A DNA stretch of 64,000 bases, from positions 660,954-724,953 of the forward strand of contig NZ_GG729934.1 in assembly GCF_000160135.1 (NCBI RefSeq). Direction: 5' to 3'. A program made the position numbers and the translations under genes. Under the pieces are notes generated by a model that was not told the origin of the DNA, did not search any database, and worked only from the letters and a program-made list of their open reading frames with translations. Within the stretch, counting starts at the first letter, position 1. Each line of letters begins with the position of its first letter. Source of the DNA: Oribacterium sp. oral taxon 078 str. F0262 (GTDB lineage: Bacteria > Bacillota > Clostridia > Lachnospirales > Lachnospiraceae). Positions 1 through 64,000 of the stretch are shown here, piece by piece.

Positions 1-579
1 CGGGGCACACAGCGGAGCCTTCATGTTGGTAGCCATTGCCAGTCCTAAGACAGCCAGATCGAAGCAGTCAAACATAGCAGAAACATAGAGTTTCCCATCA
101 CTCGCCTTGATTTCGGTTATGTCCGTAACACATTTTGTCAGTGGCTCTGTTGACCTGAAATCCCGCTTGAGCAGATCATCCGATTTACGAGCAGCCTTGT
201 CGGCTTTCGTTATCCCATTTGGCTTACGCTTTGGACGATGACTGATGCCGATTTCTTCCATTACTCGATAGACAGTCCGCTCACTCGGGATATCGACATC
301 CTTCGGCTTCTTCTGCAGAAGAGCATCACGCATCCTGGAACGACCATAGGTATCATTACATTCATCTTCCTTTAGGATATCCCGCATAGCATCGGCCAGC
401 TTCTGATATTTCCAAGGCCGATCCTTACGTTGCAGGTATTTATAGAATGCCTGGCGGCTCACATGGAGCATCCGACAGTAGAATGTAAGTTTCCCTTTCA
501 TCATGCCGCCTTCTGTCTTAACAGCGATATATTTCAGCCTTTCATTTTTGCTGACTTCAGACGGCTCGCGGCGAAAAAA
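1..579 (-). CDS. IS3-family transposase OrfB (partial, frameshift-expressed)
   Basis: This is the catalytic half of the transposase, made as an OrfAB fusion by a -1 shift. Translation on the minus strand from the shift site gives an N-terminal helix-turn-helix region with DECNDTYGRSRMR, as in many OrfB proteins, and then the start of the integrase (rve) core. The first acidic residue of the DDE triad is visible in CVTDITE. The rest of the core, with the other two acidic residues, lies beyond position 1. OrfB has no good start codon and ribosome site of its own, which fits expression by frameshifting from OrfA. Confidence 0.8.
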
Positions 580-929
580 GCGCTGGCTTCCTCCAGGAAC
601 TCGTTTTCTTCTTTAAGACGACGAATTTCCTTATCCTGATCTTTGACCTGCTTACGTAAGGTGATCAGCTCCTCATTCAGGGTCATAGCACTTTTGGGAG
701 TCTGGGATCCCGCTCCAAGATCCAGATTTCCGAGCCTATTAGCGCGTATCCATGTATAGAGCGTGTTTTTGGGGATGCCTAGTTCACGTGCAGCTTTTGC
801 CTGGCCAATCTCTTTTGCCAGCTTAACTGCCTGGATTTTGTACTCCTGATCGTACTGTCTGTTAGTTGCCGCCGTAAACGCCTCCTTATTCTCTTGATTA
901 TAATGAAATCCTTGAGAATAAGATGTCAA
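534..929 (-). CDS. IS3-family transposase OrfA (copy A)
   Basis: OrfA binds the IS ends. It has an N-terminal transposase_8 helix-turn-helix (residues about 25-70, with AARELGIPKNTLYTWI) and a C-terminal leucine-zipper-like coiled coil (about 85-115). The start is uncertain. The Shine-Dalgarno AAGGAGG near 890 is followed by ACG where copy B has ATG, so the natural start may be lost. The first ATG, at 929, lies in the IS terminus upstream. The frame ends soon after the slippery run that leads into OrfB. Confidence 0.8.
   Translation of the reverse strand: MTSYSQGFHYNQENKEAFTAATNRQYDQEYKIQAVKLAKEIGQAKAARELGIPKNTLYTWIRANRLGNLDLGAGSQTPKSAMTLNEELITLRKQVKDQDKEIRRLKEENEFLEEASAFFAASRLKSAKMKG
573..579 (-). 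other. Programmed -1 frameshift site U UUU UUC
   Basis: On the minus strand the OrfA frame reads GCT TTT TTC, which contains a perfect X XXY YYZ heptamer (T TTT TTC). A -1 slip here joins OrfA to the OrfB frame just before its conserved RREPSEV stretch. Copy B keeps the same heptamer at 1189-1195. IS3 elements typically use such a shift to make the OrfAB transposase, so the function is inferred from the family. Confidence 0.65.
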
Positions 930-942
930 CTTTATTTATACA

Positions 943-1188
943 GCATCATGCGTATGCGGCCATAGGTATCGTTGCATTCATCCTCGGAGTTGATTGCCCG
1001 CATCTCCTCTGCGAGAGCTTTATATTTCCAGGGCTTGTTCCTGTTTATGAGAGACTTTCTGAAGCCCTCACGGCTTATGCCGAGCATCTTGCAGAAAAAG
1101 GAAATTTCTCCCTTGATCCGGCCGTCATCCGTTTTTATGGCAATGAACTTCATTCTGAAGTTTTTGTTGACTTCAGACGGCTCGCTGC
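943..1188 (-). pseudogene. IS3 OrfB fragment (copy B), cut by copy A
   Basis: The frame begins at the -1 shift site (1189-1195) and encodes the N-terminal part of OrfB, including DECNDTYGRIRM, the same block seen in copy A. After that the sequence runs into the terminus of copy A at 942 and stops at once. The whole catalytic core is missing, so this copy cannot make active transposase. Confidence 0.75.
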
Positions 1189-1488
1189 GAAAAAAGCGCT
1201 TGCTTCTTCCAGGAATTCATTCTCTTTCTTAAGACGCTTGATTTCCTTATCCTGATCCTTTAGCTGCTTGCGCAGCTGGATTAGTTCCTCATTGAGGGTC
1301 ATCGCACTTTGAGGAGTATGTGCGCCTCCGCCGACATCCAGGCGGCCATCACGTACGGCTTTCATCCAGCCATACATTGTATCCTTGGGAATGCCAAGCT
1401 CCTTTGCGGCGTTTGCGCCTCCTATTTCTTGAGCAAGCTTCACGGCCTGAACCTTATATTCATGGTCGTATTGACGTTGCTGTGCCAT
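1150..1488 (-). CDS. IS3-family transposase OrfA (copy B)
   Basis: This intact OrfA has the transposase_8 helix-turn-helix (AAKELGIPKDTMYGWM) and a C-terminal coiled coil. It is about 70 percent similar by eye to OrfA of copy A. The start at 1488 (MAQQRQYD) is chosen because AAGGAGGTG lies six bases upstream. The protein could bind IS ends but has no partner OrfB in its own element. It might act as an inhibitor of copy A. Confidence 0.8.
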   Translation of the reverse strand: MAQQRQYDHEYKVQAVKLAQEIGGANAAKELGIPKDTMYGWMKAVRDGRLDVGGGAHTPQSAMTLNEELIQLRKQLKDQDKEIKRLKKENEFLEEASAFFAASRLKSTKTSE

Positions 1489-1570
1489 TTGTAGCACCTC
1501 CTTAGCCTTCTTGATTATATATGAAATCTTTGAGGATAAGGTGTCAACTTTATTTATCTTTATTTATACA

Positions 1571-1924
1571 ACATCAGATGGAACGGCCTTAGCTTATCAG
1601 GTGTCCGGTGCTTACATGAGATGGCTCGGTTACTTTTTCATCTTCATGGGGATCAAGATGGCAACAGATGGGGTCCTTCGTGGGCTTGGGGTCATGCGCC
1701 CGTTCCTTATTGCAAATATGGTGAATCTGGCAATTCGCTTGTCCGTTGCTTTGATCTGTGCACCGCGTTTTGGGATTGCCTTTGTCTGGCTTGCCGTACC
1801 GGCGGGCTGGCTTGCAAACTTCCTGATCTCCTATGCAGCACTCAGATCTTCAATTCAGGTCTTGAACCGGCTATGTACTGTTACAGAGATTAGAAATAAA
1901 GAGCCTTTCTCTTTTGATCCTTGA
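1571..1924 (+). pseudogene. MATE-family efflux protein, C-terminal fragment
   Basis: The last 117 residues of a MatE multidrug/sodium antiporter remain. Typical parts are GVLRGLGVMRPF, IANMVNL and the final hydrophobic helices with VWLAVPAGW. The first three quarters of the gene are replaced by IS copy B, whose end at 1570 lies directly against the reading frame. No start codon of its own is present. This is a dead gene that records the IS insertion. Confidence 0.8.
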
Positions 1925-2491
1925 TGCGGATTTGGATGTTGTAAAAGATATTTCACTTATGGATCTTCTGCAGCCTGACTTTGGCACATCAGCAGGTCAG
2001 ACAGCAATGGGGGATCGGTAACGGACCGATTGATAATTTTCAATTTCTTTCAATGGTGAAACGGTCAGCGGTACGGCTTCAAGGCTGCTCGTCGTGCACC
2101 GCAGTTCAGCAAGTGATAATCGACAAGTTCAAAATGCTGAAAAGCCTGAAAATACACCATTTTCCGAGCTTTTTATGCCTGAAATCCGGCGAGACAAATT
2201 TGAGCAGGATGCACAGTCTGCATCCGTGACAAGGCTGTTATGAGAAGACTTGATGCTTTGTTTAACGAGTTCCTGGAGGTCTACAAGTGCTTAATAACTG
2301 ATATCGACAAGACCAATTCCATGCCTAAACAGTACGGTAAGCATTATAAGCCCAGAAGGATATCAGCAGAGTTGATTGAAAAAAGAAGAGAGTAGATGCT
2401 TATATGCTTCTGTATAATGGTGATACAGGCGATAGCTTCTATGGTGTAAAAGAAAATGAGTATGTATTTTAATCATTGAGGAGGATTAAAG
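1925..2491. other. Gene-poor stretch with small remnants
   Basis: This stretch holds no convincing full gene. Short in-frame pieces such as MLLYNGDTGDSFYGVKENEYVF (about 2402-2472) look like the remains of decayed genes, but their families cannot be named. A Shine-Dalgarno GGAGGATTAAAG at 2478-2490 serves the HD-domain gene that follows. No terminator or promoter of good quality was seen. Confidence 0.4.
2240..2395 (+). CDS. Small hypothetical protein (51 aa), possibly a remnant
   Basis: The ATG-started frame encodes MRRLDALFNEFL through LIEKRRE, a basic, mostly helical peptide with no recognised domain. No strong ribosome binding site precedes it. It lies in a region of gene debris, so it may be the C-terminal piece of a longer lost protein rather than a real small gene. 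Confidence 0.25.
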   Translation: MRRLDALFNEFLEVYKCLITDIDKTNSMPKQYGKHYKPRRISAELIEKRRE

Positions 2492-3058
2492 ATGAATCCA
2501 GGAGAATATTTAGAGATCTTACATGTTGCGGAGAGACTGAAAGACACCCCAAGGCATTGTACAACGAGCAAAGGGCGAATTGAAAGCGTAGCCGAACATA
2601 GCTGGAGAATTTCTCTTATGGCGTTTCTTTTGAAGGGGGAATTTCCTAGTGTAGATATGAATAAAGTGATAAGCATGTGTTTAATTCACGATTTGGGAGA
2701 ATGCTTTACTGGCGATATTCCAACGTTTATAAAGACAGACGATGATCGTGACGTTGAAGCCTCGTTGTTATCGCAATGGGTCAATACACTTCCCGAGGAT
2801 ATCTCAAGAATGATGACGGAATTGTATTCAGAGATGGATAAGCAAGAGACAGCTGAAGCAAAAATATATAAAGCATTGGATAAGCTGGAGGCATTGATTC
2901 AGCATAATGAATCGCCGCTCGATACGTGGTCTGAGAATGAATTTGAGCTTAATAAAACCTATGCATTTGATACCGTAAAATTTTCTTCATGGTTTACTTC
3001 ACTTAGAGAAGAGATTCTTTCAGATACGTTGAAGAAAATAGATTCTGAACAAGGATAG
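2492..3058 (+). CDS. HD-domain phosphohydrolase (YfbR/HDDC2-like)
   Basis: This 188-residue protein belongs to the HD superfamily of metal-dependent phosphohydrolases. The ligands are visible in order: H35 in VAEHSW, the HD pair in LIHDLGE (about residues 68-69), and a further acidic residue in ALDKLEALIQH (about 128-133). This arrangement matches the YfbR/HDDC2 group, which dephosphorylates 5'-nucleotides, so nucleotide hydrolysis in the cytosol is likely. The exact substrate cannot be told. The start follows a strong GGAGG. It is a single gene with remnants on both sides. Confidence 0.75.
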   Translation: MNPGEYLEILHVAERLKDTPRHCTTSKGRIESVAEHSWRISLMAFLLKGEFPSVDMNKVISMCLIHDLGECFTGDIPTFIKTDDDRDVEASLLSQWVNTLPEDISRMMTELYSEMDKQETAEAKIYKALDKLEALIQHNESPLDTWSENEFELNKTYAFDTVKFSSWFTSLREEILSDTLKKIDSEQG

Positions 3059-3138
3059 AATAATGTGACTAATCCGGGCTTCCGGCCTTTCACGAAGTAC
3101 GACCGCATCCAAAAGACACATCTCGAACATTTGCGAAT

Positions 3139-3675
3139 GTGGGAAATTCTTTCTCGGCAAAATCAATTTCTGATTATCTGAAATCGGAACATCGTGCCAT
3201 CGATAATGAAACGCTGTACAGTTATCTGGAAAAACTGGAAAAAGCATATCTTCTTCATCGTTGTTCACGCTATGACTTGCGTGGAAAAGAGATTTTGAAA
3301 ACACAAGAGAAATATTATCTTGCCGATACCGCTTTGCGTTACAGTGTGCTGGGCTATACGCCGGACGGTGCAGCCTCCAGTCTGGAAAATGTGGTGTATC
3401 TGGAACTTTGCAGACGAGGATATACCGTGATGATTGGAAAAATACCGGATGGTGAGGTCGATTTTGTGGCGCAGAGGCAGAATGAGCGCTTATATGTGCA
3501 GGTCACACAGGAGATTAAATCCGAGAAGACGGAAAAGCGAGAATATGAACGACTGCTGGAAATCCGGGATAACTATCCGAAGTATGTTTTAAGAAGCGAT
3601 GAATTTGCCGGAGGCAATTACGAAGGCATTAAGAGTATGCACATTGCAGATTTTCTATTGAGCACAGAATATTGA
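3139..3675 (+). pseudogene. DUF4143 ATPase, C-terminal fragment
   Basis: The 178 residues match the C-terminal part of AAA ATPases of the AAA_14-DUF4143 type. Typical pieces are the winged-helix SISDYLKSEHRAIDNETLYSYLEKLE, the YYLADTALRYSVLG motif and the nuclease-like ending ENVVYLELCRRGY...GEVDFVA. The whole N-terminal ATPase with its Walker motifs is missing and only a GTG opens the frame. An intact member of the same family is encoded at 10453-11679, so this is a decayed relative. Confidence 0.75.
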
Positions 3676-3681
3676 CGGTGT

Positions 3682-3704
3682 GGGCGGCGAGAGCCGCCCT
3701 TTTT
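3682..3704 (+). terminator. Rho-independent terminator
   Basis: A perfect 7-bp stem GGGCGGC/GCCGCCC with a GAGA tetraloop is followed by TTTTT. It lies just behind the DUF4143 fragment and must once have ended that transcript. Confidence 0.85.
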
Positions 3705-3897
3705 ACATGGCGAGAGCGAGTCCTTCCCGAACGCGCGGCAGGGGAACTTGTTCATCGGAATGATTCATGGATTCCTATTCATGGGTGTTCCGCAGCACAT
3801 GTTTAAGCTTATGAAAGGCGTGCAGGATCCGCTTGCTGGAAGGGTTGCGGTCTTATCTGGATTGTGATGCGAAGAATCTGTTTGTTGGAGATGATAA

Positions 3898-4014
3898 ATG
3901 AGTTTATACGCAATCGGTGATCTTTATCTGCATTATCAGTCTGTACTCAAAGCGCCCGGGCAGCTGCATGATCGAGTATGGAAAAATCATGAGGAAAGAT
4001 TCAAGAAGGATTGA
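3898..4014 (+). pseudogene. Metallophosphoesterase, N-terminal stub (38 aa)
   Basis: The peptide begins MSLYAIGDLYLHYQSVLKAP. This matches the start of calcineurin-like phosphoesterases, which carry GDLHLH; here the first metal-binding histidine is replaced by tyrosine. A GGAG precedes the ATG by eight bases. The frame ends after 38 residues where the family normally continues for over 200. This is the stub of a deleted gene. Its stop codon overlaps the -35 box of the tetR promoter, so the deletion joined old and new regulatory DNA. Confidence 0.55.
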
Positions 4015-4069
4015 CGGGAATCTTTTATCATGCTAATATACCAGTGGTACATACCACTGGTATATTAGC
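4011..4069 (+). promoter_or_regulatory. tetR operon promoter with perfect 38-bp palindromic operator
   Basis: The -35 box TTGACG (4011-4016) and -10 box TAATAT (4034-4039) are separated by 17 bases. A perfect inverted repeat with 18-bp arms (4032-4049 and 4052-4069; left arm GCTAATATACCAGTGGTA) covers the -10 box and the likely start of transcription. A dyad at this place is the expected site for the TetR-family protein encoded next, so autorepression is inferred. Confidence 0.85.
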
Positions 4070-4084
4070 GCTGGAGGACTTTTT

Positions 4085-4699
4085 ATGGAAAACTCTGAAA
4101 CAAAGAAGAAGATTCGGGAGGTGGGGAAAAGAGAGTTTTTAAAAAAAGGTTTTAAGGAGGCTTCGCTGAATCATATCGTAGCGGAAGCAGGCTTTACAAA
4201 GGGAGCGTTTTATGGATATTACGCAGGTAAAGCCGCCCTGTTTGAAGATTTGGTTTCTTCGGCAGCAGAAGGTCTGGTGAATCAATTTAAGGCTGCGCAG
4301 GAAGCACACTTTGATCTGATTCCGGAAAATCAGGCCGCACAGAGTCGTGAACTTTGCACGCAATATCTGCGGCATTTTTTGGACTATATTTATGAACATT
4401 TCGATGCTTTCAAATTGATTCTATGCTGCGCAGATGGAACAAAGTATGAGAATTACATTCACGATCTTGTGGAATTGGATGTGGCTCGCACAGAGCAATA
4501 TTTTACTGCCTTGCGGAATCGGGGAAGGCTGAAAGGTGATGCCAGCCCGGAATTGCATCACATGATTACCAGCGCCTACTTTACTGCCGTATTTGAAACG
4601 GTGGTACATGATATGCCGAGGGAAAAAGCCGTTGGATATATTGAAGAACTTGCTGTGTTTTTCAATTCCGGCTGGGACGGTCTTTTGCGTATGCAGTAG
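4085..4699 (+). CDS. TetR/AcrR-family transcriptional regulator
   Basis: This 204-residue protein has the TetR DNA-binding domain at residues about 8-55, with the recognition part FTKGAFYGYYAGKAALFEDL close to the family consensus. A variable helical ligand-binding domain follows. It lies directly behind a perfect palindrome and heads an operon of ABC transporter genes. It is therefore probably a repressor of itself and of the transporters, released by a transported or toxic ligand. The start has a GGAGG eight bases upstream. Confidence 0.85.
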   Translation: MENSETKKKIREVGKREFLKKGFKEASLNHIVAEAGFTKGAFYGYYAGKAALFEDLVSSAAEGLVNQFKAAQEAHFDLIPENQAAQSRELCTQYLRHFLDYIYEHFDAFKLILCCADGTKYENYIHDLVELDVARTEQYFTALRNRGRLKGDASPELHHMITSAYFTAVFETVVHDMPREKAVGYIEELAVFFNSGWDGLLRMQ

Positions 4700-4715
4700 G
4701 CTGTCAAAGCAACAA

Positions 4716-6173
4716 GTGATTCGATTATTGGAAAATGTATCTTATTCGTATGCCGAAGCTCAGACCGGCTCTTTGCATAACATTACTTTGCATATCAGAA
4801 AAGGCGAATGTATCCTGCTGTGCGGTGCATCGGGCTGCGGTAAAACCACGCTGACAAGGCTGATCAACGGACTGATACCACATTTCTTCCCCGGAAAGCT
4901 ATCGGGAGAAATAAGAGTTGATGGGAGAAATACGATCACTACGGAGATCGCAGCACTGTCCGATATTGTAGGAACGGTATTCCAAAATCCACGCATGCAA
5001 TTTTTTAACACAGATACCGACAGTGAGCTGGTCTTCGGCTTAGAGAATCGTTCCGTTCCCCGGGAACAGATGAAAGAACGGCTGCGTGAGCTTACGGAGG
5101 ATCTTCACCTGGAACATTTGCGCGGACGAAGTATTTTCGCATTGTCCGGCGGTGAGAAACAGAAGATCGCGTTTTCGTCTGTCTGTGCTTCTGACCCGAA
5201 AATTCTTGTTCTGGACGAGCCTTCTTCTAATTTGGATACGGCAGCGATTGAAGAACTTGCAGAACTGATTGCCAAAGTAAAAAGTGAGGGAAAGACGATT
5301 ATCATTTCCGAGCATCGCCTATGGTATCTGATGAATTTGGCTGATCGGGTCGTGTTTTTGCGGGATGGAGTGCTGGAAAAAGATTTTCCCACAGCGGATT
5401 TTTGTTCACTTCCTTCCGATGAAATCGAAGCTATGGGCTTGCGCTGCCGGGATCTGAAAGAAATCATAGTAAGAGAAAGTCCTGTTAGTTTAACAGAGAA
5501 CTATCTGGATGTAAAAAACCTCCGTGTGCATCTTGGAAAAGAGTGCATATTGAAGGATCTTTCTTTCTCAGCACGGGGTGGTGAGATTATCGCCATTGCT
5601 GGAGCCAATGGAGCAGGAAAAACAACACTTGCCCGTGCTTTATGCGGCCTGCAGAAAGAATCCTCAGGCAGTATCATCCTCGGCGGGGAAAGGTTATCCT
5701 CAAAAAAACGGAAGCAATGCTCCTATATGGTCATGCAGGATGTGGGACAGCAGCTATTTACCGACAGTATATGGGAAGAATGCCGGCTTGGTATTCAGAA
5801 GCCGGATACGGCGCAGATAGAGTATGCACTCAATTTATTAGGACTTAGCCAATACAAGGATCGACATCCGCTTTCTCTGTCCGGTGGACAAAAGCAGCGC
5901 TTGGCAGTTGCGGTCAGCCTGATTTGTAAACGAAAGCTGCTGGTTTTTGATGAGCCTACCAGCGGCCTTGATCTTTCCGGTATGAAGGAGGTAGGAAGGC
6001 TGGCGAAAGAGCTGTCACTGCATGGAAGCATTCTATTGATTGTTACCCATGATGTTGAATTTATGAAACATATCTGTTCCCGCATTCTGGTATTGTCGGA
6101 GGGGAAAATCACTGCGGATTTGTCCGGTGAAGCGCGGGAAACAGTGGAGCAGATTTTAAGAGGTGAGATATGA
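4716..6173 (+). CDS. ECF-type ABC transporter ATPase with two nucleotide-binding domains (EcfA1-EcfA2 fusion)
   Basis: Two ABC ATPase domains sit in one chain. The first has Walker A GASGCGKTT, signature LSGGEKQ and Walker B ILVLDEPSS. The second has GANGAGKTT, LSGGQKQ and LLVFDEPTS. Energy-coupling-factor transporters use such a pair to drive vitamin or metal uptake through a T protein and an S protein. The start is placed at GTG 4716 because the family begins with IRLLENVSYSY. The ATG upstream at 4593 lies inside tetR. Ribosome binding is weak here, so coupling to tetR, whose stop is 17 bases upstream, is likely. No S or T gene is present. Confidence 0.85.
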   Translation: MIRLLENVSYSYAEAQTGSLHNITLHIRKGECILLCGASGCGKTTLTRLINGLIPHFFPGKLSGEIRVDGRNTITTEIAALSDIVGTVFQNPRMQFFNTDTDSELVFGLENRSVPREQMKERLRELTEDLHLEHLRGRSIFALSGGEKQKIAFSSVCASDPKILVLDEPSSNLDTAAIEELAELIAKVKSEGKTIIISEHRLWYLMNLADRVVFLRDGVLEKDFPTADFCSLPSDEIEAMGLRCRDLKEIIVRESPVSLTENYLDVKNLRVHLGKECILKDLSFSARGGEIIAIAGANGAGKTTLARALCGLQKESSGSIILGGERLSSKKRKQCSYMVMQDVGQQLFTDSIWEECRLGIQKPDTAQIEYALNLLGLSQYKDRHPLSLSGGQKQRLAVAVSLICKRKLLVFDEPTSGLDLSGMKEVGRLAKELSLHGSILLIVTHDVEFMKHICSRILVLSEGKITADLSGEARETVEQILRGEI

Positions 6174-7921
6174 ATCCATCAAAAAAAGGAACGATTCAGA
6201 GATTGCGGGACTTTGCAAAACCATGTAAAGGACTTTTGGCAAGCTCCGTTGCACTAGCCGCTTTAGCTGCCTTTTGCGGCATCATACCCTATGCTGCAGT
6301 ATCACAAATAATTTCAAATCTTATGAGAGGGCAGATTCAGCCTACCCGGATTATGCCTCTCGCATTGCTTGCCCTTTTGGGCTATTTAGCTTCTTTATGG
6401 CTGAACACTTATTCAACCATTCGTTCCCATCGCGCGGCGTTTACCATACTTGCCCATATCCGAAAAGCCATCACGGCAAAGCTCGCTCGTATGCCGATGG
6501 GGACAATTTTAGATACCCCGTCAGGAAAATACAAATCCATGCTGGTAGATACCGTGGAAAAGCTGGAGCTGCCTTTGGCGCATATGGTGCCGGAATTGAC
6601 AGCGAATACACTTATCCCGGTTTTGATGCTGATATACTTGTTTTTATTGGACTGGCGTATCGCCTTGATTTCTCTTGCAACAGTCCCCATTGGCCTTCTC
6701 TGCTATATGGGAATGATGAAGGATTATGAAGCAAGATATGCTCGTGTTCTTTCAGCCAATAAAAATATGGACGCTGCAATGGTGGAATATATAAACGGCA
6801 TTCAGGTGATCAAAACTTTTCGGCAGGATGAGGACTCTTATCGAAAGTATGCAGCCGCGGTCACGGAAAGCGAGAGATCCAAATCCGATTGGTTCCGTAA
6901 GACCAACGGATTTTATGTAGCGGGTATGGCTGTCATGCCCAGCTGCCTGCTGGGGGTACTTCCTTTGGGGAGCTGGCTCTACATAAACGGCAGGATAGAC
7001 GCGGATGCTTTGATCTCCTGTATCATCCTTGCTTTGGGTCTGGTAAAGCCGTTGATTCAGGCATTACGGTACACAGACAGTCTTGCCATGGTAGATGCAA
7101 CTGTTCAGGAAATTGGAAAATTACTGGATCTGAAAGAAATGAATCGGCCTCAAAAAACTGTCTCTTTGCCGAATCACGAGATTGCCTTTCAGAATGTCAG
7201 CTTTCGTTATCACGAAACAGAAGTGCTCCATCAGCTGTCCTTTTCCTGTGCAGAAGGAGCCATGACCGCCATCGTCGGCCCCTCCGGTTCTGGAAAGTCC
7301 ACCATCGCCCGCTTGATTGCCTCCTTTTGGGAGGCTGAGAGCGGCTGTGTGACACTCGGCGGTGTAGATATGCGGAAGATCCCGCTGTCTCAAGCTATGA
7401 ATGCTGTATCTTATGTATCACAGGATAATTTCCTGTTTCACCTCTCCATTCGAGAGAATATCCGCTTTGGAAATCCAAGCGCAACGGATGAAGAAGTGGA
7501 GAGGGCGGCACAGAAAGCCAGCTGCCACGATTTTATCCTGTCATTGCCTCGCGGATATGACACATTGGCGGGTGACGGCGGCAGCCACCTTTCCGGCGGC
7601 GAACGCCAGCGAATTGCGATAGCGAGAGCGATATTGAAAAACAGTCCGGTGGTGGTTTTGGACGAGGCAACCGCTTTTGCAGATCCGGAAAACGAAGCGG
7701 TAATTCAGTCCTCCATTTCTCAGCTTGTGGCGGGAAAGACATTGATCGTGATTGCTCACAGACTATCGACCATTACCGCTGCCGATACGATTTTTGTTCT
7801 CAACGAGGGAGCGGTTGCCGCACAGGGAACACATCAGGAATTGCTTGCAGAAAGTCCTCTTTACCAGGCACTTTGGCAGGCGCATATCGGTACAAAAGAC
7901 AAGGGAGAGGAGGAAGCATAA
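6170..7921 (+). CDS. ABC exporter half-transporter (permease-ATPase), first of a pair
   Basis: This 583-residue protein has six membrane helices (about residues 20-300) followed by an ATPase domain with Walker A GPSGSGKST, signature LSGGERQ and Walker B VVVLDEATA, then the H-loop histidine in IAHRLST. It overlaps the ECF ATPase by ATGA and the next gene by one base, so translation is coupled and a heterodimer with the next protein is likely. Such pairs beside an ECF-type ATPase resemble YbtP/YbtQ-like siderophore or peptide transporters. The substrate is unknown. Confidence 0.85.
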   Translation: MNPSKKGTIQRLRDFAKPCKGLLASSVALAALAAFCGIIPYAAVSQIISNLMRGQIQPTRIMPLALLALLGYLASLWLNTYSTIRSHRAAFTILAHIRKAITAKLARMPMGTILDTPSGKYKSMLVDTVEKLELPLAHMVPELTANTLIPVLMLIYLFLLDWRIALISLATVPIGLLCYMGMMKDYEARYARVLSANKNMDAAMVEYINGIQVIKTFRQDEDSYRKYAAAVTESERSKSDWFRKTNGFYVAGMAVMPSCLLGVLPLGSWLYINGRIDADALISCIILALGLVKPLIQALRYTDSLAMVDATVQEIGKLLDLKEMNRPQKTVSLPNHEIAFQNVSFRYHETEVLHQLSFSCAEGAMTAIVGPSGSGKSTIARLIASFWEAESGCVTLGGVDMRKIPLSQAMNAVSYVSQDNFLFHLSIRENIRFGNPSATDEEVERAAQKASCHDFILSLPRGYDTLAGDGGSHLSGGERQRIAIARAILKNSPVVVLDEATAFADPENEAVIQSSISQLVAGKTLIVIAHRLSTITAADTIFVLNEGAVAAQGTHQELLAESPLYQALWQAHIGTKDKGEEEA

Positions 7922-9681
7922 TGATTGCATTATTCAAGCGTTTATTGATATTTTCAGGAGATCAGAAAGGACTGCTGCTTCGCTCCTTCCTGTTTCATGT
8001 AATCAGCTCCGTTTTTGAGATGGTTCCTATTCTGGCGATCCTGACTGTTTTAGAAGAAGTTTTAGCTAAGCAGCAGGGAAAGCTTATCTCAGCTGATACA
8101 ATAAGGAAATCTTTTGCCATTATGATGGTCAGTATTTTAGGCCGAATTGTGTTTATCAATCTTTCTGCCAATGCCCGCACTTTCGGCAGTTTCTCCGTAT
8201 GCACAAAAAAGCGCCTCATCATCGGAGAGCGCTTAAAGCATGCACCCATGGGATATTTCAGCGAAAACCGGCTGGGGGATATTACGGCGGCAGTCACAAC
8301 AACTCTGGGAGATATTGAAAGCAATGCTGTGACGATTATGGAATCAGTCGCAGGAGGCTTCATTCATGCGATTGTTATCACATCGTGGCTTTTCTTCTAC
8401 GAACGGCGCATCGGACTCTTATCCCTTGCAGGTCTGCTTGCCGCACTGCTGGTCTATACCGACATTCAAAAGGTAAGCAAAAAACACTCGCCCCGTCGTC
8501 AGGCAGCTCAGGCAGCCCTTGTTACGGCTGTTCTGGAATATGTGCAGGGCATGGGGGTCGTAAAGGCCTTTGGCCTGGATGGGCACGCTGCTCAGACAAT
8601 GAATCAGTCGATTGAGGAAAGTGCCTCTGCAAATATCAAGCTTGAAAAAGCCTTTTCTACGATGACGGGCTGGTATCAAACCGTATTTAAGCTGGCACGG
8701 GCAGCTGTCTTGGTATTTGCTCCCTATCTTCTTTGGACAGGAGAAATCTCAGCAGAAAAATGTCTTCTTCTGCTAGTTTCCAGTTTTATGATTTATTCTG
8801 CCGTGGAAGTGGCCGGAAGTATGTCATCTGTGGCACGGCTTGTGGATGCTTCTTTGGACCGTATGGAAAAGATTATGGCAATTCCATCTCTGGACGAAAA
8901 TGGATCAAATCTATCCCCCGTACAGCATGATATAGAGGTCCGCCATGTTTCCTTCGGGTACGGAGAAAAAGAAGTGCTTCATGATGTGAGCTTTACGGTA
9001 CCGGAGGGCAGCTCCTGTGCCATTGTCGGGCCGTCCGGCTCCGGCAAAACAACGCTGTGCAGCCTGCTTGCCCGTTTTTGGGATGTGAACAGCGGTCAAA
9101 TCTTGCTTGGCGGTCATGATGTGCGTACATATACATCGGACAGTCTCCTGAGGAATTTCTCCATTGTGTTTCAGAATGTTTATCTGTTTGAAGATACGAT
9201 AGAAAATAATATTCGCTTCGGAAAGGCGGATGCAACAAGGGAAGAAATCATAGAAGCGGCAAAAAAAGCCTGCTGCCACAACTTTATTATGGCATTGCCG
9301 GATGGATATGGCACGAAAATCGGAGAGGGAGGAGCCAGTCTCTCCGGGGGTGAAAAGCAGCGAATTTCTATTGCACGAGCCATTTTAAAGGATGCCCGGA
9401 TCATCATTTTGGATGAGGCCACCGCCAGCGTAGATCCTGAAAATGAACTGGATTTACAAAAAGCCATTTTTGAACTGACACGAGGGAAAACTCTGCTGAT
9501 GATTGCGCACCGTCTGTCTACGGTGCGTTCGGCAGATCAGATTCTTGTTTTGGATAAGGGGAAAATTGTCCAGCGGGGTACGCATACGGAATTACTTACG
9601 CAGGATGGGTTATATAGGCACTTTGTAAATATCAGACAGCAGGCACTTGGCTGGAGATTGGGTGAAGGTGGTGTTTTATGA
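7921..9681 (+). CDS. ABC exporter half-transporter (permease-ATPase), second of a pair
   Basis: This 586-residue protein has six membrane helices and a C-terminal ATPase with Walker A GPSGSGKTT, signature LSGGEKQ, Walker B IIILDEATA and IAHRLST. The start at 7921 (MIALFKRLLIF) overlaps the previous stop as TAATG and has GGGAGAGGAGG upstream; an earlier in-frame start would overlap the previous gene. It probably pairs with the preceding half-transporter. The next gene starts at an ATGA overlap, so four genes form one tight operon. Confidence 0.85.
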   Translation: MIALFKRLLIFSGDQKGLLLRSFLFHVISSVFEMVPILAILTVLEEVLAKQQGKLISADTIRKSFAIMMVSILGRIVFINLSANARTFGSFSVCTKKRLIIGERLKHAPMGYFSENRLGDITAAVTTTLGDIESNAVTIMESVAGGFIHAIVITSWLFFYERRIGLLSLAGLLAALLVYTDIQKVSKKHSPRRQAAQAALVTAVLEYVQGMGVVKAFGLDGHAAQTMNQSIEESASANIKLEKAFSTMTGWYQTVFKLARAAVLVFAPYLLWTGEISAEKCLLLLVSSFMIYSAVEVAGSMSSVARLVDASLDRMEKIMAIPSLDENGSNLSPVQHDIEVRHVSFGYGEKEVLHDVSFTVPEGSSCAIVGPSGSGKTTLCSLLARFWDVNSGQILLGGHDVRTYTSDSLLRNFSIVFQNVYLFEDTIENNIRFGKADATREEIIEAAKKACCHNFIMALPDGYGTKIGEGGASLSGGEKQRISIARAILKDARIIILDEATASVDPENELDLQKAIFELTRGKTLLMIAHRLSTVRSADQILVLDKGKIVQRGTHTELLTQDGLYRHFVNIRQQALGWRLGEGGVL

Positions 9682-10292
9682 AAAAGCATAGCAAGTATCT
9701 TGCAAATCTTAGACCGGTGCTTTATGAAAAGTTCGATCACGAGAAAGCAGAGCATATCGTGCTAAATGCCGGGAAAATATATGAGCGGCTTTGTTTGGAA
9801 AATGGACAGGAGCCAAGAGCATTGCGTATGCACACCAGAAAGAGGATTTATCCGGCAATCGCAGCGTTCCAGGCGATGTTAAAAGAAGATGTAAACAGAG
9901 ATGATGCAGCTGAAATTCTTTATGGATATTACGAGAAACAAAGCGAGCCGCTTGGGAATGTGATTCGTAATATTCTTAAAATTCCATATCTATATAAACT
10001 TATCCCGCGCTTTTTCACGAAAATGACAAAGAAATTTTTTGGGGAGGCGGCCGGATTTCGAGCAAAATGGCACTGTGCGGGTAAGAATGAAATGCGCTTT
10101 GATATGCTGGTCTGTCCCTATCAGGATATTTGCGTTCGGTATGGCTGCCCGGAAATTGTCCGAAGCTTCTGTCGAGCGGACGATATTTGTTATGGAGATA
10201 TGCATGCCAGGCTGCATTGGGGAAGGACAAAGACATTGGGTCTTGGTGCTGACTGCTGTGATTTTCGATTGACAATCAGGCAGGTGCCGTAA
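9678..10292 (+). CDS. L-2-amino-thiazoline-4-carboxylate (ATC) hydrolase-like protein
   Basis: The 204-residue protein resembles the ATC_hydrolase family (Pfam PF14196). It shows the conserved C-terminal cysteines and aromatic residues: CPYQDICVRYGCPEIVRSFC, D, then ADCCDFRL near the end. The named member opens a thiazoline ring to form S-carbamoyl-cysteine, but most members have no tested function. The ATGA overlap with the exporter pair suggests it modifies or detoxifies the transported compound. It has no signal peptide or membrane helix. Confidence 0.7.
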   Translation: MKKHSKYLANLRPVLYEKFDHEKAEHIVLNAGKIYERLCLENGQEPRALRMHTRKRIYPAIAAFQAMLKEDVNRDDAAEILYGYYEKQSEPLGNVIRNILKIPYLYKLIPRFFTKMTKKFFGEAAGFRAKWHCAGKNEMRFDMLVCPYQDICVRYGCPEIVRSFCRADDICYGDMHARLHWGRTKTLGLGADCCDFRLTIRQVP

Positions 10293-10452
10293 TGAAAGCT
10301 CTTTCCTTTTTGGGAAAAGGTTTTGCTGCTGTCGGATGATAAAGCAAGTGAATATGACACGGCCGGGATTCGGGCAGGCTCTTTGACAAACAGAAAAAAC
10401 AAGTTTAAAATAAAGTCTAATAGCATTATAAACTTAAATTGAGGTGCTGCCT

Positions 10453-11679
10453 ATGGATTATATTCATCGTTCTCTGGAAAGAAAGTTCCTGAAAATGAGC
10501 AGTGCGTTTAAGGCTGTGATGGTGACCGGAGCGAGACAGGTCGGGAAGTCTACGATGCTTAACGCCTTGGCACAGGATAGCGGTCGGGTCTGTGTCTCAA
10601 TGGATGATGCGGATATCAGGGATCTTGCGCAGAGGGACCCCAAACTCTTCTTTCAGATGTATCAGCCGCCGATCCTTATAGATGAAGTGCAGAAGGCTCC
10701 CGCCCTCTTGGAACAAATCAAATTGCTGTGTGACGAGAGTGACGAAAGAGGTCGTTTCTGGTTGACAGGCTCTCAAAGCAAAAGGCTGATGAAGCAAGCC
10801 GGAGACTCTCTCGCCGGGAGGATAGGGATCCTTAAGATGTTCAGCCTGTCGGCGAAGGAGCTTGCGGGGAAAGCGGATGATATCCCGGACGATTATTCTC
10901 TTTCGTCGTTTATAAAGAGAAGTCAAAACTATCCGGCGAATAATATTTTGGATGTATATGAGCGTATCTGGGCTGGCGGTATGCCGGACATGGTTTCCAT
11001 GGATGCGGAACTCCGGCGTGCCTACTGGAATTCCTATATTGATGCCTATTTGATGAGGGATGCGGTAGATGATAACGGGATTCATGATACAGAGGGCTTC
11101 CGCAGGTTCCTAAGAGCCAGCGCGGCCTTTTCAGGGGAGCTGCTGAACTATAACGACCTGGGCAGCGCGGCGGGAGTATCCGGCGTGACTGCGAAGGAAT
11201 GGGTCAAGGTCCTTCAGTCCATGGGGATCATCTTTCTGCTCGAACCGTTCTATAATAACGAGCTTAAGCGAATGATCAAGACGCCGAAGCTGTATTTCTG
11301 CGACACCGGTTTATGTTCCTTCCTTTCATCCTGGACCAGCCGTGATGCACTCATGAATGGTGCGGCGTCCGGTCATTATCTTGAAAACTATGTCGTCTCA
11401 GAGATGCTCAGAAATGCCTCTTATGGAGAGAAAAGCGTCAATCTGAACTTCTATCGGGACACAAATCAGAAGGAGATCGATCTGATCCTGGAGATGGATG
11501 GCAGACTGCATGCGTTTGAGATCAAGCGTGCGGCTTCTCCGGAGAGAAAAATTATCAGAACCTTTTCACTCCTTAAAAAAAGCGGGAGGGAGATCGGGCC
11601 GGGAGCTGTCATCTGTATGGCAGAGAGGCCATTCCCTGTCGATGCATCCACTTTCCTGCTTCCGGTAAATCTCCTGTAA
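10453..11679 (+). CDS. AAA ATPase with DUF4143 C-terminal domain
   Basis: The 408-residue protein has an N-terminal AAA_14 ATPase domain with Walker A GARQVGKSTM and Walker B PPILIDEVQ, followed by a winged helix and the DUF4143 domain. That domain ends in a nuclease-like fold with ENYVVSEML, FYRDTNQKEIDLIL and AFEIKRA, the E-D-x-K pattern of PD-(D/E)XK enzymes. The family is very common in gut Clostridia and has no settled role. The ATG at 10453 is preferred over GTG 10444 because GAGGTG lies in front of it. It is a single-gene unit. Confidence 0.8.
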   Translation: MDYIHRSLERKFLKMSSAFKAVMVTGARQVGKSTMLNALAQDSGRVCVSMDDADIRDLAQRDPKLFFQMYQPPILIDEVQKAPALLEQIKLLCDESDERGRFWLTGSQSKRLMKQAGDSLAGRIGILKMFSLSAKELAGKADDIPDDYSLSSFIKRSQNYPANNILDVYERIWAGGMPDMVSMDAELRRAYWNSYIDAYLMRDAVDDNGIHDTEGFRRFLRASAAFSGELLNYNDLGSAAGVSGVTAKEWVKVLQSMGIIFLLEPFYNNELKRMIKTPKLYFCDTGLCSFLSSWTSRDALMNGAASGHYLENYVVSEMLRNASYGEKSVNLNFYRDTNQKEIDLILEMDGRLHAFEIKRAASPERKIIRTFSLLKKSGREIGPGAVICMAERPFPVDASTFLLPVNLL

Positions 11680-11701
11680 CAGGAAGAAAAATTTAAAACG
11701 A

Positions 11702-12253
11702 ATGCAAAAGGTCCGCTGGGGCCATGAGAAGAATCCGGGGGCGGAGAAAAATGAGATATTGAAGAACCCGCAGTTTCCAAAGGGCCTTGAATCAGAGCTG
11801 TTCTTCGGAAAAGTCCGGATCGGCGATGTGCTTTTGGGCAGGGAATATCTGGAGAAATTCAGTTATCCGAGCTATATCAATTTCTCGGAACAGCCGGAGA
11901 TATATCCGGTCAATGTGGAGGAGAGCGGCAGCAAGCGCTTCGGTCTGGAACTGCTGGATCCGTATACCTACGCTACACCCGGAGGCAGGGAGTGGAGTAT
12001 AGGAGACCTGAAGCTAAGCTGGTATGCCGTAGACGACAGCGGCTTTGCCGGAAGCTATACCGCGGTCGGCACAGTCAGAGACGGGGTACTGTCGGAGGGA
12101 GATGGCAGCTCTCTGTATTTCTACGACAGGGAGATCAGTAAGGAAGAGATGAGCAGAGAAAACGAGGAGGGAGATCAGCAGGTGGGGATCGGAATGATCC
12201 TCGTCGGACTGCTGCTCAGTGCCTTTTTCATCTATCGCATCAAAACAAGCTGA
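11702..12253 (+). CDS. Hypothetical protein with C-terminal membrane anchor
   Basis: The 183-residue protein has a mixed, probably beta-rich part (residues 30-140), then a charged stretch and one hydrophobic helix (IGMILVGLLLSAFFIYRI) close to the C-terminus. It has no signal peptide, and the start codon lacks a clear ribosome site, so the N-terminus may be lost and the gene may be a fragment. It converges with the anti-sigma gene, with 27 bases between the stops. No family was recognised. Confidence 0.45.
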   Translation: MQKVRWGHEKNPGAEKNEILKNPQFPKGLESELFFGKVRIGDVLLGREYLEKFSYPSYINFSEQPEIYPVNVEESGSKRFGLELLDPYTYATPGGREWSIGDLKLSWYAVDDSGFAGSYTAVGTVRDGVLSEGDGSSLYFYDREISKEEMSRENEEGDQQVGIGMILVGLLLSAFFIYRIKTS

Positions 12254-12280
12254 TAAGGATAAGCTGAGTGGAATCTTCTC

Positions 12281-13495
12281 TCAGTCATCATCTGCTTCGA
12301 CCTCGTCCCGATCCCTATCGGAATCCTTCTTTTTCCCCTTTCCATCATCCTGCTCCTTATCCTTCTTGTCATCAGCATCGTCATCATTCCGCTCTGAGCC
12401 CGGGGGATGAGCCGCTTTACTCTCATTTCTATCGGCGTCATTTCGCCCCGAGCCCGTGGGATGGGCTGCTTTTCGCTCATCCCCATCGTCATCATCGTCA
12501 GAATCGTCAGAATTATTTGCCTTCCTTTCCGAGCTCTCATCTTTTGAATGATGTTCTGATTTTTTCAACTGATCTTTCTCATGATCCTCCTGTTCCTCTT
12601 TTTTCGGTTGATTTTTCTCATGATTCTCCCGATCATCATCCCTGTCCGGATCGTCGTCATTGTCATCATCACGGTCTCGCTCATCCGGATCGAGAAGAGA
12701 GTTCAGATCGCCGATGACCTCTCCGCCCTCACCCAGATAATGGGAAATATCAATGCCGGCGGTCTGACAGGAGCGGATCAGATCAGCCATGGGCATGCCT
12801 GCCAGCTCCTTGAGATCCCAGGAAGGCCGGTCCTTTAAAAGCTTCAGGATCAGGGCTGCCTTTCCGGGGGTGATCCCGTAGTGCTCGGAAATCTCGTCCA
12901 CAGTGTCATCCGGATCCACATTCTGTTCCAGGATGATCCCCTGTCCCAGGAGTGTGCTCAGCGCCTGCTCCGCATCCGAGGAGATTCTCTGTCTTAAGGC
13001 TTCTGCTCGCTTTTCATTCCTTCCGCTCACAGAAAGCAGCAGCGTGTTCTGCGTCCGGGACAGGTATCCGTGCCGGACCATCGAAGTGAGCAGCTCGCTC
13101 ATTGCCGCATCGATATCCGCATTCCTCAGATTCATCTGATCCAGAAGGATTCTTCCGTCTTCGTTATCCGCCGCCGCATCAAGGACCCGTCCCATACAGT
13201 TTACATCGACGGAGATGCTGGGATTGACATCCAGGTAGATGGTTGCGTCCGTCATATGGAAGAGCTGAAACCAGCTGATAAAAACGATGGCAAAGCACGC
13301 TGCGGCGAGAGCTGTCCATCTCATATAACGGCGGAGCGGCCTCTTCCTCTTTTGCTTTGTCCCATCCAGGAACCAGGCGTCACCGTCGGCTTTTTCCACC
13401 GGCTTTTCCCAGAGCTCTTCCGCGTATTTTGGCGTCATGGCGGATGCTGCCCGGCGGATATGGTCGTTGATCTGCCGTTCGCTCAGGCTCTTCAT
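12281..13495 (-). CDS. RsgI-family anti-sigma factor
   Basis: The 404-residue protein is a single-span membrane anti-sigma factor. The cytosolic N-terminus (residues 1-55) would hold the sigma factor, a helix at about 60-80 (ALAAACFAIVFISWF) crosses the membrane, and the outer part begins with the RsgI middle-domain motif YLDVNPSISVDVNCMGRV. The final 120 residues are low-complexity, very rich in Asp, Glu, Lys and Arg. It overlaps the sigma gene by four bases, so the two are made together. The signal sensed is unknown. Confidence 0.8.
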   Translation of the reverse strand: MKSLSERQINDHIRRAASAMTPKYAEELWEKPVEKADGDAWFLDGTKQKRKRPLRRYMRWTALAAACFAIVFISWFQLFHMTDATIYLDVNPSISVDVNCMGRVLDAAADNEDGRILLDQMNLRNADIDAAMSELLTSMVRHGYLSRTQNTLLLSVSGRNEKRAEALRQRISSDAEQALSTLLGQGIILEQNVDPDDTVDEISEHYGITPGKAALILKLLKDRPSWDLKELAGMPMADLIRSCQTAGIDISHYLGEGGEVIGDLNSLLDPDERDRDDDNDDDPDRDDDRENHEKNQPKKEEQEDHEKDQLKKSEHHSKDESSERKANNSDDSDDDDDGDERKAAHPTGSGRNDADRNESKAAHPPGSERNDDDADDKKDKEQDDGKGKKKDSDRDRDEVEADDD

Positions 13496-14067
13496 GGCAT
13501 CCCCTCCAATTCTGTGCGCAGCTTTTCAATACCGCGCTTGTACTTCGACAGTACGGTTGATAAAGGCATATTCATCAATTCGGCGATCTCTCTGTGCTTC
13601 ATGCCGCTCAGCGCGTGGAGCATGATGATCCTGCAGCTGTCCTCCGGAAGAACGGTAAATGCCTTCTCCAGCGTCATCCTGTCCTCTGCATTTTGGATCC
13701 GGTCGAAGCCCAGATCCTGCACCCTGTCCTCCTCCGGAAGCTGCGCGGTATGGGCACGCTGCCGGTACATCATCAGGCAGATATTTCTGGTGATCGTAAA
13801 GATCCAGGCCAGAGGCTTTCCCAGCGGCTGATAGAGATGTGCGGCGCTTCGGATCTTTAAAAAGGTATCCTGCATGGCGTCTTCCGAGTCACCGCGGCTT
13901 CGCAGAATACTCAGAGCATAGGCAAAGACGGGGGAGGAACATTTTTCATACAGAGCGAGAAAGGCCGCTTTGTCTCCGGAAGCAATGCGCGGGAACAGAG
14001 ACTCATCAAGCAAAATCTCAGCCTGCTGAGGCGGTGTCTCGTATACCACTGCTTCGAATATCAGCAC
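13492..14067 (-). CDS. Sigma-70 family RNA polymerase sigma factor (ECF/SigI-like)
   Basis: The protein has region 2 (about residues 30-95, with YALSILRSRGDSEDAMQDTFLKI and AWIFTITRNICLMMYRQ) and region 4 (about 125-185, with ALSGMKHREIAELMNMPLSTVLSKYKRGIEKL). The GTG at 14067 is chosen because AGAGG lies eight bases upstream; GTG 14076 would sit too close to it. It is the partner of the RsgI-like anti-sigma factor just downstream. Targets are unknown, but the DUF4956-VTC cluster lies directly behind its start. Confidence 0.8.
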   Translation of the reverse strand: MLIFEAVVYETPPQQAEILLDESLFPRIASGDKAAFLALYEKCSSPVFAYALSILRSRGDSEDAMQDTFLKIRSAAHLYQPLGKPLAWIFTITRNICLMMYRQRAHTAQLPEEDRVQDLGFDRIQNAEDRMTLEKAFTVLPEDSCRIIMLHALSGMKHREIAELMNMPLSTVLSKYKRGIEKLRTELEGMP

Positions 14068-14105
14068 GTCTGTCACCTCTTTCTTCCCTGTCAGCCCAGC
14101 TGTGA

Positions 14106-14774
14106 TTATAAGATGTTCTTCTCTCTTTCCACAAGACCCATAATCACGCTGAGGTTTCCGTTCCGGCAGCGGATCTGATCGATCAGCTCCTTTTCTTCCG
14201 ATGCTTTCCTGAGCTCGACCCGGTAGTTAAGCTCATACATGGTTCCCATGTTGGTCGTCCTGACGCGCCGGAAAAAGGCTTTCCTCGTGTAGCGCTGAAA
14301 GAGGTCATCGAAAAGTCCGGGATAGTTCAGGTCCTCCGGGATCGTGATCCTGAGCTCCCGCTGCCTGGAAATGCCCTGACCGTAGGCGCTCCGGTCCAGA
14401 ATGAGAAGCATTGCTCCCACGATAAGGGTAATGATTGCGGCCAGTGAGAGGAAGCCCATGCCCAGGGCCAATCCGACGGCCATGGAGAAGAAGAGAAATA
14501 CGATTTCCCAGGCCGAGCCGGCGGCGCTTCGGAATCGGACCAGGCCGAAGGCGCCGAGAACCGCCACGGAGGTTCCGAGGTTTCCGTTTACGATCATGAT
14601 GACTGCTGTCATTAAAAACGGCATTGCCGCGATGACCACGGCGAACCTCCCGGGTTCATCATTTGTGATATGATAGATGAGCGATATTACAAGTCCGAGA
14701 ACGAGCCCCGCTGTCAGAGCCATTGCGACGGACTGTAGCTCAAAGCTTCCCGCATGAAAGATACTGCTTAGCAT
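14106..14774 (-). CDS. DUF4956 membrane protein
   Basis: The 222-residue protein has four hydrophobic helices in residues 15-125 and a soluble C-terminal domain of about 90 residues. The motif FGLVRFRSAAGSAWEIVFLF between helices is typical of DUF4956. These proteins regularly sit beside a VTC-domain gene, as here, where the start overlaps that gene by seven bases. A role in a membrane polyphosphate or related polymer system is inferred from that pairing. Confidence 0.8.
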   Translation of the reverse strand: MLSSIFHAGSFELQSVAMALTAGLVLGLVISLIYHITNDEPGRFAVVIAAMPFLMTAVIMIVNGNLGTSVAVLGAFGLVRFRSAAGSAWEIVFLFFSMAVGLALGMGFLSLAAIITLIVGAMLLILDRSAYGQGISRQRELRITIPEDLNYPGLFDDLFQRYTRKAFFRRVRTTNMGTMYELNYRVELRKASEEKELIDQIRCRNGNLSVIMGLVEREKNIL

Positions 14775-15574
14775 ACCATTTCCCTCCTGTCTTCCCGCTC
14801 CTCATGAAGCTCCTGTCCTTCATGGAGCTCTTCATAGGAAGGATTTTTCCAATCTTTGATCCGATGCACCATCCATCTCTCCGCATTCCATTGGCCGTGC
14901 TCCTTCTTATAGATGTTTCCGTACTTGGAAAACGAAGAGGAATAGATTTTGAGCTCCGCAAGAATTTCCGAAAACCATTTCGGGGCGGCATTTTGGACCT
15001 TGCTTTCCATCAGATACCACTTATCCGGGAGAAGGGGCGTCCCGAAGTCGCCGCGCTCCAGCTCGACACTTACCCGCCTGGAACGAATCCGTGCATCAAA
15101 GGTGAGCCGAAACTCCGGATCTTCCTTCCCGTAGAGAGCAAGACGATCATAAGCAAGAAACAGCCTGGGCTTTAGCCGATATCTTCGGAGGAAGAAATCG
15201 ATTTCCCGAAGGATCTGGCATTCGGCGTCCGGACGGATGCCCAGATTCAGATAATCGTATGCCGTAGATAAGGGGAGCTCAATGCGCCGCTTGTTGACGA
15301 TGTGTTCGTACTTTTTCTTGATCTCCAGAAATACCCTGCTGTCTTTCCCGGGGACGCCGTAGCTTCTCAGTCGAAGCTTTTCCTTATAGCTCAGATGCTC
15401 TATGGACCTTCGGATCAGAAGATCATCCTCCGTGTCGTAATAAATGTTGCAGATCGTGCTGAGCCCGTACTGGTCAACGGACATCTGCCCCCGCAGCCGC
15501 TCGCGAAGCAGACGGTATACCGCTTCCGGGAGCAGGTATTTTTTCTCGTATCGATTGAAAACAAGCTGTGTCAT
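14768..15574 (-). CDS. VTC-domain protein (polyphosphate polymerase-like)
   Basis: The 268-residue protein has the VTC fold, a triphosphate-tunnel relative. Visible features are the N-terminal RYEKKYLL motif (residues 8-15), basic residues in KEKLRLRSYG, FLEIKKKY and RRVSVEL, and the acidic IMESKV-like segment MESKVQN. Yeast VTC4 polymerises phosphate from ATP; bacterial members are annotated polyphosphate polymerase but few are tested. It is the second gene of a three-gene set with the MBL-fold and DUF4956 genes. Confidence 0.8.
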   Translation of the reverse strand: MTQLVFNRYEKKYLLPEAVYRLLRERLRGQMSVDQYGLSTICNIYYDTEDDLLIRRSIEHLSYKEKLRLRSYGVPGKDSRVFLEIKKKYEHIVNKRRIELPLSTAYDYLNLGIRPDAECQILREIDFFLRRYRLKPRLFLAYDRLALYGKEDPEFRLTFDARIRSRRVSVELERGDFGTPLLPDKWYLMESKVQNAAPKWFSEILAELKIYSSSFSKYGNIYKKEHGQWNAERWMVHRIKDWKNPSYEELHEGQELHEEREDRREMVC

Positions 15575-15585
15575 AGAGATCCCTC

Positions 15586-16449
15586 CTAATGCCTGACCTT
15601 CTGATGCAGCTCAAGCTTCAGGCCGTCACTGATCAAGGTGATCTTCCCGTGCCTCGTCTCCAGCACATCCACTCCGTATTTTTTGAGGAGCTCCAGCGTC
15701 TTTTTTTCCGCGGGGTGCTTGTCCGAGGAGCAGATCACCGAATACCGCGGCTTGATAAGCTTCAGCAGATCCTCCTGCGCCGTGTTGTAGATTCCGTGGT
15801 GCGGAAACTTGATAAAGCTGCATTCCGGAAGCTGAGCTTCCGAGACCAGCTCGTTGATGCGCTCCTTCTCAATATCCCCGGTAAAGAGAAGCCGGTTGCT
15901 TCCATGAGTGACTGTCGCAAGCAGAGAAAAATTGTTGTCATACTCGATCGCTCCCTCCGGGATCTCATAGGATTTCGGAGGATCAACTCTTACCAGCGCA
16001 TCGCCGAAGGAGAAGGAAAGAGAAGTATTCACCGCCTCCGGCTCTATGGACGCGCTTTTTAGCGCCGCCATAAAATCCGTGTATTCCGTGCTGCTGCCCG
16101 GATAATCCGGTATCAGGACTCTGGCCACCGGAATATTTGCGATCAGTGTGTCGGCCCCTCCCACATGATCCTTGTCGTAATGTGTGATGATCAGGACATC
16201 GACCAGGGAAATATTCCGATTTTTCAAAAAATCCACCAGCTCCTGTCCGTCATCTTCCTCACCGGTGTCGATCACCATCGCTCTTCCGCCGGATTCCAAT
16301 ACGATAGCGTCCGCCTTCCCGACCTTCAGGAAGGTACAGCTTAAAGGAGTGAGCTTTACCCCGCTGTTACGCTGCTGAAATACGAAAAAGGACAGAGCGC
16401 CGAGAATGGCACAAACGAGCAGTACCGATATAAACTGTCTTTCTCTCAT
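15586..16449 (-). CDS. MBL-fold metallo-hydrolase (ComEC C-terminal-like), exported or anchored
   Basis: The 287-residue protein begins with a hydrophobic signal anchor (residues 6-26) and then a metallo-beta-lactamase domain. Metal ligands are visible in MVIDTGEEDD, ITHYDKDHVGG and a late FPHHG. The layout matches the stand-alone competence-type MBL proteins that resemble the outer domain of ComEC. Such proteins cut nucleic acid or phosphate esters outside the membrane. It heads the cluster with the VTC and DUF4956 genes, and the ribosome site AGGAGG lies before its ATG. Confidence 0.75.
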   Translation of the reverse strand: MRERQFISVLLVCAILGALSFFVFQQRNSGVKLTPLSCTFLKVGKADAIVLESGGRAMVIDTGEEDDGQELVDFLKNRNISLVDVLIITHYDKDHVGGADTLIANIPVARVLIPDYPGSSTEYTDFMAALKSASIEPEAVNTSLSFSFGDALVRVDPPKSYEIPEGAIEYDNNFSLLATVTHGSNRLLFTGDIEKERINELVSEAQLPECSFIKFPHHGIYNTAQEDLLKLIKPRYSVICSSDKHPAEKKTLELLKKYGVDVLETRHGKITLISDGLKLELHQKVRH

Positions 16450-16691
16450 ACTGTATTCCTCCTTTCACCCTGATAATGCATGAGGCAGGCATTTTATCGC
16501 AGCTCTTTGAAAATTTTTCGGCTTCAAACTGTGGGAAGAATATTCGCTTTCGGAGGAAGCCGGAGGCTCTGGCGAAGCGCTATCTGAGGAAAGAAATAGG
16601 GGGAATTTTAATGCGGTTTTCATCCGTTTCCTTTATAATGAGCTCGGAAAGGAAAAAAACAGTCGATATTATTATAAGGGAGGCTTTCCAT

Positions 16692-17153
16692 ATGAAACAC
16701 AGGAGAAAGGCATTGGCGCTCCTTGCGGCACTGCTGCCCCTCAGCCTTGCAGCCTGCGGAAACGGGAATTCTTCCGCGGATACAAAGAGCGCGAAGGAAG
16801 AGGCTTCCTATGAGAGCAGCTCCACTGATGCTTCAAACGGGAACGAGGGCGGCAGCTCCGCTGACATGAAGGGAATTTTCCAAAAGCTCAGCGGTGCGGT
16901 CAAGGTCGGAAGCGATTCCAGTCTAAAGCTGGAACTGACGAATGATCCCAGCCTTACGGGCAGTATTGACGGAAGCATTAAAAACGTAACGGGCGAGACC
17001 GTTTCCACTGATATCGGAACAGTCAGCGTGACCTTGGACAGCGGCGGCAGCCGGACTCTTGGCGCAGACAGTTATGTGACGGAATTCAGCGGAAGCGCAG
17101 CAAACGTTATCAGCAGCGGCCATGCTTTTTGTACGTCAACGGCATGGCGCTGA
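16692..17153 (+). CDS. Lipoprotein with DUF4353-like tail, probably frameshifted near the 3' end
   Basis: The start at 16692 gives a lipoprotein signal peptide with lipobox LSLAAC (cysteine at about 22), a Ser/Asp-rich linker and a beta-rich C-terminal part. The segment TLGADSYVTEFSGSAANVISSGHAF resembles the last strands of carbohydrate-binding DUF4353 proteins. After a T5 run (17126-17130) the frame turns to an unlikely ending. A one-base shift there restores LYVNGMALTGMN and a stop at 17165-17167. The gene is also far shorter than full-length family members. Confidence 0.55.
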   Translation: MKHRRKALALLAALLPLSLAACGNGNSSADTKSAKEEASYESSSTDASNGNEGGSSADMKGIFQKLSGAVKVGSDSSLKLELTNDPSLTGSIDGSIKNVTGETVSTDIGTVSVTLDSGGSRTLGADSYVTEFSGSAANVISSGHAFCTSTAWR

Positions 17154-17215
17154 CGGGGATGAACTGAGAGGGCATAGCGCGATGAAAAAAACGACAGTAC
17201 CTCTTCTGACACTGA

Positions 17216-17371
17216 GTCCCGGCGCCCGGCTTTGATGTTATGGACTATGGTCAGGAGGACTACGAGTTTGGAAGCGCGACGGCGGATGCCAGACACTGGG
17301 ATCCGTATCTGCCCAAGCTATTTGAGAAATACAAGGATGTTCTGTCGCCTCTTTTTCAATCGGGGAAATAA
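17216..17371 (+). pseudogene. C-terminal remnant of an unidentified protein
   Basis: This open frame without a start codon encodes GFDVMDYGQEDYEFG through SPLFQSGK, with normal codon use and a helical amphipathic end. It looks like the tail of a deleted protein. It lies 23 bases before the DUF364 gene, so the lost gene was probably its operon partner. Confidence 0.35.
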
Positions 17372-17394
17372 AGCGCACAGGGGAGAGAGATAAT

Positions 17395-18231
17395 ATGAAA
17401 AAACTTTCTATCTTAAGGGAATCCGTATCTAAACTGGAAGACAATCTGAAGCTGGAGGAAATCACAGTGGAGAGGGCTGTCTTCGGTCTGTTTTTCTCCG
17501 GGGTGAAGCTGTCTACGGGACAGGGGGGGCTTTGCTTTACACCGGTGAAGGAGATTCCTGAAGCGGTCTGCTGCCCGAGCTCCGCGAAAGCGATGCCGCT
17601 TTCGGGGCGGCTCCGGGGACGGCCCGTCCGGGCGTATCTTGAGGATATTTTCTGCGAAAACATCCTCCGCCGTACTCTGGGGATCGCCGCCCTGAATGCT
17701 TTGAGCACGGCAGTGTGGGAGAAGTCCCCGCCCAAAGACTATGAGATTTTAATGGGGAGGGATGCCTTCGACGAGTTGGATCTCAGCCGCTATCCTAAGA
17801 CCGTGCTGGTCGGCGCGCTGGTGCCTATGCTGAAAAGACTCCTCGCTTCTTCCTCGGATTTCCGCATTATGGAGCAGGATCCCAGGACCTTAAAGGAGAG
17901 GGAGCTTCCCTATTATCTTCCGCCGGAGCGGGCAGCAGAGTGCGTGCCGGATGCGGACCTACTGGTCATCACCGGTGTGACGATCTTAAACGATACCCTG
18001 CCGGGACTTTTGGAAATGGCAAAGCCGGGGGCGGAGATCCTGCTCGTCGGCCCCACGGCAGGCATGCTCCCGGATGCTCTTTTCTCCCGCGGCGTCACCA
18101 TGCTCGGCGGGATTTCCGTGACAAAGCCGGATGAGCTTTTAGATATCATCAGCGAGGGGGGATCGGGCTATCACTTCTTCGGGAAATCCGCGGAGAGGAC
18201 CCTGATCCGGAAGAGGCAAAGATCGAGATAA
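17395..18231 (+). CDS. DUF364-domain protein (putative heavy-metal chelation)
   Basis: The 278-residue protein has an N-terminal DUF4213-type domain (residues 1-95) and the C-terminal Rossmann-like DUF364 domain. In the second part LLVITGVTILNDTLPGLLEMAKPGAEILLVGPTAGMLPD is characteristic. These proteins are often found with metal or molybdenum uptake genes and may bind metal ions or a cofactor, but no reaction is proven. Here the expected transporter neighbours are missing. Confidence 0.75.
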   Translation: MKKLSILRESVSKLEDNLKLEEITVERAVFGLFFSGVKLSTGQGGLCFTPVKEIPEAVCCPSSAKAMPLSGRLRGRPVRAYLEDIFCENILRRTLGIAALNALSTAVWEKSPPKDYEILMGRDAFDELDLSRYPKTVLVGALVPMLKRLLASSSDFRIMEQDPRTLKERELPYYLPPERAAECVPDADLLVITGVTILNDTLPGLLEMAKPGAEILLVGPTAGMLPDALFSRGVTMLGGISVTKPDELLDIISEGGSGYHFFGKSAERTLIRKRQRSR

Positions 18232-18284
18232 AGACTTTAAAATTTGCGTTTTTTTAAAATATAGCCATATAAATAGCCTGTAAT

Positions 18285-18334
18285 CTGAGAAAACGCAGTT
18301 TATACTTGCGTTTACTCAGACTCCGGGCTATAAT
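18285..18334 (+). promoter_or_regulatory. Promoter inside an inverted repeat, upstream of the OLD-like ATPase
   Basis: The -35 box TTGCGT (18306-18311) and -10 box TATAAT (18329-18334) have a 17-base spacer. An inverted repeat CTGAGAAAACGCA / TGCGTTTACTCAG (18285-18297 and 18307-18319, one mismatch) overlaps the -35 region, so a repressor site is likely. A purine-only stretch follows at 18338-18372. The promoter probably drives the defence-type genes starting at 18498. Confidence 0.6.
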
Positions 18335-18497
18335 CATAAAAGAAAGAAAGAAAAAAGAGGAAAGAAAGAGGCTTGTCAGAACGCTGCTTTGAACAGGAGA
18401 AGTTAAATTCGGTTCTGAAAAGATTTGACGAACGACGAACAACGACGGATGCGGATATCAGTACTTTAAGAAAGGAGAAATCGAGCTCGTCCCCTCG

Positions 18498-19796
18498 ATG
18501 ATGTGCCTTATGCGAATCAGAGCGCTGGCTTTGGATGGATATAAAAATCTTTCAAGATTAAAAATCAGATTGGATGATATTACGGCGCTTGTAGCGTTGA
18601 ATAATTTTGGAAAATCAAATATTCTCTCGGGAATCGATTTTGGGATCTCCTTTTTAAAAGCCGGGAATGAGGAAAAAGCCTTGATGATGGCGGATTCCGA
18701 TCTGATTCCCAGGAATGTCAACATGGTCGGAAGAAATTTCAATTATGCGATGGAACTCTCCATGGAGCTTGAGGGGCAGGAGTATATCATCCAGTATGGC
18801 TATCAGTTTGCCTGGAAGAGTTCCGAGAAAATGGAGCCGGAAATCCTTTCGGAGTATCTAAAGGTAAAGCTAAATGAGAGAGGGCAGAAATTCAGTCAGC
18901 TGATCAGCAGAAATAGGCAGGACGCCAAGTATAAGGCATCTGAGGCAGGGAGGTGCTCTTCCGGGATTTTGGTGGAGAAGAGGGAACTGGTACTTAATAA
19001 ACTGCGCGCATATGATAGCCTGTATTATGCAGAGCTTATAAAAGAGCTTGGCGGAATTCGTATATACATGGAAAACAACCTCGATGTAAAGAGCTTCTAT
19101 CAGCCGGATCCGATTATACGGAAAGGACTTGAGAATGAAATGCTCAATGCGGAGAATCTTCCGCGGATCATATTTAAGCTGAAGACAGAGAATGAGCGAA
19201 ACTATGAGCTTTTGATAAATGTGTACAAGCAGCTTTTTCCTGCCATTGAGGATATCATTGTAAGGCAGTATCAGCTTGGAGAGCACACGGAGGGGCGTCT
19301 CCCGGAGGATTCGCCTTTTATCCTTGCGAACCGGTTTTATGTTCTCTATGTAAAAGACAGGAATCTTGTTGCGCCGATTGACTTTCAGATGATGTCGGAC
19401 GGGGCAAAGCGAGTCTTTATGATCCTTACCAAGATTATTATTTCAAGGGTCAGCAATATTGCATTGATTGCGATTGAGGAGCCGGAGAATTCCGTGCATC
19501 CGGGCTTATTTAAGGCGTATATCAGTATCATCCATCAGCTTCTTGATGACTGCAAGGTGATTATCACCAGTCATTCACCATATATTGTGAGTTACCTCAA
19601 TCCGGCCTGGATTCGCGTGGGACATAGTGATGATTCGGGTGTGGCGGAATTTTTCTGTTTGAAAAAGAATGCGCAAAAACGGCTTGAGAGAGAGGCGAAA
19701 GAGTACAATAGTTCACTGGGAGATTATCTTTTCTCTCTTCTTTCCGACCCGGATGACAGCATTTTAGAGTATCTGGAGGATGATCCGGATGAATAA
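18498..19796 (+). CDS. OLD-like AAA-family ATPase (SMC/ABC-type)
   Basis: The 432-residue protein resembles the ATPase half of OLD-family or Gabija-like systems. The N-terminus carries a P-loop in a relaxed form, ALVALNNFGKSN (about residues 30-41), and the C-terminus has MMSDGAKRVFMILTKII (signature-like), IEEPENSVHPGL (Walker B) and the ITSHSPY switch. The next frame overlaps as ATGAATAA and starts like a TOPRIM nuclease, the normal partner, but is cut short. The start has no close ribosome site; MRIRALALDG at 18510 is an alternative. Confidence 0.75.
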   Translation: MMCLMRIRALALDGYKNLSRLKIRLDDITALVALNNFGKSNILSGIDFGISFLKAGNEEKALMMADSDLIPRNVNMVGRNFNYAMELSMELEGQEYIIQYGYQFAWKSSEKMEPEILSEYLKVKLNERGQKFSQLISRNRQDAKYKASEAGRCSSGILVEKRELVLNKLRAYDSLYYAELIKELGGIRIYMENNLDVKSFYQPDPIIRKGLENEMLNAENLPRIIFKLKTENERNYELLINVYKQLFPAIEDIIVRQYQLGEHTEGRLPEDSPFILANRFYVLYVKDRNLVAPIDFQMMSDGAKRVFMILTKIIISRVSNIALIAIEEPENSVHPGLFKAYISIIHQLLDDCKVIITSHSPYIVSYLNPAWIRVGHSDDSGVAEFFCLKKNAQKRLEREAKEYNSSLGDYLFSLLSDPDDSILEYLEDDPDE

Positions 19797-19899
19797 ATGT
19801 CTTGTGATCTTTGTGGAGGGGGATACGGAGCTTGTATTCTATAAGTGGATTGTGGCGCATGCCAGAGGGAAGCTTGACCAGAACAATGATTCCGATTGA
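19789..19899 (+). pseudogene. TOPRIM-domain nuclease, N-terminal stub
   Basis: The 36-residue frame begins MNKCLVIFVEGDTELVFYKWIV. The hydrophobic strand followed by VEGDTE is the first acidic motif of TOPRIM nucleases that pair with OLD-like ATPases. After about 24 residues the sequence changes and a stop follows. The break coincides with the start of the PglX-like tail in another frame, so one deletion destroyed both genes. Confidence 0.65.
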
Positions 19900-19963
19900 T
19901 CTGGACGACGGCGTGAAGGTGAATTATGCCAAGTTTGCGGACGTGCTGGCGAAGATTAAGTAA
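19859..19963 (+). pseudogene. BREX PglX-type methyltransferase, C-terminal tail
   Basis: This frame ends with MIPIDLDDGVKVNYAKF and then ADVLAKIK and a stop. The D-DGVKVNY element close to the terminus is what I know from the tails of PglX-like adenine methylases of BREX systems. All catalytic motifs are gone. The identification rests on a short peptide, but the PglZ-like stub at 22788 supports it. Confidence 0.5.
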
Positions 19964-19981
19964 GTAGAAAGGAGTTCCTTT

Positions 19982-20446
19982 GTGGATGACGAGATCCATA
20001 TGAGCATTTCCATTCCAACAGATGATGATGGGTATGCTCTCTTAAAGTGTGAATATTGTGGCTCATTTTTCAAGGGAACACCAGCTGACTTGCAAGATGA
20101 TGGAGTGCTGAACATTTTTTGCCCAAGCTGTGGGCTGATCAGCGACAGCTATGTAACAGATGATGTTCTGGAACTTGCTATTAACATGACAACAAATCTT
20201 GTTAATGACATGATTTATGATGCGTTCAAAGATTTGGAGCGCCATAACAGAAAGAATAGCATAATTAAGTTCAAGGCAGGAAAAAAACCGCATCATGAGG
20301 CCGAAGACCCCATTCGTTCAGGTATAGAGGCGTTGGAAATATGTACTTTCCCTTGTTGTAAACGTACGGCAAAAATAAAGCCATTGCTGAAGATGACTGG
20401 TGCATACTGTCCTTTTTGTGGGGTGAAAAATTATGAAATTGAATAA
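19982..20446 (+). CDS. Double zinc-ribbon protein of unknown function
   Basis: This 154-residue soluble protein has two zinc-ribbon halves. The first is CEYCG with CPSCG 20 residues later (residues about 24-50). The second lies at the C-terminus, CTFPCCKRT with CPFCG about 20 residues later. Between them is a helical, charged stretch. The GTG start has GAAAGGAG in front. It overlaps the next gene by 14 bases, so the two are translated together. It is intact, lies between two BREX remnants and has no family I can name. Confidence 0.65.
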   Translation: MDDEIHMSISIPTDDDGYALLKCEYCGSFFKGTPADLQDDGVLNIFCPSCGLISDSYVTDDVLELAINMTTNLVNDMIYDAFKDLERHNRKNSIIKFKAGKKPHHEAEDPIRSGIEALEICTFPCCKRTAKIKPLLKMTGAYCPFCGVKNYEIE

Positions 20447-21221
20447 AAAAGAGCTTAGAAAATTGCAATATGATTTTAACAGTATCTGCAATCGACTCCT
20501 TCAAGCTGATTATCAAGATTACCCGGAGGTACTGGGGAAGTTCCTTAAGTTTCTAAATAACGCACCAATTATTTTGGACTATATCAAGGATTGCGGAGTC
20601 TGTGACTGGGTCATGGAAGAAACTATTCAGAGTGTTCAAATGGCTTACGGGCGGAAAATATTCGGGACCGGTGAAACGGACGAGGAGGAAGTACGCAATG
20701 TTTATGCCGTGTTGAGCTATTTGGTTGAGACAAATAACTCAATTTACCACGGAGTGGCTATGGGATATTCTTCTTCCGGCAAATATCAAGACAAGATAAA
20801 GGGATTCAATGAGCGTTTTGTCATGATTCTGATTCGTCACATTGAGCGATATTTGACAAAGGTAGGAATTGATATGGGGATTGATGACAGAGTGATTTAT
20901 AACGTAACAGTAGATAATGGACAGGCAATTATTGCGGCTGATAATGCAACAGTTACAGCAACGAATAATGTGAGCGTAGATCGTGATGAATTGAAACGGT
21001 TGATTACGGATATTCAGTCAACTGCGCAAAATTTTTGTGAAGAAGATAAGCAGACTGTATCTGAGTGTATCGAGGTTATCAAGAATGAAGCAGTTGAAAA
21101 TAAACCTAAAAAAGGAATGCTGAAGACAGCATTATCAACTTTGACGGCATTAAAGGGTACTGCTGAATTTGTGGCAGCAGTGATGGCGTTGATTCAGTTC
21201 GTCGAACCACTTATTCATTAG
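20433..21221 (+). CDS. Unknown 262-residue protein with a DNxT-rich linker and C-terminal helical domain
   Basis: The first 150 residues are helical and soluble, with no known domain. Residues about 150-185 hold short polar repeats (VDNGQAIIAADNATVTATNNVSV). The tail, residues 186-262, has DELKRLITDIQ, EEDKQTVSECIEVIKNE, a KPKKGMLKTAL turn and a hydrophobic helix AEFVAAVMALIQF. This repeat-plus-tail unit recurs in proteins linked to AbiTii and other bacterial defence genes. The tail may mediate oligomerisation or membrane contact. Its partner is the zinc-ribbon protein upstream. Function unknown. Confidence 0.65.
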   Translation: MKLNKKELRKLQYDFNSICNRLLQADYQDYPEVLGKFLKFLNNAPIILDYIKDCGVCDWVMEETIQSVQMAYGRKIFGTGETDEEEVRNVYAVLSYLVETNNSIYHGVAMGYSSSGKYQDKIKGFNERFVMILIRHIERYLTKVGIDMGIDDRVIYNVTVDNGQAIIAADNATVTATNNVSVDRDELKRLITDIQSTAQNFCEEDKQTVSECIEVIKNEAVENKPKKGMLKTALSTLTALKGTAEFVAAVMALIQFVEPLIH

Positions 21222-21284
21222 GACACATTGTTCCCAAATTGTCCGAAAGGATGAGCGAAAGGAAATGGAGAGCGAGGTGTCAGT

Positions 21285-22781
21285 ATGACCATGGAAGAAA
21301 TACTTGGAGGAGAATCTAAGAACGTGGAGTTCAAGGAAAACCTGCCGGAGAAAAGCATCAAATATATGAAGTCTGTGGTTGCCTTTGCAAACGGAACCGG
21401 CGGAAAAATCATCTTTGGAGTTGCCGATAAAACCAGAGAAGTGGTTGGTTTTGACAAGGAAGATGTGTTCAGAAAAATAGATGCCATCGCCAATGCGGTA
21501 TCTGACAGCTGTGAACCGGCCATTATTCCGGATATTACGGCACAGACGATTGCTGGTAAGACGGTGATCGTTGTGGAGGTTCCCGAAGGCAGACAGCGCC
21601 CGTATTATATCAAAGCCCTTGGCAGAGAAGGTGGCGTATATGTCCGTATTGCGGGCACTACTCGCCTTGCTGACGAGTACATGATCAAGGAGCTGTTATT
21701 TGAGGGCAGTAACCGTCATTTCGATCAGGTTTTGTGTACTGGATTGACCATCACGGATGGGGAGATTGACGGCCTTTGCACGGCCATGAAAGAACAGGCT
21801 GTAAAGAATGCTCGCGGTGAGGAACATAAGGCATCCATCAAGGATGTCGGCAGACAACAGCTGCGTTCCTGGGGAATTTTGATTGAACGGGATGGAAAAG
21901 ACTATCCATCCAACGCCTTTGCTATTCTGACTGGCAACGGTGGACTTCACGTTGCTACGCAATGTGGTGTATTCAAAGGCAGAACCAAAGAAGTTTTTGT
22001 GGATCGGCGAGAATATGACGGCCCGCTGTGGGAGCAGATCGAGGAAGCGTACCAGTTTGTCCTTCGGAACATTCATCTCGGAGCAACATTTGAGGGCGTT
22101 TATCGACAGGATGTCTATGAAATTCCGCCGGATGCCATCCGTGAGCTGATTATCAATGCGATGGTACATCGCAGCTATCTGGATCACGGGATGATACAGG
22201 TTGCGATATATGATGACCGACTGGAAATCACCTCTCCCGGAAAGCTTCCGATGGGTCAGACCATAGAGCGTATGAAGAAAGGATATTCCAAAATCCGAAA
22301 TGAAGCGCTGGCTTATGCGTTTTCCTATATGAAGCTGATTGAGCACTGGGGCAGCGGCATTCCGAGAATTATCGGTAAGGTAAAGGCTGCTGGGTTGCAG
22401 GAGCCGGAGTTTATCGGCGGAGATGTGGATTTGCGCATCAATATCTATCGAACTCCAAAGGCGGCAAATAGCGCCATGAATAACGCCACAATGAACGCCA
22501 GGGAGACAGTATCCGGAACTGGAATGCCAGATAATGCCGACAAACCGCCGACAAACCGCCGACAAACCGCCGATAAAATGCCGGTAAATGAACAGGAGCA
22601 GCTGGTTTATAAGTATGTATTAGAAAATAACGGCATTACAACAGTGAAAGCAATGAAACTTCTTGACCTGAAAGAGCGCAGAACCAGAGAACTTCTGGTA
22701 AAAATGGTTAAAAACGGATGGCTGAGAAAAGAGGGTTCATCGCGGAGCACAATTTATGTACAAAGCACAGAAAGAGGGTGA
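21285..22781 (+). CDS. AlbA_2/Schlafen-type putative DNA-binding protein
   Basis: The 498-residue protein starts with the AlbA_2 (Schlafen AAA_4) domain: ESKNVEFKENLPE, VVAFANGTGGKIIFGVAD and YVRIAGTTRLAD (residues 5-130). The middle matches the helicase-like C-terminal domain HATPase_c_4, with RELIINAMVHRSY, YDDRLEITSPG and EHWGSGIPRI. The end is a winged helix. In between lies a tandem TNRRQTADKPP-like repeat at about residues 415-432. Members act in transcription or phage defence. Its position between BREX fragments points to defence. Confidence 0.8.
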   Translation: MTMEEILGGESKNVEFKENLPEKSIKYMKSVVAFANGTGGKIIFGVADKTREVVGFDKEDVFRKIDAIANAVSDSCEPAIIPDITAQTIAGKTVIVVEVPEGRQRPYYIKALGREGGVYVRIAGTTRLADEYMIKELLFEGSNRHFDQVLCTGLTITDGEIDGLCTAMKEQAVKNARGEEHKASIKDVGRQQLRSWGILIERDGKDYPSNAFAILTGNGGLHVATQCGVFKGRTKEVFVDRREYDGPLWEQIEEAYQFVLRNIHLGATFEGVYRQDVYEIPPDAIRELIINAMVHRSYLDHGMIQVAIYDDRLEITSPGKLPMGQTIERMKKGYSKIRNEALAYAFSYMKLIEHWGSGIPRIIGKVKAAGLQEPEFIGGDVDLRINIYRTPKAANSAMNNATMNARETVSGTGMPDNADKPPTNRRQTADKMPVNEQEQLVYKYVLENNGITTVKAMKLLDLKERRTRELLVKMVKNGWLRKEGSSRSTIYVQSTERG

Positions 22782-22787
22782 CGCAGC

Positions 22788-23027
22788 ATGGATGTCGAAA
22801 AGATAATACAGGATTTGAATCGGTGGTTTGCGGCTCCTCCGCCTGAGGTTTATAAGCGCCGCGTCATCTTCTGCAGCGATGAGGATAGAGAATTTGAAGA
22901 TCAGTTGGATGAGATCACGCTAGATGATGCAAAGATAGTTAAGATTACCGGATCCAACAGCTTTGCCATCAAGAAGCTGCTGTTCGTTGAATACTGCGAG
23001 CGTATGCTTCCTGGCGGTACTCTATAA
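22788..23027 (+). pseudogene. BREX PglZ, N-terminal stub
   Basis: The 79 residues begin MDVEKIIQDLNRWFAAPPP and contain RRVIFCSDEDREFEDQLDEI and KITGSNSFAIKKLL. This is the usual N-terminus of PglZ alkaline-phosphatase-fold proteins of BREX systems, where the strand normally reads VIFWYDEDREFED. The frame ends after 79 residues instead of about 800, so the phosphatase domain is gone. It follows the AlbA_2 gene by six bases, as in BREX loci that carry accessory genes between pglX and pglZ. Confidence 0.65.
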
Positions 23028-23131
23028 AATGTAAGCCATAAGTGTTATAAAAATGCTCGACTGGAACAAGGCGATCCGATCATCGCGAGTTGGATCTTCC
23101 CTGTAAGCGGAAATGCTGCTCTTCGGCCGGA

Positions 23132-23545
23132 TCACAGAATCATGAAGATCATTCCGGCAGTAATCAGGATCGCTCCGAAGATATTCGTAAAATGCAGTTT
23201 TTCCCGAAGCAGCAGAGCGGCCAGGATCAGGGTGATCACGATGCTGAACTTATCTACCGGTGCCACCTTGGAGGCTTCCCCTAATTGAAGAGCCCTGTAA
23301 TAGCAAAGCCAGGATATGCCGGTGGCAATCCCGGAAAGGATCAGAAAGAGCCAGGAGCGCCTGCCGATGTCTCCGATCCCTCTGCCTGCGCCGGTGAAGA
23401 GCACGATGCCGGAGGCAAAGATTAAGATCACCGCCGTTCGGATGGCGGTGGCGAGATTAGAGTTGACGCCCTCCACCCCGATCTTCCCCAGGATAGAAGT
23501 CGCTGCCGCAAATAGGGCAGATAAGAAGGCAAAAATCAGCCACAT
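23132..23545 (-). CDS. EamA-family membrane transporter (single domain)
   Basis: The 137-residue protein has about five hydrophobic helices and the EamA ending APVDKFSIVITLILAALLLREKLHFTNIFGAILITAGM. Single-domain members form dimers and move small metabolites or drugs. It lies alone on the minus strand between the BREX remnant and the iron transport operon, behind that operon's terminator. The substrate cannot be predicted. Confidence 0.8.
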   Translation of the reverse strand: MWLIFAFLSALFAAATSILGKIGVEGVNSNLATAIRTAVILIFASGIVLFTGAGRGIGDIGRRSWLFLILSGIATGISWLCYYRALQLGEASKVAPVDKFSIVITLILAALLLREKLHFTNIFGAILITAGMIFMIL

Positions 23546-23558
23546 ATATTTTCTCCCG

Positions 23559-23592
23559 AAAACAGGGGTCAGAACAATCCGGCCCCTGTTTT
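23559..23592 (-). terminator. Rho-independent terminator of the iron transport operon
   Basis: A perfect 10-bp inverted repeat AAAACAGGGG/CCCCTGTTTT lies 28 bases behind the stop of the binding-protein gene. Either strand ends in a T tract, so it can also work in the other direction. Confidence 0.8.
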
Positions 23593-23620
23593 TCTATGCC
23601 GGTGTGTCCCTTGTGCCTGC

Positions 23621-24718
23621 CTACTTCTGCAGGGCCTTTAAGACATCGGCAATTTTCATTTCCTCAGCCAGAAGTCCGTGTGCCCCCCAGAGACGGGCCT
23701 CCACATCATAGACATGCCCGTTTTGCACTGCGGGAATGGTTTTCCACAGGGGATCTGCCGTCATCTCCTCATAGCGCTTCTTGGCGGCGGCATCGTCCTC
23801 TGAACCAAGAGAGCCATAGCCCGCTACAAGAAAGATATAGTCCGTCTTCAGATCCGGAAGCGTCTCCAGAGAGATGGCCAGGTTGTCCGCTGTATCATAA
23901 GCCACTACCATGGGGTCCGGCTTTAATCCGAGATCGGCGTATAAAAAGGCGCTCATATCATTCTTAGAATACGGATAGAGGCGGATCTCCTTTTTCATGA
24001 CCCGGAGCATGGAGACGGTGCCGTCCACAGAGGAAAGCCTCTGCCTTGCATCCATCACCGTGTCCTGGAACTGCTGCAGTCTTTTGCTCGCGTCCTCCCC
24101 CCGTCCGAGAGCCCGCCCCAGCACCAGGAGAGAGCTTCTGCTATCCTGGAGATGCAGGGCAAAGGTGGGGGCAATCTTCGACAGCTCCTCGTAGATGGAC
24201 TTGTCGAAGGAGTCACGGATAACGATCAAATCCGGCTTATAGGACATGACCTCCTCGTAGTTTATGGTATTTGCTTCCTCATCCACCGTAATTTTTCCGA
24301 TGTTCAGGGCGGCCAGTTGCTGATGCAGGTAGAAGTCATCAAAGTCCCGGCAGGCCACCATGGACACATCCAGAGCCAGCATCAGATCCTCCACCTTGAT
24401 GGAGACAATCCTCTGGGGATTTTCCGGCATCACGGTCTCTCCATAGGCATGCTTTACCACCGTTTTACCGCTGTCGTTTTTGTATACCAGGGCATCTGCC
24501 TCCTTCTCGGCCTTTGTCACAATCTCCGAGGGATCCGCCGCGGCCGTCGTCTCCGCCGCCTGGGAGCTTTCCCCCTTGCCTTTGCTTTCCTGAGCCTCAC
24601 TGCTTTTTGCCTCAGCGGTAGAGGACGTCGTCGTATTCTGAGGAGAGGATGCGCTGCAGCCGTTCAAAAGGATAGTAAAGAGCAGGCCGCAGAGCAAGAG
24701 CAGGTTTGATTTTTTCAT
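23621..24718 (-). CDS. Iron-siderophore ABC transporter substrate-binding lipoprotein
   Basis: The 365-residue protein has a lipoprotein signal with LLNGCS (cysteine at about 21), a long Ser/Thr/Glu linker and a FecB-like periplasmic-binding fold. Typical pieces are ENPQRIVSIKVEDLMLALD and YKPDLIVIRDS, and a late sequence ending near EEMKIADVLKALQK. Being a lipoprotein on the outer face of a Gram-positive membrane, it would hand ferric siderophore or heme to the two permeases encoded upstream. It is the last gene of the operon. The exact ligand is unknown. Confidence 0.85.
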   Translation of the reverse strand: MKKSNLLLLCGLLFTILLNGCSASSPQNTTTSSTAEAKSSEAQESKGKGESSQAAETTAAADPSEIVTKAEKEADALVYKNDSGKTVVKHAYGETVMPENPQRIVSIKVEDLMLALDVSMVACRDFDDFYLHQQLAALNIGKITVDEEANTINYEEVMSYKPDLIVIRDSFDKSIYEELSKIAPTFALHLQDSRSSLLVLGRALGRGEDASKRLQQFQDTVMDARQRLSSVDGTVSMLRVMKKEIRLYPYSKNDMSAFLYADLGLKPDPMVVAYDTADNLAISLETLPDLKTDYIFLVAGYGSLGSEDDAAAKKRYEEMTADPLWKTIPAVQNGHVYDVEARLWGAHGLLAEEMKIADVLKALQK

Positions 24719-24791
24719 GATCTTCCTCCATGGATTTCTCCGCCAAAGCGGATATCATAAAACCGGATAAACCGGAATGCTGCCGAATGAA

Positions 24792-25580
24792 TCAGAGTGA
24801 GGGGATATTGTCATAGGGGATGCAGAGGGGCCTTTTGCTGCGCTGATCCACCACTACATCGGCCAGTACGCCGAATACCTGCTTCAGATTCTCCGGGGTC
24901 AGCACCTCCTCGGCCGATCCCTCACAGGTGATTTTCCCCTTTTTGATCGCCACCACATGGTCCGCGAAGCGGGCCACCTGGTTTAAGTCGTGAATTACCA
25001 TGACGATCGTCTTTTTATAGTTTTGATTCAAGTCGGACAAGAGCTTTAAAATGTCCAACTGATAGGCGATATCCAAAAAAGTGGTGGGCTCGTCCAAAAA
25101 CAGGATTTCTGTGTCCTGAGAAATACAAAGGGCAATCCATGCCCTTTGGCGCTGCCCGCCGGAGAGCTGCTCCAGGGCGCGGTCGGCAAATTCTGTCATC
25201 CCCGTCACCCTCAGGGCCCAGGCAATTTTTTCCTTATCCTGTGCATCCAGCTTCCCATAGCCCGCTTTGTAGGGAGATCTGCCGTAGGAAACCAGCTCCT
25301 CCACAGTCAGCCCCTCCGGAGATTCCGGGCTTTGGGGAAGGATGGCAATGCGCTTTGCCAGTTCTTTGGTGGACTGGGTATAGATATTTTTTCCGTCCAG
25401 AATCACCTCTCCCCTGTCCGGATGGAGGATGCGGCATAAAGCCTTTAATATCGTGGACTTCCCGGAACCATTGGCGCCGATGATTACCGTCACCCTGCCC
25501 TCGGGGATCCTCAAATTCAGATCTTCTACGATTTTGTTTTTTCCATACGAGATATCTACATTTTGGGAATAAAATTCCAT
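24792..25580 (-). CDS. Iron-siderophore ABC transporter ATPase (FecE/FepC-like)
   Basis: The 262-residue ATPase has Walker A GANGSGKST, Q-loop LPQSPESPEG, signature LSGGQRQRAWIA, Walker B ILFLDEPTTFLD and the H-loop histidine in MVIHDLNQ. These are typical for the FecE group. It starts nine bases behind the second permease gene and powers import of iron chelates. Confidence 0.88.
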   Translation of the reverse strand: MEFYSQNVDISYGKNKIVEDLNLRIPEGRVTVIIGANGSGKSTILKALCRILHPDRGEVILDGKNIYTQSTKELAKRIAILPQSPESPEGLTVEELVSYGRSPYKAGYGKLDAQDKEKIAWALRVTGMTEFADRALEQLSGGQRQRAWIALCISQDTEILFLDEPTTFLDIAYQLDILKLLSDLNQNYKKTIVMVIHDLNQVARFADHVVAIKKGKITCEGSAEEVLTPENLKQVFGVLADVVVDQRSKRPLCIPYDNIPSL

Positions 25581-25589
25581 ATCGAACTC

Positions 25590-26597
25590 CTATTTTTTTG
25601 ATGTCAGAAGGATATACAAAAAATAGGGCGCTCCCACCAAAGACACCACGATTCCCAGCAAAAGCTCTCTGGGCGCTATGATGGTTCTGGCGATCAGATC
25701 CGCCGACATCAGAAGCAGGGCCCCCAGCAATGCGGAGATGGGGAGACTCAGCTTGTGATTGGGGCCGACCATCTTCCTTGCCAGGTGAGGGCAGATAAGG
25801 CCTACAAAGCTGATGGTGCCTCCCACCGATACGCAGGCCGCTGCCAGCATCACGGCGAGAGCCAGAAATGCGAGCCTTCCCCTTTTCAGATCCGAACCCA
25901 GTCCGATGGCGATACCATCGCTGAGGCGCAGAAGATTCAGATCCATGGCGTGGTAGAAAATAATGGGAAGGATCAGCATAAGCCACAGGAGCAGCACCAG
26001 TACATGGGTCCAGGTATTTCCGAACACACTTCCGATCATCCAGGTATTGACCCGGTTGTACTGTTCCGGAGAAAGACGGATGCTCACAATCATGTCCAGA
26101 GAGTGAATGCCGGAGGATACGGCGATACCCATGAGGATCAGGCGGATCGGAGAAAGGTACTGATCCTTTCTGCTGGCCAGAGTATAGATCAGAATGGCTG
26201 CGGCCAGAGCTCCCACCGTGGAAAACAGGGGAAGGACAAAGATTCCGAAGGCAGAGCTTCCCTTGTAAAAATAGCTTAGCAGAAGCACCGAAAGCCCTGC
26301 GCCCGCGCTCACTCCCAGAAGATCCGGGCTGGCCAGGGAATTCTTGGATATGGTCTGGAAGATCATGCCGGAGACGGAAAGCCCGGCACCCACCAAAAGC
26401 GCCACCAGGATTCGGATCATTCGGTAGTGAAATAAAATCAGCTTTTCCTCCCGTTTTCCCCCTCCGAACAGGATGCGAAAGATATCCTTTAAAGAAAGAG
26501 GCGTAAGCCCCGTCGTCAGACTGAGGAGGAAGATCGCCAGTATAAGAACGAGGATGAGAAGCAATGCCGTCCGAAAGCGCCTGTTCTGATTCTCCAT
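25590..26597 (-). CDS. Iron-siderophore ABC transporter permease (FecCD family), second
   Basis: The 335-residue protein has about nine membrane helices and the FecCD hallmarks RILVALLVGAGLSVSGMIFQ, NSLASPDLLGVSAGAG and GTISFVGLICPHLARKMVG. It forms a dimer with the first permease. The start lies three bases behind that gene's stop, so translation is coupled. Confidence 0.88.
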   Translation of the reverse strand: MENQNRRFRTALLLILVLILAIFLLSLTTGLTPLSLKDIFRILFGGGKREEKLILFHYRMIRILVALLVGAGLSVSGMIFQTISKNSLASPDLLGVSAGAGLSVLLLSYFYKGSSAFGIFVLPLFSTVGALAAAILIYTLASRKDQYLSPIRLILMGIAVSSGIHSLDMIVSIRLSPEQYNRVNTWMIGSVFGNTWTHVLVLLLWLMLILPIIFYHAMDLNLLRLSDGIAIGLGSDLKRGRLAFLALAVMLAAACVSVGGTISFVGLICPHLARKMVGPNHKLSLPISALLGALLLMSADLIARTIIAPRELLLGIVVSLVGAPYFLYILLTSKK

Positions 26598-26600
26598 GAT

Positions 26601-27614
26601 TTATTTCTCCCCCCTTTTCCGGTTCTTATTTGCCAGTCCGATGAAAAACGGCACGCCGATCAGCGCGGTGACTGCTCCCACGGGGGTCTCAAAAGGCGGA
26701 TGGATCAGACGGGATACAATGTCTGCCAGCAGCAGTAAAACGGCACCTGCCAGCATTCCGCAGGGAATCACCTTTCGGTAATCCATCCCGACCAGGGCTC
26801 GGACGGCATGGGGCACCACCAGACCGATGAATCCGATGGGACCGGCAATGGCCACCGCGGAGCCGGTCAGGATCAGTACCGCCAGAGAGCTGAAAAAGCG
26901 GATCTGTCTTGTTTTTCCCCCGAGCCCGACGGCCACTTCTTCTCCGAGACTTAGGATCGTGACGGACCGGGCCATGAAAAAGGCTATGATCAGGCCCGAC
27001 AAGGTATAGGGAAAAAGCAGCCTGATCTGGGCGAGACGGATGCCGGAAATCCCTCCGGCATTCCAGAAGGTCAGATCCTGAGAAAGCTTAAAGCCCACTG
27101 CCAGAGCCTGGCTGACCGCATTGAACATGGCAGTGATGGCGGTTCCCACGAGAGCCAGCTTTAAAGGCTGGCTGTTGCTCCTTCCGAAGGAGGAGACCAG
27201 GAAGATGATTGCCGTACTGAGAGCTGCCCCGAGAAAGGAGCAAAGCACCGTCATATTCAGAGAGGCCGCCGGAAAAAAGATCAGTGCCAGTGCCAGTCCG
27301 AAGCCGGCCCCGGCATTGATCCCCAGAATCGAAGGGCTTGCCATGGGATTTCTGGTCGTCCCCTGCATAATGGCCCCGGATACGGAAAAGCTCGCACCGA
27401 CCATGATGGCCGCTAAAGTCCTGGGGAAGCGGGAAGTCCGGATGATCACCTGGCTGCTCTTGCTGCTGTCGTAGAAAAAGAGCGCTTTTACGATGGCATC
27501 CGGGGAGATGTTCTTTGCGCCCACCTGCATGGATATGCAGGACAGCAGCAGAAGCAAAAGGAAGAGGACGGCCAGGCATACCATCCATAAATGGCTTTTG
27601 CGATTTGTATTCAT
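26601..27614 (-). CDS. Iron-siderophore ABC transporter permease (FecCD family), first
   Basis: The 337-residue protein carries RFPRTLAAIMVGASFSVSGAIMQ, NPMASPSILGINAGAG and GPIGFIGLVVPHAVRALVG, the FecCD signature in each part. The start at 27614 (MNTNRKSH) is chosen because GGGGATCACT precedes it. An upstream in-frame ATG at 27626 has no ribosome site and would lie within the operator region. It is the first gene of the iron operon. Confidence 0.88.
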   Translation of the reverse strand: MNTNRKSHLWMVCLAVLFLLLLLLSCISMQVGAKNISPDAIVKALFFYDSSKSSQVIIRTSRFPRTLAAIMVGASFSVSGAIMQGTTRNPMASPSILGINAGAGFGLALALIFFPAASLNMTVLCSFLGAALSTAIIFLVSSFGRSNSQPLKLALVGTAITAMFNAVSQALAVGFKLSQDLTFWNAGGISGIRLAQIRLLFPYTLSGLIIAFFMARSVTILSLGEEVAVGLGGKTRQIRFFSSLAVLILTGSAVAIAGPIGFIGLVVPHAVRALVGMDYRKVIPCGMLAGAVLLLLADIVSRLIHPPFETPVGAVTALIGVPFFIGLANKNRKRGEK

Positions 27615-27632
27615 AGTGATCCCCATATAAAA

Positions 27633-27680
27633 GTTAGCTAAAACTAACCAGAGTATATAGTCTTCTTTCTCTGCTGTCAA
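27633..27680 (-). promoter_or_regulatory. Iron operon promoter with DtxR-like operator
   Basis: On the minus strand TTGACA (27680-27675), a 17-base spacer and TATACT (27657-27652) form a near-consensus promoter. Just downstream lies GTTAGTTTTAGCTAAC (27648-27633), an inverted repeat GTTAG/CTAAC with the TTAG...CTAA pattern of DtxR/IdeR-type iron regulators. Repression by an iron-loaded regulator is inferred. Confidence 0.7.
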
Positions 27681-28041
27681 GAAAGGAGCTTGCTCCACTA
27701 CCGACTATTTCGTCGAGCAGTCAGCCAGAGGATGGCATCAAGGTCTGTACTATCAAGAAAGAATCGCGTGACATTGGAGTCGTCACGATGAACATGCCCT
27801 TTTTCAATCCTGTTCTCGTCGGCGACGCAGAGCGCACTATCTGTGGCCAGATTCGCAATTGCAGCGGGATCAAGATACAGACTTTTAGGATGCACTCAAA
27901 CAGTACGCAAAACGGAAGGACGAGGATTTACGGAAGCAGATGCGCTATGCGCAGATGCTCCATGATGAAAAACTGTGCGCCTGCCTCAGAATAAAGAAAA
28001 AGAGGAGAGAACAAAGAGCGATTGCAGGAAATAAGGTTTTA
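27681..28041. other. Spacer with gene remnants
   Basis: No intact gene is seen. One frame on the plus strand (27889-28062) starts without a start codon and encodes DALKQYAKRKDEDLRKQM and further basic residues. It looks like the C-terminal helices of a deleted protein, possibly of a toxin-antitoxin type. Its stop overlaps the operator of the AbiEi gene that follows. The family is not recognised. Confidence 0.35.
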
Positions 28042-28079
28042 TTTACAACCGTGCCAATATGAAATATAATATTAGCACG
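28042..28079 (+). promoter_or_regulatory. Promoter and operator of the AbiEi-kinase pair
   Basis: TTTACA (28042-28047) and TATAAT (28065-28070) are 17 bases apart. An inverted repeat CGTGCCAATAT / ATATTAGCACG (28050-28060 and 28069-28079, one mismatch) covers the -10 box. AbiEi antitoxins of AbiE systems bind such repeats and repress their own operon, so autoregulation is likely. Confidence 0.7.
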
Positions 28080-28095
28080 AAAGTTGGCAACACAT

Positions 28096-28680
28096 ATGAA
28101 AAAGATTGAGGAACTTGTTGATCCGTCAGGCATTATATTGACAAAAAATGTAATGGACGCGGGGATCAGCAAATATTTCCTGTATTCTTTTCTTGAACAA
28201 AGTTCATTTGAACAGGTGGGGTGGGGGATTTATGCTTCTCCCGAAGCATGGGCAGATGGACTTTATATTTTGTCTCTTCACTGCCCTCAGGGGATTATTT
28301 CTTATGATGAAGCGTTATATCATTATGGACTGATTGATCGGGAGCCTTTGCAGACTACGATTACAATCTACACAGGGTATAGTACCTCCAGACTTGTCAA
28401 AGATGGAATCAAGGTATTTACCGTTAAAAGAGAGCTTCTGGATCTGGGGATGGTGTCCGCCTGGACAGCATTCGGACACATAATACCTATGTATAATATG
28501 GAACGAAGCATCTGTGATCTGGCACGAAACAGGGGCCGGTTCGAAATTCAGGATTATCAGATGGCAATACAGTTCTATGTAAGAAGCAGGGATAAAAATT
28601 TCAACAGATTAATGGAGTATGCTAAATCCTTTCATGTGGACAAGAAGATACGAGAATATATGGAGATGATTATGATATGA
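28096..28680 (+). CDS. AbiEi-family type IV antitoxin-like protein
   Basis: The 194-residue protein has an N-terminal winged helix (residues 1-50, GIILTKNVMDAGISKYFLYSFL and FEQVGWGIYASPEAWAD) and the AbiEi C-terminal domain. Visible there are ALYHYGLIDREPLQTTITIYTGYSTSRL, GHIIPMYNMERSICDLAR and a final MEYAKSFHVDKKIREYM. In known AbiE loci this protein represses the operon and neutralises the AbiEii nucleotidyltransferase. Here the next gene, overlapping by ATGA, is instead a P-loop kinase. The ATG at 28096 is preferred over TTG 28084. Confidence 0.82.
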   Translation: MKKIEELVDPSGIILTKNVMDAGISKYFLYSFLEQSSFEQVGWGIYASPEAWADGLYILSLHCPQGIISYDEALYHYGLIDREPLQTTITIYTGYSTSRLVKDGIKVFTVKRELLDLGMVSAWTAFGHIIPMYNMERSICDLARNRGRFEIQDYQMAIQFYVRSRDKNFNRLMEYAKSFHVDKKIREYMEMIMI

Positions 28681-29201
28681 TTGTCATTATTACGGGGGCA
28701 TCTCACACGGGTAAAACTGTGCTGGCACAAAGGATGCTTGAAAAATATAAGTACCCCTATCTCTCCATCGATCATCTGAAGATGGGCTTGATCAGAAGCG
28801 GCAATACGGATCTTACGCCGGAGGATGATGACAAACTGGTCGGCTATCTCTGGCCTATCGTCTGTGAAATGATCAAGACGGCGATAGAGAACCGGCAGAA
28901 TCTAATCGTGGAGGGCTGCTATATCCCGTATAACTGGCGGAAGAATTTTGACAAGGAATATTTGGCGGAGATCAGCTTCATTTGCCTTGCGATGACGGAT
29001 GCTTATATTGAGGCTCATTTTGATGATATAAGAGATCACGGATCTGATGTTGAGAACAGAATGAACGATTCCTACTGCACTGCTGATTGGATCAAATCGG
29101 AAAACAGGAAGATTATAGAAGGATTCCAACGTATGGGAGAACCGATTATTCTTATAAACGATGATTATGAGAAAGCGATGATGGAGATTCTAAATGCTTG
29201 A
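28677..29201 (+). CDS. P-loop kinase of the AAA_33/zeta-toxin-like group
   Basis: The 174-residue protein begins with a strand and Walker A ITGASHTGKTVLA (residues 4-16). It continues with YLSIDHLKMGLI, an acidic position typical of small-molecule kinases, and NLIVEGCYIP. Arginine and aspartate residues in DDIRDHGSDVENRM could form the lid. The size and layout suit zeta-toxin or adenylate-kinase-like phosphotransferases. It takes the place of AbiEii behind the AbiEi antitoxin, so it is a candidate toxin. An unrelated housekeeping kinase remains possible. Confidence 0.65.
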   Translation: MIVIITGASHTGKTVLAQRMLEKYKYPYLSIDHLKMGLIRSGNTDLTPEDDDKLVGYLWPIVCEMIKTAIENRQNLIVEGCYIPYNWRKNFDKEYLAEISFICLAMTDAYIEAHFDDIRDHGSDVENRMNDSYCTADWIKSENRKIIEGFQRMGEPIILINDDYEKAMMEILNA

Positions 29202-29398
29202 CATAGTCAAGTCCAAATGGGTGTGTAAATACCCTCTTGCCACGGTACCGCTTCCGCCGAGCGACCGGTCCGCCGTATGGAATTTTACGGGGCAATCTGC
29301 TAAAATCAGAGTCTGGAAAAATTCGGGAAACAGGATTTTGCGAAGGGGTCTATGACGATGAATAAGCAACAGCTGGATTGGAAACGGAGGTGATATTC

Positions 29399-29818
29399 AT
29401 GCGGGCATATCCGGATGCCTATTTACAGGATGTAGTCGAAAATCAGGGAAAGCTGTTTGATTTTGTGGCGCAGTCATTTCCCGATAAGGATACGGAAGAC
29501 TTTATTAAAAGCTATATGGCAAGTAAAACCAGATTGAGCATTGATGAAGCGAAAGCTTATGTAAATACGATGGATGCAAGAGAGCTGTGGGAATATTTCA
29601 CGAAAACAGAGGGCTATTGCCTGAAAAAGGGGAAGGCGCTGGACGGCTTTATGTCCGACTGGATCGGAGAGTTTTACGCTTACTATCAATGGTATTTTAA
29701 TCTTCCAAGCTCTGATATCATAAAGAAAATCACAGTGGATTTTTTGAAAAAAGCGTATTATGGCCTGCATGATCTGGAACTTGAGCTTGCCGTTCAGAAA
29801 GTGGGGACTTTAAAATGA
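29399..29818 (+). CDS. Uncharacterised protein, operon partner of NADAR
   Basis: The 139-residue soluble, helical protein begins MRAYPDAYLQDVVENQGKLFDFV and contains FIKSYMASKTR, DARELWEYF, FMSDWIGEFYAYYQW and VDFLKKAYYGLHD. I know relatives from gut Clostridia, where they occur near DUF3990 or NADAR genes, but no function is established. The start at 29399 follows ACGGAGGTGA. It overlaps the NADAR gene by ATGA. Confidence 0.6.
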   Translation: MRAYPDAYLQDVVENQGKLFDFVAQSFPDKDTEDFIKSYMASKTRLSIDEAKAYVNTMDARELWEYFTKTEGYCLKKGKALDGFMSDWIGEFYAYYQWYFNLPSSDIIKKITVDFLKKAYYGLHDLELELAVQKVGTLK

Positions 29819-30303
29819 ATGTCATCGGTTTTCATAATCCGGAGGAGGAAAATGGCTTTCTGAGCAACTGGTATCTTTCTGCCTTCCGGTCAGATAATAT
29901 TGATTTTAGCTCTCTTGAGCAGTTCATGATGTATCGGAAAGCGGTCTGTTTTCGTGATGATGAGTCGGCTGCCAGGATTCTCAGTACGGATGATACCGCG
30001 AAGATCAAGGCGTTGGGACGCCTTGTAAGCGGATATGACGGCCACATCTGGAACGGAATCCGGCAGTTGGTTGTGTATGAGGGCTTATTGGCGAAATTCT
30101 CACAGAATGAGAGTCTGAAAAGGGATTTGCTGGACACTGGAGATGCTCTTCTTGCAGAGTGCGCGGTCAAAGATTGCATTTGGGGGATAGGATTGTCCAT
30201 GACGGACCCTAAGCGTTTCGATCCGTCACAGTGGAGGGGACAGAATTTACTCGGATATACGCTTATGATGACACGATCTAAGCTTGCAGCGTCGATGAAC
30301 TGA
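29815..30303 (+). CDS. NADAR-family protein (YbiA-like)
   Basis: The 162-residue protein shows the NADAR pattern: GFLSNWYLS, SLEQFMMYRKAVCF, the middle GRLVSGYD with WNGIRQLVVYEGLLAKFSQN, and the end CAVKDCIWGIGLS and WRGQNLLGYTLM. NADAR proteins act on N-glycosidic bonds in riboflavin intermediates or remove ADP-ribose from modified guanines, where they serve as antitoxins to DarT-like enzymes. The overlap with the unknown gene upstream suggests an ADP-ribose-related toxin-antitoxin pair, which is inference. Confidence 0.8.
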   Translation: MNVIGFHNPEEENGFLSNWYLSAFRSDNIDFSSLEQFMMYRKAVCFRDDESAARILSTDDTAKIKALGRLVSGYDGHIWNGIRQLVVYEGLLAKFSQNESLKRDLLDTGDALLAECAVKDCIWGIGLSMTDPKRFDPSQWRGQNLLGYTLMMTRSKLAASMN

Positions 30304-30318
30304 GAAATCGGAACGATT

Positions 30319-30459
30319 TTGGAACAAGAATTAACTTCAACTTGGGAACAGCGGAAGCCGGGAGATACGGTTGCTATTTACATAGATATGATGGACCCGA
30401 GGACCAGTATAGTTGATGATTTTCCACACGTAGACCCGGGAAGTGTTGAATCTTTGTGA
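30319..30459 (+). pseudogene. Short remnant, unknown family (46 aa)
   Basis: A TTG-started frame encodes LEQELTSTWEQRKPGDTVAIYIDMMDPRTSIVDD and stops at 30459. It has no ribosome site and no recognised domain. The KPGDTVAIYID element looks like part of a folded protein, so this is probably the end of a lost gene. Confidence 0.25.
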
Positions 30460-30541
30460 GGAGGAATGGAGGAGACAGGCACTTCAGCGGCAGCCGAGGG
30501 AAAAGGCACTGAGCTTTGAATAAAGGAAAAAATCTTTGCAG

Positions 30542-31111
30542 TTATTCCATCATTTTGGACAGCGCATCGGAAACAATGGGCAGAGTCGTTATCCCGCAAG
30601 CGTCCAGATAGTGCCCGCCGGTTTCGGTCTCATAAAAAAACGCGCCGAATCGTTCGGCAAATGTGCGGCTGAACTCATGGGGGACAATCGGATCGTCCAT
30701 GGCGGAGACAACGGCTCTGTTCGGAATTATCTCTGAAAGCAGTTTATAGTCCGGCATTTCGGCTGTGAACTCATCGAGGAATGAAAAACCCGGAATCGGC
30801 TGATCGAATCCGGAGACGAGAACGACGCCGCCGATCGGGACGGAGGCTTTCTGCAAATATCGCAGTGTTGTAATGCAGCCCAGACTGTGGGCGACAAAAT
30901 AAGTGTCTCGTGTTACGTTTGTGAGGCGCTTCGAGAGAAACGAAATCCATGTCCCGAAGTCCGGCTGTGCCGGTGTCGGCATATCGATGGACTCGACGGA
31001 AATGCCCTTGTCCATAAGCAGCTTGTTCAGCCATGGAAACCAGTGTCTTTCAGAGGATGCGTCAAATCCGTGAATGATATATACGTTCTTATTCTGTGTC
31101 TGATTGCTCAT
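30542..31111 (-). CDS. RBBP9/YdeN-family alpha/beta hydrolase
   Basis: The 189-residue protein belongs to the small serine hydrolases of the RBBP9/YdeN group. It has the oxyanion part YIIHGFDASSERHWFPWL, the nucleophile serine in FVAHSLGCI (about residue 75), the acid in SAMDDPIVP and the histidine in GGHYLDACG. The substrate is unknown. It stands alone on the minus strand, transcribed away from the HxlR gene region. Confidence 0.82.
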   Translation of the reverse strand: MSNQTQNKNVYIIHGFDASSERHWFPWLNKLLMDKGISVESIDMPTPAQPDFGTWISFLSKRLTNVTRDTYFVAHSLGCITTLRYLQKASVPIGGVVLVSGFDQPIPGFSFLDEFTAEMPDYKLLSEIIPNRAVVSAMDDPIVPHEFSRTFAERFGAFFYETETGGHYLDACGITTLPIVSDALSKMME

Positions 31112-31193
31112 TTTATTCCCCTTCGCAGTATAGCTTGTAAAACCGCCTGATTTATCTTACTGCGAGTCGGAGTCCGGAACAAGCAGGCACTTT

Positions 31194-31538
31194 TTAGTGA
31201 GTGCCGGATAAGCGCTTTGCAGCATGCTCTCTCCCCCAATCACACATTACATTGATGATAGGGACGAACGTTTTCCCCTTATCGGACAGAGTGTATTCGA
31301 CTTTTGGGGGGAGCTGCGGATATTCCGTGCGTATAATCATGCCGTCTTTTTCGAGCTCCTTTAGCTGCGAGCTCAGCATTTTGTGCGTGATCGGAGCCAG
31401 ATTTCGTTTCAGCGCGCCATATCGTAAAATGGAATCACAGGAAAGCTCATAGAGGATGCGCATCTTCCACTTTCCGCCGATGATTGCCAGGGTTGATAAA
31501 AAGGGGGCCTCTTTGCTGCGGCAGATATTTTGAATCAT
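31194..31538 (-). CDS. HxlR-family transcriptional regulator
   Basis: The 114-residue protein has the HxlR winged helix: an N-terminal cysteine (ICRS), LSTLAIIGGKWKMRILYELS, ITHKMLSSQLKELEKDGMI and PPKVEYTLSDKGKTFVPII. The start at 31538 (MIQNIC) is set by AAAGGAAAG upstream. It is divergent from an OYE-family flavin oxidoreductase gene. HxlR proteins often sense electrophiles or quinones and control such a neighbour. Confidence 0.85.
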   Translation of the reverse strand: MIQNICRSKEAPFLSTLAIIGGKWKMRILYELSCDSILRYGALKRNLAPITHKMLSSQLKELEKDGMIIRTEYPQLPPKVEYTLSDKGKTFVPIINVMCDWGREHAAKRLSGTH

Positions 31539-31563
31539 GGATTTCTTTCCTTTTGGAGAGTAT

Positions 31564-31579
31564 CTCACAAATTAGTGAG
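31564..31579. promoter_or_regulatory. Likely HxlR operator
   Basis: The inverted repeat CTCAC-AAATTA-GTGAG lies in the intergenic space between the divergent HxlR and OYE genes, 26 bases from the HxlR start. Flanking AGTA/TACT extends the symmetry with one extra base. A binding site for the adjacent regulator is inferred. Confidence 0.5.
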
Positions 31580-31651
31580 TACTGTATAGAACGGCATAGG
31601 GTTATTATAATGATGCTGAGAGAAATGGCAAGATTCAGGAGAGAATCATCT

Positions 31652-32701
31652 ATGAGCAATCTTTTTTCATCCTATCAGATCAAAAGTGTGAAGTTTAAAA
31701 ACAGAATTGTCATGGCGCCGATGGTGCGGTTCGGATTCCCCTGCCGTGACGGGATTATTGGAGATGAGCTTATCCGTGAATACTTAGGGTACTGCGATCA
31801 GGAGATCGGACTTCTCATCAGCCAGTCTCTGAGCATATCCCCATCGGATGATCCGAGAGCGCGCTCTGCCGGAACGTCCGGCGGAGCAGGGGCATATTCA
31901 AAGCGGCATATCCCATATCTTCGGCTGATTGCAGACCGCTGTCATGTGTGCGGAAGCAGATTCTTTGCACAGCTTGGGAAAGGAGGATATGATTTTTCGG
32001 CACCCGGTTCCAAAGATGTCAACACGCCTACGACAGCAGATTTGGAACGAATACGAGATGATTTTATCCATGCCGCGTATCTTTGTTTCTGTGCGGGAGC
32101 AGATGGGGTTGAACTGCACGGTGCACATGGCTTTTTCTTGAATATGATGACCTCTTCTAAGTCGAATCGGCGCGGCGATAAATACGGAGGAGATCTATAT
32201 GGTCGGATGAGACTTGTCAGGGAGATCGCGGACGGTATTCGGAAATTTGCCGATGACCGTTTCATCCTGTCCTATCGAATGGGATGGACACATTCACCGG
32301 AGGAGGATATCGCAGCAGCGCAGGCGCTCGAGAATATTGGAATCGAAATGCTGCACGTCTCGCACGGGATACCGGAGACACGGGTTTTTCATCTGCCTGT
32401 CGATTATGTATATAGCAGCATTGTCTACGCAGGTTCTTCGATCCGGCCGCACGTACACATTCCCGTCATTACCGTTTGGGGGATTGATACACTCGCGAGA
32501 GGGGATGTCCTTGTCCGAGATGCTCTCTGTGATTTTGCTGCCTATGGCCGGGCGTTTCTCGCAGATCCGTCATTCGTTCTGCGATCGGCGGAGAACATGA
32601 ATTATCGCCCCTGTCTTGGCTGTAAAAGCTGTCGATGGTTTACCGACGGCAGGAAATGCCCCGCACGCATTATGCGAAAAAAAAGAGAGTGTGCCGGTTG
32701 A
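31652..32701 (+). CDS. Old-yellow-enzyme family NADH:flavin oxidoreductase
   Basis: The 349-residue protein is a TIM-barrel flavoenzyme. The N-terminus has VKFKNRIVMAPMVR, the middle has GVELHGAHGFFLNMMTSSKSNRRGDKYGG with the two active-site histidines, and the end has FAAYGRAFLADPSFV and the cysteines CLGCKSC that resemble the start of an iron-sulfur site. It lacks the long second dinucleotide-binding half of enoate reductases. Reduction of activated alkenes or quinones is likely. The start at 31652 follows AGGAGAG. It is divergent from its probable regulator. Confidence 0.82.
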   Translation: MSNLFSSYQIKSVKFKNRIVMAPMVRFGFPCRDGIIGDELIREYLGYCDQEIGLLISQSLSISPSDDPRARSAGTSGGAGAYSKRHIPYLRLIADRCHVCGSRFFAQLGKGGYDFSAPGSKDVNTPTTADLERIRDDFIHAAYLCFCAGADGVELHGAHGFFLNMMTSSKSNRRGDKYGGDLYGRMRLVREIADGIRKFADDRFILSYRMGWTHSPEEDIAAAQALENIGIEMLHVSHGIPETRVFHLPVDYVYSSIVYAGSSIRPHVHIPVITVWGIDTLARGDVLVRDALCDFAAYGRAFLADPSFVLRSAENMNYRPCLGCKSCRWFTDGRKCPARIMRKKRECAG

Positions 32702-32815
32702 GTATGGATCTAAAAGAGAGGGCTTTCTATGCATAAGGCCATGCGCCAGCGTAAAGTTTTTGTAGGATAGCTCAGACAATAAAATAGGGAACGACCATTT
32801 GATCTGACAGAAAAA

Positions 32816-32835
32816 CTGCGGGCTTCGGCCCGCAG
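32816..32835. terminator. Stem-loop with TTCG tetraloop
   Basis: CTGCGGGC and GCCCGCAG form a perfect 8-bp stem around TTCG. On the plus strand the T run comes late (32849-32855). On the minus strand TTTTT follows directly. It lies behind the OYE gene and probably ends that transcript, though the plus-strand tail is not ideal. Confidence 0.55.
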
Positions 32836-32856
32836 CTTGCAGAGCTTATCTTTTTG

Positions 32857-32926
32857 CACCATTATCGCAGTAAATCAAAAATACTGCGATAATGGTGTTG
32901 ATATTCAGGCTTTTCAGGTGTATACT
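32857..32926 (+). promoter_or_regulatory. AbiE-type promoter with 16-bp-arm operator
   Basis: TTGATA (32898-32903) and TATACT (32921-32926) have a 17-base spacer. Directly upstream is a perfect inverted repeat with 16-bp arms, CACCATTATCGCAGTA (32857-32872) and its complement (32882-32897). A third, imperfect half-site TACTGCGAGAATAGTG follows at 32956-32971, downstream of the -10 box. The AbiEi-like product of the next gene is the likely binder. Confidence 0.75.
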
Positions 32927-32992
32927 AAAACACCAAATCAGCAGTAATTCTATTATACTGCGAGAATAGTGTATTAGAAAGAGGCGATCAAT

Positions 32993-33733
32993 ATGGAGAA
33001 TATTCAGAAGAGACTGTCGGGTATAGAACCGGGTCGGACGTTTTCCAGAGAAGAATACTATACAGCAATTCAGAACGGCTCGGGAATGGTATTAAAAGAA
33101 GATGCACTTGCTTATTCTCTGCGTAAATCTCTGTCGGATGGAGACATTGTCAGGGTGTCGTGGAATCAGTATGCCGTCCCTGCAATTAGACAAATCTATC
33201 GACATGATTATTCCGAGGCGGCGAAAGAAGTGACAGCAAAGATGCAGGAAAGATTTTCTAATGTGCGTTTTCAGATTTTTGAGCTGATACAGCTAAACGA
33301 GTTCGTCAATCACCTGGTTGCGCACAATACTATCTTCCTGTATGTGGAGAATGATGCCGTAGACTATGCCTTTGATGCCCTGAAACAGGAGTACTCCGGC
33401 AGGATTATGCTGAAGCCATCGGTTGCTGAGTATTACAGATATCTGGTAGATGATGAAATCGTTGTAGGCAGGCTGCCATCGGAATCTCCCAAGGGACTGG
33501 AACAGCCGTGGGAGACCAGGATGGAAAAGGTTCTGGTTGACATCGCAGTAGATAAGCTGCTTAGCCAGATTGTTTCGACAGGAGAATATCGGAATATCTT
33601 CGCGGATTCAATAGACAGGTACTTTTTGGATACAAAGGCAATGTTCCGATATGCAAAGCGAAAGGGTGCGGAAAAAAAGTTCCGGGCTTTCCTGGAAAAA
33701 TATGAGATCAATCTGAAGGATGATAAGCTATGA
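32993..33733 (+). CDS. AbiEi-like antitoxin (DUF6577-type)
   Basis: The 246-residue protein has an N-terminal winged helix (residues 18-65, FSREEYYTAIQNGSG and SLRKSLSDGDIVRVSWNQYAVP). The AbiEi-related C-terminal domain shows FQIFELIQLNEFVNHL, FLYVENDAVDYAF, GRLPSESPKG and WETRMEKVLVDIAVDK. It overlaps the next gene, an AbiEii fragment, by ATGA. In an intact system it would repress transcription and block the toxin. Since the toxin is broken it may now be an orphan, though the promoter is well kept. Confidence 0.78.
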   Translation: MENIQKRLSGIEPGRTFSREEYYTAIQNGSGMVLKEDALAYSLRKSLSDGDIVRVSWNQYAVPAIRQIYRHDYSEAAKEVTAKMQERFSNVRFQIFELIQLNEFVNHLVAHNTIFLYVENDAVDYAFDALKQEYSGRIMLKPSVAEYYRYLVDDEIVVGRLPSESPKGLEQPWETRMEKVLVDIAVDKLLSQIVSTGEYRNIFADSIDRYFLDTKAMFRYAKRKGAEKKFRAFLEKYEINLKDDKL

Positions 33734-33969
33734 TCGTCAGAGAAAACTACGGCGAAGCACACATCAGGGAACTCCAAGTGGGAAGTAAATGTGATCCCGG
33801 CCTGATTGAACGTGCCTTGTTTGCATTCGGCCTTCTTGAAGCATTGTCAAAAGTTGGTCTGTCCTTTACGTTCAAGGGTGGAACCAGCTTGCTGCTGTTG
33901 CTTTCCAAGCAGATGCGCTTGTCTACAGACATCGACACGGAACAGCCGTGTCGTCCCTATTCTCCGTGA
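33730..33969 (+). pseudogene. AbiEii nucleotidyltransferase toxin, N-terminal fragment
   Basis: The 79-residue frame begins like AbiEii/AbiGii toxins and contains the conserved FTFKGGTSLLLLLSKQMRLSTDID, in which the GG-S and the D-D of the nucleotidyltransferase site are seen. After this the sequence changes abruptly (near 33940) and stops within the 3' end of the opposite-strand DUF134-NifX gene. The rest of the toxin, about 200 residues, is deleted. Confidence 0.8.
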
Positions 33970-34784
33970 TGGTTGCGGCAGCCCTCATCGCCATGCTTGT
34001 GTCCGCCGCTGTGCTCTTTCCCGTGATGCTGCCCACAGCCATGCTCTTCCCCGTGGTGATGCCCGCAGCCATGCTCCTCCCCGTGGTGATGTCCGCAGCT
34101 GTGGCCTTCTCCGTGGGCGTGGCCGTGCTGACCGCACTTGACGTTTGGATCATACTGAAGTGTCCCCTCCGCCAGCGCTTTGGCCGCGGCGTCCGCAGAA
34201 CCGGAGACTCCGCCGTAGAGTCGGATGCCCGCCTCCGCCAATGCGTTTTGCGCCCCCATTCCGATACCGCCGCAGATCAGAGAATCTACCTGAGCGGCTT
34301 TCAGAAAAGACGCCAGCGCTCCGTGTCCGCTGCCGTTGGTATCTGCGATCTGCTCGGAAATTATTTTTCCGTCCTCCGCGTCATAAAACTTAAACTGCTC
34401 GCTGTGGCCGAAATGCTGGAAGATTTCTCCATTTTCGTAAGTGACTGCTATTCTCATGCTTTTCTTTCCTTTCTGGATGATGTTTTCCGTTCCCTGACTG
34501 TTGAGTCGATAATTGCCGCCGCGGATCAGCAGGCGTTTTCCGTCTACCAGCGCTTCCGCCAGCTTCCGGCGTGCACAGTTATAGATGGCGGTGACAGTGG
34601 TGCGGGCCACTCCCATATGGCCGGCGCATTGCTCCTGAGTCATCCCTTCGCGGTCGAGCAGACGAATCGTTTCGAACTCGTCCAGGCTCATTATGACCGG
34701 TTCCTCCTCTGTGTCCTCCTCTGGGGAGAACTCCCAGCAGTCCGGATAGGCGCCGATCCATCTGCAGCGCTGCTTTCTCGGCAC
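33957..34784 (-). CDS. DUF134 helix-turn-helix protein fused to a NifX/NifB-type domain with His-rich tail
   Basis: The 275-residue protein has three parts. Residues 1-98 are DUF134, a sigma-like helix-turn-helix domain (LDEFETIRLLDREGMTQEQCAGHMGVARTTVTAIY). Residues 108-215 are a dinitrogenase iron-molybdenum cofactor-type domain (AVTYENGEIFQHFGHSEQFKFY, SLICGGIGMGAQNALAEAGI). The tail, residues 225-275, repeats CGHHHGEEHG units and should bind metal. Usually the two domains are separate proteins. Start is GTG 34784 behind AAAGGAGGTG. It probably senses metal or iron-sulfur status and controls itself. Confidence 0.85.
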   Translation of the reverse strand: MPRKQRCRWIGAYPDCWEFSPEEDTEEEPVIMSLDEFETIRLLDREGMTQEQCAGHMGVARTTVTAIYNCARRKLAEALVDGKRLLIRGGNYRLNSQGTENIIQKGKKSMRIAVTYENGEIFQHFGHSEQFKFYDAEDGKIISEQIADTNGSGHGALASFLKAAQVDSLICGGIGMGAQNALAEAGIRLYGGVSGSADAAAKALAEGTLQYDPNVKCGQHGHAHGEGHSCGHHHGEEHGCGHHHGEEHGCGQHHGKEHSGGHKHGDEGCRNHHGE

Positions 34785-34800
34785 GGGAGCACCTCCTTTC

Positions 34801-34847
34801 TGACATATGTCATTAAAAAGAATAGCATTATTTCAGACATATGTCAA
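34801..34847 (-). promoter_or_regulatory. Promoter of the DUF134-NifX gene with two GACATATGTC operators
   Basis: On the minus strand TTGACA (34847-34842), a 17-base spacer and TATTCT (34824-34819) form the promoter. The palindrome GACATATGTC occurs twice, at 34836-34845 over the -35 box and at 34802-34811 downstream of the -10 box (there as TGACATATGTCA). Two sites 34 bases apart, about three helical turns, suggest cooperative self-repression. Confidence 0.75.
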
Positions 34848-34982
34848 GAATAAGAGCAGAATCCTTCGGCAAAATGAGGCAGGGGGGATCTCAGCGCCGC
34901 GGCTTTGCTTCTGATTCGCCTTGCGCATAAAGTGCATGGCTTTGGAGCTTGACACCGGATCGGCAGGGTTGTATAAGGAATC

Positions 34983-35060
34983 AAGCGAAGAGGAAGGAAG
35001 ATATAGAAGAAGGAAGAGATAGAAAAAAAGAGATAGAAAAAAGAAAGAGATAGAAGGAGG
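34983..35060 (+). repeat. Purine-only leader with GAGATAGAA repeats
   Basis: About 75 bases consist almost only of A and G. The words AGAGATAGAA and GAAGGAAGA recur, ending in the Shine-Dalgarno of the next gene. Similar tracts precede the HAD gene (40776-40838) and the PTS gene (41700-41840). It looks like simple-sequence expansion around a ribosome binding site. Confidence 0.5.
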
Positions 35061-35066
35061 AAGAGC

Positions 35067-35312
35067 ATGATTACAGTCTATGGTATGCCGAGCTGTCCGG
35101 ACTGCGAGACGGTGGAGAAAGAGATCCGCGGCAATGAAAATTTCCGCTTCGTGGACATCGGTTCCCATGTGGGAAAGATGAAGGAATTTCTCCGTCTTCG
35201 TGACAAGAACCCGGCATTTGATGAGGCAAAGAGGAATGGCTATATCGGGATTCCCTGCTTTTTGAGGGAGGATGGAAGCGTGACACTGAGTGCGGAGGAT
35301 GTGGGACTTTAA
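35067..35312 (+). CDS. Glutaredoxin-like protein
   Basis: The 81-residue protein has the thioredoxin-fold start ITVYGMPSCPDCETVEKEI with a CxxC pair (CPDC, residues 10-13), and a later IGIPCFLREDGS with the conserved cis-proline. It would act in thiol-disulfide exchange in the cytosol. Substrates are unknown. AGGAGGAAG lies before the ATG, at the end of a purine-only leader. Confidence 0.8.
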   Translation: MITVYGMPSCPDCETVEKEIRGNENFRFVDIGSHVGKMKEFLRLRDKNPAFDEAKRNGYIGIPCFLREDGSVTLSAEDVGL

Positions 35313-35380
35313 GAGAGGACCGAAGAAAAAAGAAGTCTTCGCGGAGGCAGAGGCTTCTTTTTTGAAGAAAGGGAAGAAGT

Positions 35381-35605
35381 ATGAATCTGATGGAGAAGAT
35401 GGAGATCGGGGCGCAGCTGAAGCGCTTTCAGGAGAATCATCCGAAGGTGTCTCGCTTTTTGAAGCTTGAGTTCGGGCGAGGCCTTCCGGAAGGAACTGTG
35501 CTGGAGCTTCGTATAAAAAAGCCCGGGGAAAAGGAACTGATCAGCAATATGAAGCTTTGCCCGGATGATGTAAAGCTCTTGCAAAAGCTGCTCAGTGCGC
35601 ATTGA
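35381..35605 (+). CDS. Small conserved protein of unknown function (74 aa)
   Basis: The protein begins MNLMEKMEIGAQLKRFQENHPKVSRFLKLE and ends VKLLQKLLSAH, with charged helices at both ends and a short beta part (GTVLELRIKKPGE) between. It has no cysteine or membrane helix. A GAAGGGAAGAAG precedes the start. Its 3' end overlaps the converging chloride channel gene by 14 bases. I recall similar small proteins from Lachnospiraceae without a known role. Confidence 0.6.
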   Translation: MNLMEKMEIGAQLKRFQENHPKVSRFLKLEFGRGLPEGTVLELRIKKPGEKELISNMKLCPDDVKLLQKLLSAH

Positions 35606-36854
35606 TATTCAGCTCTTCCTCGGAGACCCTGGAGTAGAGAATCTTCTGAGCAGAGTAGATGCCGTAGTTTCCGGAGAAGAGGTAGGTGATCGCGACAGCC
35701 ATCAGAAAGTAGGAGGAGGCCTGGAAGCCGAACATCTCGCAGCTTATGAGGAGCGCCGCGATGGGGCAGTTGGTCACGCCGCAGAAGACGCAGGTCATGC
35801 CGATGGCGGAGAAGAGGCGGGGATCCATGCCGAAAAGGCAGGCAGCCGCATTTCCGAAGACCGCACCGATAAAGAGGGAGGGGACAATTTCACCTCCCTG
35901 GAAGCCTCCGGCGAGGGAGAGCGCGGTGAAGAGGATCTTAAGGAGAAAGGCGTAGGGAGCGGCGCGGAAGCCCTGGTCTACGACAGCAGAAACGATGGTA
36001 TGCATGCCGGTTCCGTTGTAGCTTTGGTCTCCGACGGCGAGGGTCAGGGAAAGGACGGCGATGCCCGCGATGAAGCTTCGGAGATAGGTGTTTTCCAGGT
36101 ATTTGTTCAGTAGGGCCTTGATCCGATGCACACTCACGCAGAAGAGTACACTCACCAGAGCGCAGAGAAAGGCAAAGAGAATCGTGAGAAGGGCGCTGTG
36201 AGCGCTGAAATCCGCCACCTCGTTTACGAGCATGGCGCTTTCTTTTGCTCCGAGAAATTCCGCGACCAGGTGGGCGGTCAGGGCGGAGACCACGCAGGGG
36301 ACGAAGGCAAAGTAGTAGATATTCCCCACGGTACTGATCTCCATCGCGAGCACGGCGGCCGCGAGGGGAGTGCCGAAGAGGGCGGAGAAGGCGGCGCTCA
36401 TGCCGCACATTATGAGCTGCCTTCGATCGTTATCCCGGAAATGAAAAATCCTTCCGAGGAGATTTCCGAGAGAGCCTCCCACCTGGAGAGCCGCACCCTC
36501 CCGACCGACGGAGGCGCCGAAGAGGTGGGAGAGGATGGAGGAGAGGATGATGAGCGGGGCCATCTTTCCGGGGACGCGGTCTCCCGTCCGGATCGCCTCC
36601 AGGACGAGATTGGTCCCCTTGGGCTGCCTGACGCCGAGGAGGCGGTAGTAGAATACGATGGCGAGGCCGGCGAAGGGAAGGAAGAAGATCAGCCGGGGAT
36701 GGGAGAGACGGAAGCCGGTGACGAAGACGATCGCATTCGCGAATTCTGCAGAGATCGCTCCGACGAAGATCCCGCAGAGGATCCCAAACAGGATCCATTT
36801 GAGTCCCCGAAGATAGATCCGTCCGACATGCATGGCGTAATCCCGGTAAATCAT
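35592..36854 (-). CDS. ClC-family chloride channel or transporter
   Basis: The 420-residue protein has about ten membrane helices and the ClC filter motifs: GASVGREGAALQVG (GREGP-type, with A for P), GTPLAAAVLAMEI (gating glutamate) and GGEIVPSLFIGAVFGN. It belongs to the voltage-gated ClC group lacking CBS domains. The start at 36854 (MIYRDYAM) is set by AGAAAGGA; longer in-frame extensions upstream run into repeats and are unlikely. It may carry chloride or fluoride. Confidence 0.85.
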   Translation of the reverse strand: MIYRDYAMHVGRIYLRGLKWILFGILCGIFVGAISAEFANAIVFVTGFRLSHPRLIFFLPFAGLAIVFYYRLLGVRQPKGTNLVLEAIRTGDRVPGKMAPLIILSSILSHLFGASVGREGAALQVGGSLGNLLGRIFHFRDNDRRQLIMCGMSAAFSALFGTPLAAAVLAMEISTVGNIYYFAFVPCVVSALTAHLVAEFLGAKESAMLVNEVADFSAHSALLTILFAFLCALVSVLFCVSVHRIKALLNKYLENTYLRSFIAGIAVLSLTLAVGDQSYNGTGMHTIVSAVVDQGFRAAPYAFLLKILFTALSLAGGFQGGEIVPSLFIGAVFGNAAACLFGMDPRLFSAIGMTCVFCGVTNCPIAALLISCEMFGFQASSYFLMAVAITYLFSGNYGIYSAQKILYSRVSEEELNINAH

Positions 36855-36908
36855 ATTTGTCCTTTCTGTTTCCATTTCCATTCCTTGTCTCCTGCCGTCC
36901 CTTGTCCC

Positions 36909-37190
36909 GCCAGCCGGTCTGACGCGGAAGCATCTCTCCCGGCTGCTGTATCCTATAGACTTATACTGTCCCCCTGCTCCGCCGGTTTGACGCGGGAGCA
37001 CCTATTCTGACTGCCGTACCCTGCGGACCTATGCCGTTCTTTTGCTTGCGCCGGCCCGATGCGGAAGCTCTCATGTCGGCCGCCGCACTCTATGGACTTC
37101 TGTCTGAGGGAAATGTCCCGCCGGTCCGATGCGGGAGCCCTTACTCCGGTTGCCATATCCTTTGGACTCATGTCTGAGGGAAATTCCGGG
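36909..37190. repeat. Four degenerate 69-bp tandem repeats
   Basis: The core GCCGGTYYGAYGCGGRAGC starts at 36913, 36981, 37050 and 37120, spaced 68, 69 and 70 bases. Between cores each unit carries a variant of TATCCTATGGACTTATGTCTGAGGGAAA, best kept in the last two units. The array lies between the chloride channel gene and the fructokinase terminator and codes for nothing convincing on either strand. It forms the upstream region of the channel gene. Confidence 0.75.
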
Positions 37191-37199
37191 ACAAAGGCA

Positions 37200-37226
37200 G
37201 CCTGCCCGCGGATCAGCAGGGCAGGC
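37200..37226 (-). terminator. Stem-loop behind the fructokinase gene
   Basis: A perfect 8-bp stem GCCTGCCC/GGGCAGGC encloses an 11-base loop. On the minus strand it is followed by TGCCTTTG, a weak T tract. It lies about 80 bases behind the stop of the ROK gene. Confidence 0.55.
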
Positions 37227-37304
37227 TATAAATAGCCGACGGGAGAAAAGCCCGCTTGAAGCATAAGAAGCAGATTGAAGCATAAGAAGCATAAGAGGAG
37301 GGCG

Positions 37305-38198
37305 TCAAGCTCTGGCAGAAGCAGCGCTTCTCTCCTTTTCCTCGATGGCGAGCCGGATGCAGCCCATGATGCCCTGGTCGTCGTGAAGGCTCGCCGGGAC
37401 GATATAGCTTGTGATATCGGAAAGCTCTTTCGTGTGGAGGTAGCCGTTCAGCTGGGAGACGACCTGCCTTCGAATCATGGGGAAGAGCTGCTCCTGGTGC
37501 ATGACGCCGCCTCCGAGGATGATCCGCTTCGGACTCAGGGAGAGGATCAGATTGCAAAGTGCCTGCGCGATATAGTAGGCTTCGATCTCCCAGGCCTTTT
37601 GATTGTCCGCGAGCTCCCTGCCTGTTCTGCCCCAGCGCTCTTCCAGCGCGGGCCCCGAGGCCATTCCCTCAAAGCAGTTTCCGTGGAAGGGGCAGTGACC
37701 CGTATAGGGATCGTCCGGGTGCGGGACGAGGAGCATATGGCCGACTTCCGGGTGGAGCATGCCGTGGACGAGATTCCCCCCCGAGAGGATGCCGCCGCCG
37801 ACACCTGTTCCGATCGTGAGGTAGATGACATCGCGGAGGCCCTTTGAGCTTCCGTAGCACACCTCTCCGAGGAGAGAGCCGTTGACATCCGTGTCAAAGC
37901 CGACCGGAACGGACAGAGCGTCCCTCAGTGCCCCGACGATGTTATAGTTTTTCCACTTTAGCTTCGGCGTCGTCGTGATATAGCCGTAGGTTTCGGAACC
38001 TCTGTCCAGGTCGATCGGCCCGAAGCAGGCGACGCCGAGTGCTTCGATCGGCCTCCCTCTGAAGTAATCGATGATCTTCGGGATCGTGATTTCCGGTTCT
38101 ATCGTCGGAATAGAAAGCTGTTCGTAAATCTTCCCGTTCTCGTCACCCAAGGCGCAGATCATTTTCGTTCCGCCGGCTTCCAGTGCTCCATACAGCAT
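37305..38198 (-). CDS. scrK: ROK-family fructokinase
   Basis: The 297-residue protein belongs to the ROK sugar kinases. The start reads MLYGALEAGGTKMICALG with the phosphate-binding DxGxT variant EAGGTK. VGFDTDVNGSLLGE holds the catalytic aspartate. IYLTIGTGVGGGILSGG and HPEVGHMLLVPHPDD, with CPFHGNCFEGMASGPA (zinc-binding cysteines and histidines), match bacterial fructokinases. It makes fructose-6-phosphate from fructose, which amylosucrase across the intergenic space releases from sucrose. The ATG at 38198 has GGGGGAGG upstream. Confidence 0.82.
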   Translation of the reverse strand: MLYGALEAGGTKMICALGDENGKIYEQLSIPTIEPEITIPKIIDYFRGRPIEALGVACFGPIDLDRGSETYGYITTTPKLKWKNYNIVGALRDALSVPVGFDTDVNGSLLGEVCYGSSKGLRDVIYLTIGTGVGGGILSGGNLVHGMLHPEVGHMLLVPHPDDPYTGHCPFHGNCFEGMASGPALEERWGRTGRELADNQKAWEIEAYYIAQALCNLILSLSPKRIILGGGVMHQEQLFPMIRRQVVSQLNGYLHTKELSDITSYIVPASLHDDQGIMGCIRLAIEEKERSAASARA

Positions 38199-38716
38199 AG
38201 ATAACCTCCCCCATTTATGTATGCTCATACTTAGCTGTGCTCGCGCGCAGCGATATCCTTCAGACTTCCAAGATCGTAAAGGCGCTGCCCCGGCGCTTTG
38301 TCCGTCTGCCGCCCCGACGCTGAAACGCCCCGAGTCTGTCCGATGGCAGACCTCTGCGCTTAGTGCGCGGCAGTCGGAGCGAGAGTGTCCTGTACCGGAC
38401 GGACAAGCGGCAGAAAGGGCGTCCTTACATATCCGCAGCTGTTGTCCCGTCAATATCCAAATGTCCGTGCGCGCGAGTTTGCCTCGCATTTGTCTGCCTG
38501 ACGGGGACGGATACACTTACCCAGTAGTATACCGGGAAAGGGCCAAAAAAATCAATCCTGAGTCGGAAAAAGCTTCAGATAAAGCTCCCGAGCATCGCTG
38601 CTTTTTTTCAGATAAACATAGCGATTTGTCTTAAGCGAAAAACAAACGGGTGAATTCTGCTAATTTATCTTTCGCCGCGGTGTGAAAAAAGATGGATACT
38701 GCCGGTTTTAAGAGAC
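38199..38716. other. GC-rich divergent intergenic region
   Basis: The space between the divergent fructokinase and amylosucrase genes holds no gene. 38240-38480 is GC-rich with many short inverted motifs. One of them, CAGTCGGAGCGAGAGTGTCC at about 38372, resembles the repeats at 52223 and 61974. No consensus promoter for the fructokinase gene was found by eye. Confidence 0.4.
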
Positions 38717-38745
38717 TTGTTGAATGAAATGAAAGTATTTATAAT
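38717..38745 (+). promoter_or_regulatory. Amylosucrase promoter
   Basis: TTGTTG (38717-38722), a 17-base spacer and TATAAT (38740-38745) form a good sigma-A promoter. It leaves an untranslated leader of about 170 bases before the amylosucrase start. No clear CcpA box is seen in it. Confidence 0.6.
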
Positions 38746-38921
38746 CATTAGATAAGGTGAAGCGAGAAAACATGCCGTATCTGCATGGGTGCGGAGGGAA
38801 GAGCCGCAGTGGAAGTTTCTTACGATGCGGAGAGAGGTCGGCAGTGTCAAGGGGGAGCGGAGAAGCATCCTGTGTGTTCAGAGCAGGAGGCGGATTTTTG
38901 CCTGTGCGGGAGGAGGGGAGA

Positions 38922-40775
38922 ATGTTCGCTGAGATAGAGCTGGAAACGGAATTCAAGGAGCGCCTGGAGCGAAATTATGATGAGCTGAAGTGGCTGTACG
39001 CAGAGCTTTATCATAATGACGGCCAGGCTTTTGATTATTTTCTCACAATGCTCCATGAATTCTATCATTCCCGTCCGGAGGAGCTCAGAGAGCAGGACAG
39101 AGTAAGGGAGGAGCATCCGGACTGGTACAAGGGGAACGATATGCTGGGCATGCTCCTCTACACGAGATGCTTCGGTAAGACTTTGGACGGCGTCCGGGAA
39201 AAGCTCGATTACCTCAAGGAGAGCGGCGTCAATTATGTTCACCTGATGCCGCTTCTCGAGAGTCCGGAGGGGCGTTCGGACGGGGGCTATGCGGTCTCTG
39301 ATTTCCGAAAGATCCAGCCGGAGCTTGGGAGCATGGAGGATCTCGCCGCACTCGCCTCTGACTGCCGAAAGAGGGGGATGAGCCTCTGCCTCGACTTTGT
39401 GATGAATCATACCTCGGAGGAGCATGAATGGGCTGTCCGCGCGCGAAACGGGGAGAAGGAATTCCAGGACCGCTACTTTTTCTTCGACAACTGGAATATC
39501 CCGAACGAGTTTGAGAAGACGGTTCCGCAGGTCTTTCCGCAGACGGCGCCCGGGAATTTCACCTGGTGCGAGGCCGTGCAAAAGGTGGTCATGACGACCT
39601 TCTATCCCTATCAATGGGATTTAAATTATGCGAATCCCACGGTCTTTAATGATATGTGCTCCAATATGCTCTACCTTTGCAATATCGGAGCGGATGTCTT
39701 CCGTCTGGATGCGGTGCCCTATATCTGGAAGAGGCTCGGCACAAACTGCAGAAATCTCCCGGAGGTCCATACGCTTGTACGCATCCTCCGGATGGCGACG
39801 GAGATCGTCTGTCCCGGGACCCTGCTTCTCGGGGAGGTCGTCATGGAGCCCTCGAAGGTCGTCCCCTATTTCGGGAGCAGAGGGAAGCCGGAGTGCCAGA
39901 TGCTCTACAATGTCACCACGATGGCGAGTACCTGGCATACCGTCGCGACCAAGGACGTGCGGCTCTTAAAGCATCAGCTCGGGCAGGTTTTCTCTCTCCC
40001 GAAGGAGTATATTTTCTTAAATTATCTCCGCTGCCATGATGACATCGGCTGGGGGCTGGACTTTCCCTTCCTCGCGCAGTTCGGCGTGAGGGAGGTGGAG
40101 CACAAGAGATTTCTGAACCATTATTTCCTCGGGGATTTCCCGGGCTCGGATTCGAGGGGGGAGCTCTACAACGATGATCCGCGCCTCGGAGATGCGAGAC
40201 TCTGCGGGACGACCGCCTCTCTCTGCGGCATCGAGGCCGCAGAATATGAGGGGGATGAGGAGAAGCTCGATAAGGCGATCCGCCTCGACATCATGCTTCA
40301 TGCCTTTCTCCTGAGCCAGTCCGGCATCCCCGTGATCTATTCGGGGGATGAGATCGGACAGAGGAATGATTACAGCTACCACGAGGATCCTCTCAAGTGG
40401 AGCGATTCCCGCTATCTCCACAGGGGGAGATTCCCCTGGGAGGAGGCAAAGCGCCGGAAGATGAAGGAGAGCCGGGAGGGGAGGATATTCCGGGCGATTC
40501 AGAGGCTTGTGAAGCTCCGCGAAAAGCACGGTGTCTTTGAGAGCGCGGCGGATGTCTGGATCCTGGAGTGCTGGAACGATCATGTCCTCGGGATCGGGCG
40601 CTATTACAAGGGGGAGAAGCTGCTGGCTCTCTTTAATTTCAGCGAGGAGGAGCAGACGGCCTGGATCAATGAGGTCGAGGATTATACGGACCTTCTGAGC
40701 CGGAAGAAATGCCCCGCGAAGGGCGTCAGTGTCCCGGGCTATGGATTTTTCTGGCTCTGCACGCGTTTCCGTTAG
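38922..40775 (+). CDS. Amylosucrase (GH13 family)
   Basis: The 617-residue protein splits sucrose and moves glucose onto an alpha-1,4-glucan, releasing fructose. An N-terminal helical domain (residues 1-75) precedes the GH13 barrel. The parts are VNYVHLMPLLESPEGRSDGGYAVSDF, DFVMNHTSEEHEW, GADVFRLDAVPYIWK (nucleophile near 260), LLGEVV (acid, about 303) and CHDDIGW (about 371), the last being typical of amylosucrase. No signal peptide. The start MFAEIEL is set by GGAGGGGAG. It faces a fructokinase gene, which suits its product. Confidence 0.85.
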   Translation: MFAEIELETEFKERLERNYDELKWLYAELYHNDGQAFDYFLTMLHEFYHSRPEELREQDRVREEHPDWYKGNDMLGMLLYTRCFGKTLDGVREKLDYLKESGVNYVHLMPLLESPEGRSDGGYAVSDFRKIQPELGSMEDLAALASDCRKRGMSLCLDFVMNHTSEEHEWAVRARNGEKEFQDRYFFFDNWNIPNEFEKTVPQVFPQTAPGNFTWCEAVQKVVMTTFYPYQWDLNYANPTVFNDMCSNMLYLCNIGADVFRLDAVPYIWKRLGTNCRNLPEVHTLVRILRMATEIVCPGTLLLGEVVMEPSKVVPYFGSRGKPECQMLYNVTTMASTWHTVATKDVRLLKHQLGQVFSLPKEYIFLNYLRCHDDIGWGLDFPFLAQFGVREVEHKRFLNHYFLGDFPGSDSRGELYNDDPRLGDARLCGTTASLCGIEAAEYEGDEEKLDKAIRLDIMLHAFLLSQSGIPVIYSGDEIGQRNDYSYHEDPLKWSDSRYLHRGRFPWEEAKRRKMKESREGRIFRAIQRLVKLREKHGVFESAADVWILECWNDHVLGIGRYYKGEKLLALFNFSEEEQTAWINEVEDYTDLLSRKKCPAKGVSVPGYGFFWLCTRFR

Positions 40776-40838
40776 CAAAGAGAAATAGAATAATAAAAAG
40801 ATAGAGGGATAGCAAAGAGAAATAGAGGGAAAAAGAGG

Positions 40839-41666
40839 ATGGGAAAGCTTATTTTTCTGGATATCGACGGCACGCTGGTTCCCGCGGGGACCAATGCTCC
40901 TCCCAAAAGCGCCGAGAGGGCGATCCGCCTGGCGCAGGAGAGGGGGCACCGGGTCTTTCTCTGCAGCGGGAGGAATCTCGGTATGCTGAGACCGCTGCTC
41001 CGATATCGGTTTGACGGTTATGTCGCAAGCTCCGGCGGCTATGTCGTCCTCGGGGAGGAGCTGCTCTACGACCATCCGATGAGCGATGAACAGCTTCGGA
41101 CAGCGCTGGACATTTTCCATAAAAACGGGGTCGTATGTACGATTGAGGGGAGGGATGGGAGCTTCTGTGATTCTGATCTGAAGAGTCTTCTCTCGGAGTC
41201 CGAGGAGGGAAATTCGGAGCTTCTCCGCTGGAAGAAGGCTGTATCCGAAAATCTCGGCATACGGCCGATGGAGGAATATGACGGTCAGCCGATCTATAAG
41301 ATCGTGATGGCGGCCCGGAGCGTAGGACAGATCGAAGCCTGCCGTCCGCCGCTGGAGAGGGACTTCAATTTTATGATCCAGGATATCCCGGAGTACGGCT
41401 GTGTAAACGGCGAGATGGTGGACCGGGCCTTCGACAAGGGGAAGGGAATCATCCGGATCGCGGAGCGGCTTGGAAGCGCGCTCTCCGACACCATCGGCTT
41501 CGGGGACAGCAGGAACGATCTTGAGATGATGGAGGTCTGCGGCTTTTCCGTCTGCATGGGGAACGGCTCGGAACAGCTCAAAAGCTTCGCGGACTATGTT
41601 TGTCCGCCGGTCACGGAGGACGGACTCGCGGAGGCCTTCCGCAGACTGGGGCTCACGGCATCCTGA
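40839..41666 (+). CDS. Cof-type HAD-IIB sugar phosphatase
   Basis: The 275-residue protein has all HAD motifs: LIFLDIDGTLVP (nucleophile aspartates, residues 5-7), FLCSGRNL, DKGKGIIRIAERL (lysine) and IGFGDSRNDLEMMEVCG. The large C2-type cap matches Cof/YidA-like enzymes that act on sugar phosphates. It lies between amylosucrase and the sucrose-type PTS permease, so it could dephosphorylate sucrose-6-phosphate or another intermediate; this is inference. Confidence 0.82.
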   Translation: MGKLIFLDIDGTLVPAGTNAPPKSAERAIRLAQERGHRVFLCSGRNLGMLRPLLRYRFDGYVASSGGYVVLGEELLYDHPMSDEQLRTALDIFHKNGVVCTIEGRDGSFCDSDLKSLLSESEEGNSELLRWKKAVSENLGIRPMEEYDGQPIYKIVMAARSVGQIEACRPPLERDFNFMIQDIPEYGCVNGEMVDRAFDKGKGIIRIAERLGSALSDTIGFGDSRNDLEMMEVCGFSVCMGNGSEQLKSFADYVCPPVTEDGLAEAFRRLGLTAS

Positions 41667-41851
41667 GAGGCTTTTGAAAACGCGCTGCGTGAAGTCGGAT
41701 AAGCGCCGGAAATTCGGATAAGAGGCGGTGGATAAGAGGCGGAGATAGAAGGAAGGCAAAAGAAAAGGAAAGCAAAATAAAAGAAAGGCAGAAGAAAAGA
41801 AAGGCAGAAGAAAAGCGGAAGAAAAACAGGGGCACAGGGAGGGGGAAGGCT

Positions 41852-43735
41852 ATGGCACTGGATTACAGAAAATGCGCCAAGGAGATCGTCGATCACATCG
41901 GCGGAAGGGAAAATGTCGCGCAGGCGGCACACTGCGCCACCAGGCTTCGTCTGGTCATCAAGGACAACAGCAAGGTGGATAAGGCCTATCTGGAGGAGAT
42001 CGAGGGCGTGAAGGGGCTCTTTGAGTCAAACGGTCAGCTCCAGGTCATCATCGGAACAGGTACGGTCAATAAGGTCTACGATGAATTTCTGGATATCACG
42101 GGCATGACCGCCGCGACGAAGGATGATGTAAAGAGCGCGGCGGCGGCGAGGATGCCGCTTTGGCGGAGGCTTTTAAAGCCGATCGGGGATGTCTTCGTCC
42201 CGATCCTCCCCGCGATCGTCGCCTCCGGCCTTATGATGGGAATCGTGGAGGCCCTGGGGAAGATTCCGGGGCTCGGCTTTGCGGGCTCCGACTGGTATCA
42301 GTTCCTCGATATGGTCGCAAACACCGCCTTCGCCTATCTTCCGGTCATCGTCGCGATCTCCGCAGCGAGGGTCTTCGGAGGCAATATATTCCTGGGGGCG
42401 GTCATCGGGCTTCTCATGATCCACTCCTCCCTGACAAACGGCTGGAACGCAGCGGACGGCTATAAGGTCTGGTACCTCTTCGGCCATATCCAGATCAGCC
42501 CGGGCTATGTGCTGGGACAGATCAATCAGCTCGGCTATCAGGGACATGTCATACCGGTCATCCTCTCGGTCTTTTTCATGTCGAAGCTGGAGCAGTGGCT
42601 GCATAAGAAGGTCCCGGAGATGCTGGACCTCTTTATCACGCCGCTTTGCACTGTGACGGTGACGGCCTTCCTCACCTTTATGGTGATCGGACCCATCTTT
42701 TCGAGTCTTGAGTCCCTCGTCTTAAAGGCGGCGGAGTTCCTGGTGCATAATCCGCTCGGGGCAATGCTGATGGGCGCGCTTTATCCGGTGACGGTCGTCA
42801 TGGGACTTCACCACATGTACAATGTCATTGAGGCGGGCATGCTCTCCTCCGGGGGGCTCAATACCTGGATGCCGGTGGCGAGCGCGGCGAATTTCGCACA
42901 GTTTGGAGCCTGCCTTGCGGTCGGCATAAAGTCGGTGAAGCAAAAGACGAGGAGCATCGCGGTGCCCTCCTCCCTCTCCGCCTCTCTCGGCATCACGGAG
43001 CCCGCGATCTTCGGTGTGAACATGCGCTTCATGAAGCCCTTCGTCTGCGGCATGGCCGGAGGCGCGATCGGAGCGATCTTCGGTGCGCTCACCGGGATCG
43101 GGGCGACGGCCTACGGCGTCACGGGGCTCCCGGGATTTCTCACCATCGATAAGCCTCTGCTCTATGCGATCCTTCTTCTGATCTCCGGCGGTATCGCCTT
43201 TGCCGGGACCTGGGTCCTCTGGAGCGAGGAAGGGGAGAAAAAGGCAGAGAAGGAAGAAAGAGAAGAGAAGGAAGAAAAGAAAATGGAGGAGGCGGAGGCC
43301 GTGCTTTCGGCCGTCATGAGTACGGAGGCCGGAGAGATCTATTCGCCGCTTCGCGGGAAAATGGTCGCTCAGGAGGAGATCCCCGATGAAACCTTTGCGG
43401 CCGGCGTACTCGGGGGAGGCCTCGGCATCGAGCCGGAGGAGGAGACCGTCTATGCGCCCTTCGACGGGGAGATCTCCTCTGTCGCCGAGTCGAAGCACGC
43501 GATAGGAATCAGCGGAGCCGGGGAGATGGAGCTTCTGATCCACGTGGGGGTGGATACAGTCGCCATGAACGGAGAGGGCTTCGAGCCTCTCGTGAAGGAG
43601 GGGGATAAGGTCCGAAGGGGAGAGCCCATCCTCCGCTTTTCGAGGGAGAAGATCAAGGCCGCGGGGCACCCGGATCTGGTCGTCGTTCTGCTGACCAATT
43701 CGGATGACTATAAAGACTTCAAGCTGCTGGTATAG
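41852..43735 (+). CDS. scrA: PTS sucrose-type permease, EIIBCA
   Basis: The 627-residue protein has EIIB first (residues 1-85, phosphorylated cysteine in AAHCATRLRLV). EIIC follows with about ten helices (about 105-455, PAIVASGLMMGIVEALG, AISAARVFGGN, HSSLTNGW, GLHHMYNVIE, TEPAIFGVNMRFM). A charged Glu/Lys linker leads to EIIA (about 485-627, with the histidine in LLIHVGVDTVAMNG). The EIIB and EIIC motifs match the sucrose group. It brings sucrose in as sucrose-6-phosphate, but no hydrolase for that is seen nearby. Confidence 0.83.
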   Translation: MALDYRKCAKEIVDHIGGRENVAQAAHCATRLRLVIKDNSKVDKAYLEEIEGVKGLFESNGQLQVIIGTGTVNKVYDEFLDITGMTAATKDDVKSAAAARMPLWRRLLKPIGDVFVPILPAIVASGLMMGIVEALGKIPGLGFAGSDWYQFLDMVANTAFAYLPVIVAISAARVFGGNIFLGAVIGLLMIHSSLTNGWNAADGYKVWYLFGHIQISPGYVLGQINQLGYQGHVIPVILSVFFMSKLEQWLHKKVPEMLDLFITPLCTVTVTAFLTFMVIGPIFSSLESLVLKAAEFLVHNPLGAMLMGALYPVTVVMGLHHMYNVIEAGMLSSGGLNTWMPVASAANFAQFGACLAVGIKSVKQKTRSIAVPSSLSASLGITEPAIFGVNMRFMKPFVCGMAGGAIGAIFGALTGIGATAYGVTGLPGFLTIDKPLLYAILLLISGGIAFAGTWVLWSEEGEKKAEKEEREEKEEKKMEEAEAVLSAVMSTEAGEIYSPLRGKMVAQEEIPDETFAAGVLGGGLGIEPEEETVYAPFDGEISSVAESKHAIGISGAGEMELLIHVGVDTVAMNGEGFEPLVKEGDKVRRGEPILRFSREKIKAAGHPDLVVVLLTNSDDYKDFKLLV

Positions 43736-43772
43736 CGATGCTGTACCAAGAACAGGAGAAAAGGAGAAGAAC

Positions 43773-44030
43773 ATGAAAGAAATCAGCTATGTCATCAACG
43801 ATCCGAACGGAATCCACGCGCGCCCGGCGGGGCTTCTCGTCAAGGCGCTGAAGAGCTTTGAGAGCTCTGTCACTGTCTTTAAGGGAGATAAGAGCGTGGA
43901 CATGAAGAAGCTGCTCGCCCTCATGGGCATGGGCATCAAGCAGGGGGACAGCATCACGGTCCGGATCGAGGGAGCGGACGAGGAGAAGTGCGCGGAGGCG
44001 CTTTTAAAGGAGCTGAAGGAGCGCTTCTAG
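43773..44030 (+). CDS. ptsH: HPr phosphocarrier protein lacking the regulatory serine
   Basis: The 85-residue protein passes phosphate from enzyme I to EIIA. His15 is present in NGIHARPAG. Aligned without gaps with Bacillus HPr, position 46, the serine used for catabolite repression, is lysine (VDMKKLLALMGMG instead of the usual NLKSIMGVMSLG). It should carry phosphate but cannot be modified by HPr kinase. It follows the permease gene by 37 bases and precedes a private enzyme I. Confidence 0.88.
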   Translation: MKEISYVINDPNGIHARPAGLLVKALKSFESSVTVFKGDKSVDMKKLLALMGMGIKQGDSITVRIEGADEEKCAEALLKELKERF

Positions 44031-44219
44031 GGAAGCAGGGCTTTCTCCTTGGTAATAGACAGAGGCTTTCCCTGCTTATGGCAGGCTTTTCCTGGGAAAA
44101 TCAGAGAGATTCCCCTGTCGAAGCTTTCGGTCTCTCTCGAAAAAGCATTGCGGGAGGCCGGGCTTTGACAGAGGATCCTGATCCCATCTTTTCGAGCTCG
44201 GACAGAGAGGAGCATTTTC

Positions 44220-45866
44220 ATGCAGGTAGCAACGGGAAAAAGTGTGATGAATGGCATCGCCATCGGAAAAATCAAGGTTTACCGGGCTCCGGACCTGGAG
44301 ATTCGAAACGAGCTTTCGGAGGACCCGGAGGGAGAGCTTGAGAAATTCGAAAGGGCGAGGGAGAAGGCGATTGAGCAGCAGAATCTTCTCTATGAGAAGG
44401 CCGTGGTTGACGCGGGGGAGGACAGCGCGGAGGTCTTTTCCGTCCACGCGATGATGCTGGAGGACGATGATCTTTTGGATGCGACGAAGGAGATCATTCT
44501 GAAGCAAAAGCACTGTGCGGAGTACGCGGTGAAGGTCGCCTTCGACAATCAGGCGAAGGTCTTTTCCGAGATGGAAGATCCCTATATGAAGGAAAGAGCC
44601 GCGGATATCTATGATATCGAGCAGGCCGTCCTGAATATCCTCTTCGGCGTCGATCCGGAGTCCATGCAGGGAAAGGAGCCCGCGATCCTCGCTGCGAGGG
44701 ATCTGACGCCATCGGAGACTGTCCGTCTCGATAAGTCCCTGCTCCTTGGCATCATCACAAAGCAGGGCTCTCTCAACAGTCATACCGCGATCCTCGCCCG
44801 CTCCATGGGGATTCCCGCCCTCGTGCAGTGCGATGCGGCTTCGGAGGACTGGGACGGGAAGGAAGCCATTATCGACGGATACAATTCCTGTGCCTATATC
44901 GAGCCGACTCCGGATCTTCGGAAGACGCTGAAGAAGAAGCAGGATGTCGACTTAAAGCAGCGGGCTCTTTTGCAGGAATTAAAGGGAAAGGAAAACACCA
45001 CGATCGACGGGAGGACGATACAGGTCTACGCGAATATCGGGGGGCCATCCGACATCGGACTCGTGCAGCAAAACGATGCGGGCGGTGTGGGACTTTTCCG
45101 CTCGGAATTTGTCTATCTGAATTCCAAGGACTATCCGACGGAGGAGGAGCAGTTCCGGGCCTACCGCCATGCGGTGGAGACACTCGCCCCAAAGCGCGTC
45201 ATCATCCGGACCTGTGATATCGGAGCGGATAAGCAGGTCGATTATATGAATATGCCGAAGGAGGACAATCCCGCCCTCGGCGTCCGCGCGATCCGGATCT
45301 GTCTTAGCAGGAGGGAATTTTTCAAGACGCAGCTCCGCGCCCTGCTCCGGGCCTCCGCCTTCGGGAACCTCGGCATCATGTTCCCGATGATTATCTCGAG
45401 GAGAGAGCTCCGGGAGTGCAAGGAGCTTCTTAGGGAGTGCACGGAGGAGCTCCTCGCAAAGGATATCCGGGTAGGAAGCTATGAGACCGGGATCATGGTG
45501 GAGACGCCTGCGGCTGTCATGATCGCGGATGAGCTCGCGGCGGAGTGCGATTTCCTGTCCATCGGGACGAATGATCTGACGCAGTATACCCTTGCGATTG
45601 ACCGCCAGAACGCGGGCCTGGATCCCTTCCTGGACACCCATCACCCGGCGATTTTGAGAGAGATCCGGATGACGATCGAAGCGGGGCACCGCCACGGCGC
45701 CTGGGTCGGAATCTGCGGGGAGCTTGGGGCGGATCTCGCGCTGACGGAGACCTTCCTTCGCATGGGGATCGATGAGCTCTCCGTCAATCCGGTCTCCGTA
45801 CTTCCGCTTCGGAAAATCATCCGGGGCATCGACTTAAGCCGGGAAACGGCGGAGGCAGAGCTCTAA
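44220..45866 (+). CDS. ptsI: PTS enzyme I (phosphoenolpyruvate-protein phosphotransferase)
   Basis: The 548-residue protein takes phosphate from PEP and gives it to HPr. The N-terminal HPr-binding part is followed by the swivelling domain with the active histidine in GSLNSHTAILARSMGIPA (about residue 188), and by the PEP-binding barrel with GVGLFRSEFVYL, RIRTCDIGADKQ, GTNDLTQYTLAIDR and GICGELGAD including the catalytic cysteine. It is the third PTS gene in the cluster, 189 bases behind HPr. Confidence 0.9.
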   Translation: MQVATGKSVMNGIAIGKIKVYRAPDLEIRNELSEDPEGELEKFERAREKAIEQQNLLYEKAVVDAGEDSAEVFSVHAMMLEDDDLLDATKEIILKQKHCAEYAVKVAFDNQAKVFSEMEDPYMKERAADIYDIEQAVLNILFGVDPESMQGKEPAILAARDLTPSETVRLDKSLLLGIITKQGSLNSHTAILARSMGIPALVQCDAASEDWDGKEAIIDGYNSCAYIEPTPDLRKTLKKKQDVDLKQRALLQELKGKENTTIDGRTIQVYANIGGPSDIGLVQQNDAGGVGLFRSEFVYLNSKDYPTEEEQFRAYRHAVETLAPKRVIIRTCDIGADKQVDYMNMPKEDNPALGVRAIRICLSRREFFKTQLRALLRASAFGNLGIMFPMIISRRELRECKELLRECTEELLAKDIRVGSYETGIMVETPAAVMIADELAAECDFLSIGTNDLTQYTLAIDRQNAGLDPFLDTHHPAILREIRMTIEAGHRHGAWVGICGELGADLALTETFLRMGIDELSVNPVSVLPLRKIIRGIDLSRETAEAEL

Positions 45867-46071
45867 AATGGAGCTGCAGGAGATGGCTGCCGCGAATTTG
45901 AATATTAGAACAGATTGAAGCTGGACACGCCAAACGAGGCAACGGCAGATGCATCGCTTCTGACAGCAGCGTAAAGAGCTATAGCAATATGGATGATCTT
46001 AAGAAGCATGAAGTAGGAAGCCAAATTATGAGCTCTTAATATAATCCCCGGGATCTTTCTCCAAAGGATGG
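45867..46071. other. Spacer after the PTS operon
   Basis: About 200 bases without a gene lie between enzyme I and the strong stem-loop at 46072. No further structure is recognised. Confidence 0.4.
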
Positions 46072-46131
46072 GCTCCTCTTATGGAAAACAGTTCAGATAC
46101 AAGAACTGAAACCATAGGAGGAGCATTTTTT
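46072..46131 (+). terminator. Long two-part rho-independent terminator
   Basis: GCTCCTCTTATGG pairs with CCATAGGAGGAGC (13 bp, one mismatch), and inside it CAGTTC pairs with GAACTG. TTTTTT follows at 46126-46131. It ends the PTS transcript and shields the sugar ABC operon. Confidence 0.8.
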
Positions 46132-46651
46132 CTCCGGAAAAAGAAGAGCCATCGTTCGAAACGGAAGAAGGGCGAAAAAATGCGGAAGCCTTTTTTACAG
46201 GCAGATAATCGACACTTTTTCGCCTGCCTTTTCGGAAAGAGAGCGGTTTTTTCGCGGCGCCACATGGATAAATGATAAGGAGCTCTCTCGTTATTTGAAG
46301 CTCTTAGAGGGAGGAGATGGATTTTTCTATGGAAAATCACAATAGATAGATGTAAATAAGAGTGCATTTTTGACTCTATCCCCATTTCACAAGAAGATGG
46401 GGTCGGGAAGCAGGAGACGGATCTGGTATTTTTGTTTCGATTTCGAACATTTTTCCATGGAATGGATACAATTTTCTATTCCATGAGCTGTGATTTCACC
46501 TATAAAATGAAGACAGCTTTTATGGTTCCCCGAAGGGGGAGATAAGGTCCGGGGAAGAGGGGTGCGGATCGCCCATTGCGGGGGAAGTCCGGACTTCGGG
46601 AAGCCGGCACGATCCTCTTTGGAGGTGGAATTTCAGGATGGAGGAGAGATT
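46132..46651. other. Upstream region of the sugar ABC operon
   Basis: This stretch has no gene. It is AT-rich around 46320-46510 and carries an inverted repeat CATGGAAT/ATTCCATG (46456-46463, 46478-46485) around a TACAAT that could be a -10 box (46467-46472). The purine-rich GGAGGAGAG before 46652 is the ribosome site of the binding-protein gene. Confidence 0.45.
46456..46485 (+). promoter_or_regulatory. Operator-like inverted repeat before the sugar ABC operon
   Basis: CATGGAAT and ATTCCATG, 14 bases apart, form a perfect dyad around a possible -10 box TACAAT. No good -35 box is seen at the proper distance, which suits a promoter that needs an activator such as the AraC-type protein encoded at 52330. 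Confidence 0.45.
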
Positions 46652-47992
46652 ATGAAAGTAAAGAGCTGGACGGCACTGGCGCTGTCGGCATGCATGGCGG
46701 CATCCCTTGCGGCCTGCGGCGGTTCCGGAGCGGGAGAGAGCGGAACAAAGGGAGCGGGAGAGACGAAGGAAGCCGGGGAGAGCACGGGGGAGTCGGATGC
46801 AAAGTCCGACGCCTCCGGGGCAGAGCTCTCCGTCACGATCTGGGACAATAATCAGGAGCCGGGCATCAAGGAGATCCTCGCGGATTTCACCAAGGAGACA
46901 GGGATTCAGACGAAGATCTCCGTCGTGAAGTGGAATGAGTACTGGACGATGCTGGAGGCCGGGGCGCAGGGAGGCTCCCTTCCCGATGTCTTCTGGATGC
47001 ATTCCAACGAGTCCGAGCGCTACATGTCAAATGATATGCTCCTGGATCTCACGGACAAAATCAAGGAGAGCGACAAGATCAAGGTGGAGAATTACCCGGA
47101 GGACATCTGGGGACTCTATACCTATAAGGACCACTACTATGCGGTGCCGAAGGACATTGATACCATCGCACTTTGGTACAATAAAAAGCTTTTTGATGAG
47201 GCAGGCTTAGCCTATCCGACCGCGGACTGGACCTGGGATGATCTGACGGAGGCGGCGAAGAAGCTCACGAAGCCGGACGGGAGCCAGTACGGACTCGCCT
47301 TAAAGATGGACAATAACCAGGCGGGATATTATAACCTGGTCTACGATAAGGGCGGCTACATCATAAATGAGGACAAGACGAGGTCCGGCTGGGACGATCC
47401 GAAGACGATCGAGGGGATGAACATCCTCGCAGGCTGGCTGAAGGACGGCGTGATCCCCTCGGCGCAGACCCAGACGGAGAACGGAGAGGATGTGCTTTTG
47501 CAGTCCGGAAAGGCCGCGATGGCGCTGCAGGGCTCCTGGATGGTCGCAGCCTACCGGGACAATGAATATACCGCGGAGAACTGCGATATCGTCGAGCTTC
47601 CGAAGGACGCTGTGACCGGGAAAAGGGTCTCGATCTACAACGGTCTCGGCTGGGCGGCCGCAAAGAACGGGAAGCACACGGAGGAGGCGTGGAAGCTCAT
47701 CGAGTATCTGGGCTCGGAGGAAGCGCAGAGGAAGCAGGCAGAGCTTGGCATTACGATGTCTGCCTATAAGGGGACCTCGGATGCCTGGGCAAAATCCGCA
47801 AAGTTCAACCTCCAGGCCTATCTCAATATGATGGATGATATGGTGATCCGCCCCTACTCGAAGAGCACCGTGACCTGGGAGACCGCGGATAATGAGATCA
47901 TCACAAAGGTCTATACCGGGGAGCTCACGATGGAGGAGGCCTGTAAGAAGATGGCGGAGCAGATGAACGAAAAGCTTGCGGAGGAGAAGTAA
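46652..47992 (+). CDS. Sugar ABC transporter substrate-binding lipoprotein (family 1)
   Basis: The 446-residue protein has a lipoprotein signal (lipobox LAAC, cysteine about 22), a Gly/Glu/Ser linker and a solute-binding family 1 fold. Visible parts are ELSVTIWDNNQEPGIKEIL, LPDVFWMHSNESERYM, YAVPKDIDTIALWYNKKLFDEAGL and GWAAAKNGKHTEEAWKLIEYL. It catches an oligosaccharide outside the cell for the two permeases next to it. The alpha-galactosidase behind them points to raffinose or melibiose. No ATPase gene is in the operon, so a shared MsmK-type ATPase is probably used. Confidence 0.85.
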   Translation: MKVKSWTALALSACMAASLAACGGSGAGESGTKGAGETKEAGESTGESDAKSDASGAELSVTIWDNNQEPGIKEILADFTKETGIQTKISVVKWNEYWTMLEAGAQGGSLPDVFWMHSNESERYMSNDMLLDLTDKIKESDKIKVENYPEDIWGLYTYKDHYYAVPKDIDTIALWYNKKLFDEAGLAYPTADWTWDDLTEAAKKLTKPDGSQYGLALKMDNNQAGYYNLVYDKGGYIINEDKTRSGWDDPKTIEGMNILAGWLKDGVIPSAQTQTENGEDVLLQSGKAAMALQGSWMVAAYRDNEYTAENCDIVELPKDAVTGKRVSIYNGLGWAAAKNGKHTEEAWKLIEYLGSEEAQRKQAELGITMSAYKGTSDAWAKSAKFNLQAYLNMMDDMVIRPYSKSTVTWETADNEIITKVYTGELTMEEACKKMAEQMNEKLAEEK

Positions 47993-48076
47993 AGCCTTCG
48001 GGAAGCTGGAAAAGCAGCGGAGCGGAGGGGAGAATCAAAGAATCCGCGGCCCGGGGCCGCGGAGGAGGGAGGCAGT

Positions 48077-48973
48077 ATGGGAGAGAAACGGAGGGGACTG
48101 AGTCCCCGGGAGAGGAGCGAGTGGTTCTGGGGCTGGCTCTTTATCTTTCCGACGGTACTCGGACTTATCGTTTTGAATATCATTCCGATCTTTCAGACGA
48201 TTTATCAGAGCTTTTTTAAGACCGGGGATTTCGGAAAGGGAAATATCTTTGTGGGGCTTAAGAATTATCAAAAGGTCTTTGGAGATCAGGAGATCTGGCA
48301 GGCGCTCGCAAATACCTTTCGCTACGCTGTCGTGGAGGTCCCCTTTTCCATCGCCCTCTCTCTCGTGCTCGCCGTCCTTCTGAACCGGAAGATGCGCGGA
48401 AGGTCCTTCTACCGGACGGTGATTTTTCTCCCCATGGTGGCCGCTCCCGCAGCGGTGGCTCTGGTCTGGAGATGGCTTTTCAACACGGAGTTCGGACTCA
48501 TTAACCATGTCTTTAAGAGCAGTGTGAGCTGGATCTCCGATCCCGGGATCGCGATCTATTCTATCGCGGTGATCGGCATCTGGTCGATCCTTGGCTATAA
48601 TATGGTGCTCTTTCTCGCGGGGCTCCAGGAGATTCCGCATGATTTCTATGAGGCGGCGGAGATCGACGGGGCGAGCGGAGTGGACAGCTTTTTCCATATC
48701 ACGCTTCCCCTCCTCTCCCCGACGATTTTTTTCGTCATGATTACGAGAGTGATCGGCGCCCTGCAGGTCTTCGATCTCATTTACATGGTGATCGATGAGA
48801 CGAGCCCGGCGCTCCCAAAGACAGAATCCCTGGTCTATCTCTTTTATCGCTATTCCTTTGTGAATAAAAATATAGGCTACGGCTCTACGATCGTGGTTCT
48901 TCTTCTCCTTGTGACGCTTCTCATCACGGTATTTCAGATGCTAGCGCAGAAGAAGTGGGTCTATTACGGCTAG
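48077..48973 (+). CDS. Sugar ABC transporter permease (MalF/UgpA type)
   Basis: The 298-residue protein has six membrane helices and the EAA loop EAAEIDGASGVDSFFHITLPLLSP (about residues 190-213), which docks the ATPase. It starts behind GGAGGGAGGCAG and forms the import channel with the next permease. Confidence 0.87.
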   Translation: MGEKRRGLSPRERSEWFWGWLFIFPTVLGLIVLNIIPIFQTIYQSFFKTGDFGKGNIFVGLKNYQKVFGDQEIWQALANTFRYAVVEVPFSIALSLVLAVLLNRKMRGRSFYRTVIFLPMVAAPAAVALVWRWLFNTEFGLINHVFKSSVSWISDPGIAIYSIAVIGIWSILGYNMVLFLAGLQEIPHDFYEAAEIDGASGVDSFFHITLPLLSPTIFFVMITRVIGALQVFDLIYMVIDETSPALPKTESLVYLFYRYSFVNKNIGYGSTIVVLLLLVTLLITVFQMLAQKKWVYYG

Positions 48974-48979
48974 GAGGGA

Positions 48980-49822
48980 ATGATGGATACTCTGGAAAGA
49001 AAGAGAAATCTCACGAGGATTTTAGTGCATCTCATCCTGATCCTCGTCTCGATCACAATGCTCACGCCCTTTCTCTGGATGACTCTGACCGCCTTTAAGA
49101 CAACGACGGAGGCGACCTCCGTGAACCCCTTTGTCATCCTCCCCTCCCACTGGAGGACGGATGCGTTTTCGGCGGTTATCACTTATATGGACTTCGGGAG
49201 GCTCTACTGGAATACGATCCTCATGATCTTTTTCCGGGTCCTGCTGGCCGTCGTGACCGCGAGCACAGCGGGCTATGCCTTTGCGAGGCTCCGCTTTCCG
49301 GGGAAGGAAATCTTCTTTTCGCTCGTTCTCTTTCAGATGATGGTGCCGTCGCAGATTTTCATCATCCCGCAGTACCTGATGGTAGCGAAGCTCCATAAGC
49401 TGAATACGATTTTTGCCTTGGTTTTCCCGGGCATGGTGACGGCCTTTGGAACATTTTTGCTCCGGCAGGGCTTTAAGAGCCTCCCGAGGGATCTGGAGGA
49501 GGCCGCGCGGCTGGACGGCTGCAATATCGGGCAGACCTTCCTCTATGTCATGATGCCGCTGACCCGCTCCAGCATGGTGGCGCTCGGTATCTTCACCTCG
49601 GTCTTCGCCTTCAAGGATCTTTTCTGGCCGATGATCGTGAATACAGACAAGAATATGCTGGTGCTCTCCTCGGCGCTGGCAAAGATGCAGGGACAGTATG
49701 TCTCGAAGTTCCCGGAGCTGATGGCGGCGTCTCTCATCGCCTGTGTTCCGATGATTATCCTTTACGTCCTCTTTCAGAAGCAGTTCATCGAGGGAATCGC
49801 GACGAGCGGCGGGAAGCTGTGA
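48980..49822 (+). CDS. Sugar ABC transporter permease (MalG/UgpE type)
   Basis: The 280-residue protein has six helices and the EAA loop EEAARLDGCNIGQTFLYVMMPL (about residues 173-194). A second ATG at 48983 is equally likely as start, since GGAGGG lies close before both. The gene follows the first permease by six bases. Confidence 0.87.
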   Translation: MMDTLERKRNLTRILVHLILILVSITMLTPFLWMTLTAFKTTTEATSVNPFVILPSHWRTDAFSAVITYMDFGRLYWNTILMIFFRVLLAVVTASTAGYAFARLRFPGKEIFFSLVLFQMMVPSQIFIIPQYLMVAKLHKLNTIFALVFPGMVTAFGTFLLRQGFKSLPRDLEEAARLDGCNIGQTFLYVMMPLTRSSMVALGIFTSVFAFKDLFWPMIVNTDKNMLVLSSALAKMQGQYVSKFPELMAASLIACVPMIILYVLFQKQFIEGIATSGGKL

Positions 49823-49878
49823 GCGGATTTTTCCCTTAGATTTTCCCTTTATCAAGTCATCAAAGCAGGAGGAATGCC

Positions 49879-52167
49879 TTGAAGATCATATTTCACGAGG
49901 AGGAGGGGATTTTTCACCTCTCTAATGAGAAGCTCAGCTATATCATCCGGATCATGGAAAACGGGCAGCTGGAGCAGATTTATTTCGGAAAGCGGATCCA
50001 CGACCGGGAGGGGCTCTCCCATTTTCACGAGGAGGCGCTCCGCTCTCAGATGAGCATCTGCATCCCGGAGCCGGGGAAGCTCTCTCTGAACTATACAAGG
50101 CAGGAGTACCCCGGCTACGGCAGCGGGGATTACCGTTCCCCGGCCTTTGTGATCCGGCAGGAGAACGGGAGCAGGGTCTCGGATTTTCGCTACCGTTCCC
50201 ACGAGATTTTCCCGGGGAAGGAGCCGCTGCTTCCGCTCCCCGCGACCTATGCGGAGGATCCCGATGAGGCGCTCAGTCTGAAAATCACGCTTTTCGACGA
50301 GCTCACGGAGGCGGAGCTTTGCCTTAGCTATACGATCTACCGGGATTATCCGGTGATCACGAGAAATGCGCGTTTTCTCTCCCATGGGAAGGGGAAGCTC
50401 TATCTGGAGAGAGCGCTCAGCATGAGCCTGGAGTTTCCCGATAAGGATTATCAGCTTTTACAGCTCTCCGGGGCATGGGGGAGGGAGCGCTATGTGAAGA
50501 AGCGTCCCCTGGAGATGGGGCTTCAGGGGATACAGAGCTTAAACGGGACCTGTTCCGGCGCGGAGCAGAATCCTTTCCTCGCTCTCCTTCGGGGAAATGC
50601 GGATGAGTTTCAGGGTGAGGTCTACGGCTTCAGCCTTGTATACAGCGGAAATTTCCTCGCCCAGGCGGAGGTCTCGACCTTCGATCTCACAAGGCTCATG
50701 CTCGGCATCCACCCGGAGGGCTTTTGCTGGGAGCTCGGAGAGGGGGAGAGCTTTCAGACGCCGGAGGTAGTGCTGGTATACAGCGATCAGGGCTTAAACG
50801 GCATGAGCCGGAGCTTCCACCGTCTCTACCGGAAGCGCCTTATGCGGGGGAAGTGGAGAGATCTCCCGCGTCCGATCCTTTTAAATAACTGGGAGGCCAC
50901 CTTCTTCGACTTCGATGAGGAGAAGATTCTCCGCATCGCGAAGAAGGCGAAGGAGGTCGGCGCGGAGCTCTTCGTGCTGGACGACGGCTGGTTCGGAAAG
51001 AGGAACAATGACTACCAGGGACTCGGGGACTGGCAGGCAAACCTGGAGAAGCTGCCGGACGGAATCGCCGGACTCTCCCGAAAGATCGAGGCCCTGGGCC
51101 TTCACTTCGGACTCTGGGTGGAGCTTGAGATGGTAAATAAGGACAGCGAGCTCTACCGCGCGCATCCGGACTGGCTGATCGGTGTGCCGGGCCGCTTTGA
51201 GTCCCACGCGAGGCATCAATATGTCCTGGACTTTTCCCGGCAGGAGGTCGTGGACTATCTCTATGAGGAGATTGCGAAGATCATACGGAGCTCCTTTCTC
51301 TCCTATATCAAGTGGGATATGAACCGCTATATGACGGAGCCGTACTCGAGGGCTCTTCCGGCGGAGAGGCAGGGAGAGATGATGCACCGCTACATCCTCG
51401 GCGTCTACCAGCTCTATCGGAGGCTGACGGAGGAATTTCCGGAGATCCTCTTTGAGTCCTGCGCCAGCGGAGGCGCGAGGTTTGACGCGGGGCTTATGTA
51501 CTTTGCCCCTCAGACCTGGTGCAGCGACGACACGGATGCGGGGGAGCGGATGAAGATTCAGTACGGGACCTCCTATGTCTACCCGATCGTCAGCATGGGC
51601 TCCCATGTCTCCGCCGTCCCGAATATGCAGGTCTACCGGAGGACGCCGCTGGAGACGCGCGCCAATGTGGCATACTTCGGGACCTTCGGCTATGAGCTCG
51701 ACCTGAATCTGCTCCCGGAGGAGGAGATCGAGGAGGTGAAGAAGCAGGTGCGCTTTATGAAGGAGCATCGGGAGCTTTTGCAGGTGGATGGGGACTTCTA
51801 CCGCCTCAAAAATCCCTTTGAGGGGAATGAGACGGCGTGGATGGTGGTCTCCCGGGATCAAAGGAAGGCGATTGCGGCCTATTATCAGAGGCTTAACTAT
51901 GTGAACGCCTCCGCGATCCGACTTAGGCTGAGGGGCCTGAAGCCCGACAGCCTCTATGCATTAAGCTGTGATCTCTCTCCCTGTCTTGAGATGAGGGAGC
52001 CGATCTTCGGAGCGGAGCTTTCCCTTGAGGGGGAGGGGCTTCGGAGCTACCGCGCCTATGGGGATGAGCTTATGGAGGCCGGAATCCCGATCAAAAGGGA
52101 GGATCTCAGCAAAAAGGGCGGAGACTTTGCATCGCTTCTCTTTTTGATCCGGGAGGAGGGAGAATAG
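49879..52167 (+). CDS. Alpha-galactosidase (GH36)
   Basis: The 762-residue enzyme removes terminal alpha-galactose from raffinose-type sugars. It has an N-terminal beta-sandwich (residues 1-320), then the barrel with NNWEATFFDFDEEKIL, FVLDDGWFGKRNND, SYIKWDMNRYMTEPYS (nucleophile aspartate about 480) and CSDDTDAGERMKIQYGTS (acid about 549), and a C-terminal beta domain. No signal peptide, so it works on imported sugar. The start is TTG 49879 behind AGGAGG. It is the last gene of the ABC operon. Confidence 0.88.
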   Translation: MKIIFHEEEGIFHLSNEKLSYIIRIMENGQLEQIYFGKRIHDREGLSHFHEEALRSQMSICIPEPGKLSLNYTRQEYPGYGSGDYRSPAFVIRQENGSRVSDFRYRSHEIFPGKEPLLPLPATYAEDPDEALSLKITLFDELTEAELCLSYTIYRDYPVITRNARFLSHGKGKLYLERALSMSLEFPDKDYQLLQLSGAWGRERYVKKRPLEMGLQGIQSLNGTCSGAEQNPFLALLRGNADEFQGEVYGFSLVYSGNFLAQAEVSTFDLTRLMLGIHPEGFCWELGEGESFQTPEVVLVYSDQGLNGMSRSFHRLYRKRLMRGKWRDLPRPILLNNWEATFFDFDEEKILRIAKKAKEVGAELFVLDDGWFGKRNNDYQGLGDWQANLEKLPDGIAGLSRKIEALGLHFGLWVELEMVNKDSELYRAHPDWLIGVPGRFESHARHQYVLDFSRQEVVDYLYEEIAKIIRSSFLSYIKWDMNRYMTEPYSRALPAERQGEMMHRYILGVYQLYRRLTEEFPEILFESCASGGARFDAGLMYFAPQTWCSDDTDAGERMKIQYGTSYVYPIVSMGSHVSAVPNMQVYRRTPLETRANVAYFGTFGYELDLNLLPEEEIEEVKKQVRFMKEHRELLQVDGDFYRLKNPFEGNETAWMVVSRDQRKAIAAYYQRLNYVNASAIRLRLRGLKPDSLYALSCDLSPCLEMREPIFGAELSLEGEGLRSYRAYGDELMEAGIPIKREDLSKKGGDFASLLFLIREEGE

Positions 52168-52211
52168 CTTTCGCCCTGAAATCGCCGCCGTCAGAAAAGA
52201 GGAAAAGGGAA

Positions 52212-52287
52212 GCTCCCGCAGTGCCGGAGCGGGAGCATTCTACGGCACTGACTGGCATGTCCGAATTCCGGCCGCCGGAGCGGGAGC
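52212..52287. repeat. GC-rich short repeats with hairpin
   Basis: GCCGGAGCGGGAGC occurs at 52223-52236 and again at 52274-52287. The first copy forms a perfect 8-bp stem (GCTCCCGC at 52212-52219 with GCGGGAGC at 52229-52236). No T tract follows, so it is not a standard terminator. Similar words occur at 36990, 38372 and 61974. Confidence 0.55.
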
Positions 52288-52329
52288 GTCCTGCGCTGTC
52301 GGAGCGGCCGGCAGAAAAGGAGGCAGCGC

Positions 52330-53205
52330 ATGGGAAAGCTTCAGCCCGGCATCGTGCGCTCGGAGCGCTACCGGGTCCTAAACGATATTGAGGAGCGGGT
52401 GAATGATCTTCAGCTTGCCTATTGCGGGAGCGAGCAATGCGCCCCGGGACATCGCTTCGGCCCGAACCGGCGGGAGTGCTTTGTGCTCCATGTGGTGCGC
52501 TCCGGGGAGGGGAGGCTTTTACTGAATGGAGAGGAGTTCACACTCGGGGAGGGCTTCGCCTTTGTCCTAAGGGCGCATCAGGAGGCGTGGTATGAGGCGG
52601 ATCATGAGAGACCCTGGAATTACTTTTGGGTGGGCTTCAGCGGTGTGGATGCGGAGACCTGTGTGCGGAAGGCCGGCTTTCCGAAGGAGCGGCCCTTTCG
52701 TCCGGTCGGCTGCACAGAAAAGCTAGGGGAGTATCTGGATGAGATGCTGGATGCGCATCAGCTGAATTTCTGGAGCTCCCTCCGAAGGAATGCAAATCTC
52801 ATGCTTTTTTTCTCGGAGCTGATACAGGATTATACGAGTACGCAGTCCCTCCGCCAAAGCTGCAGCTATTCGAGCTCCTCCTATGTGAGATATGTCAAGG
52901 ATTACATCGACCGCTACTATGAGAAGAAGCTCCGGATCGGAGCGATAGCGGAGTACATCGGAGTGAATCGAAGCTACCTGAGCAACAGCTTTCGGAGAGA
53001 GACCGGGGTCTCTCCCCAGGAGTATCTCATGGGCATCCGCATCCGGAGGGCCCAGACCCTCCTCCGGGAGAGCGGGCTCATGATCGCGGAGATCGCGCAG
53101 CAGGTCGGCTATCCGGACGCCCTCGCTTTCTCCCGGATTTTCCGCCAGAGAGTCGGACTCTCTCCGAGCGCCTATCGAAGGAGCGGACCGAGGCCGAGGC
53201 TTTGA
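52330..53205 (+). CDS. AraC-family regulator of the alpha-galactoside genes (MsmR-like)
   Basis: The 291-residue protein has an N-terminal cupin-like sugar-binding domain (residues 30-150, with GPNRRECFVLHVVRSGEGRLLLNGEEF and WNYFWVGFSG). Two helix-turn-helix motifs form the C-terminus (about 190-285), with IGAIAEYIGVNRSYLSNSFRRETGVSPQEYL and IAEIAQQVGYPDALAFSRIFRQRVGLSPSAYR. The layout matches MsmR/RafR activators. It lies directly behind the ABC-GH36 operon and probably turns it on. Confidence 0.85.
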   Translation: MGKLQPGIVRSERYRVLNDIEERVNDLQLAYCGSEQCAPGHRFGPNRRECFVLHVVRSGEGRLLLNGEEFTLGEGFAFVLRAHQEAWYEADHERPWNYFWVGFSGVDAETCVRKAGFPKERPFRPVGCTEKLGEYLDEMLDAHQLNFWSSLRRNANLMLFFSELIQDYTSTQSLRQSCSYSSSSYVRYVKDYIDRYYEKKLRIGAIAEYIGVNRSYLSNSFRRETGVSPQEYLMGIRIRRAQTLLRESGLMIAEIAQQVGYPDALAFSRIFRQRVGLSPSAYRRSGPRPRL

Positions 53206-53214
53206 GGGAAGAGC

Positions 53215-53276
53215 TTGACATACACCGCCTGTCGTAGTATATTGCTCTTGACAATATACTACGACAGGCGGTGTAT
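53215..53276 (+). promoter_or_regulatory. PadR operon promoter inside a perfect 57-bp palindrome
   Basis: TTGACA (53215-53220), a 17-base spacer and TATATT (53238-53243) form the promoter. A perfect inverted repeat with 25-bp arms (53220-53244 and 53252-53276) and a 7-base loop spans the -10 box and start site, and TTTTT follows. It can act as PadR operator in DNA and as a terminator for the upstream araC transcript in RNA. Confidence 0.85.
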
Positions 53277-53308
53277 TTTTGGGCCTCTGGAGATGCGGGA
53301 GGGAGAGC

Positions 53309-53650
53309 GTGAAGAATATCAGCAGCGATATCATTCGCGGCTACAATGACACCATGATCTTATTCCTTCTCATAAGGGAGCCCTCCTATGGCTATGCGAT
53401 TTCGAAACAGATCAGGGAGCTTTCCGGCGGAAAATATATCATAAAGGAGACAACCCTGTATTCTGCCTTTAATCGGATGGAGAAAAATGGCTATATCGAA
53501 TCCTATCCCGGAGCGGCTGAAAATGGAAAGAAGAGGACCTACTACCGGATTACCGGAAAGGGGAGGGCGTATTATTTCGAAAAGTGCGAGGAATGGAAGC
53601 TCACAAAGGAAGTGCTGGAGAGCTTTACGGTGGATGTCCCGGCAGGCTGA
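53309..53650 (+). CDS. PadR-family transcriptional regulator
   Basis: The 113-residue protein has the PadR winged helix: DTMILFLLIREPSYGYAISKQI, GKYIIKETTLYSAFNRMEKNGYIES and KKRTYYRITGKGRAYY. The start is GTG 53309 behind GGGAGGGAGAGC. It lies 33 bases behind a large palindrome that is its likely operator. It heads a small operon with a HAAS/DUF1700-like protein and a DUF4097 protein, a common set for envelope stress. Confidence 0.85.
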   Translation: MKNISSDIIRGYNDTMILFLLIREPSYGYAISKQIRELSGGKYIIKETTLYSAFNRMEKNGYIESYPGAAENGKKRTYYRITGKGRAYYFEKCEEWKLTKEVLESFTVDVPAG

Positions 53651-53876
53651 GAGAATTAAAGAAGAGAGCCGGGGCTTCTCCGTCATTTCTATTGTTTGTC
53701 CGCCGGGGAGAGCGCGCTTTTTCTCAGGCGGATTTCTACCGGCGGAGAGCGCAGAGACGCATAGTTTCTGAGAGCGGAGATTTTCGCAGGAGAGTCTTTG
53801 CGGGCGGCTTTTTCATGGGAGCCTTTACGGACCGCTGTCTAATGTGGAGGAGTCGGAGGAGAGGGAGGGAATCGGC

Positions 53877-54929
53877 ATGGAGATCATTGAGAGCTATCTG
53901 GATTCGATGCTTGGAAAGCTGCCGGACACGCCGGAGCTCAGGAAGGCCAGGAATGAGCTTTTGCAGATGATGGAGGATAAGTTCGGGGAGCTGATCGAGG
54001 AGGGAAAGTCGGAGAACGAGGCGGCGGGCACCGTAATCGCGGAGTTTGGGAATTTGGAGGAGCTCGCGGAATCTCTGGGGCTTCGGGAGCTCCTGGGAAA
54101 GAGGGAGATTCCGAAAAATCCGGGGAGAGTGCTCAGCCTGGAGGAGACGGAGCGCTGCCTCAGAGATTTTACGCTGCGCGCTGTTCTGACGGGAATCGGG
54201 CTTATGCTCATCATTATAAGCCCGATGGCATTCTTCTTTTCGGATGAGCTTCCTCTCTCGGATTTTTCGGAGGACACGCTGGAAATGAGCTTTCTCTTTG
54301 TCCTCTCCGCGCTGGGAGGCGGCTTTTTGATCTATGCCTCCTTCCTGAAGAAGGACTGGGAATTTCTGAAGACCGATGCCTTATCTCTCGGAAAAGATGC
54401 CTTGGATGGCCTAAGAGCGCGCTGGGAGAAGGATAAGACGGCGATCACGCTTTGCCACGCCGTCGGAATAGCGCTCCTGATCCTAAGTCCCCTGCCGGTC
54501 GTCACGGAGCTTCCGCGGGAGGGGTTCGAAATATCGTTTTTTTTGCTCCTTGTCGGAATCGGTGTCTTCTTCCTGATACTTGCAGCCGCCCGGAGGAAAA
54601 TTTATAAGCGGATTTTTCGCCAAAGCTCCTGTGCCCCAGGGGAAGGCAGCGGAGGGACGGGGGAAGCGAAGAGCGCGCTCTCCCTGGAGCAGGGCTCTCC
54701 TGATCGGCGGGAAGGAGAAGCTTATGGATCCCGCCGCGATGAATCCGGGCACAGCCCGGAGCAGGCGGGCATGGCGAGGACCGTGCTGTCCTGCTATTGG
54801 CAGACCATAGGCTGTATCTACCTTTGCTGGAGCTTTTTGAGCTTTGACTGGGGAAGAACATGGCTTATCTTCGTTGTCGGAGCGGCGCTCTTTCCGTTCC
54901 TTCGCATCATGGCGGATCGAGGCATTTAA
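53877..54929 (+). CDS. HAAS/DUF1700-like membrane protein
   Basis: The 350-residue protein begins with the helical HAAS-type domain (residues 1-80, EIIESYLDSMLGKLPDTPELRKARNELLQMMEDKF and GTVIAEFGNLEELAESL), which is known to accompany PadR regulators. Four to six membrane helices follow, with a Ser/Gly/Glu-rich loop at about 255-305. The start at 53877 has GGGAGGG upstream. The protein may pass a membrane signal to the PadR protein. Ligand unknown. Confidence 0.75.
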   Translation: MEIIESYLDSMLGKLPDTPELRKARNELLQMMEDKFGELIEEGKSENEAAGTVIAEFGNLEELAESLGLRELLGKREIPKNPGRVLSLEETERCLRDFTLRAVLTGIGLMLIIISPMAFFFSDELPLSDFSEDTLEMSFLFVLSALGGGFLIYASFLKKDWEFLKTDALSLGKDALDGLRARWEKDKTAITLCHAVGIALLILSPLPVVTELPREGFEISFFLLLVGIGVFFLILAAARRKIYKRIFRQSSCAPGEGSGGTGEAKSALSLEQGSPDRREGEAYGSRRDESGHSPEQAGMARTVLSCYWQTIGCIYLCWSFLSFDWGRTWLIFVVGAALFPFLRIMADRGI

Positions 54930-54967
54930 AAGTCGGGCTGTCACTTTATGAAACGGGAGATATCTCA

Positions 54968-55744
54968 ATGAGGAAAGGGACCTATCTGCTTCTTATCAGT
55001 GTTTTCACTGCGCTTTGCATCGCTGTCGGATGCTTCCTCCACATTTTTCGCAGGATGGGGAGCCGGGTCTGGGGGGCCTATATCAAAAAGGGCGATTCCC
55101 TCGAGGAGATCCGGGAGATCGAGGTCGATGCCGATCTTCTCAGCCTCGAAATTTCCGGAGGAGGGGAGGGATATGCGTATCAATACGAGGGCTATGAGAA
55201 ACTCCTCCCGGAGCTCTCGCTGAAGGATGGCGTCCTCAGAGTGAGTCAGGAAACGGAAGAAGAGACCAGGACTTACTTTTCAAAGCCAAGGAGACGACAG
55301 AAGCTCCGCATCAGCTTGCCGGAGGATGCCGGACTTTCCCGCGTCGATATCGAGGCGGACCTTGGCAATGTGGAGATCCGATCGCTGAAGAGTGAAGACT
55401 TCTCCGCGGATCTCGACATGGGAAATCTGGAGATCACGGATTCCTCGCTCGGAGAAGCCCGGATCTCCTGTGATATGGGAAATGTGAAGGGGAGAGGACT
55501 TCTCTTTCAGAGCCTCTTTGCAGATCTTGATATGGGGAATCTGGATCTCGAGGCGAGGCAGAGACTCGATGACTTCAAAATCGACGCGAGTGCGCAGCTC
55601 GGGCTTTTGGAAATCGACGGCCGCGCGAGAGGGGGAGAATTCCACCAGGACGGGAAAAAGGGAAAGATCCACCTGGAATGCTCTATGGGTAGAATCCGGC
55701 TCAGCGGAGAGAGCACGACGGAAGAGGGAGAAACGAAGAATTAA
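54968..55744 (+). CDS. DUF4097-family beta-repeat membrane protein
   Basis: The 258-residue protein has one N-terminal membrane helix (residues 6-28) and then a right-handed beta structure of short repeats: VDIEADLGNVEIRSL, FSADLDMGNLEITDS, ARISCDMGNVKGRG, LFADLDMGNLDLEA. The unit D-MGN recurs four times. These proteins are the third partner of PadR-HAAS operons and may sense or shield the envelope. The start at 54968 (MRKGTYLLL) is set by the signal-like helix. Confidence 0.82.
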   Translation: MRKGTYLLLISVFTALCIAVGCFLHIFRRMGSRVWGAYIKKGDSLEEIREIEVDADLLSLEISGGGEGYAYQYEGYEKLLPELSLKDGVLRVSQETEEETRTYFSKPRRRQKLRISLPEDAGLSRVDIEADLGNVEIRSLKSEDFSADLDMGNLEITDSSLGEARISCDMGNVKGRGLLFQSLFADLDMGNLDLEARQRLDDFKIDASAQLGLLEIDGRARGGEFHQDGKKGKIHLECSMGRIRLSGESTTEEGETKN

Positions 55745-55799
55745 AAGACAGGAGAGGATTTCCGACTTTCCGGGGATCTTTTCCGACGAGGAGATCATA

Positions 55800-55871
55800 A
55801 TGGAGCTTATCCCCTCGTCCGAGTATGCCGCATCATTCCGGCGCTTTTTACGGGAAAGCGCCTTTGGATGA
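55800..55871 (+). CDS. Tiny open frame (23 aa), doubtful
   Basis: MELIPSSEYAASFRRFLRESAFG has a good ribosome site (GAGGAGATCATA) before its ATG. It could be a small peptide or the start of a broken gene. It lies behind the DUF4097 gene and before the convergent cyclophilin gene. No family is recognised. Confidence 0.25.
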   Translation: MELIPSSEYAASFRRFLRESAFG

Positions 55872-55906
55872 GCGGCTTTTATCTTATGGAAGCTTCCCGG
55901 GAGGGC

Positions 55907-56404
55907 TCAGGCCTTTTCCGTCTCCTCAAGGCTCAGCTTTTTCATGATGACGTCTTCCATCGGGGCATCCTGAAAGCCGGTCGGCGTATTTGCGATGCGG
56001 TCCACCTCGTCCATACCTTCGATCACCGATCCGAAGGCCGCGTACTCTCCGTCCAGGTGAGGGGCGTCCGCGTGCATGATGAAGAACTGGGAGCCTGCGG
56101 AATTCGGATCCATCGCTCTTGCCATGGAGATGACGCCGCGCACGTGCTTTAAGTCATTGGGCACCCCGTTGGAGCGGAACTCCCCCTTTATGCTCCAGCC
56201 CGGGCCGCCGCAGCCGTTTCCCTTGGGATCCCCTCCCTGGATCATGAAGCCGGGGATGATGCGGTGAAAGCAGAGTCCGTCATAGAAGCCGGATTTCACA
56301 AGCTTTAAGAAATTCTCGACGGTGATCGGCGCCTTGTCCGGATAGAGCTCCAGACGGATCGTCTTTCCGTCATCCATCAGGATGCTGACAATAGGGTTCG
56401 CCAT
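55907..56404 (-). CDS. Cyclophilin-type peptidyl-prolyl isomerase
   Basis: The 165-residue protein is a single cyclophilin domain: FLKLVKSGFYDGLCFHRIIPGFMIQGGDP with the catalytic arginine, GVISMARAMDPNSAGSQFFIM and YAAFGSVIEGMDEVDRI. No signal peptide, so it helps protein folding in the cytosol. GGAAGGAATTTT precedes the start. It is a single-gene unit. Confidence 0.9.
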   Translation of the reverse strand: MANPIVSILMDDGKTIRLELYPDKAPITVENFLKLVKSGFYDGLCFHRIIPGFMIQGGDPKGNGCGGPGWSIKGEFRSNGVPNDLKHVRGVISMARAMDPNSAGSQFFIMHADAPHLDGEYAAFGSVIEGMDEVDRIANTPTGFQDAPMEDVIMKKLSLEETEKA

Positions 56405-56866
56405 AAAATTCCTTCCTTTCCTTTTTAAAACAGTGTGCAGTCTGCCTTTTTGGAACAGAAAATATTGTAGCAGTTTATCCCGTGATCTGGCAAGTAAGCG
56501 CTAAAGAGCGGGAGAGCATCGGCGCCGGATGGGTCTTCTATGTGGATTTGAGGTATGAGAGCGGATCGGCCGGGCGGCAGACCGGGCCTTGCCGGTCTAA
56601 GAAGCCGGATGAGCCTTCGTTTAAGGAATGAATATCATGCATGAATAAGGCCTCCGAGCGGAGTGAAAATGGCCGTGCTTTGTTCTTTTTCTGGTAATCC
56701 TATTATTTTACTGGGAAATATCTTGCGCAAAATCTCTCCTCAGGGTATAATCCGATTCCACAGGCAGGAGAACCTGTTCCGATAATGGGAAGATAGATTA
56801 AGGAAGGGGATTTGACTTGGCGCAGCTTCCGCGTTTTGGAAAAGCGCGGTGCGGGAGGATAAAATT
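56405..56866. other. Upstream region of the suf operon
   Basis: This 460-base stretch holds no gene. The suf promoter at 56723-56751 is the only clear signal; about 115 bases of leader follow it before sufC. No T-box or known riboswitch motif was recognised. Confidence 0.45.
56723..56751 (+). promoter_or_regulatory. suf operon promoter
   Basis: TTGCGC (56723-56728), a 17-base spacer and TATAAT (56746-56751) form a good sigma-A promoter pointing at sufC. Confidence 0.65.
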
Positions 56867-57622
56867 ATGGCTGATTTATTGAATGTGAAGGATCTATGTG
56901 TATCCGTGGAGGAAAAGGGAATCCTGCACGGGATCAATCTTTCGGTGAAGAGGGGAGAGACCCATGTCCTCATGGGGCCAAACGGCGCGGGGAAGTCGAC
57001 GCTCGGGAATGCGATCATGGGGAATCCGCGCTATACGGTAGAGAGCGGGAAGATCCTCTTCGAGGGAGAGGATATCACGGAGGAGGCCGTGGACAAACGG
57101 GCTCGGCGGGGAATTTACCTCTCCTTCCAGAATCCGCTGGAGGTGCCGGGCGTCACGCTCGGGAATTTCATTCGAAGCGCCATGGAGCAAAGGAGCGGAA
57201 AGCGGATTCGTCTCTGGGATTTCAAAAAGGAGATGAAGAAGGCTCTGGAGCTTCTCCATATGGATCCCTCCTACGCCGAGCGGGATCTCAATGTGGGATT
57301 CTCCGGCGGGGAGAAGAAGAAGGCGGAGATCCTTCAGCTTCTCATGCTGAAGCCCGCCCTCGCGATTTTGGATGAAACGGATTCCGGCCTCGACGTAGAC
57401 GCGGTGCGGACGGTGTCGGAGGGTGTGGAGGAGTACCAAAAATCCATGGACGGCGCCCTCATCATCATCACACACGCCACGAGAATCCTGGAATCCCTGA
57501 AGGTCGACCGGACACATATCATCGTAAACGGACGCATGGAAGACGAAGGGGACGCCTCCCTCGTGGACAGAATCAACCAGGAAGGATTTGAGAGATACAT
57601 GACTCCAGTGTCCAAAGTCTGA
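56867..57622 (+). CDS. sufC: Fe-S cluster assembly ATPase SufC
   Basis: The 251-residue ATPase belongs to the SufBCD scaffold complex. Walker A is GPNGAGKST, the signature FSGGEKKKAEIL has the SufC form, and Walker B is LAILDETDSGLD. The family words YLSFQNPLEVPGV and THATRILE are present. ATP use drives shape change in SufB-SufD during cluster building. The start at 56867 follows GGGAGG. It opens the sufCBDSU operon. Confidence 0.93.
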   Translation: MADLLNVKDLCVSVEEKGILHGINLSVKRGETHVLMGPNGAGKSTLGNAIMGNPRYTVESGKILFEGEDITEEAVDKRARRGIYLSFQNPLEVPGVTLGNFIRSAMEQRSGKRIRLWDFKKEMKKALELLHMDPSYAERDLNVGFSGGEKKKAEILQLLMLKPALAILDETDSGLDVDAVRTVSEGVEEYQKSMDGALIIITHATRILESLKVDRTHIIVNGRMEDEGDASLVDRINQEGFERYMTPVSKV

Positions 57623-57713
57623 GCCCGCGCCGTGCTTGCACGGGCGCGGAGGGAAGACTTTGCGACACGCCCCCTTCATGAGCATGAAGCGGACGTCAGG
57701 GCGCGGGCTTTTT
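57622..57713 (+). terminator. Structured spacer with competing hairpins between sufC and sufB
   Basis: AGCCCGCGCC (57622-57631) can pair with GGCGCGGGCT (57700-57709), followed by TTTTT, which would stop transcription. The same left arm can instead pair with CACGGGCGCGG (57640-57650) in a tight CTTG hairpin. CTTCATG-AG-CATGAAG (57674-57689) forms a third stem. The design resembles an attenuator or a partial terminator that sets the SufC to SufBD ratio. Confidence 0.6.
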
Positions 57714-57768
57714 CTCGCTCTCGCAGGGGAGTAGGAGAGTCGATGATGGAGAGAGCAGAGGTATAGTG

Positions 57769-59184
57769 ATGGCAAGGGAAAGAACCGAAGTGAACGATAT
57801 CGATCGTTCCATCTATGATTTCCGCTATGAGGAGAAGGACTCCGACTTTTACAAGATCAAGGAGGGGCTGGACCGGGAGATCGTAGAGGAGATCTCAGAG
57901 AAGAAGAAGGATCCTGCGTGGATGCGGGACTTCCGTCTTCGCTCCCTGGAGATCTACAATGAGAAGAGCATTCCGACCTGGGGTCCCCCCATCGACGGAT
58001 TGGATATGAAGAATATCGTGACCTATGTCAAGCCGAAGACGAAGATGACGGCGGACTGGGATGAGGTGCCGAAGGATATCAAGGAAACCTTCGATAAGCT
58101 CGGCATCCCGCAGGCGGAGCGGAAGAGTCTCGCCGGTGTGGGAGCGCAGTATGATTCGGAGCTGGTCTACCATAATCTCCAGGAGGAGGCCGCGTCCAAG
58201 GGTGTCGTATACACGGATCTTGAGTCCGCTCTGCACGGGCCCTACGCGAAGATGATCGAGGAGCACTTTATGCATCTCGTGCCGCCGACAGATCATAAGT
58301 TCGCCGCGCTCCACGGGGCGGTCTGGTCCGGGGGCTCCTTTGTCTATGTCCCAAAGGGGGTCTCTGTGGAGATTCCGCTTCAGTCCTACTTCCGGCTGAA
58401 CGCGCCGGGCGCGGGGCAGTTTGAGCATACGCTGATCATCGTGGATGAGGGGGCCTATCTCCATTTCATCGAGGGCTGTTCCGCTCCGAAATATAATATT
58501 GCGAACCTGCACGCGGGCTGCGTGGAGCTCTTCGTCGGGAAGAATGCGCATCTTCGCTATTCCACCATTGAGAACTGGTCGAAGAACATGTACAATCTGA
58601 ATACAAAGCGGGCGATTGTCGCGGAGGGCGGCACGATGGAGTGGGTTTCCGGTTCCTTCGGCTCCCATGTATCCTACCTCTATCCGATGACGATATTAAA
58701 CGGTAGGGGCGCAAAGTCCGAGTTCACCGGCGTAACCTTCGCGGGGCACGGGCAGAATCTCGATACCGGGGCGAAGATGGTGCATAATGCGGAGGATACC
58801 AGCTCCTATATCAATACCCGCTCGATCTCAAAGGACGGAGGAGTCTCGACCTACCGCTCCTCTGTCGTGATCGGGAGGAATGCGAAAAACGCGAAGTCCG
58901 CGGTCTCCTGCCAGTCCCTCATGCTGGATTCGGACTCCCGCTCGGATACGATACCGGCGATGGATGTCAGGACGCAGCAGGCGGATGTCGGGCATGAGGC
59001 GCGGATCGGGAGGATCTCCGATGACGCCGTCTTCTATCTGATGTCCCGCGGTCTCTCCGAGGAGGACGCGAGGGCGATGATCGTGAGCGGCTTCGCGGAT
59101 ACTGTGTCCAAGGAGCTTCCTCTGGAGTATGCGGTGGAGATGAATAATCTGATCCGCCTCGAGATGGTCGGAGCGATCGGCTGA
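57769..59184 (+). CDS. sufB: Fe-S cluster assembly protein SufB
   Basis: The 471-residue scaffold protein has the N-terminal SufB part (DFRLRSLEIYNEKSIPTWGPP) and the beta-helix core with VPPTDHKFAALHGAVWSGGSFVYVPKGV, EGCSAPKYN and CVELFVGKNAHLRYSTIENWS. The late cysteine in VSCQSLML and DVGHEARIGRISDDAVFYLMSRGLSE are conserved. With SufC and SufD it builds Fe-S clusters. ATG 57769 is preferred to GTG 57766. Confidence 0.93.
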   Translation: MARERTEVNDIDRSIYDFRYEEKDSDFYKIKEGLDREIVEEISEKKKDPAWMRDFRLRSLEIYNEKSIPTWGPPIDGLDMKNIVTYVKPKTKMTADWDEVPKDIKETFDKLGIPQAERKSLAGVGAQYDSELVYHNLQEEAASKGVVYTDLESALHGPYAKMIEEHFMHLVPPTDHKFAALHGAVWSGGSFVYVPKGVSVEIPLQSYFRLNAPGAGQFEHTLIIVDEGAYLHFIEGCSAPKYNIANLHAGCVELFVGKNAHLRYSTIENWSKNMYNLNTKRAIVAEGGTMEWVSGSFGSHVSYLYPMTILNGRGAKSEFTGVTFAGHGQNLDTGAKMVHNAEDTSSYINTRSISKDGGVSTYRSSVVIGRNAKNAKSAVSCQSLMLDSDSRSDTIPAMDVRTQQADVGHEARIGRISDDAVFYLMSRGLSEEDARAMIVSGFADTVSKELPLEYAVEMNNLIRLEMVGAIG

Positions 59185-59199
59185 GGGAAAGGAGCTAAT

Positions 59200-60270
59200 G
59201 TGTCAGAAGAGAGAAATATCACAGTAAATAAGCTGCCCTCTCCCACCTTCCGCTGGCTCGGGATGAACAGCGCACTTCTCCCGGTGCCGGAGAAGCTCAA
59301 GGAGGGAAAGCCGGTTTTAAAGGATACAGAGGAGCTCTCCGCCTCGGAGACAGATTATACGCTGATGAGAAATATCGCGGGAGGCATGGGAGAGGAGCTC
59401 GACCGGATGGCGGAGGAGAGCGGGATTCCCGTCCGCGAGTTTCACATCGGGGCCGGAATTTCGAAGAAGGATGCGCTCTATATCAGTCTCCACTACGGGG
59501 AGGGGGAGCAGGCGCTGAACCTCTTTTCCATCCGCGCGGAGGAGGGAAGCGAGCTCACGATCTTCATGGACTTTTCCTCGGAGAAGGCGGGATATGCCGG
59601 TGTGCAGACGAAGCTTTCCATCGAAAAGGGTGCGAGAGTCCGGCTCATCCAGGTGCAGAGGCTCGGAGAGGACTTTTGCTTCTTCCACGACATCGGCGCA
59701 AAGACCGGGGAAGGAGCGGAATTTGACGAGAGGGAGATTCTCCTAAGCGGAAGACAGAGCTTCCATGGGATCCGGACAGACCTCTCGGGGCGAGAGAGCC
59801 GCTTTGAGAGCGCGATCGGCTACCTCCTCAAGAAAGAGGAACGCCTGGACATTAACCTGATCGCAAATCATATCGGGGAGAAGACGGAGAGCCGGATCGA
59901 TTCGGACGGCGTGCTCCGGGACCATGCCTTTAAGCTCTTCCGGGGAACGATTGATTTGAGAAAGGGCGCGAAGGGCGCGGTCGGAAACGAGATGGAGACA
60001 GTGCTCCTTATGAATGATACGGTCGTGAACCAGACCGTTCCCGTCATCCTCTGCGATGAGGAGGATGTGGAGGGAAATCACGGGGCGAGCATCGGAAGAC
60101 TGGATGAGGACATGCTCTTCTATATGCAGAGCCGCGGCATGGAGAAGGAAGCCGTTTATGAGATGATGGCGGACGCAAAGATCGATGCCGTAATCAACGG
60201 GATTTCGGATGAAAAGCTCAGGGAGCAGGTGAAGAGCTACCGGAGAAGAGAGGACGAGGAGGCGGTATGA
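59200..60270 (+). CDS. sufD: Fe-S cluster assembly protein SufD
   Basis: The 356-residue protein is the partner of SufB, with the same beta-helix but a shorter and less conserved N-terminus. The end EDVEGNHGASIGRLDEDMLFYMQSRGMEKEAVYEMM is typical. It starts with GTG behind AAAGGAGC, and overlaps sufS by ATGA. Confidence 0.9.
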   Translation: MSEERNITVNKLPSPTFRWLGMNSALLPVPEKLKEGKPVLKDTEELSASETDYTLMRNIAGGMGEELDRMAEESGIPVREFHIGAGISKKDALYISLHYGEGEQALNLFSIRAEEGSELTIFMDFSSEKAGYAGVQTKLSIEKGARVRLIQVQRLGEDFCFFHDIGAKTGEGAEFDEREILLSGRQSFHGIRTDLSGRESRFESAIGYLLKKEERLDINLIANHIGEKTESRIDSDGVLRDHAFKLFRGTIDLRKGAKGAVGNEMETVLLMNDTVVNQTVPVILCDEEDVEGNHGASIGRLDEDMLFYMQSRGMEKEAVYEMMADAKIDAVINGISDEKLREQVKSYRRREDEEAV

Positions 60271-61514
60271 GGGAGATGACAGGAGAAGAGAGGAGGGCGG
60301 AGGACCAGAGGATCCGTTCGAAATTTCTGATTTTCCGCTCGGCGGATTTCAGCTATCTCGATAATGCCGCGACGACGCAGAAGCCGGAGTGCGTCCTGCA
60401 GGCGGTCAATAATTATTACCGCACGCAAAATGCCAATCCGCTCCGGGGCCTCTATAAGCTCTCCATCGCGGCGACCGACGCCTATGAAGCCGCGAGGGAA
60501 GAGGTGAGAAGCTTTCTCAACGCGAGGGAGAGCGCCGAGATTCTCTTTACGAGGAATGCCTCGGAGAGCCTGAATCTGGTGGCCTACAGCTACGCGCGGA
60601 GCGTCCTTCACGAGGGGGATGAGATCCTCATAACGATCATGGAGCACCACAGCAATCTGATCCCCTGGCAGCAGGCGGCCCTTGCAAGCGGTGCCCTCGT
60701 CCGCTATCTTGAGCCGGATCCAAACGGGAAGATCTCCGAGGAGAGCTTCCGCGCTGCGATGAACCCCAGGGTGAAAATCGCCGCGATGCATCAGGTCAGC
60801 AATGTGCTCGGCTGTGAGCAGGATATCAAGACCTTTGCAAGGATCGCCCACGAGGGAGGCGCGGTCTTCGTCTGTGACGGAGCGCAGTCCGTGCCGCACA
60901 GGAAGGTGGATGTGCAGGAGCTGGACGTCGATTTCCTCGCCTTTTCGGGGCACAAGATCTACGGCCCCATGGGGATCGGCGTACTCTATGGGAAGAGAGA
61001 GCTCCTGGAAAAGATGCCGCCCTTCCTCTTCGGGGGAGAGATGATCGACTATGTCACGACGGAACGGGCTACCTGGGCGGAGCTTCCGCATAAGTTCGAG
61101 GCGGGGACGGTCAACGCGGGAGGCGCCGTAGGGCTCGGGGAGGCACTCCGTTATGTAAAGTCCATCGGAATGGAGAGGATACAGGAGAGGGAGCTTCATC
61201 TCACGAGGCTTCTCATGGATGGAATGCGGGAGCTTCCCCATGTCCACATCCTGGGATCCGCTTCCCCGGAGGATCACCACGGCATCGTCACCTTTACGAT
61301 AGACGATGTGCACCCGCACGATATCGCGGCGATCTTCGATTCCCACAATGTCGATGTGCGGGCGGGACACCACTGCGCGCAGCCTCTCATGAAGTTTCTC
61401 GGGACGCCGAGCACTACGAGAGCGAGCATCGGATTATACAATACAGAGGAGGATGTGAAGCGTTTTCTCCTTGTGCTTTCCGGGATCAGGGAGGAGATGG
61501 GCTATGGCGACTAA
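60267..61514 (+). CDS. sufS: Cysteine desulfurase SufS
   Basis: The 415-residue pyridoxal-phosphate enzyme takes sulfur from cysteine. It has YLDNAATTQKP at the N-terminus, MEHHSNLIPWQ, CDGAQSVPHR and the PLP lysine in FSGHKIYGPMGIGVLYG (about residue 230), and the sulfur-carrying cysteine in VRAGHHCAQPLM (about 371). Group II features fit SufS, with SufU as acceptor encoded next in an overlapping frame. Confidence 0.93.
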   Translation: MREMTGEERRAEDQRIRSKFLIFRSADFSYLDNAATTQKPECVLQAVNNYYRTQNANPLRGLYKLSIAATDAYEAAREEVRSFLNARESAEILFTRNASESLNLVAYSYARSVLHEGDEILITIMEHHSNLIPWQQAALASGALVRYLEPDPNGKISEESFRAAMNPRVKIAAMHQVSNVLGCEQDIKTFARIAHEGGAVFVCDGAQSVPHRKVDVQELDVDFLAFSGHKIYGPMGIGVLYGKRELLEKMPPFLFGGEMIDYVTTERATWAELPHKFEAGTVNAGGAVGLGEALRYVKSIGMERIQERELHLTRLLMDGMRELPHVHILGSASPEDHHGIVTFTIDDVHPHDIAAIFDSHNVDVRAGHHCAQPLMKFLGTPSTTRASIGLYNTEEDVKRFLLVLSGIREEMGYGD

Positions 61515-61965
61515 GACCTACTACGGCGAGATCCTCACAGAGCATAATGTGCATCCCCTGCACAAGCACCGGATGGAGGATGCGAGCTATTCTCTGGAGG
61601 GTGTCAATCCGAGCTGCGGGGATGAGCTTGTTCTCTATCTGAAGCTGGACGAGAAGGGAGTCATCTCGGATGCCTCCTTCGATGGGGACGGCTGTGCGAT
61701 CTCGCAGGCCAGCGCGGACATTATGTGTGATCTGATTATCGGGAGGGAGAAGTCGGAGGCCCTGCGCCTCTCCGAGATTTTTCTCCGCATGATTACCGGA
61801 AAGATCACGGAGGAGGAGAAGGAGGAGCTGGAGGAAGCCGGAATCCTCGAGGATATCTCCCATATGCCCTCCCGCGTGAAGTGCGCCGTACTCGGCTGGC
61901 GCACCATGGACGAGATCCTGAGAGAGGATGCCGGAGAGAAGGGGAAGGAGCAAAGGGCGAACTAG
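61504..61965 (+). CDS. sufU: Zinc-dependent sulfurtransferase SufU
   Basis: The 153-residue IscU-like protein takes sulfur from SufS. The three metal cysteines are in VNPSCGDEL, DGDGCAISQASADIM and SRVKCAVLGW, and the insert between the second and third cysteine (about 20 residues longer than in IscU) is typical of SufU. The start at 61504 overlaps sufS by 11 bases. Confidence 0.93.
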   Translation: MATKTYYGEILTEHNVHPLHKHRMEDASYSLEGVNPSCGDELVLYLKLDEKGVISDASFDGDGCAISQASADIMCDLIIGREKSEALRLSEIFLRMITGKITEEEKEELEEAGILEDISHMPSRVKCAVLGWRTMDEILREDAGEKGKEQRAN

Positions 61966-61973
61966 CCCGCCGA

Positions 61974-62063
61974 TCGGATCGTTCCCGGAGCGGGATCGCC
62001 GGGGAAGTAGGCATCCGTCCCGTTCCCGAGCGGACGAGTCGGATCGTTCCCGGATCGGGATCG
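61974..62063. repeat. Direct repeat of a 25-bp hairpin word
   Basis: TCGGATCGTTCCCGGAGCG... at 61974-61998 returns at 62039-62063 with one base changed (24 of 25). Each copy can fold through TCCCG/CGGGA. Between them lies another CCCGTTCCCGAGCGG variant. It lies between sufU and yfiH and has no T tract. Confidence 0.6.
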
Positions 62064-62115
62064 TCCTTCGGCCGGGCCAGAGGAAAAGTTCTTCGTTTCG
62101 GAAGAGGAGGGGAGC

Positions 62116-62955
62116 TTGCTGGAGCTTCACAGCTATCAAAACAGAGATGGGAGCGAGCTTCCGCTCCTGGAATCGGCGCTTTTTGGTTCTTTTTCCGGGA
62201 TCAGGCACGCCTATGCCACGCGGCTTGGCGGTGTGAGCGAGGGCGAGTGGAGCAGCATGAATTTAAGCTTTACGAGGGGAGACCGGGAGAAGGATGTCCG
62301 GGAAAACTTTCACCGGATCGCGGAGCATTTTTCCGTCCCGGAGAGTCGCTTCGTCTTAAGCCATCAGACGCATAAAGACAGGGTTCGGACCGTGACGGAG
62401 GAGGACGCGGGGAAGGGACTTACCAGGGAGAGGGACTATACCGATGTGGATGCCCTGATCACGGATGTCCCGCGTCTTTTGCTCACGGTCTTCTGGGCAG
62501 ACTGCGTCCCCCTCCTCCTCTATGACCCGAGAAAGAGGGCGATCGGCGCGGTCCATTCCGGCTGGCGGGGGACATTTTCCCGCATCGCGTCAAAGACGGT
62601 GGAGGCAATGCGGAGGGAATACGGGACGGAGCCCTCGGATCTTTTTATCTCGATCGGACCGAGCATCTGCGGGAGCTGCTATGAGGTATCGGAGGAGCTC
62701 TCCGAGCGCTTTCTCCGGGACTTCCCCGGAGGAGAGCGGATCGTCTCCTTCACAGGGCGAGATGCCGGGGGAGAGCGAAAATATCATCTTAATCTCTGGG
62801 AGGCGAATCGGCAGCTTCTTTTAGAGGAGGGAGTTTCGGAGGACCGGATCGAACTTCCCGGCTTTTGTACCTGCTGTAATCCGAAGCTCTTCTTCTCCCA
62901 CCGCTTCTCCGGGGAGAGGAGGGGGAATCAGGCGGCATTTTTGATGCTTCTCTGA
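62116..62955 (+). CDS. YfiH/PgeF-family multicopper-type oxidoreductase or purine nucleoside hydrolase
   Basis: The 279-residue protein has the conserved set of the YfiH family: FVLSHQTHKDRV (histidine), VDALITDVPRLLLTVFWADCVPLLLYDP (cysteine), AIGAVHSGWRGT (histidine) and GPSICGSCYEV with FCTCCNPKLFFSHR. Family members were named laccases and also act on purine nucleosides or correct peptidoglycan edits (PgeF). The start is TTG behind GGAGGGGAGC. It lies between suf and asnA without clear operon link. Confidence 0.82.
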   Translation: MLELHSYQNRDGSELPLLESALFGSFSGIRHAYATRLGGVSEGEWSSMNLSFTRGDREKDVRENFHRIAEHFSVPESRFVLSHQTHKDRVRTVTEEDAGKGLTRERDYTDVDALITDVPRLLLTVFWADCVPLLLYDPRKRAIGAVHSGWRGTFSRIASKTVEAMRREYGTEPSDLFISIGPSICGSCYEVSEELSERFLRDFPGGERIVSFTGRDAGGERKYHLNLWEANRQLLLEEGVSEDRIELPGFCTCCNPKLFFSHRFSGERRGNQAAFLMLL

Positions 62956-62966
62956 GGAGGTATGAG

Positions 62967-63299
62967 ATGGGGGCGCGGGAATATGGAGAAGAGAGGCTTG
63001 GCTGGCTCTCACCGTCCGGGGACTTTTATCCCTGCGGATGGGGAGCGCATTCGACGGAGGCGGAGCGGATCCTTTCTGAGCTCGGCCTCTTTGAGGATTT
63101 TTTGCGGCACAGCATCCTGAATGTCCGGGACTATCTGTCCGGACGGGGCTATTGCCTGATTCATAGCCCCGGGAGGGAGAGAAAGCTTGTGACACATCTC
63201 CTGCCCCTCACAAGGGCGCAGCGGGATTTTCTCTATGATTATTTCACAGAGGACGGGGACCGGCAGAGCGCGGAGCATTACCTGGAGGCGGAATTCTAG
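62967..63299 (+). CDS. Small conserved hypothetical protein (110 aa)
   Basis: The protein contains GWLSPSGDFYPCGWGAHSTEAERIL, YLSGRGYCLIHSP and LTRAQRDFLYDYF. The aromatic-rich N-terminus and the C-terminal helix suit a small globular cytosolic protein. It starts 11 bases behind yfiH with GAGGAGG, so the two are co-transcribed. I know no function for it. Confidence 0.6.
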   Translation: MGAREYGEERLGWLSPSGDFYPCGWGAHSTEAERILSELGLFEDFLRHSILNVRDYLSGRGYCLIHSPGRERKLVTHLLPLTRAQRDFLYDYFTEDGDRQSAEHYLEAEF

Positions 63300-63323
63300 G
63301 GAGGAATTTAGTTATGATAAAAG

Positions 63324-63348
63324 GCGCCCCGCTTCGGGCGCTGTTTTT
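63324..63348 (+). terminator. Rho-independent terminator
   Basis: GCGCCC and GGGCGC form a stem around CGCTTC, followed by TGTTTTT. It ends the yfiH unit before asnA. Confidence 0.75.
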
Positions 63349-63379
63349 CAGGGAGTAAGGCGATGGAGGAGAAAAGAAG

Positions 63380-64000
63380 ATGGCTTTAGTGATTCCGAAG
63401 GACTATGATCCCCGGCTCTCCGTCCGGGAGACGCAGGAAGCGATCAAATATATCAGAGATACCTTTCAAAAGGAGTTCGGGAGGGAGATGAATCTGTCCC
63501 GGATCTCCGCTCCCCTCTTCGTGGAGAGGAGCACAGGGCTCAATGACAATCTGAACGGCGTGGAGCGCCCGGTCAGCTTTGATGTGCCCTGGGAGCCGGA
63601 GGAGAGCGTGGAGGTCGTGCAGTCCCTCGCGAAGTGGAAGAGGCTTGCGCTTCTTCGCTACGGCTTTCAGCCGGGCGAGGGGCTCTACACGAATATGAAT
63701 GCGATCCGGCGGGATGAGGAGCTCGACAACCTCCACAGCTGTTATGTCGATCAGTGGGACTGGGAGAAGGTCATCGAAAAAGAGGAGCGGAATGAGATCA
63801 CGCTCGAGGGGACCGTCCGCATGATCTTTCGGATCATAAAGCATATGGAGCACGAGGTCTGGTATCAGTATCCGAGGGCGGTGAAAAAGCTCCCGGAGGA
63901 TATATTCTTCATCGACTCCGAGAGCCTTTTACAAAGATATCCGGATAAGAGCCCGAAGGAGCGGGAGAATCTGATCACGAAGGAGCATGGCTGCGTCTTC
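63380..64000 (+). CDS. asnA: Aspartate-ammonia ligase AsnA (5' part)
   Basis: The frame runs off the right edge after 207 residues of about 335. It starts MALVIPKDYDPRLSVRETQEAIKYI and shows the class II aminoacyl-tRNA-synthetase-like core: RISAPLFVERSTGLNDNLNG, KWKRLALLRYGF, LYTNMNAIRRDEELDNLHSCYVDQWDWE. It makes asparagine from aspartate, ATP and ammonia. The start lies behind GGAGGAGAAAAGAAG. Confidence 0.93.
   Translation, partial: MALVIPKDYDPRLSVRETQEAIKYIRDTFQKEFGREMNLSRISAPLFVERSTGLNDNLNGVERPVSFDVPWEPEESVEVVQSLAKWKRLALLRYGFQPGEGLYTNMNAIRRDEELDNLHSCYVDQWDWEKVIEKEERNEITLEGTVRMIFRIIKHMEHEVWYQYPRAVKKLPEDIFFIDSESLLQRYPDKSPKERENLITKEHGCVF

Follow-up and report, generated by a model that had tools for sequence, protein, structure and literature searches.

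A type 1 BREX relic with an open PDC-M14 gene pair and a Schlafen-like gene in Oribacterium sp. oral taxon 078

Genes and features of the locus

The locus was analysed in a window of 64,000 nucleotides from Oribacterium sp. oral taxon 078 str. F0262 (contig NZ_GG729934.1); features lie on the forward strand unless stated otherwise. As in the original prediction, three intact genes, with open reading frames of 154, 262 and 498 amino acids, are found between a fragment of pglX and a fragment of pglZ. The first (PDC-M14A; 19982–20446) encodes two zinc-ribbon-like cysteine clusters and matches the PADLOC profile PDLC04447 (4.6e-58, profile positions 1–150 of 152); Pfam gave weak zinc-ribbon matches only. 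The second (PDC-M14B; 20433–21221) encodes a helical protein that matches PDLC04451 (5.6e-117, positions 1–260 of 261), and its frame overlaps that of PDC-M14A by 14 bases. The third (21285–22781) is Schlafen-like, with the Pfam domains AlbA_2 and HATPase_c_4 (7.7e-26 and 3e-25, respectively).

The 3' tail of pglX (19886–19963; 25 codons and a stop) was matched by PADLOC PglX models (1.4e-8 to 2.3e-5) and by a PADLOC type IIG enzyme model (3.1e-9), in each case at the C-terminal end. The tail had been predicted to begin at 19859, but DNA homology to pglX of Lachnospiraceae bacterium ACC2 begins exactly at 19886, so that 19859–19885 are not pglX. Similarly, the pglZ fragment predicted at 22788–23027 stands as a 5' stub of about 66 codons (22788 to about 22986) that matches PADLOC PDLC02564 (4.6e-15, profile positions 1–68) and shares 73.5% identity with residues 1–68 of ACC2 PglZ; from about 22982–22987 onwards the sequence is IS. 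Because the breakpoints carry foreign pieces, the stub reading frames as first drawn contained TOPRIM and IS codons. Neither stub was assigned a Pfam family at E values up to 1.

An open gene for an OLD-like ABC/AAA_15 ATPase is the upstream neighbour (18498–19796; Pfam AAA_15, 1.1e-16; PADLOC HEC-01A, 4.2e-28). Its TOPRIM partner (19789–19871; OLD-like_TOPRIM, 0.0032, below the curated cut-off) is not intact, being cut by the left deletion after about 27 codons; the remnant DNA is 78.5% identical to the L045 locus of genome G098 over 79 bases up to 19845. Relative to OLD ATPase–TOPRIM pairs (HEC-01/PARIS-like), the window keeps the ATPase gene open and the TOPRIM gene truncated. Relatives of the ATPase in four genomes (G098, G023, G040 and G190) showed no BREX match in the 15–16 kb read, and the ATPase gene was therefore treated as a neighbour and not as cargo. 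An HsdM-like gene lies near the relative in G040. On the right flank, a gene for an EamA transporter is encoded on the reverse strand (23132–23545; Pfam, 5.4e-22). An Rfam scan of window positions 17000–25000 and a tRNA scan were empty, and scans for promoters and terminators gave 13 and 7 sites, respectively, against shuffle means of 8.5 and 3.5.

Loss of the BREX core

The gene order in ACC2 is brxA–brxB–brxC–pglX–(PDC-M14A–PDC-M14B)–AlbA_2–pglZ, which confirms that the stubs stand in the normal BREX order and places the same three genes between pglX and pglZ in a relative. A gapped DNA alignment of the window with ACC2 (84.8% identity, 2615 columns) begins with the pglX tail, covers the pair and extends over most of the AlbA_2 gene, and a second alignment spans the start of pglZ; stubs and cargo alike thus align to a type 1 BREX locus. 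Unlike ACC2, the window is without brxA, brxB, brxC and nearly all of pglX and pglZ, and its BREX matches are confined to the pglX tail and the pglZ head. The AlbA_2 gene is interrupted in ACC2 but open in the window. The window locus is the remnant of such an operon. The shortness of the stubs, each without a Pfam family, might be taken to mean that the three genes were never BREX cargo and form an independent defence cluster between unrelated short matches; this is refuted by the two ACC2 alignments and has next to no chance of being correct.

Pieces of one IS3-family element, a feature absent from the original prediction, occupy both breakpoints. A 1432-base copy on contig C10 of the same genome was used as the reference. 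On the left, a scar at 19872–19885 equals the last 14 bases of the element (positions 1419–1432 of the C10 copy), directly abuts the pglX tail and is the sole exact match to this end in the window. Two pieces lie 3' of the pglZ stub: a transposase-gene fragment (22982–23007; positions 981–1006, 25 of 26 bases identical) and a 3' end of the element (23005–23068; positions 1368–1432, 78.5% over 65 columns, E = 2e-8). With only the pglX tail and the pglZ head remaining, the core was removed on both sides, as had been proposed, by two deletions that each end in a piece of the same element. The locus illustrates one route by which a BREX operon came to be dismantled, through transposon-edged deletions that left the cargo slot in place. 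Since both joins contain IS sequence, and 30 mostly partial matches to this element or related ones were counted in the genome, distant pieces could in principle have been joined through repeats during assembly. At the joins, however, the pieces measure just 14, 26 and about 65 bases, and the longest shares 78% identity with the C10 copy; being too short or too divergent, they would not be expected to mislead an assembler, and we consider such an artefact very unlikely.

The remainder of the genome (assembly 97% complete) was searched with BREX profiles. BrxC gave no match and PglX gave two C-terminal pieces only, which makes a complete BREX system in this genome unlikely. A search of the genome with the 79-residue stub matched only itself, as though no further BREX genes were present; this view was abandoned when a full-length PglZ query found a second pglZ on contig C9, open over 840 residues. 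Both BREX loci, in the window and on C9 (32 kb read), are without the pglX N-terminus, and no brxA, brxB or brxC match was found beside either. This repetition would suit a loss of BREX that was itself favoured, owing to cost or toxicity, with the accessory genes kept as protection free of that cost. In a genome that bears transposons, however, two such events can arise without selection, and the C9 pglZ is still open, so that we regard favoured loss as improbable. A Mutator-family transposase gene adjoins the cut pglX on C9. In this genome without a BrxC match, all three genes of the cargo (the PDC-M14 pair and AlbA_2) have remained open.

The cargo genes and their relatives

By their profile matches, the zinc-ribbon and 262-residue proteins constitute PDC-M14, a candidate defence module already catalogued in PADLOC; both match nearly the whole profile and are encoded in tandem, whereas the host system is gone in the window. 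The PDC candidates of PADLOC-DB reportedly stem from a preprint by Payne et al. of 2024 (doi 10.1101/2024.01.29.577857). PDC systems are described in PMC12988326 as having been found by 'guilt-by-embedding'. A search of a paper library for PDC-M14 under that name yielded no experiment. Seven cysteines of PDC-M14A are invariant across 18 sequences. The AlphaFold model of PDC-M14B has a mean pLDDT of 81.7, and PDB fold searches with the two proteins gave nothing usable (best E values 0.33 and 1.3).

The two frames overlap in all 13 loci tabulated (by 14 bases in nine and by 19–28 bases in four); elsewhere they merely adjoin each other (the plasmid copy and G598) or are arranged head to head (G834). 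A profile of the PDC-M14B N-terminus matched seven of 398 genomes including this one, with the zinc-ribbon partner adjoining in all six others. One relative of PDC-M14B was found among 72,556 plasmid records and none among viral contigs and phage records. No BREX genes were seen at 16 of 30 places holding the pair; these places were seeded from the window's own sequence, and L020, where only the C-terminal module and no zinc-ribbon gene was seen, was left out of the tally. Relatives of the cargo thus occur in BREX and other defence loci, as predicted. Further occurrences of the pair, on a plasmid, next to type I restriction genes and in a different BREX slot, support its independence. The prediction that the cargo works alone is therefore plausible for the pair, on the strength of these relatives and not of the window itself; for the AlbA_2 gene it is unproven. 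The 'three-gene cargo' falls into two modules that can be separated, since the pair occurs without AlbA_2 in three of the eight pglX–pglZ loci that hold it and AlbA_2 occurs without the pair in two loci (L136 and L142).

The product of the AlbA_2 gene has both an SLFN_AlbA_2 domain and a C-terminal ATPase-like domain, as in Schlafen effectors, and its PDB relatives are 3lmm, 2kyy and Schlafen 8. A C-terminal wHTH is probable; HTH_24 was matched weakly (0.0023, below the cut-off) in a homologue (L127). Schlafen RNases use acidic residues in the arrangement E-x4-E ... D. The window protein has E10, E15 and D48, which are assumed to be catalytic here. Schlafen-family genes are reported as backup effectors of BREX in PMC12839542; the window gene adjoins a dead BREX, and its RNase activity is putative. 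The StySA BREX likewise has two accessory genes (ATPase and DUF4435) between pglX and pglZ, which are not needed for methylation according to PMC9009780; these belong to other gene families and the BREX core is present.

Persistence and possible role of the cargo

A gene that lies inside a defence operon is commonly taken to be a defence gene on the strength of its neighbours. Here the host operon is gone and the pair is open, with relatives that are plasmid-borne or part of restriction operons, which offers a cheap test of cargo autonomy. Of 45 PglZ places listed, 19 (L126–L130, L133–L145 and L019) were read with their flanks. A longest-ORF script supplied the reading frames of fetched loci and may have missed masked genes; in L028, for example, an antisense frame hides brxC. 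G288 was dropped as a gutted locus because what looked like a pglZ stub is the end of a contig.

The cargo could be debris that two IS-driven deletions happened to leave between them and that is open only because they are recent, with no function needed. In keeping with this, the pglX tail lies directly by the pglZ head in L126, with no cargo; L127 has an AlbA_2 gene without its first 40–50 or so residues, and 48 codons of pglZ; and in L037 the pair is broken, with AlbA_2 open. Against it, the pair is intact in three of the four gutted loci that hold it (the window, L030 and L036), amid broken core genes, and in other genomes it is established at sites with no adjoining BREX. Overall, we rate debris as a serious possibility that falls somewhat short of probable.

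No selection after the deletions was detected from pairwise dN/dS, changes at invariant columns or polarised changes, none of which settles the matter (the latter two sets did not include L025). Otherwise invariant columns of the pair were changed at 5 of 197 in the window and 10 of 202 in ACC2; for the pglZ start, the values were 4 of 28 in the dead window stub, 3 of 27 in the living ACC2 start and 4 of 28 in L027 and L031. The stub and PDC-M14B have equal dN/dS (0.147 and 0.152, respectively), and broken genes of L030 still show low values versus L029 (0.10 for pglX and 0.03 for pglZ). Polarised nonsynonymous and synonymous changes in the window and ACC2, respectively, were 8, 12 and 15, 11 for the zinc-ribbon gene, 20, 16 and 17, 14 for PDC-M14B, and 7, 5 and 6, 8 for the pglZ stub. 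Substitution patterns cannot separate cargo that is kept and used from cargo recently stranded.

The explanation that we favour, with slightly more confidence than doubt, is an IS-edged type 1 BREX relic holding a self-sufficient PDC-M14 module and a Schlafen-type AlbA_2 backup effector of BREX. PDC-M14 would be a two-component abortive-infection module that sits in BREX and type I restriction–modification operons as a second layer, without depending on them. Its sensor would comprise the double zinc-ribbon protein and the constant helical N-terminus of PDC-M14B (about 150 residues), and its effector the C-terminal part. A more far-reaching version, which we hold to be doubtful, makes PDC-M14 a modular, BREX-independent abortive system that rides BREX and type I slots, in which the sensor (zinc ribbon plus helical part) is constant and the effector (hydrophobic helical tail or TIR NADase) is swappable; this genome, with two BREX loci without a core and the pair open, would then show BREX to be neither antitoxin nor required sensor.

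In two relatives (L017 and L018), the shared PDC-M14B N-terminus is followed by a TIR_2 domain rather than by the usual C-terminal part, which gives a concrete handle on the possible role of the uncharacterized 262-residue protein. In the window, the putative effector is a four-helix tail of moderate hydrophobicity (maximum KD19 of 1.64, compared with 0.92–1.74 in nine other non-TIR homologues), values that are at or below the usual transmembrane cut-off.

A BREX relic with element pieces at both breakpoints

The locus is well supported as a BREX relic with transposon scars. In a profile search, the tail at 19859-19963 hit the C-terminal ends of two kinds of model, PglX (1.4e-8 at best) and a type IIG enzyme (3.1e-9), and the stub at 22788-23027 matched PglZ positions 1-68 (4.6e-15); a Pfam search assigned neither to a family. 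The type 1 BREX locus of Lachnospiraceae bacterium ACC2 (L012, on the same contig as L023) was used as reference. Its order, called from BrxA and BrxC profiles and PglX and PglZ domains, is brxA-brxB-brxC-pglX-zinc ribbon-262 aa-AlbA_2-pglZ, with no brxL recognised beside pglZ. Positions 19886 to 22500 of the window align with ACC2 DNA in a single gapped alignment (84.8% identity), and a second alignment covers the pglZ start up to about 22986. Together, the stub matches, the ACC2 order and the DNA alignment confirm the original prediction of a PglX C-terminus and a PglZ N-terminus in normal BREX order with three genes in the slot between them. The BREX parts of the two stub ORFs are real, but 27 and about 41 bases of these ORFs are not BREX.

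Homology to pglX starts exactly at 19886. The 14 bases to its left (19872-19885) are identical to the last 14 bases of an element encoding HTH_Tnp_1 and rve proteins, a layout that we take to be that of the IS3 family; its longest copy in this genome, on contig C10, has 1432 bases and an interrupted second reading frame. This 14-base end has its sole exact match in the window here, and three matches with up to two mismatches (0.31 expected). Left of the scar, a TOPRIM gene begins and is truncated near codon 27. On the right side, homology to pglZ stops at about 22986 and runs into element positions 981-1006 (25/26 identical to the C10 copy), followed by positions 1368-1432, the 3' end, at 78.5% identity to that copy. 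The element pieces at both breakpoints share one orientation. We infer that each deletion ends within a copy of the element, one of them in pglX, the second past the missing portion of pglZ. The OLD-like ATPase gene (18498-19871 together with the TOPRIM start) is without its TOPRIM partner, lost to the left deletion; in its relatives G098, G023, G040 and G190, the sequence read around the ATPase gave no BREX match.

The PDC-M14 pair and the AlbA_2 gene

By profile search, the zinc-ribbon (19982-20446) and 262-residue (20433-21221) genes are A and B of the PADLOC candidate PDC-M14. Of 13 tabulated loci, nine have a 14-base overlap between the two frames and four an overlap of 19-28 bases; outside these, A and B are merely adjacent on a plasmid and in genome G598 and divergent in G834. 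At L160 (9187-10461) they lie head to head, not in tandem.

Fifteen named loci were found at first. After further searches, including plasmids, and removal of duplicates and L020, a hand count gave 30 genomes or records, a non-random sample seeded from the window's own sequence. The pair lies between pglX and pglZ in eight (ACC2, L024-L029, L031), where the core genes, leaving out brxL, are undamaged as far as called (brxC is masked in L028 and brxA cut by the stretch end in L029). It lies between brxC and pglX in two (L019, L129), in gutted BREX loci in four (the window, L030, L036, L037), by type I restriction genes or fragments in six (adjacent in L033, L034, L017, L155 and L156, about 5 kb off in L035) and beside other DNA methylases in two (L132, L157). 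In the remaining eight (L013, L015, L016, L018, L158, L159, L160 and a Lysinibacillus plasmid), no such genes were recognised nearby in the sequence read. Among these, L016 has a partial PDC-M14B and, about 5 kb away, an ORF that by eye resembles a cytosine methylase, and near the L160 pair an ORF shows weak PglX-like similarity (37 bits). The expected cargo relatives in defence loci were found, both in BREX and by type I restriction genes. In an evenly drawn sample of 392 genomes of the order, the own genome among them, five carry PDC-M14A; four of these five are among the 44 with a PglZ match. Of the loci obtained with a PglZ bait, 13 more were read, and none contains the PDC-M14 pair; pglX and pglZ flank the slot in 12, of which some are truncated at a contig or stretch end, and six of these 12 hold a slot ORF of at least 130 aa.

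The suggestion that the cargo works alone is plausible for the pair. This pair belongs to an already catalogued candidate system, and its distribution makes it probably autonomous. The Schlafen-like AlbA_2 gene (21285-22781) falls in a class already familiar among BREX accessories and is a module of its own. It directly precedes pglZ without the pair in L136 and L142. Among the eight loci that have the pair between pglX and pglZ, AlbA_2 is absent from three (L024, L028, L031), broken in two (ACC2, L025) and open in three. Its domain architecture is that reported for Schlafen RNases acting as backup effectors of BREX and related systems (PMC12839542).

Gutted loci and a possible mechanism

Counts of gutted loci are small; the window, L030, L036 and L037 were found via the pair, L126 and L127 via PglZ. 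Of the four gutted loci that hold the pair, three have it intact; AlbA_2 is intact in two of four. In L030, brxA, brxB, pglX, AlbA_2 and pglZ are broken and the pair is intact; L036 has an intact pair, cut brxC and pglX and no pglZ match; L037 has a broken pair and an open AlbA_2. L127 has no pair; it retains pglZ 1-48 and an AlbA_2 from which the initial ~40-50 residues are missing. In L126 (11154-11687) the pglX tail is joined directly to pglZ 1-96, with no cargo and no other BREX match; an HTH_21 transposase-type gene lies about 2 kb downstream.

Between the window and ACC2, dN/dS was 0.09 for the zinc ribbon, 0.15 for PDC-M14B, 0.20 for AlbA_2 (interrupted in ACC2) and 0.15 for the dead pglZ stub. 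Among columns unchanged in seven other sequences, the window differed at 0/87 in the zinc ribbon, 5/110 in PDC-M14B and 4/28 in the stub (stub versus pair, p = 0.016), and ACC2 at 6/93, 4/109 and 3/27 (pglZ start). Because the living PglZ start of ACC2 resembles the dead stub (p = 1.0), the former value is uninformative about relaxation. For both tests, the deletion is too recent.

In L017 (9268-10769) and L018 (4583-6093), the zinc-ribbon partner and the first ~150 PDC-M14B residues are kept (the shared part was recognised by profile in L017), and a TIR_2 domain (1.9e-10 and 9.1e-11, respectively) replaces the usual C-terminus. On inspection, both domains contain the string S-x-x-C-x-x-E of active TIR NADases. 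The counterpart in the window is predicted as a low-confidence hairpin and four helices, the last moderately hydrophobic; a fold search with both pair models found no solved structure resembling either. The simplest reading would be that the sensor part stays constant and the effector can be exchanged, which would make PDC-M14 an abortive-infection module. If it is expressed and active, survival without BREX would mean that BREX loss neither triggers nor unleashes it. L020 (9080-9994) has a C-terminal stretch like that of PDC-M14B behind another N-terminus, with no zinc-ribbon partner seen; this stretch may be a mobile effector module.

BREX remnants elsewhere in the genome

A BrxC profile search of the own genome found nothing (matches in 3/14 control genomes), and a PglX profile search found two C-terminal pieces only (4/14 controls). 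As the assembly is 97.4% complete, these results make a complete BREX unlikely. A second pglZ, missed by the first own-genome search, was found on contig C9 with a full-length PglZ query. This second relic (L130, about 690-15947) has a pglZ open over 840 aa and about 200 C-terminal residues of pglX adjoining a Mutator-family transposase gene, with no brxA, brxB or brxC match in the 32 kb read. Downstream of the open pglZ lie DrmD-like helicase, TmtA/sacsin-like and PDC-S68-like genes.
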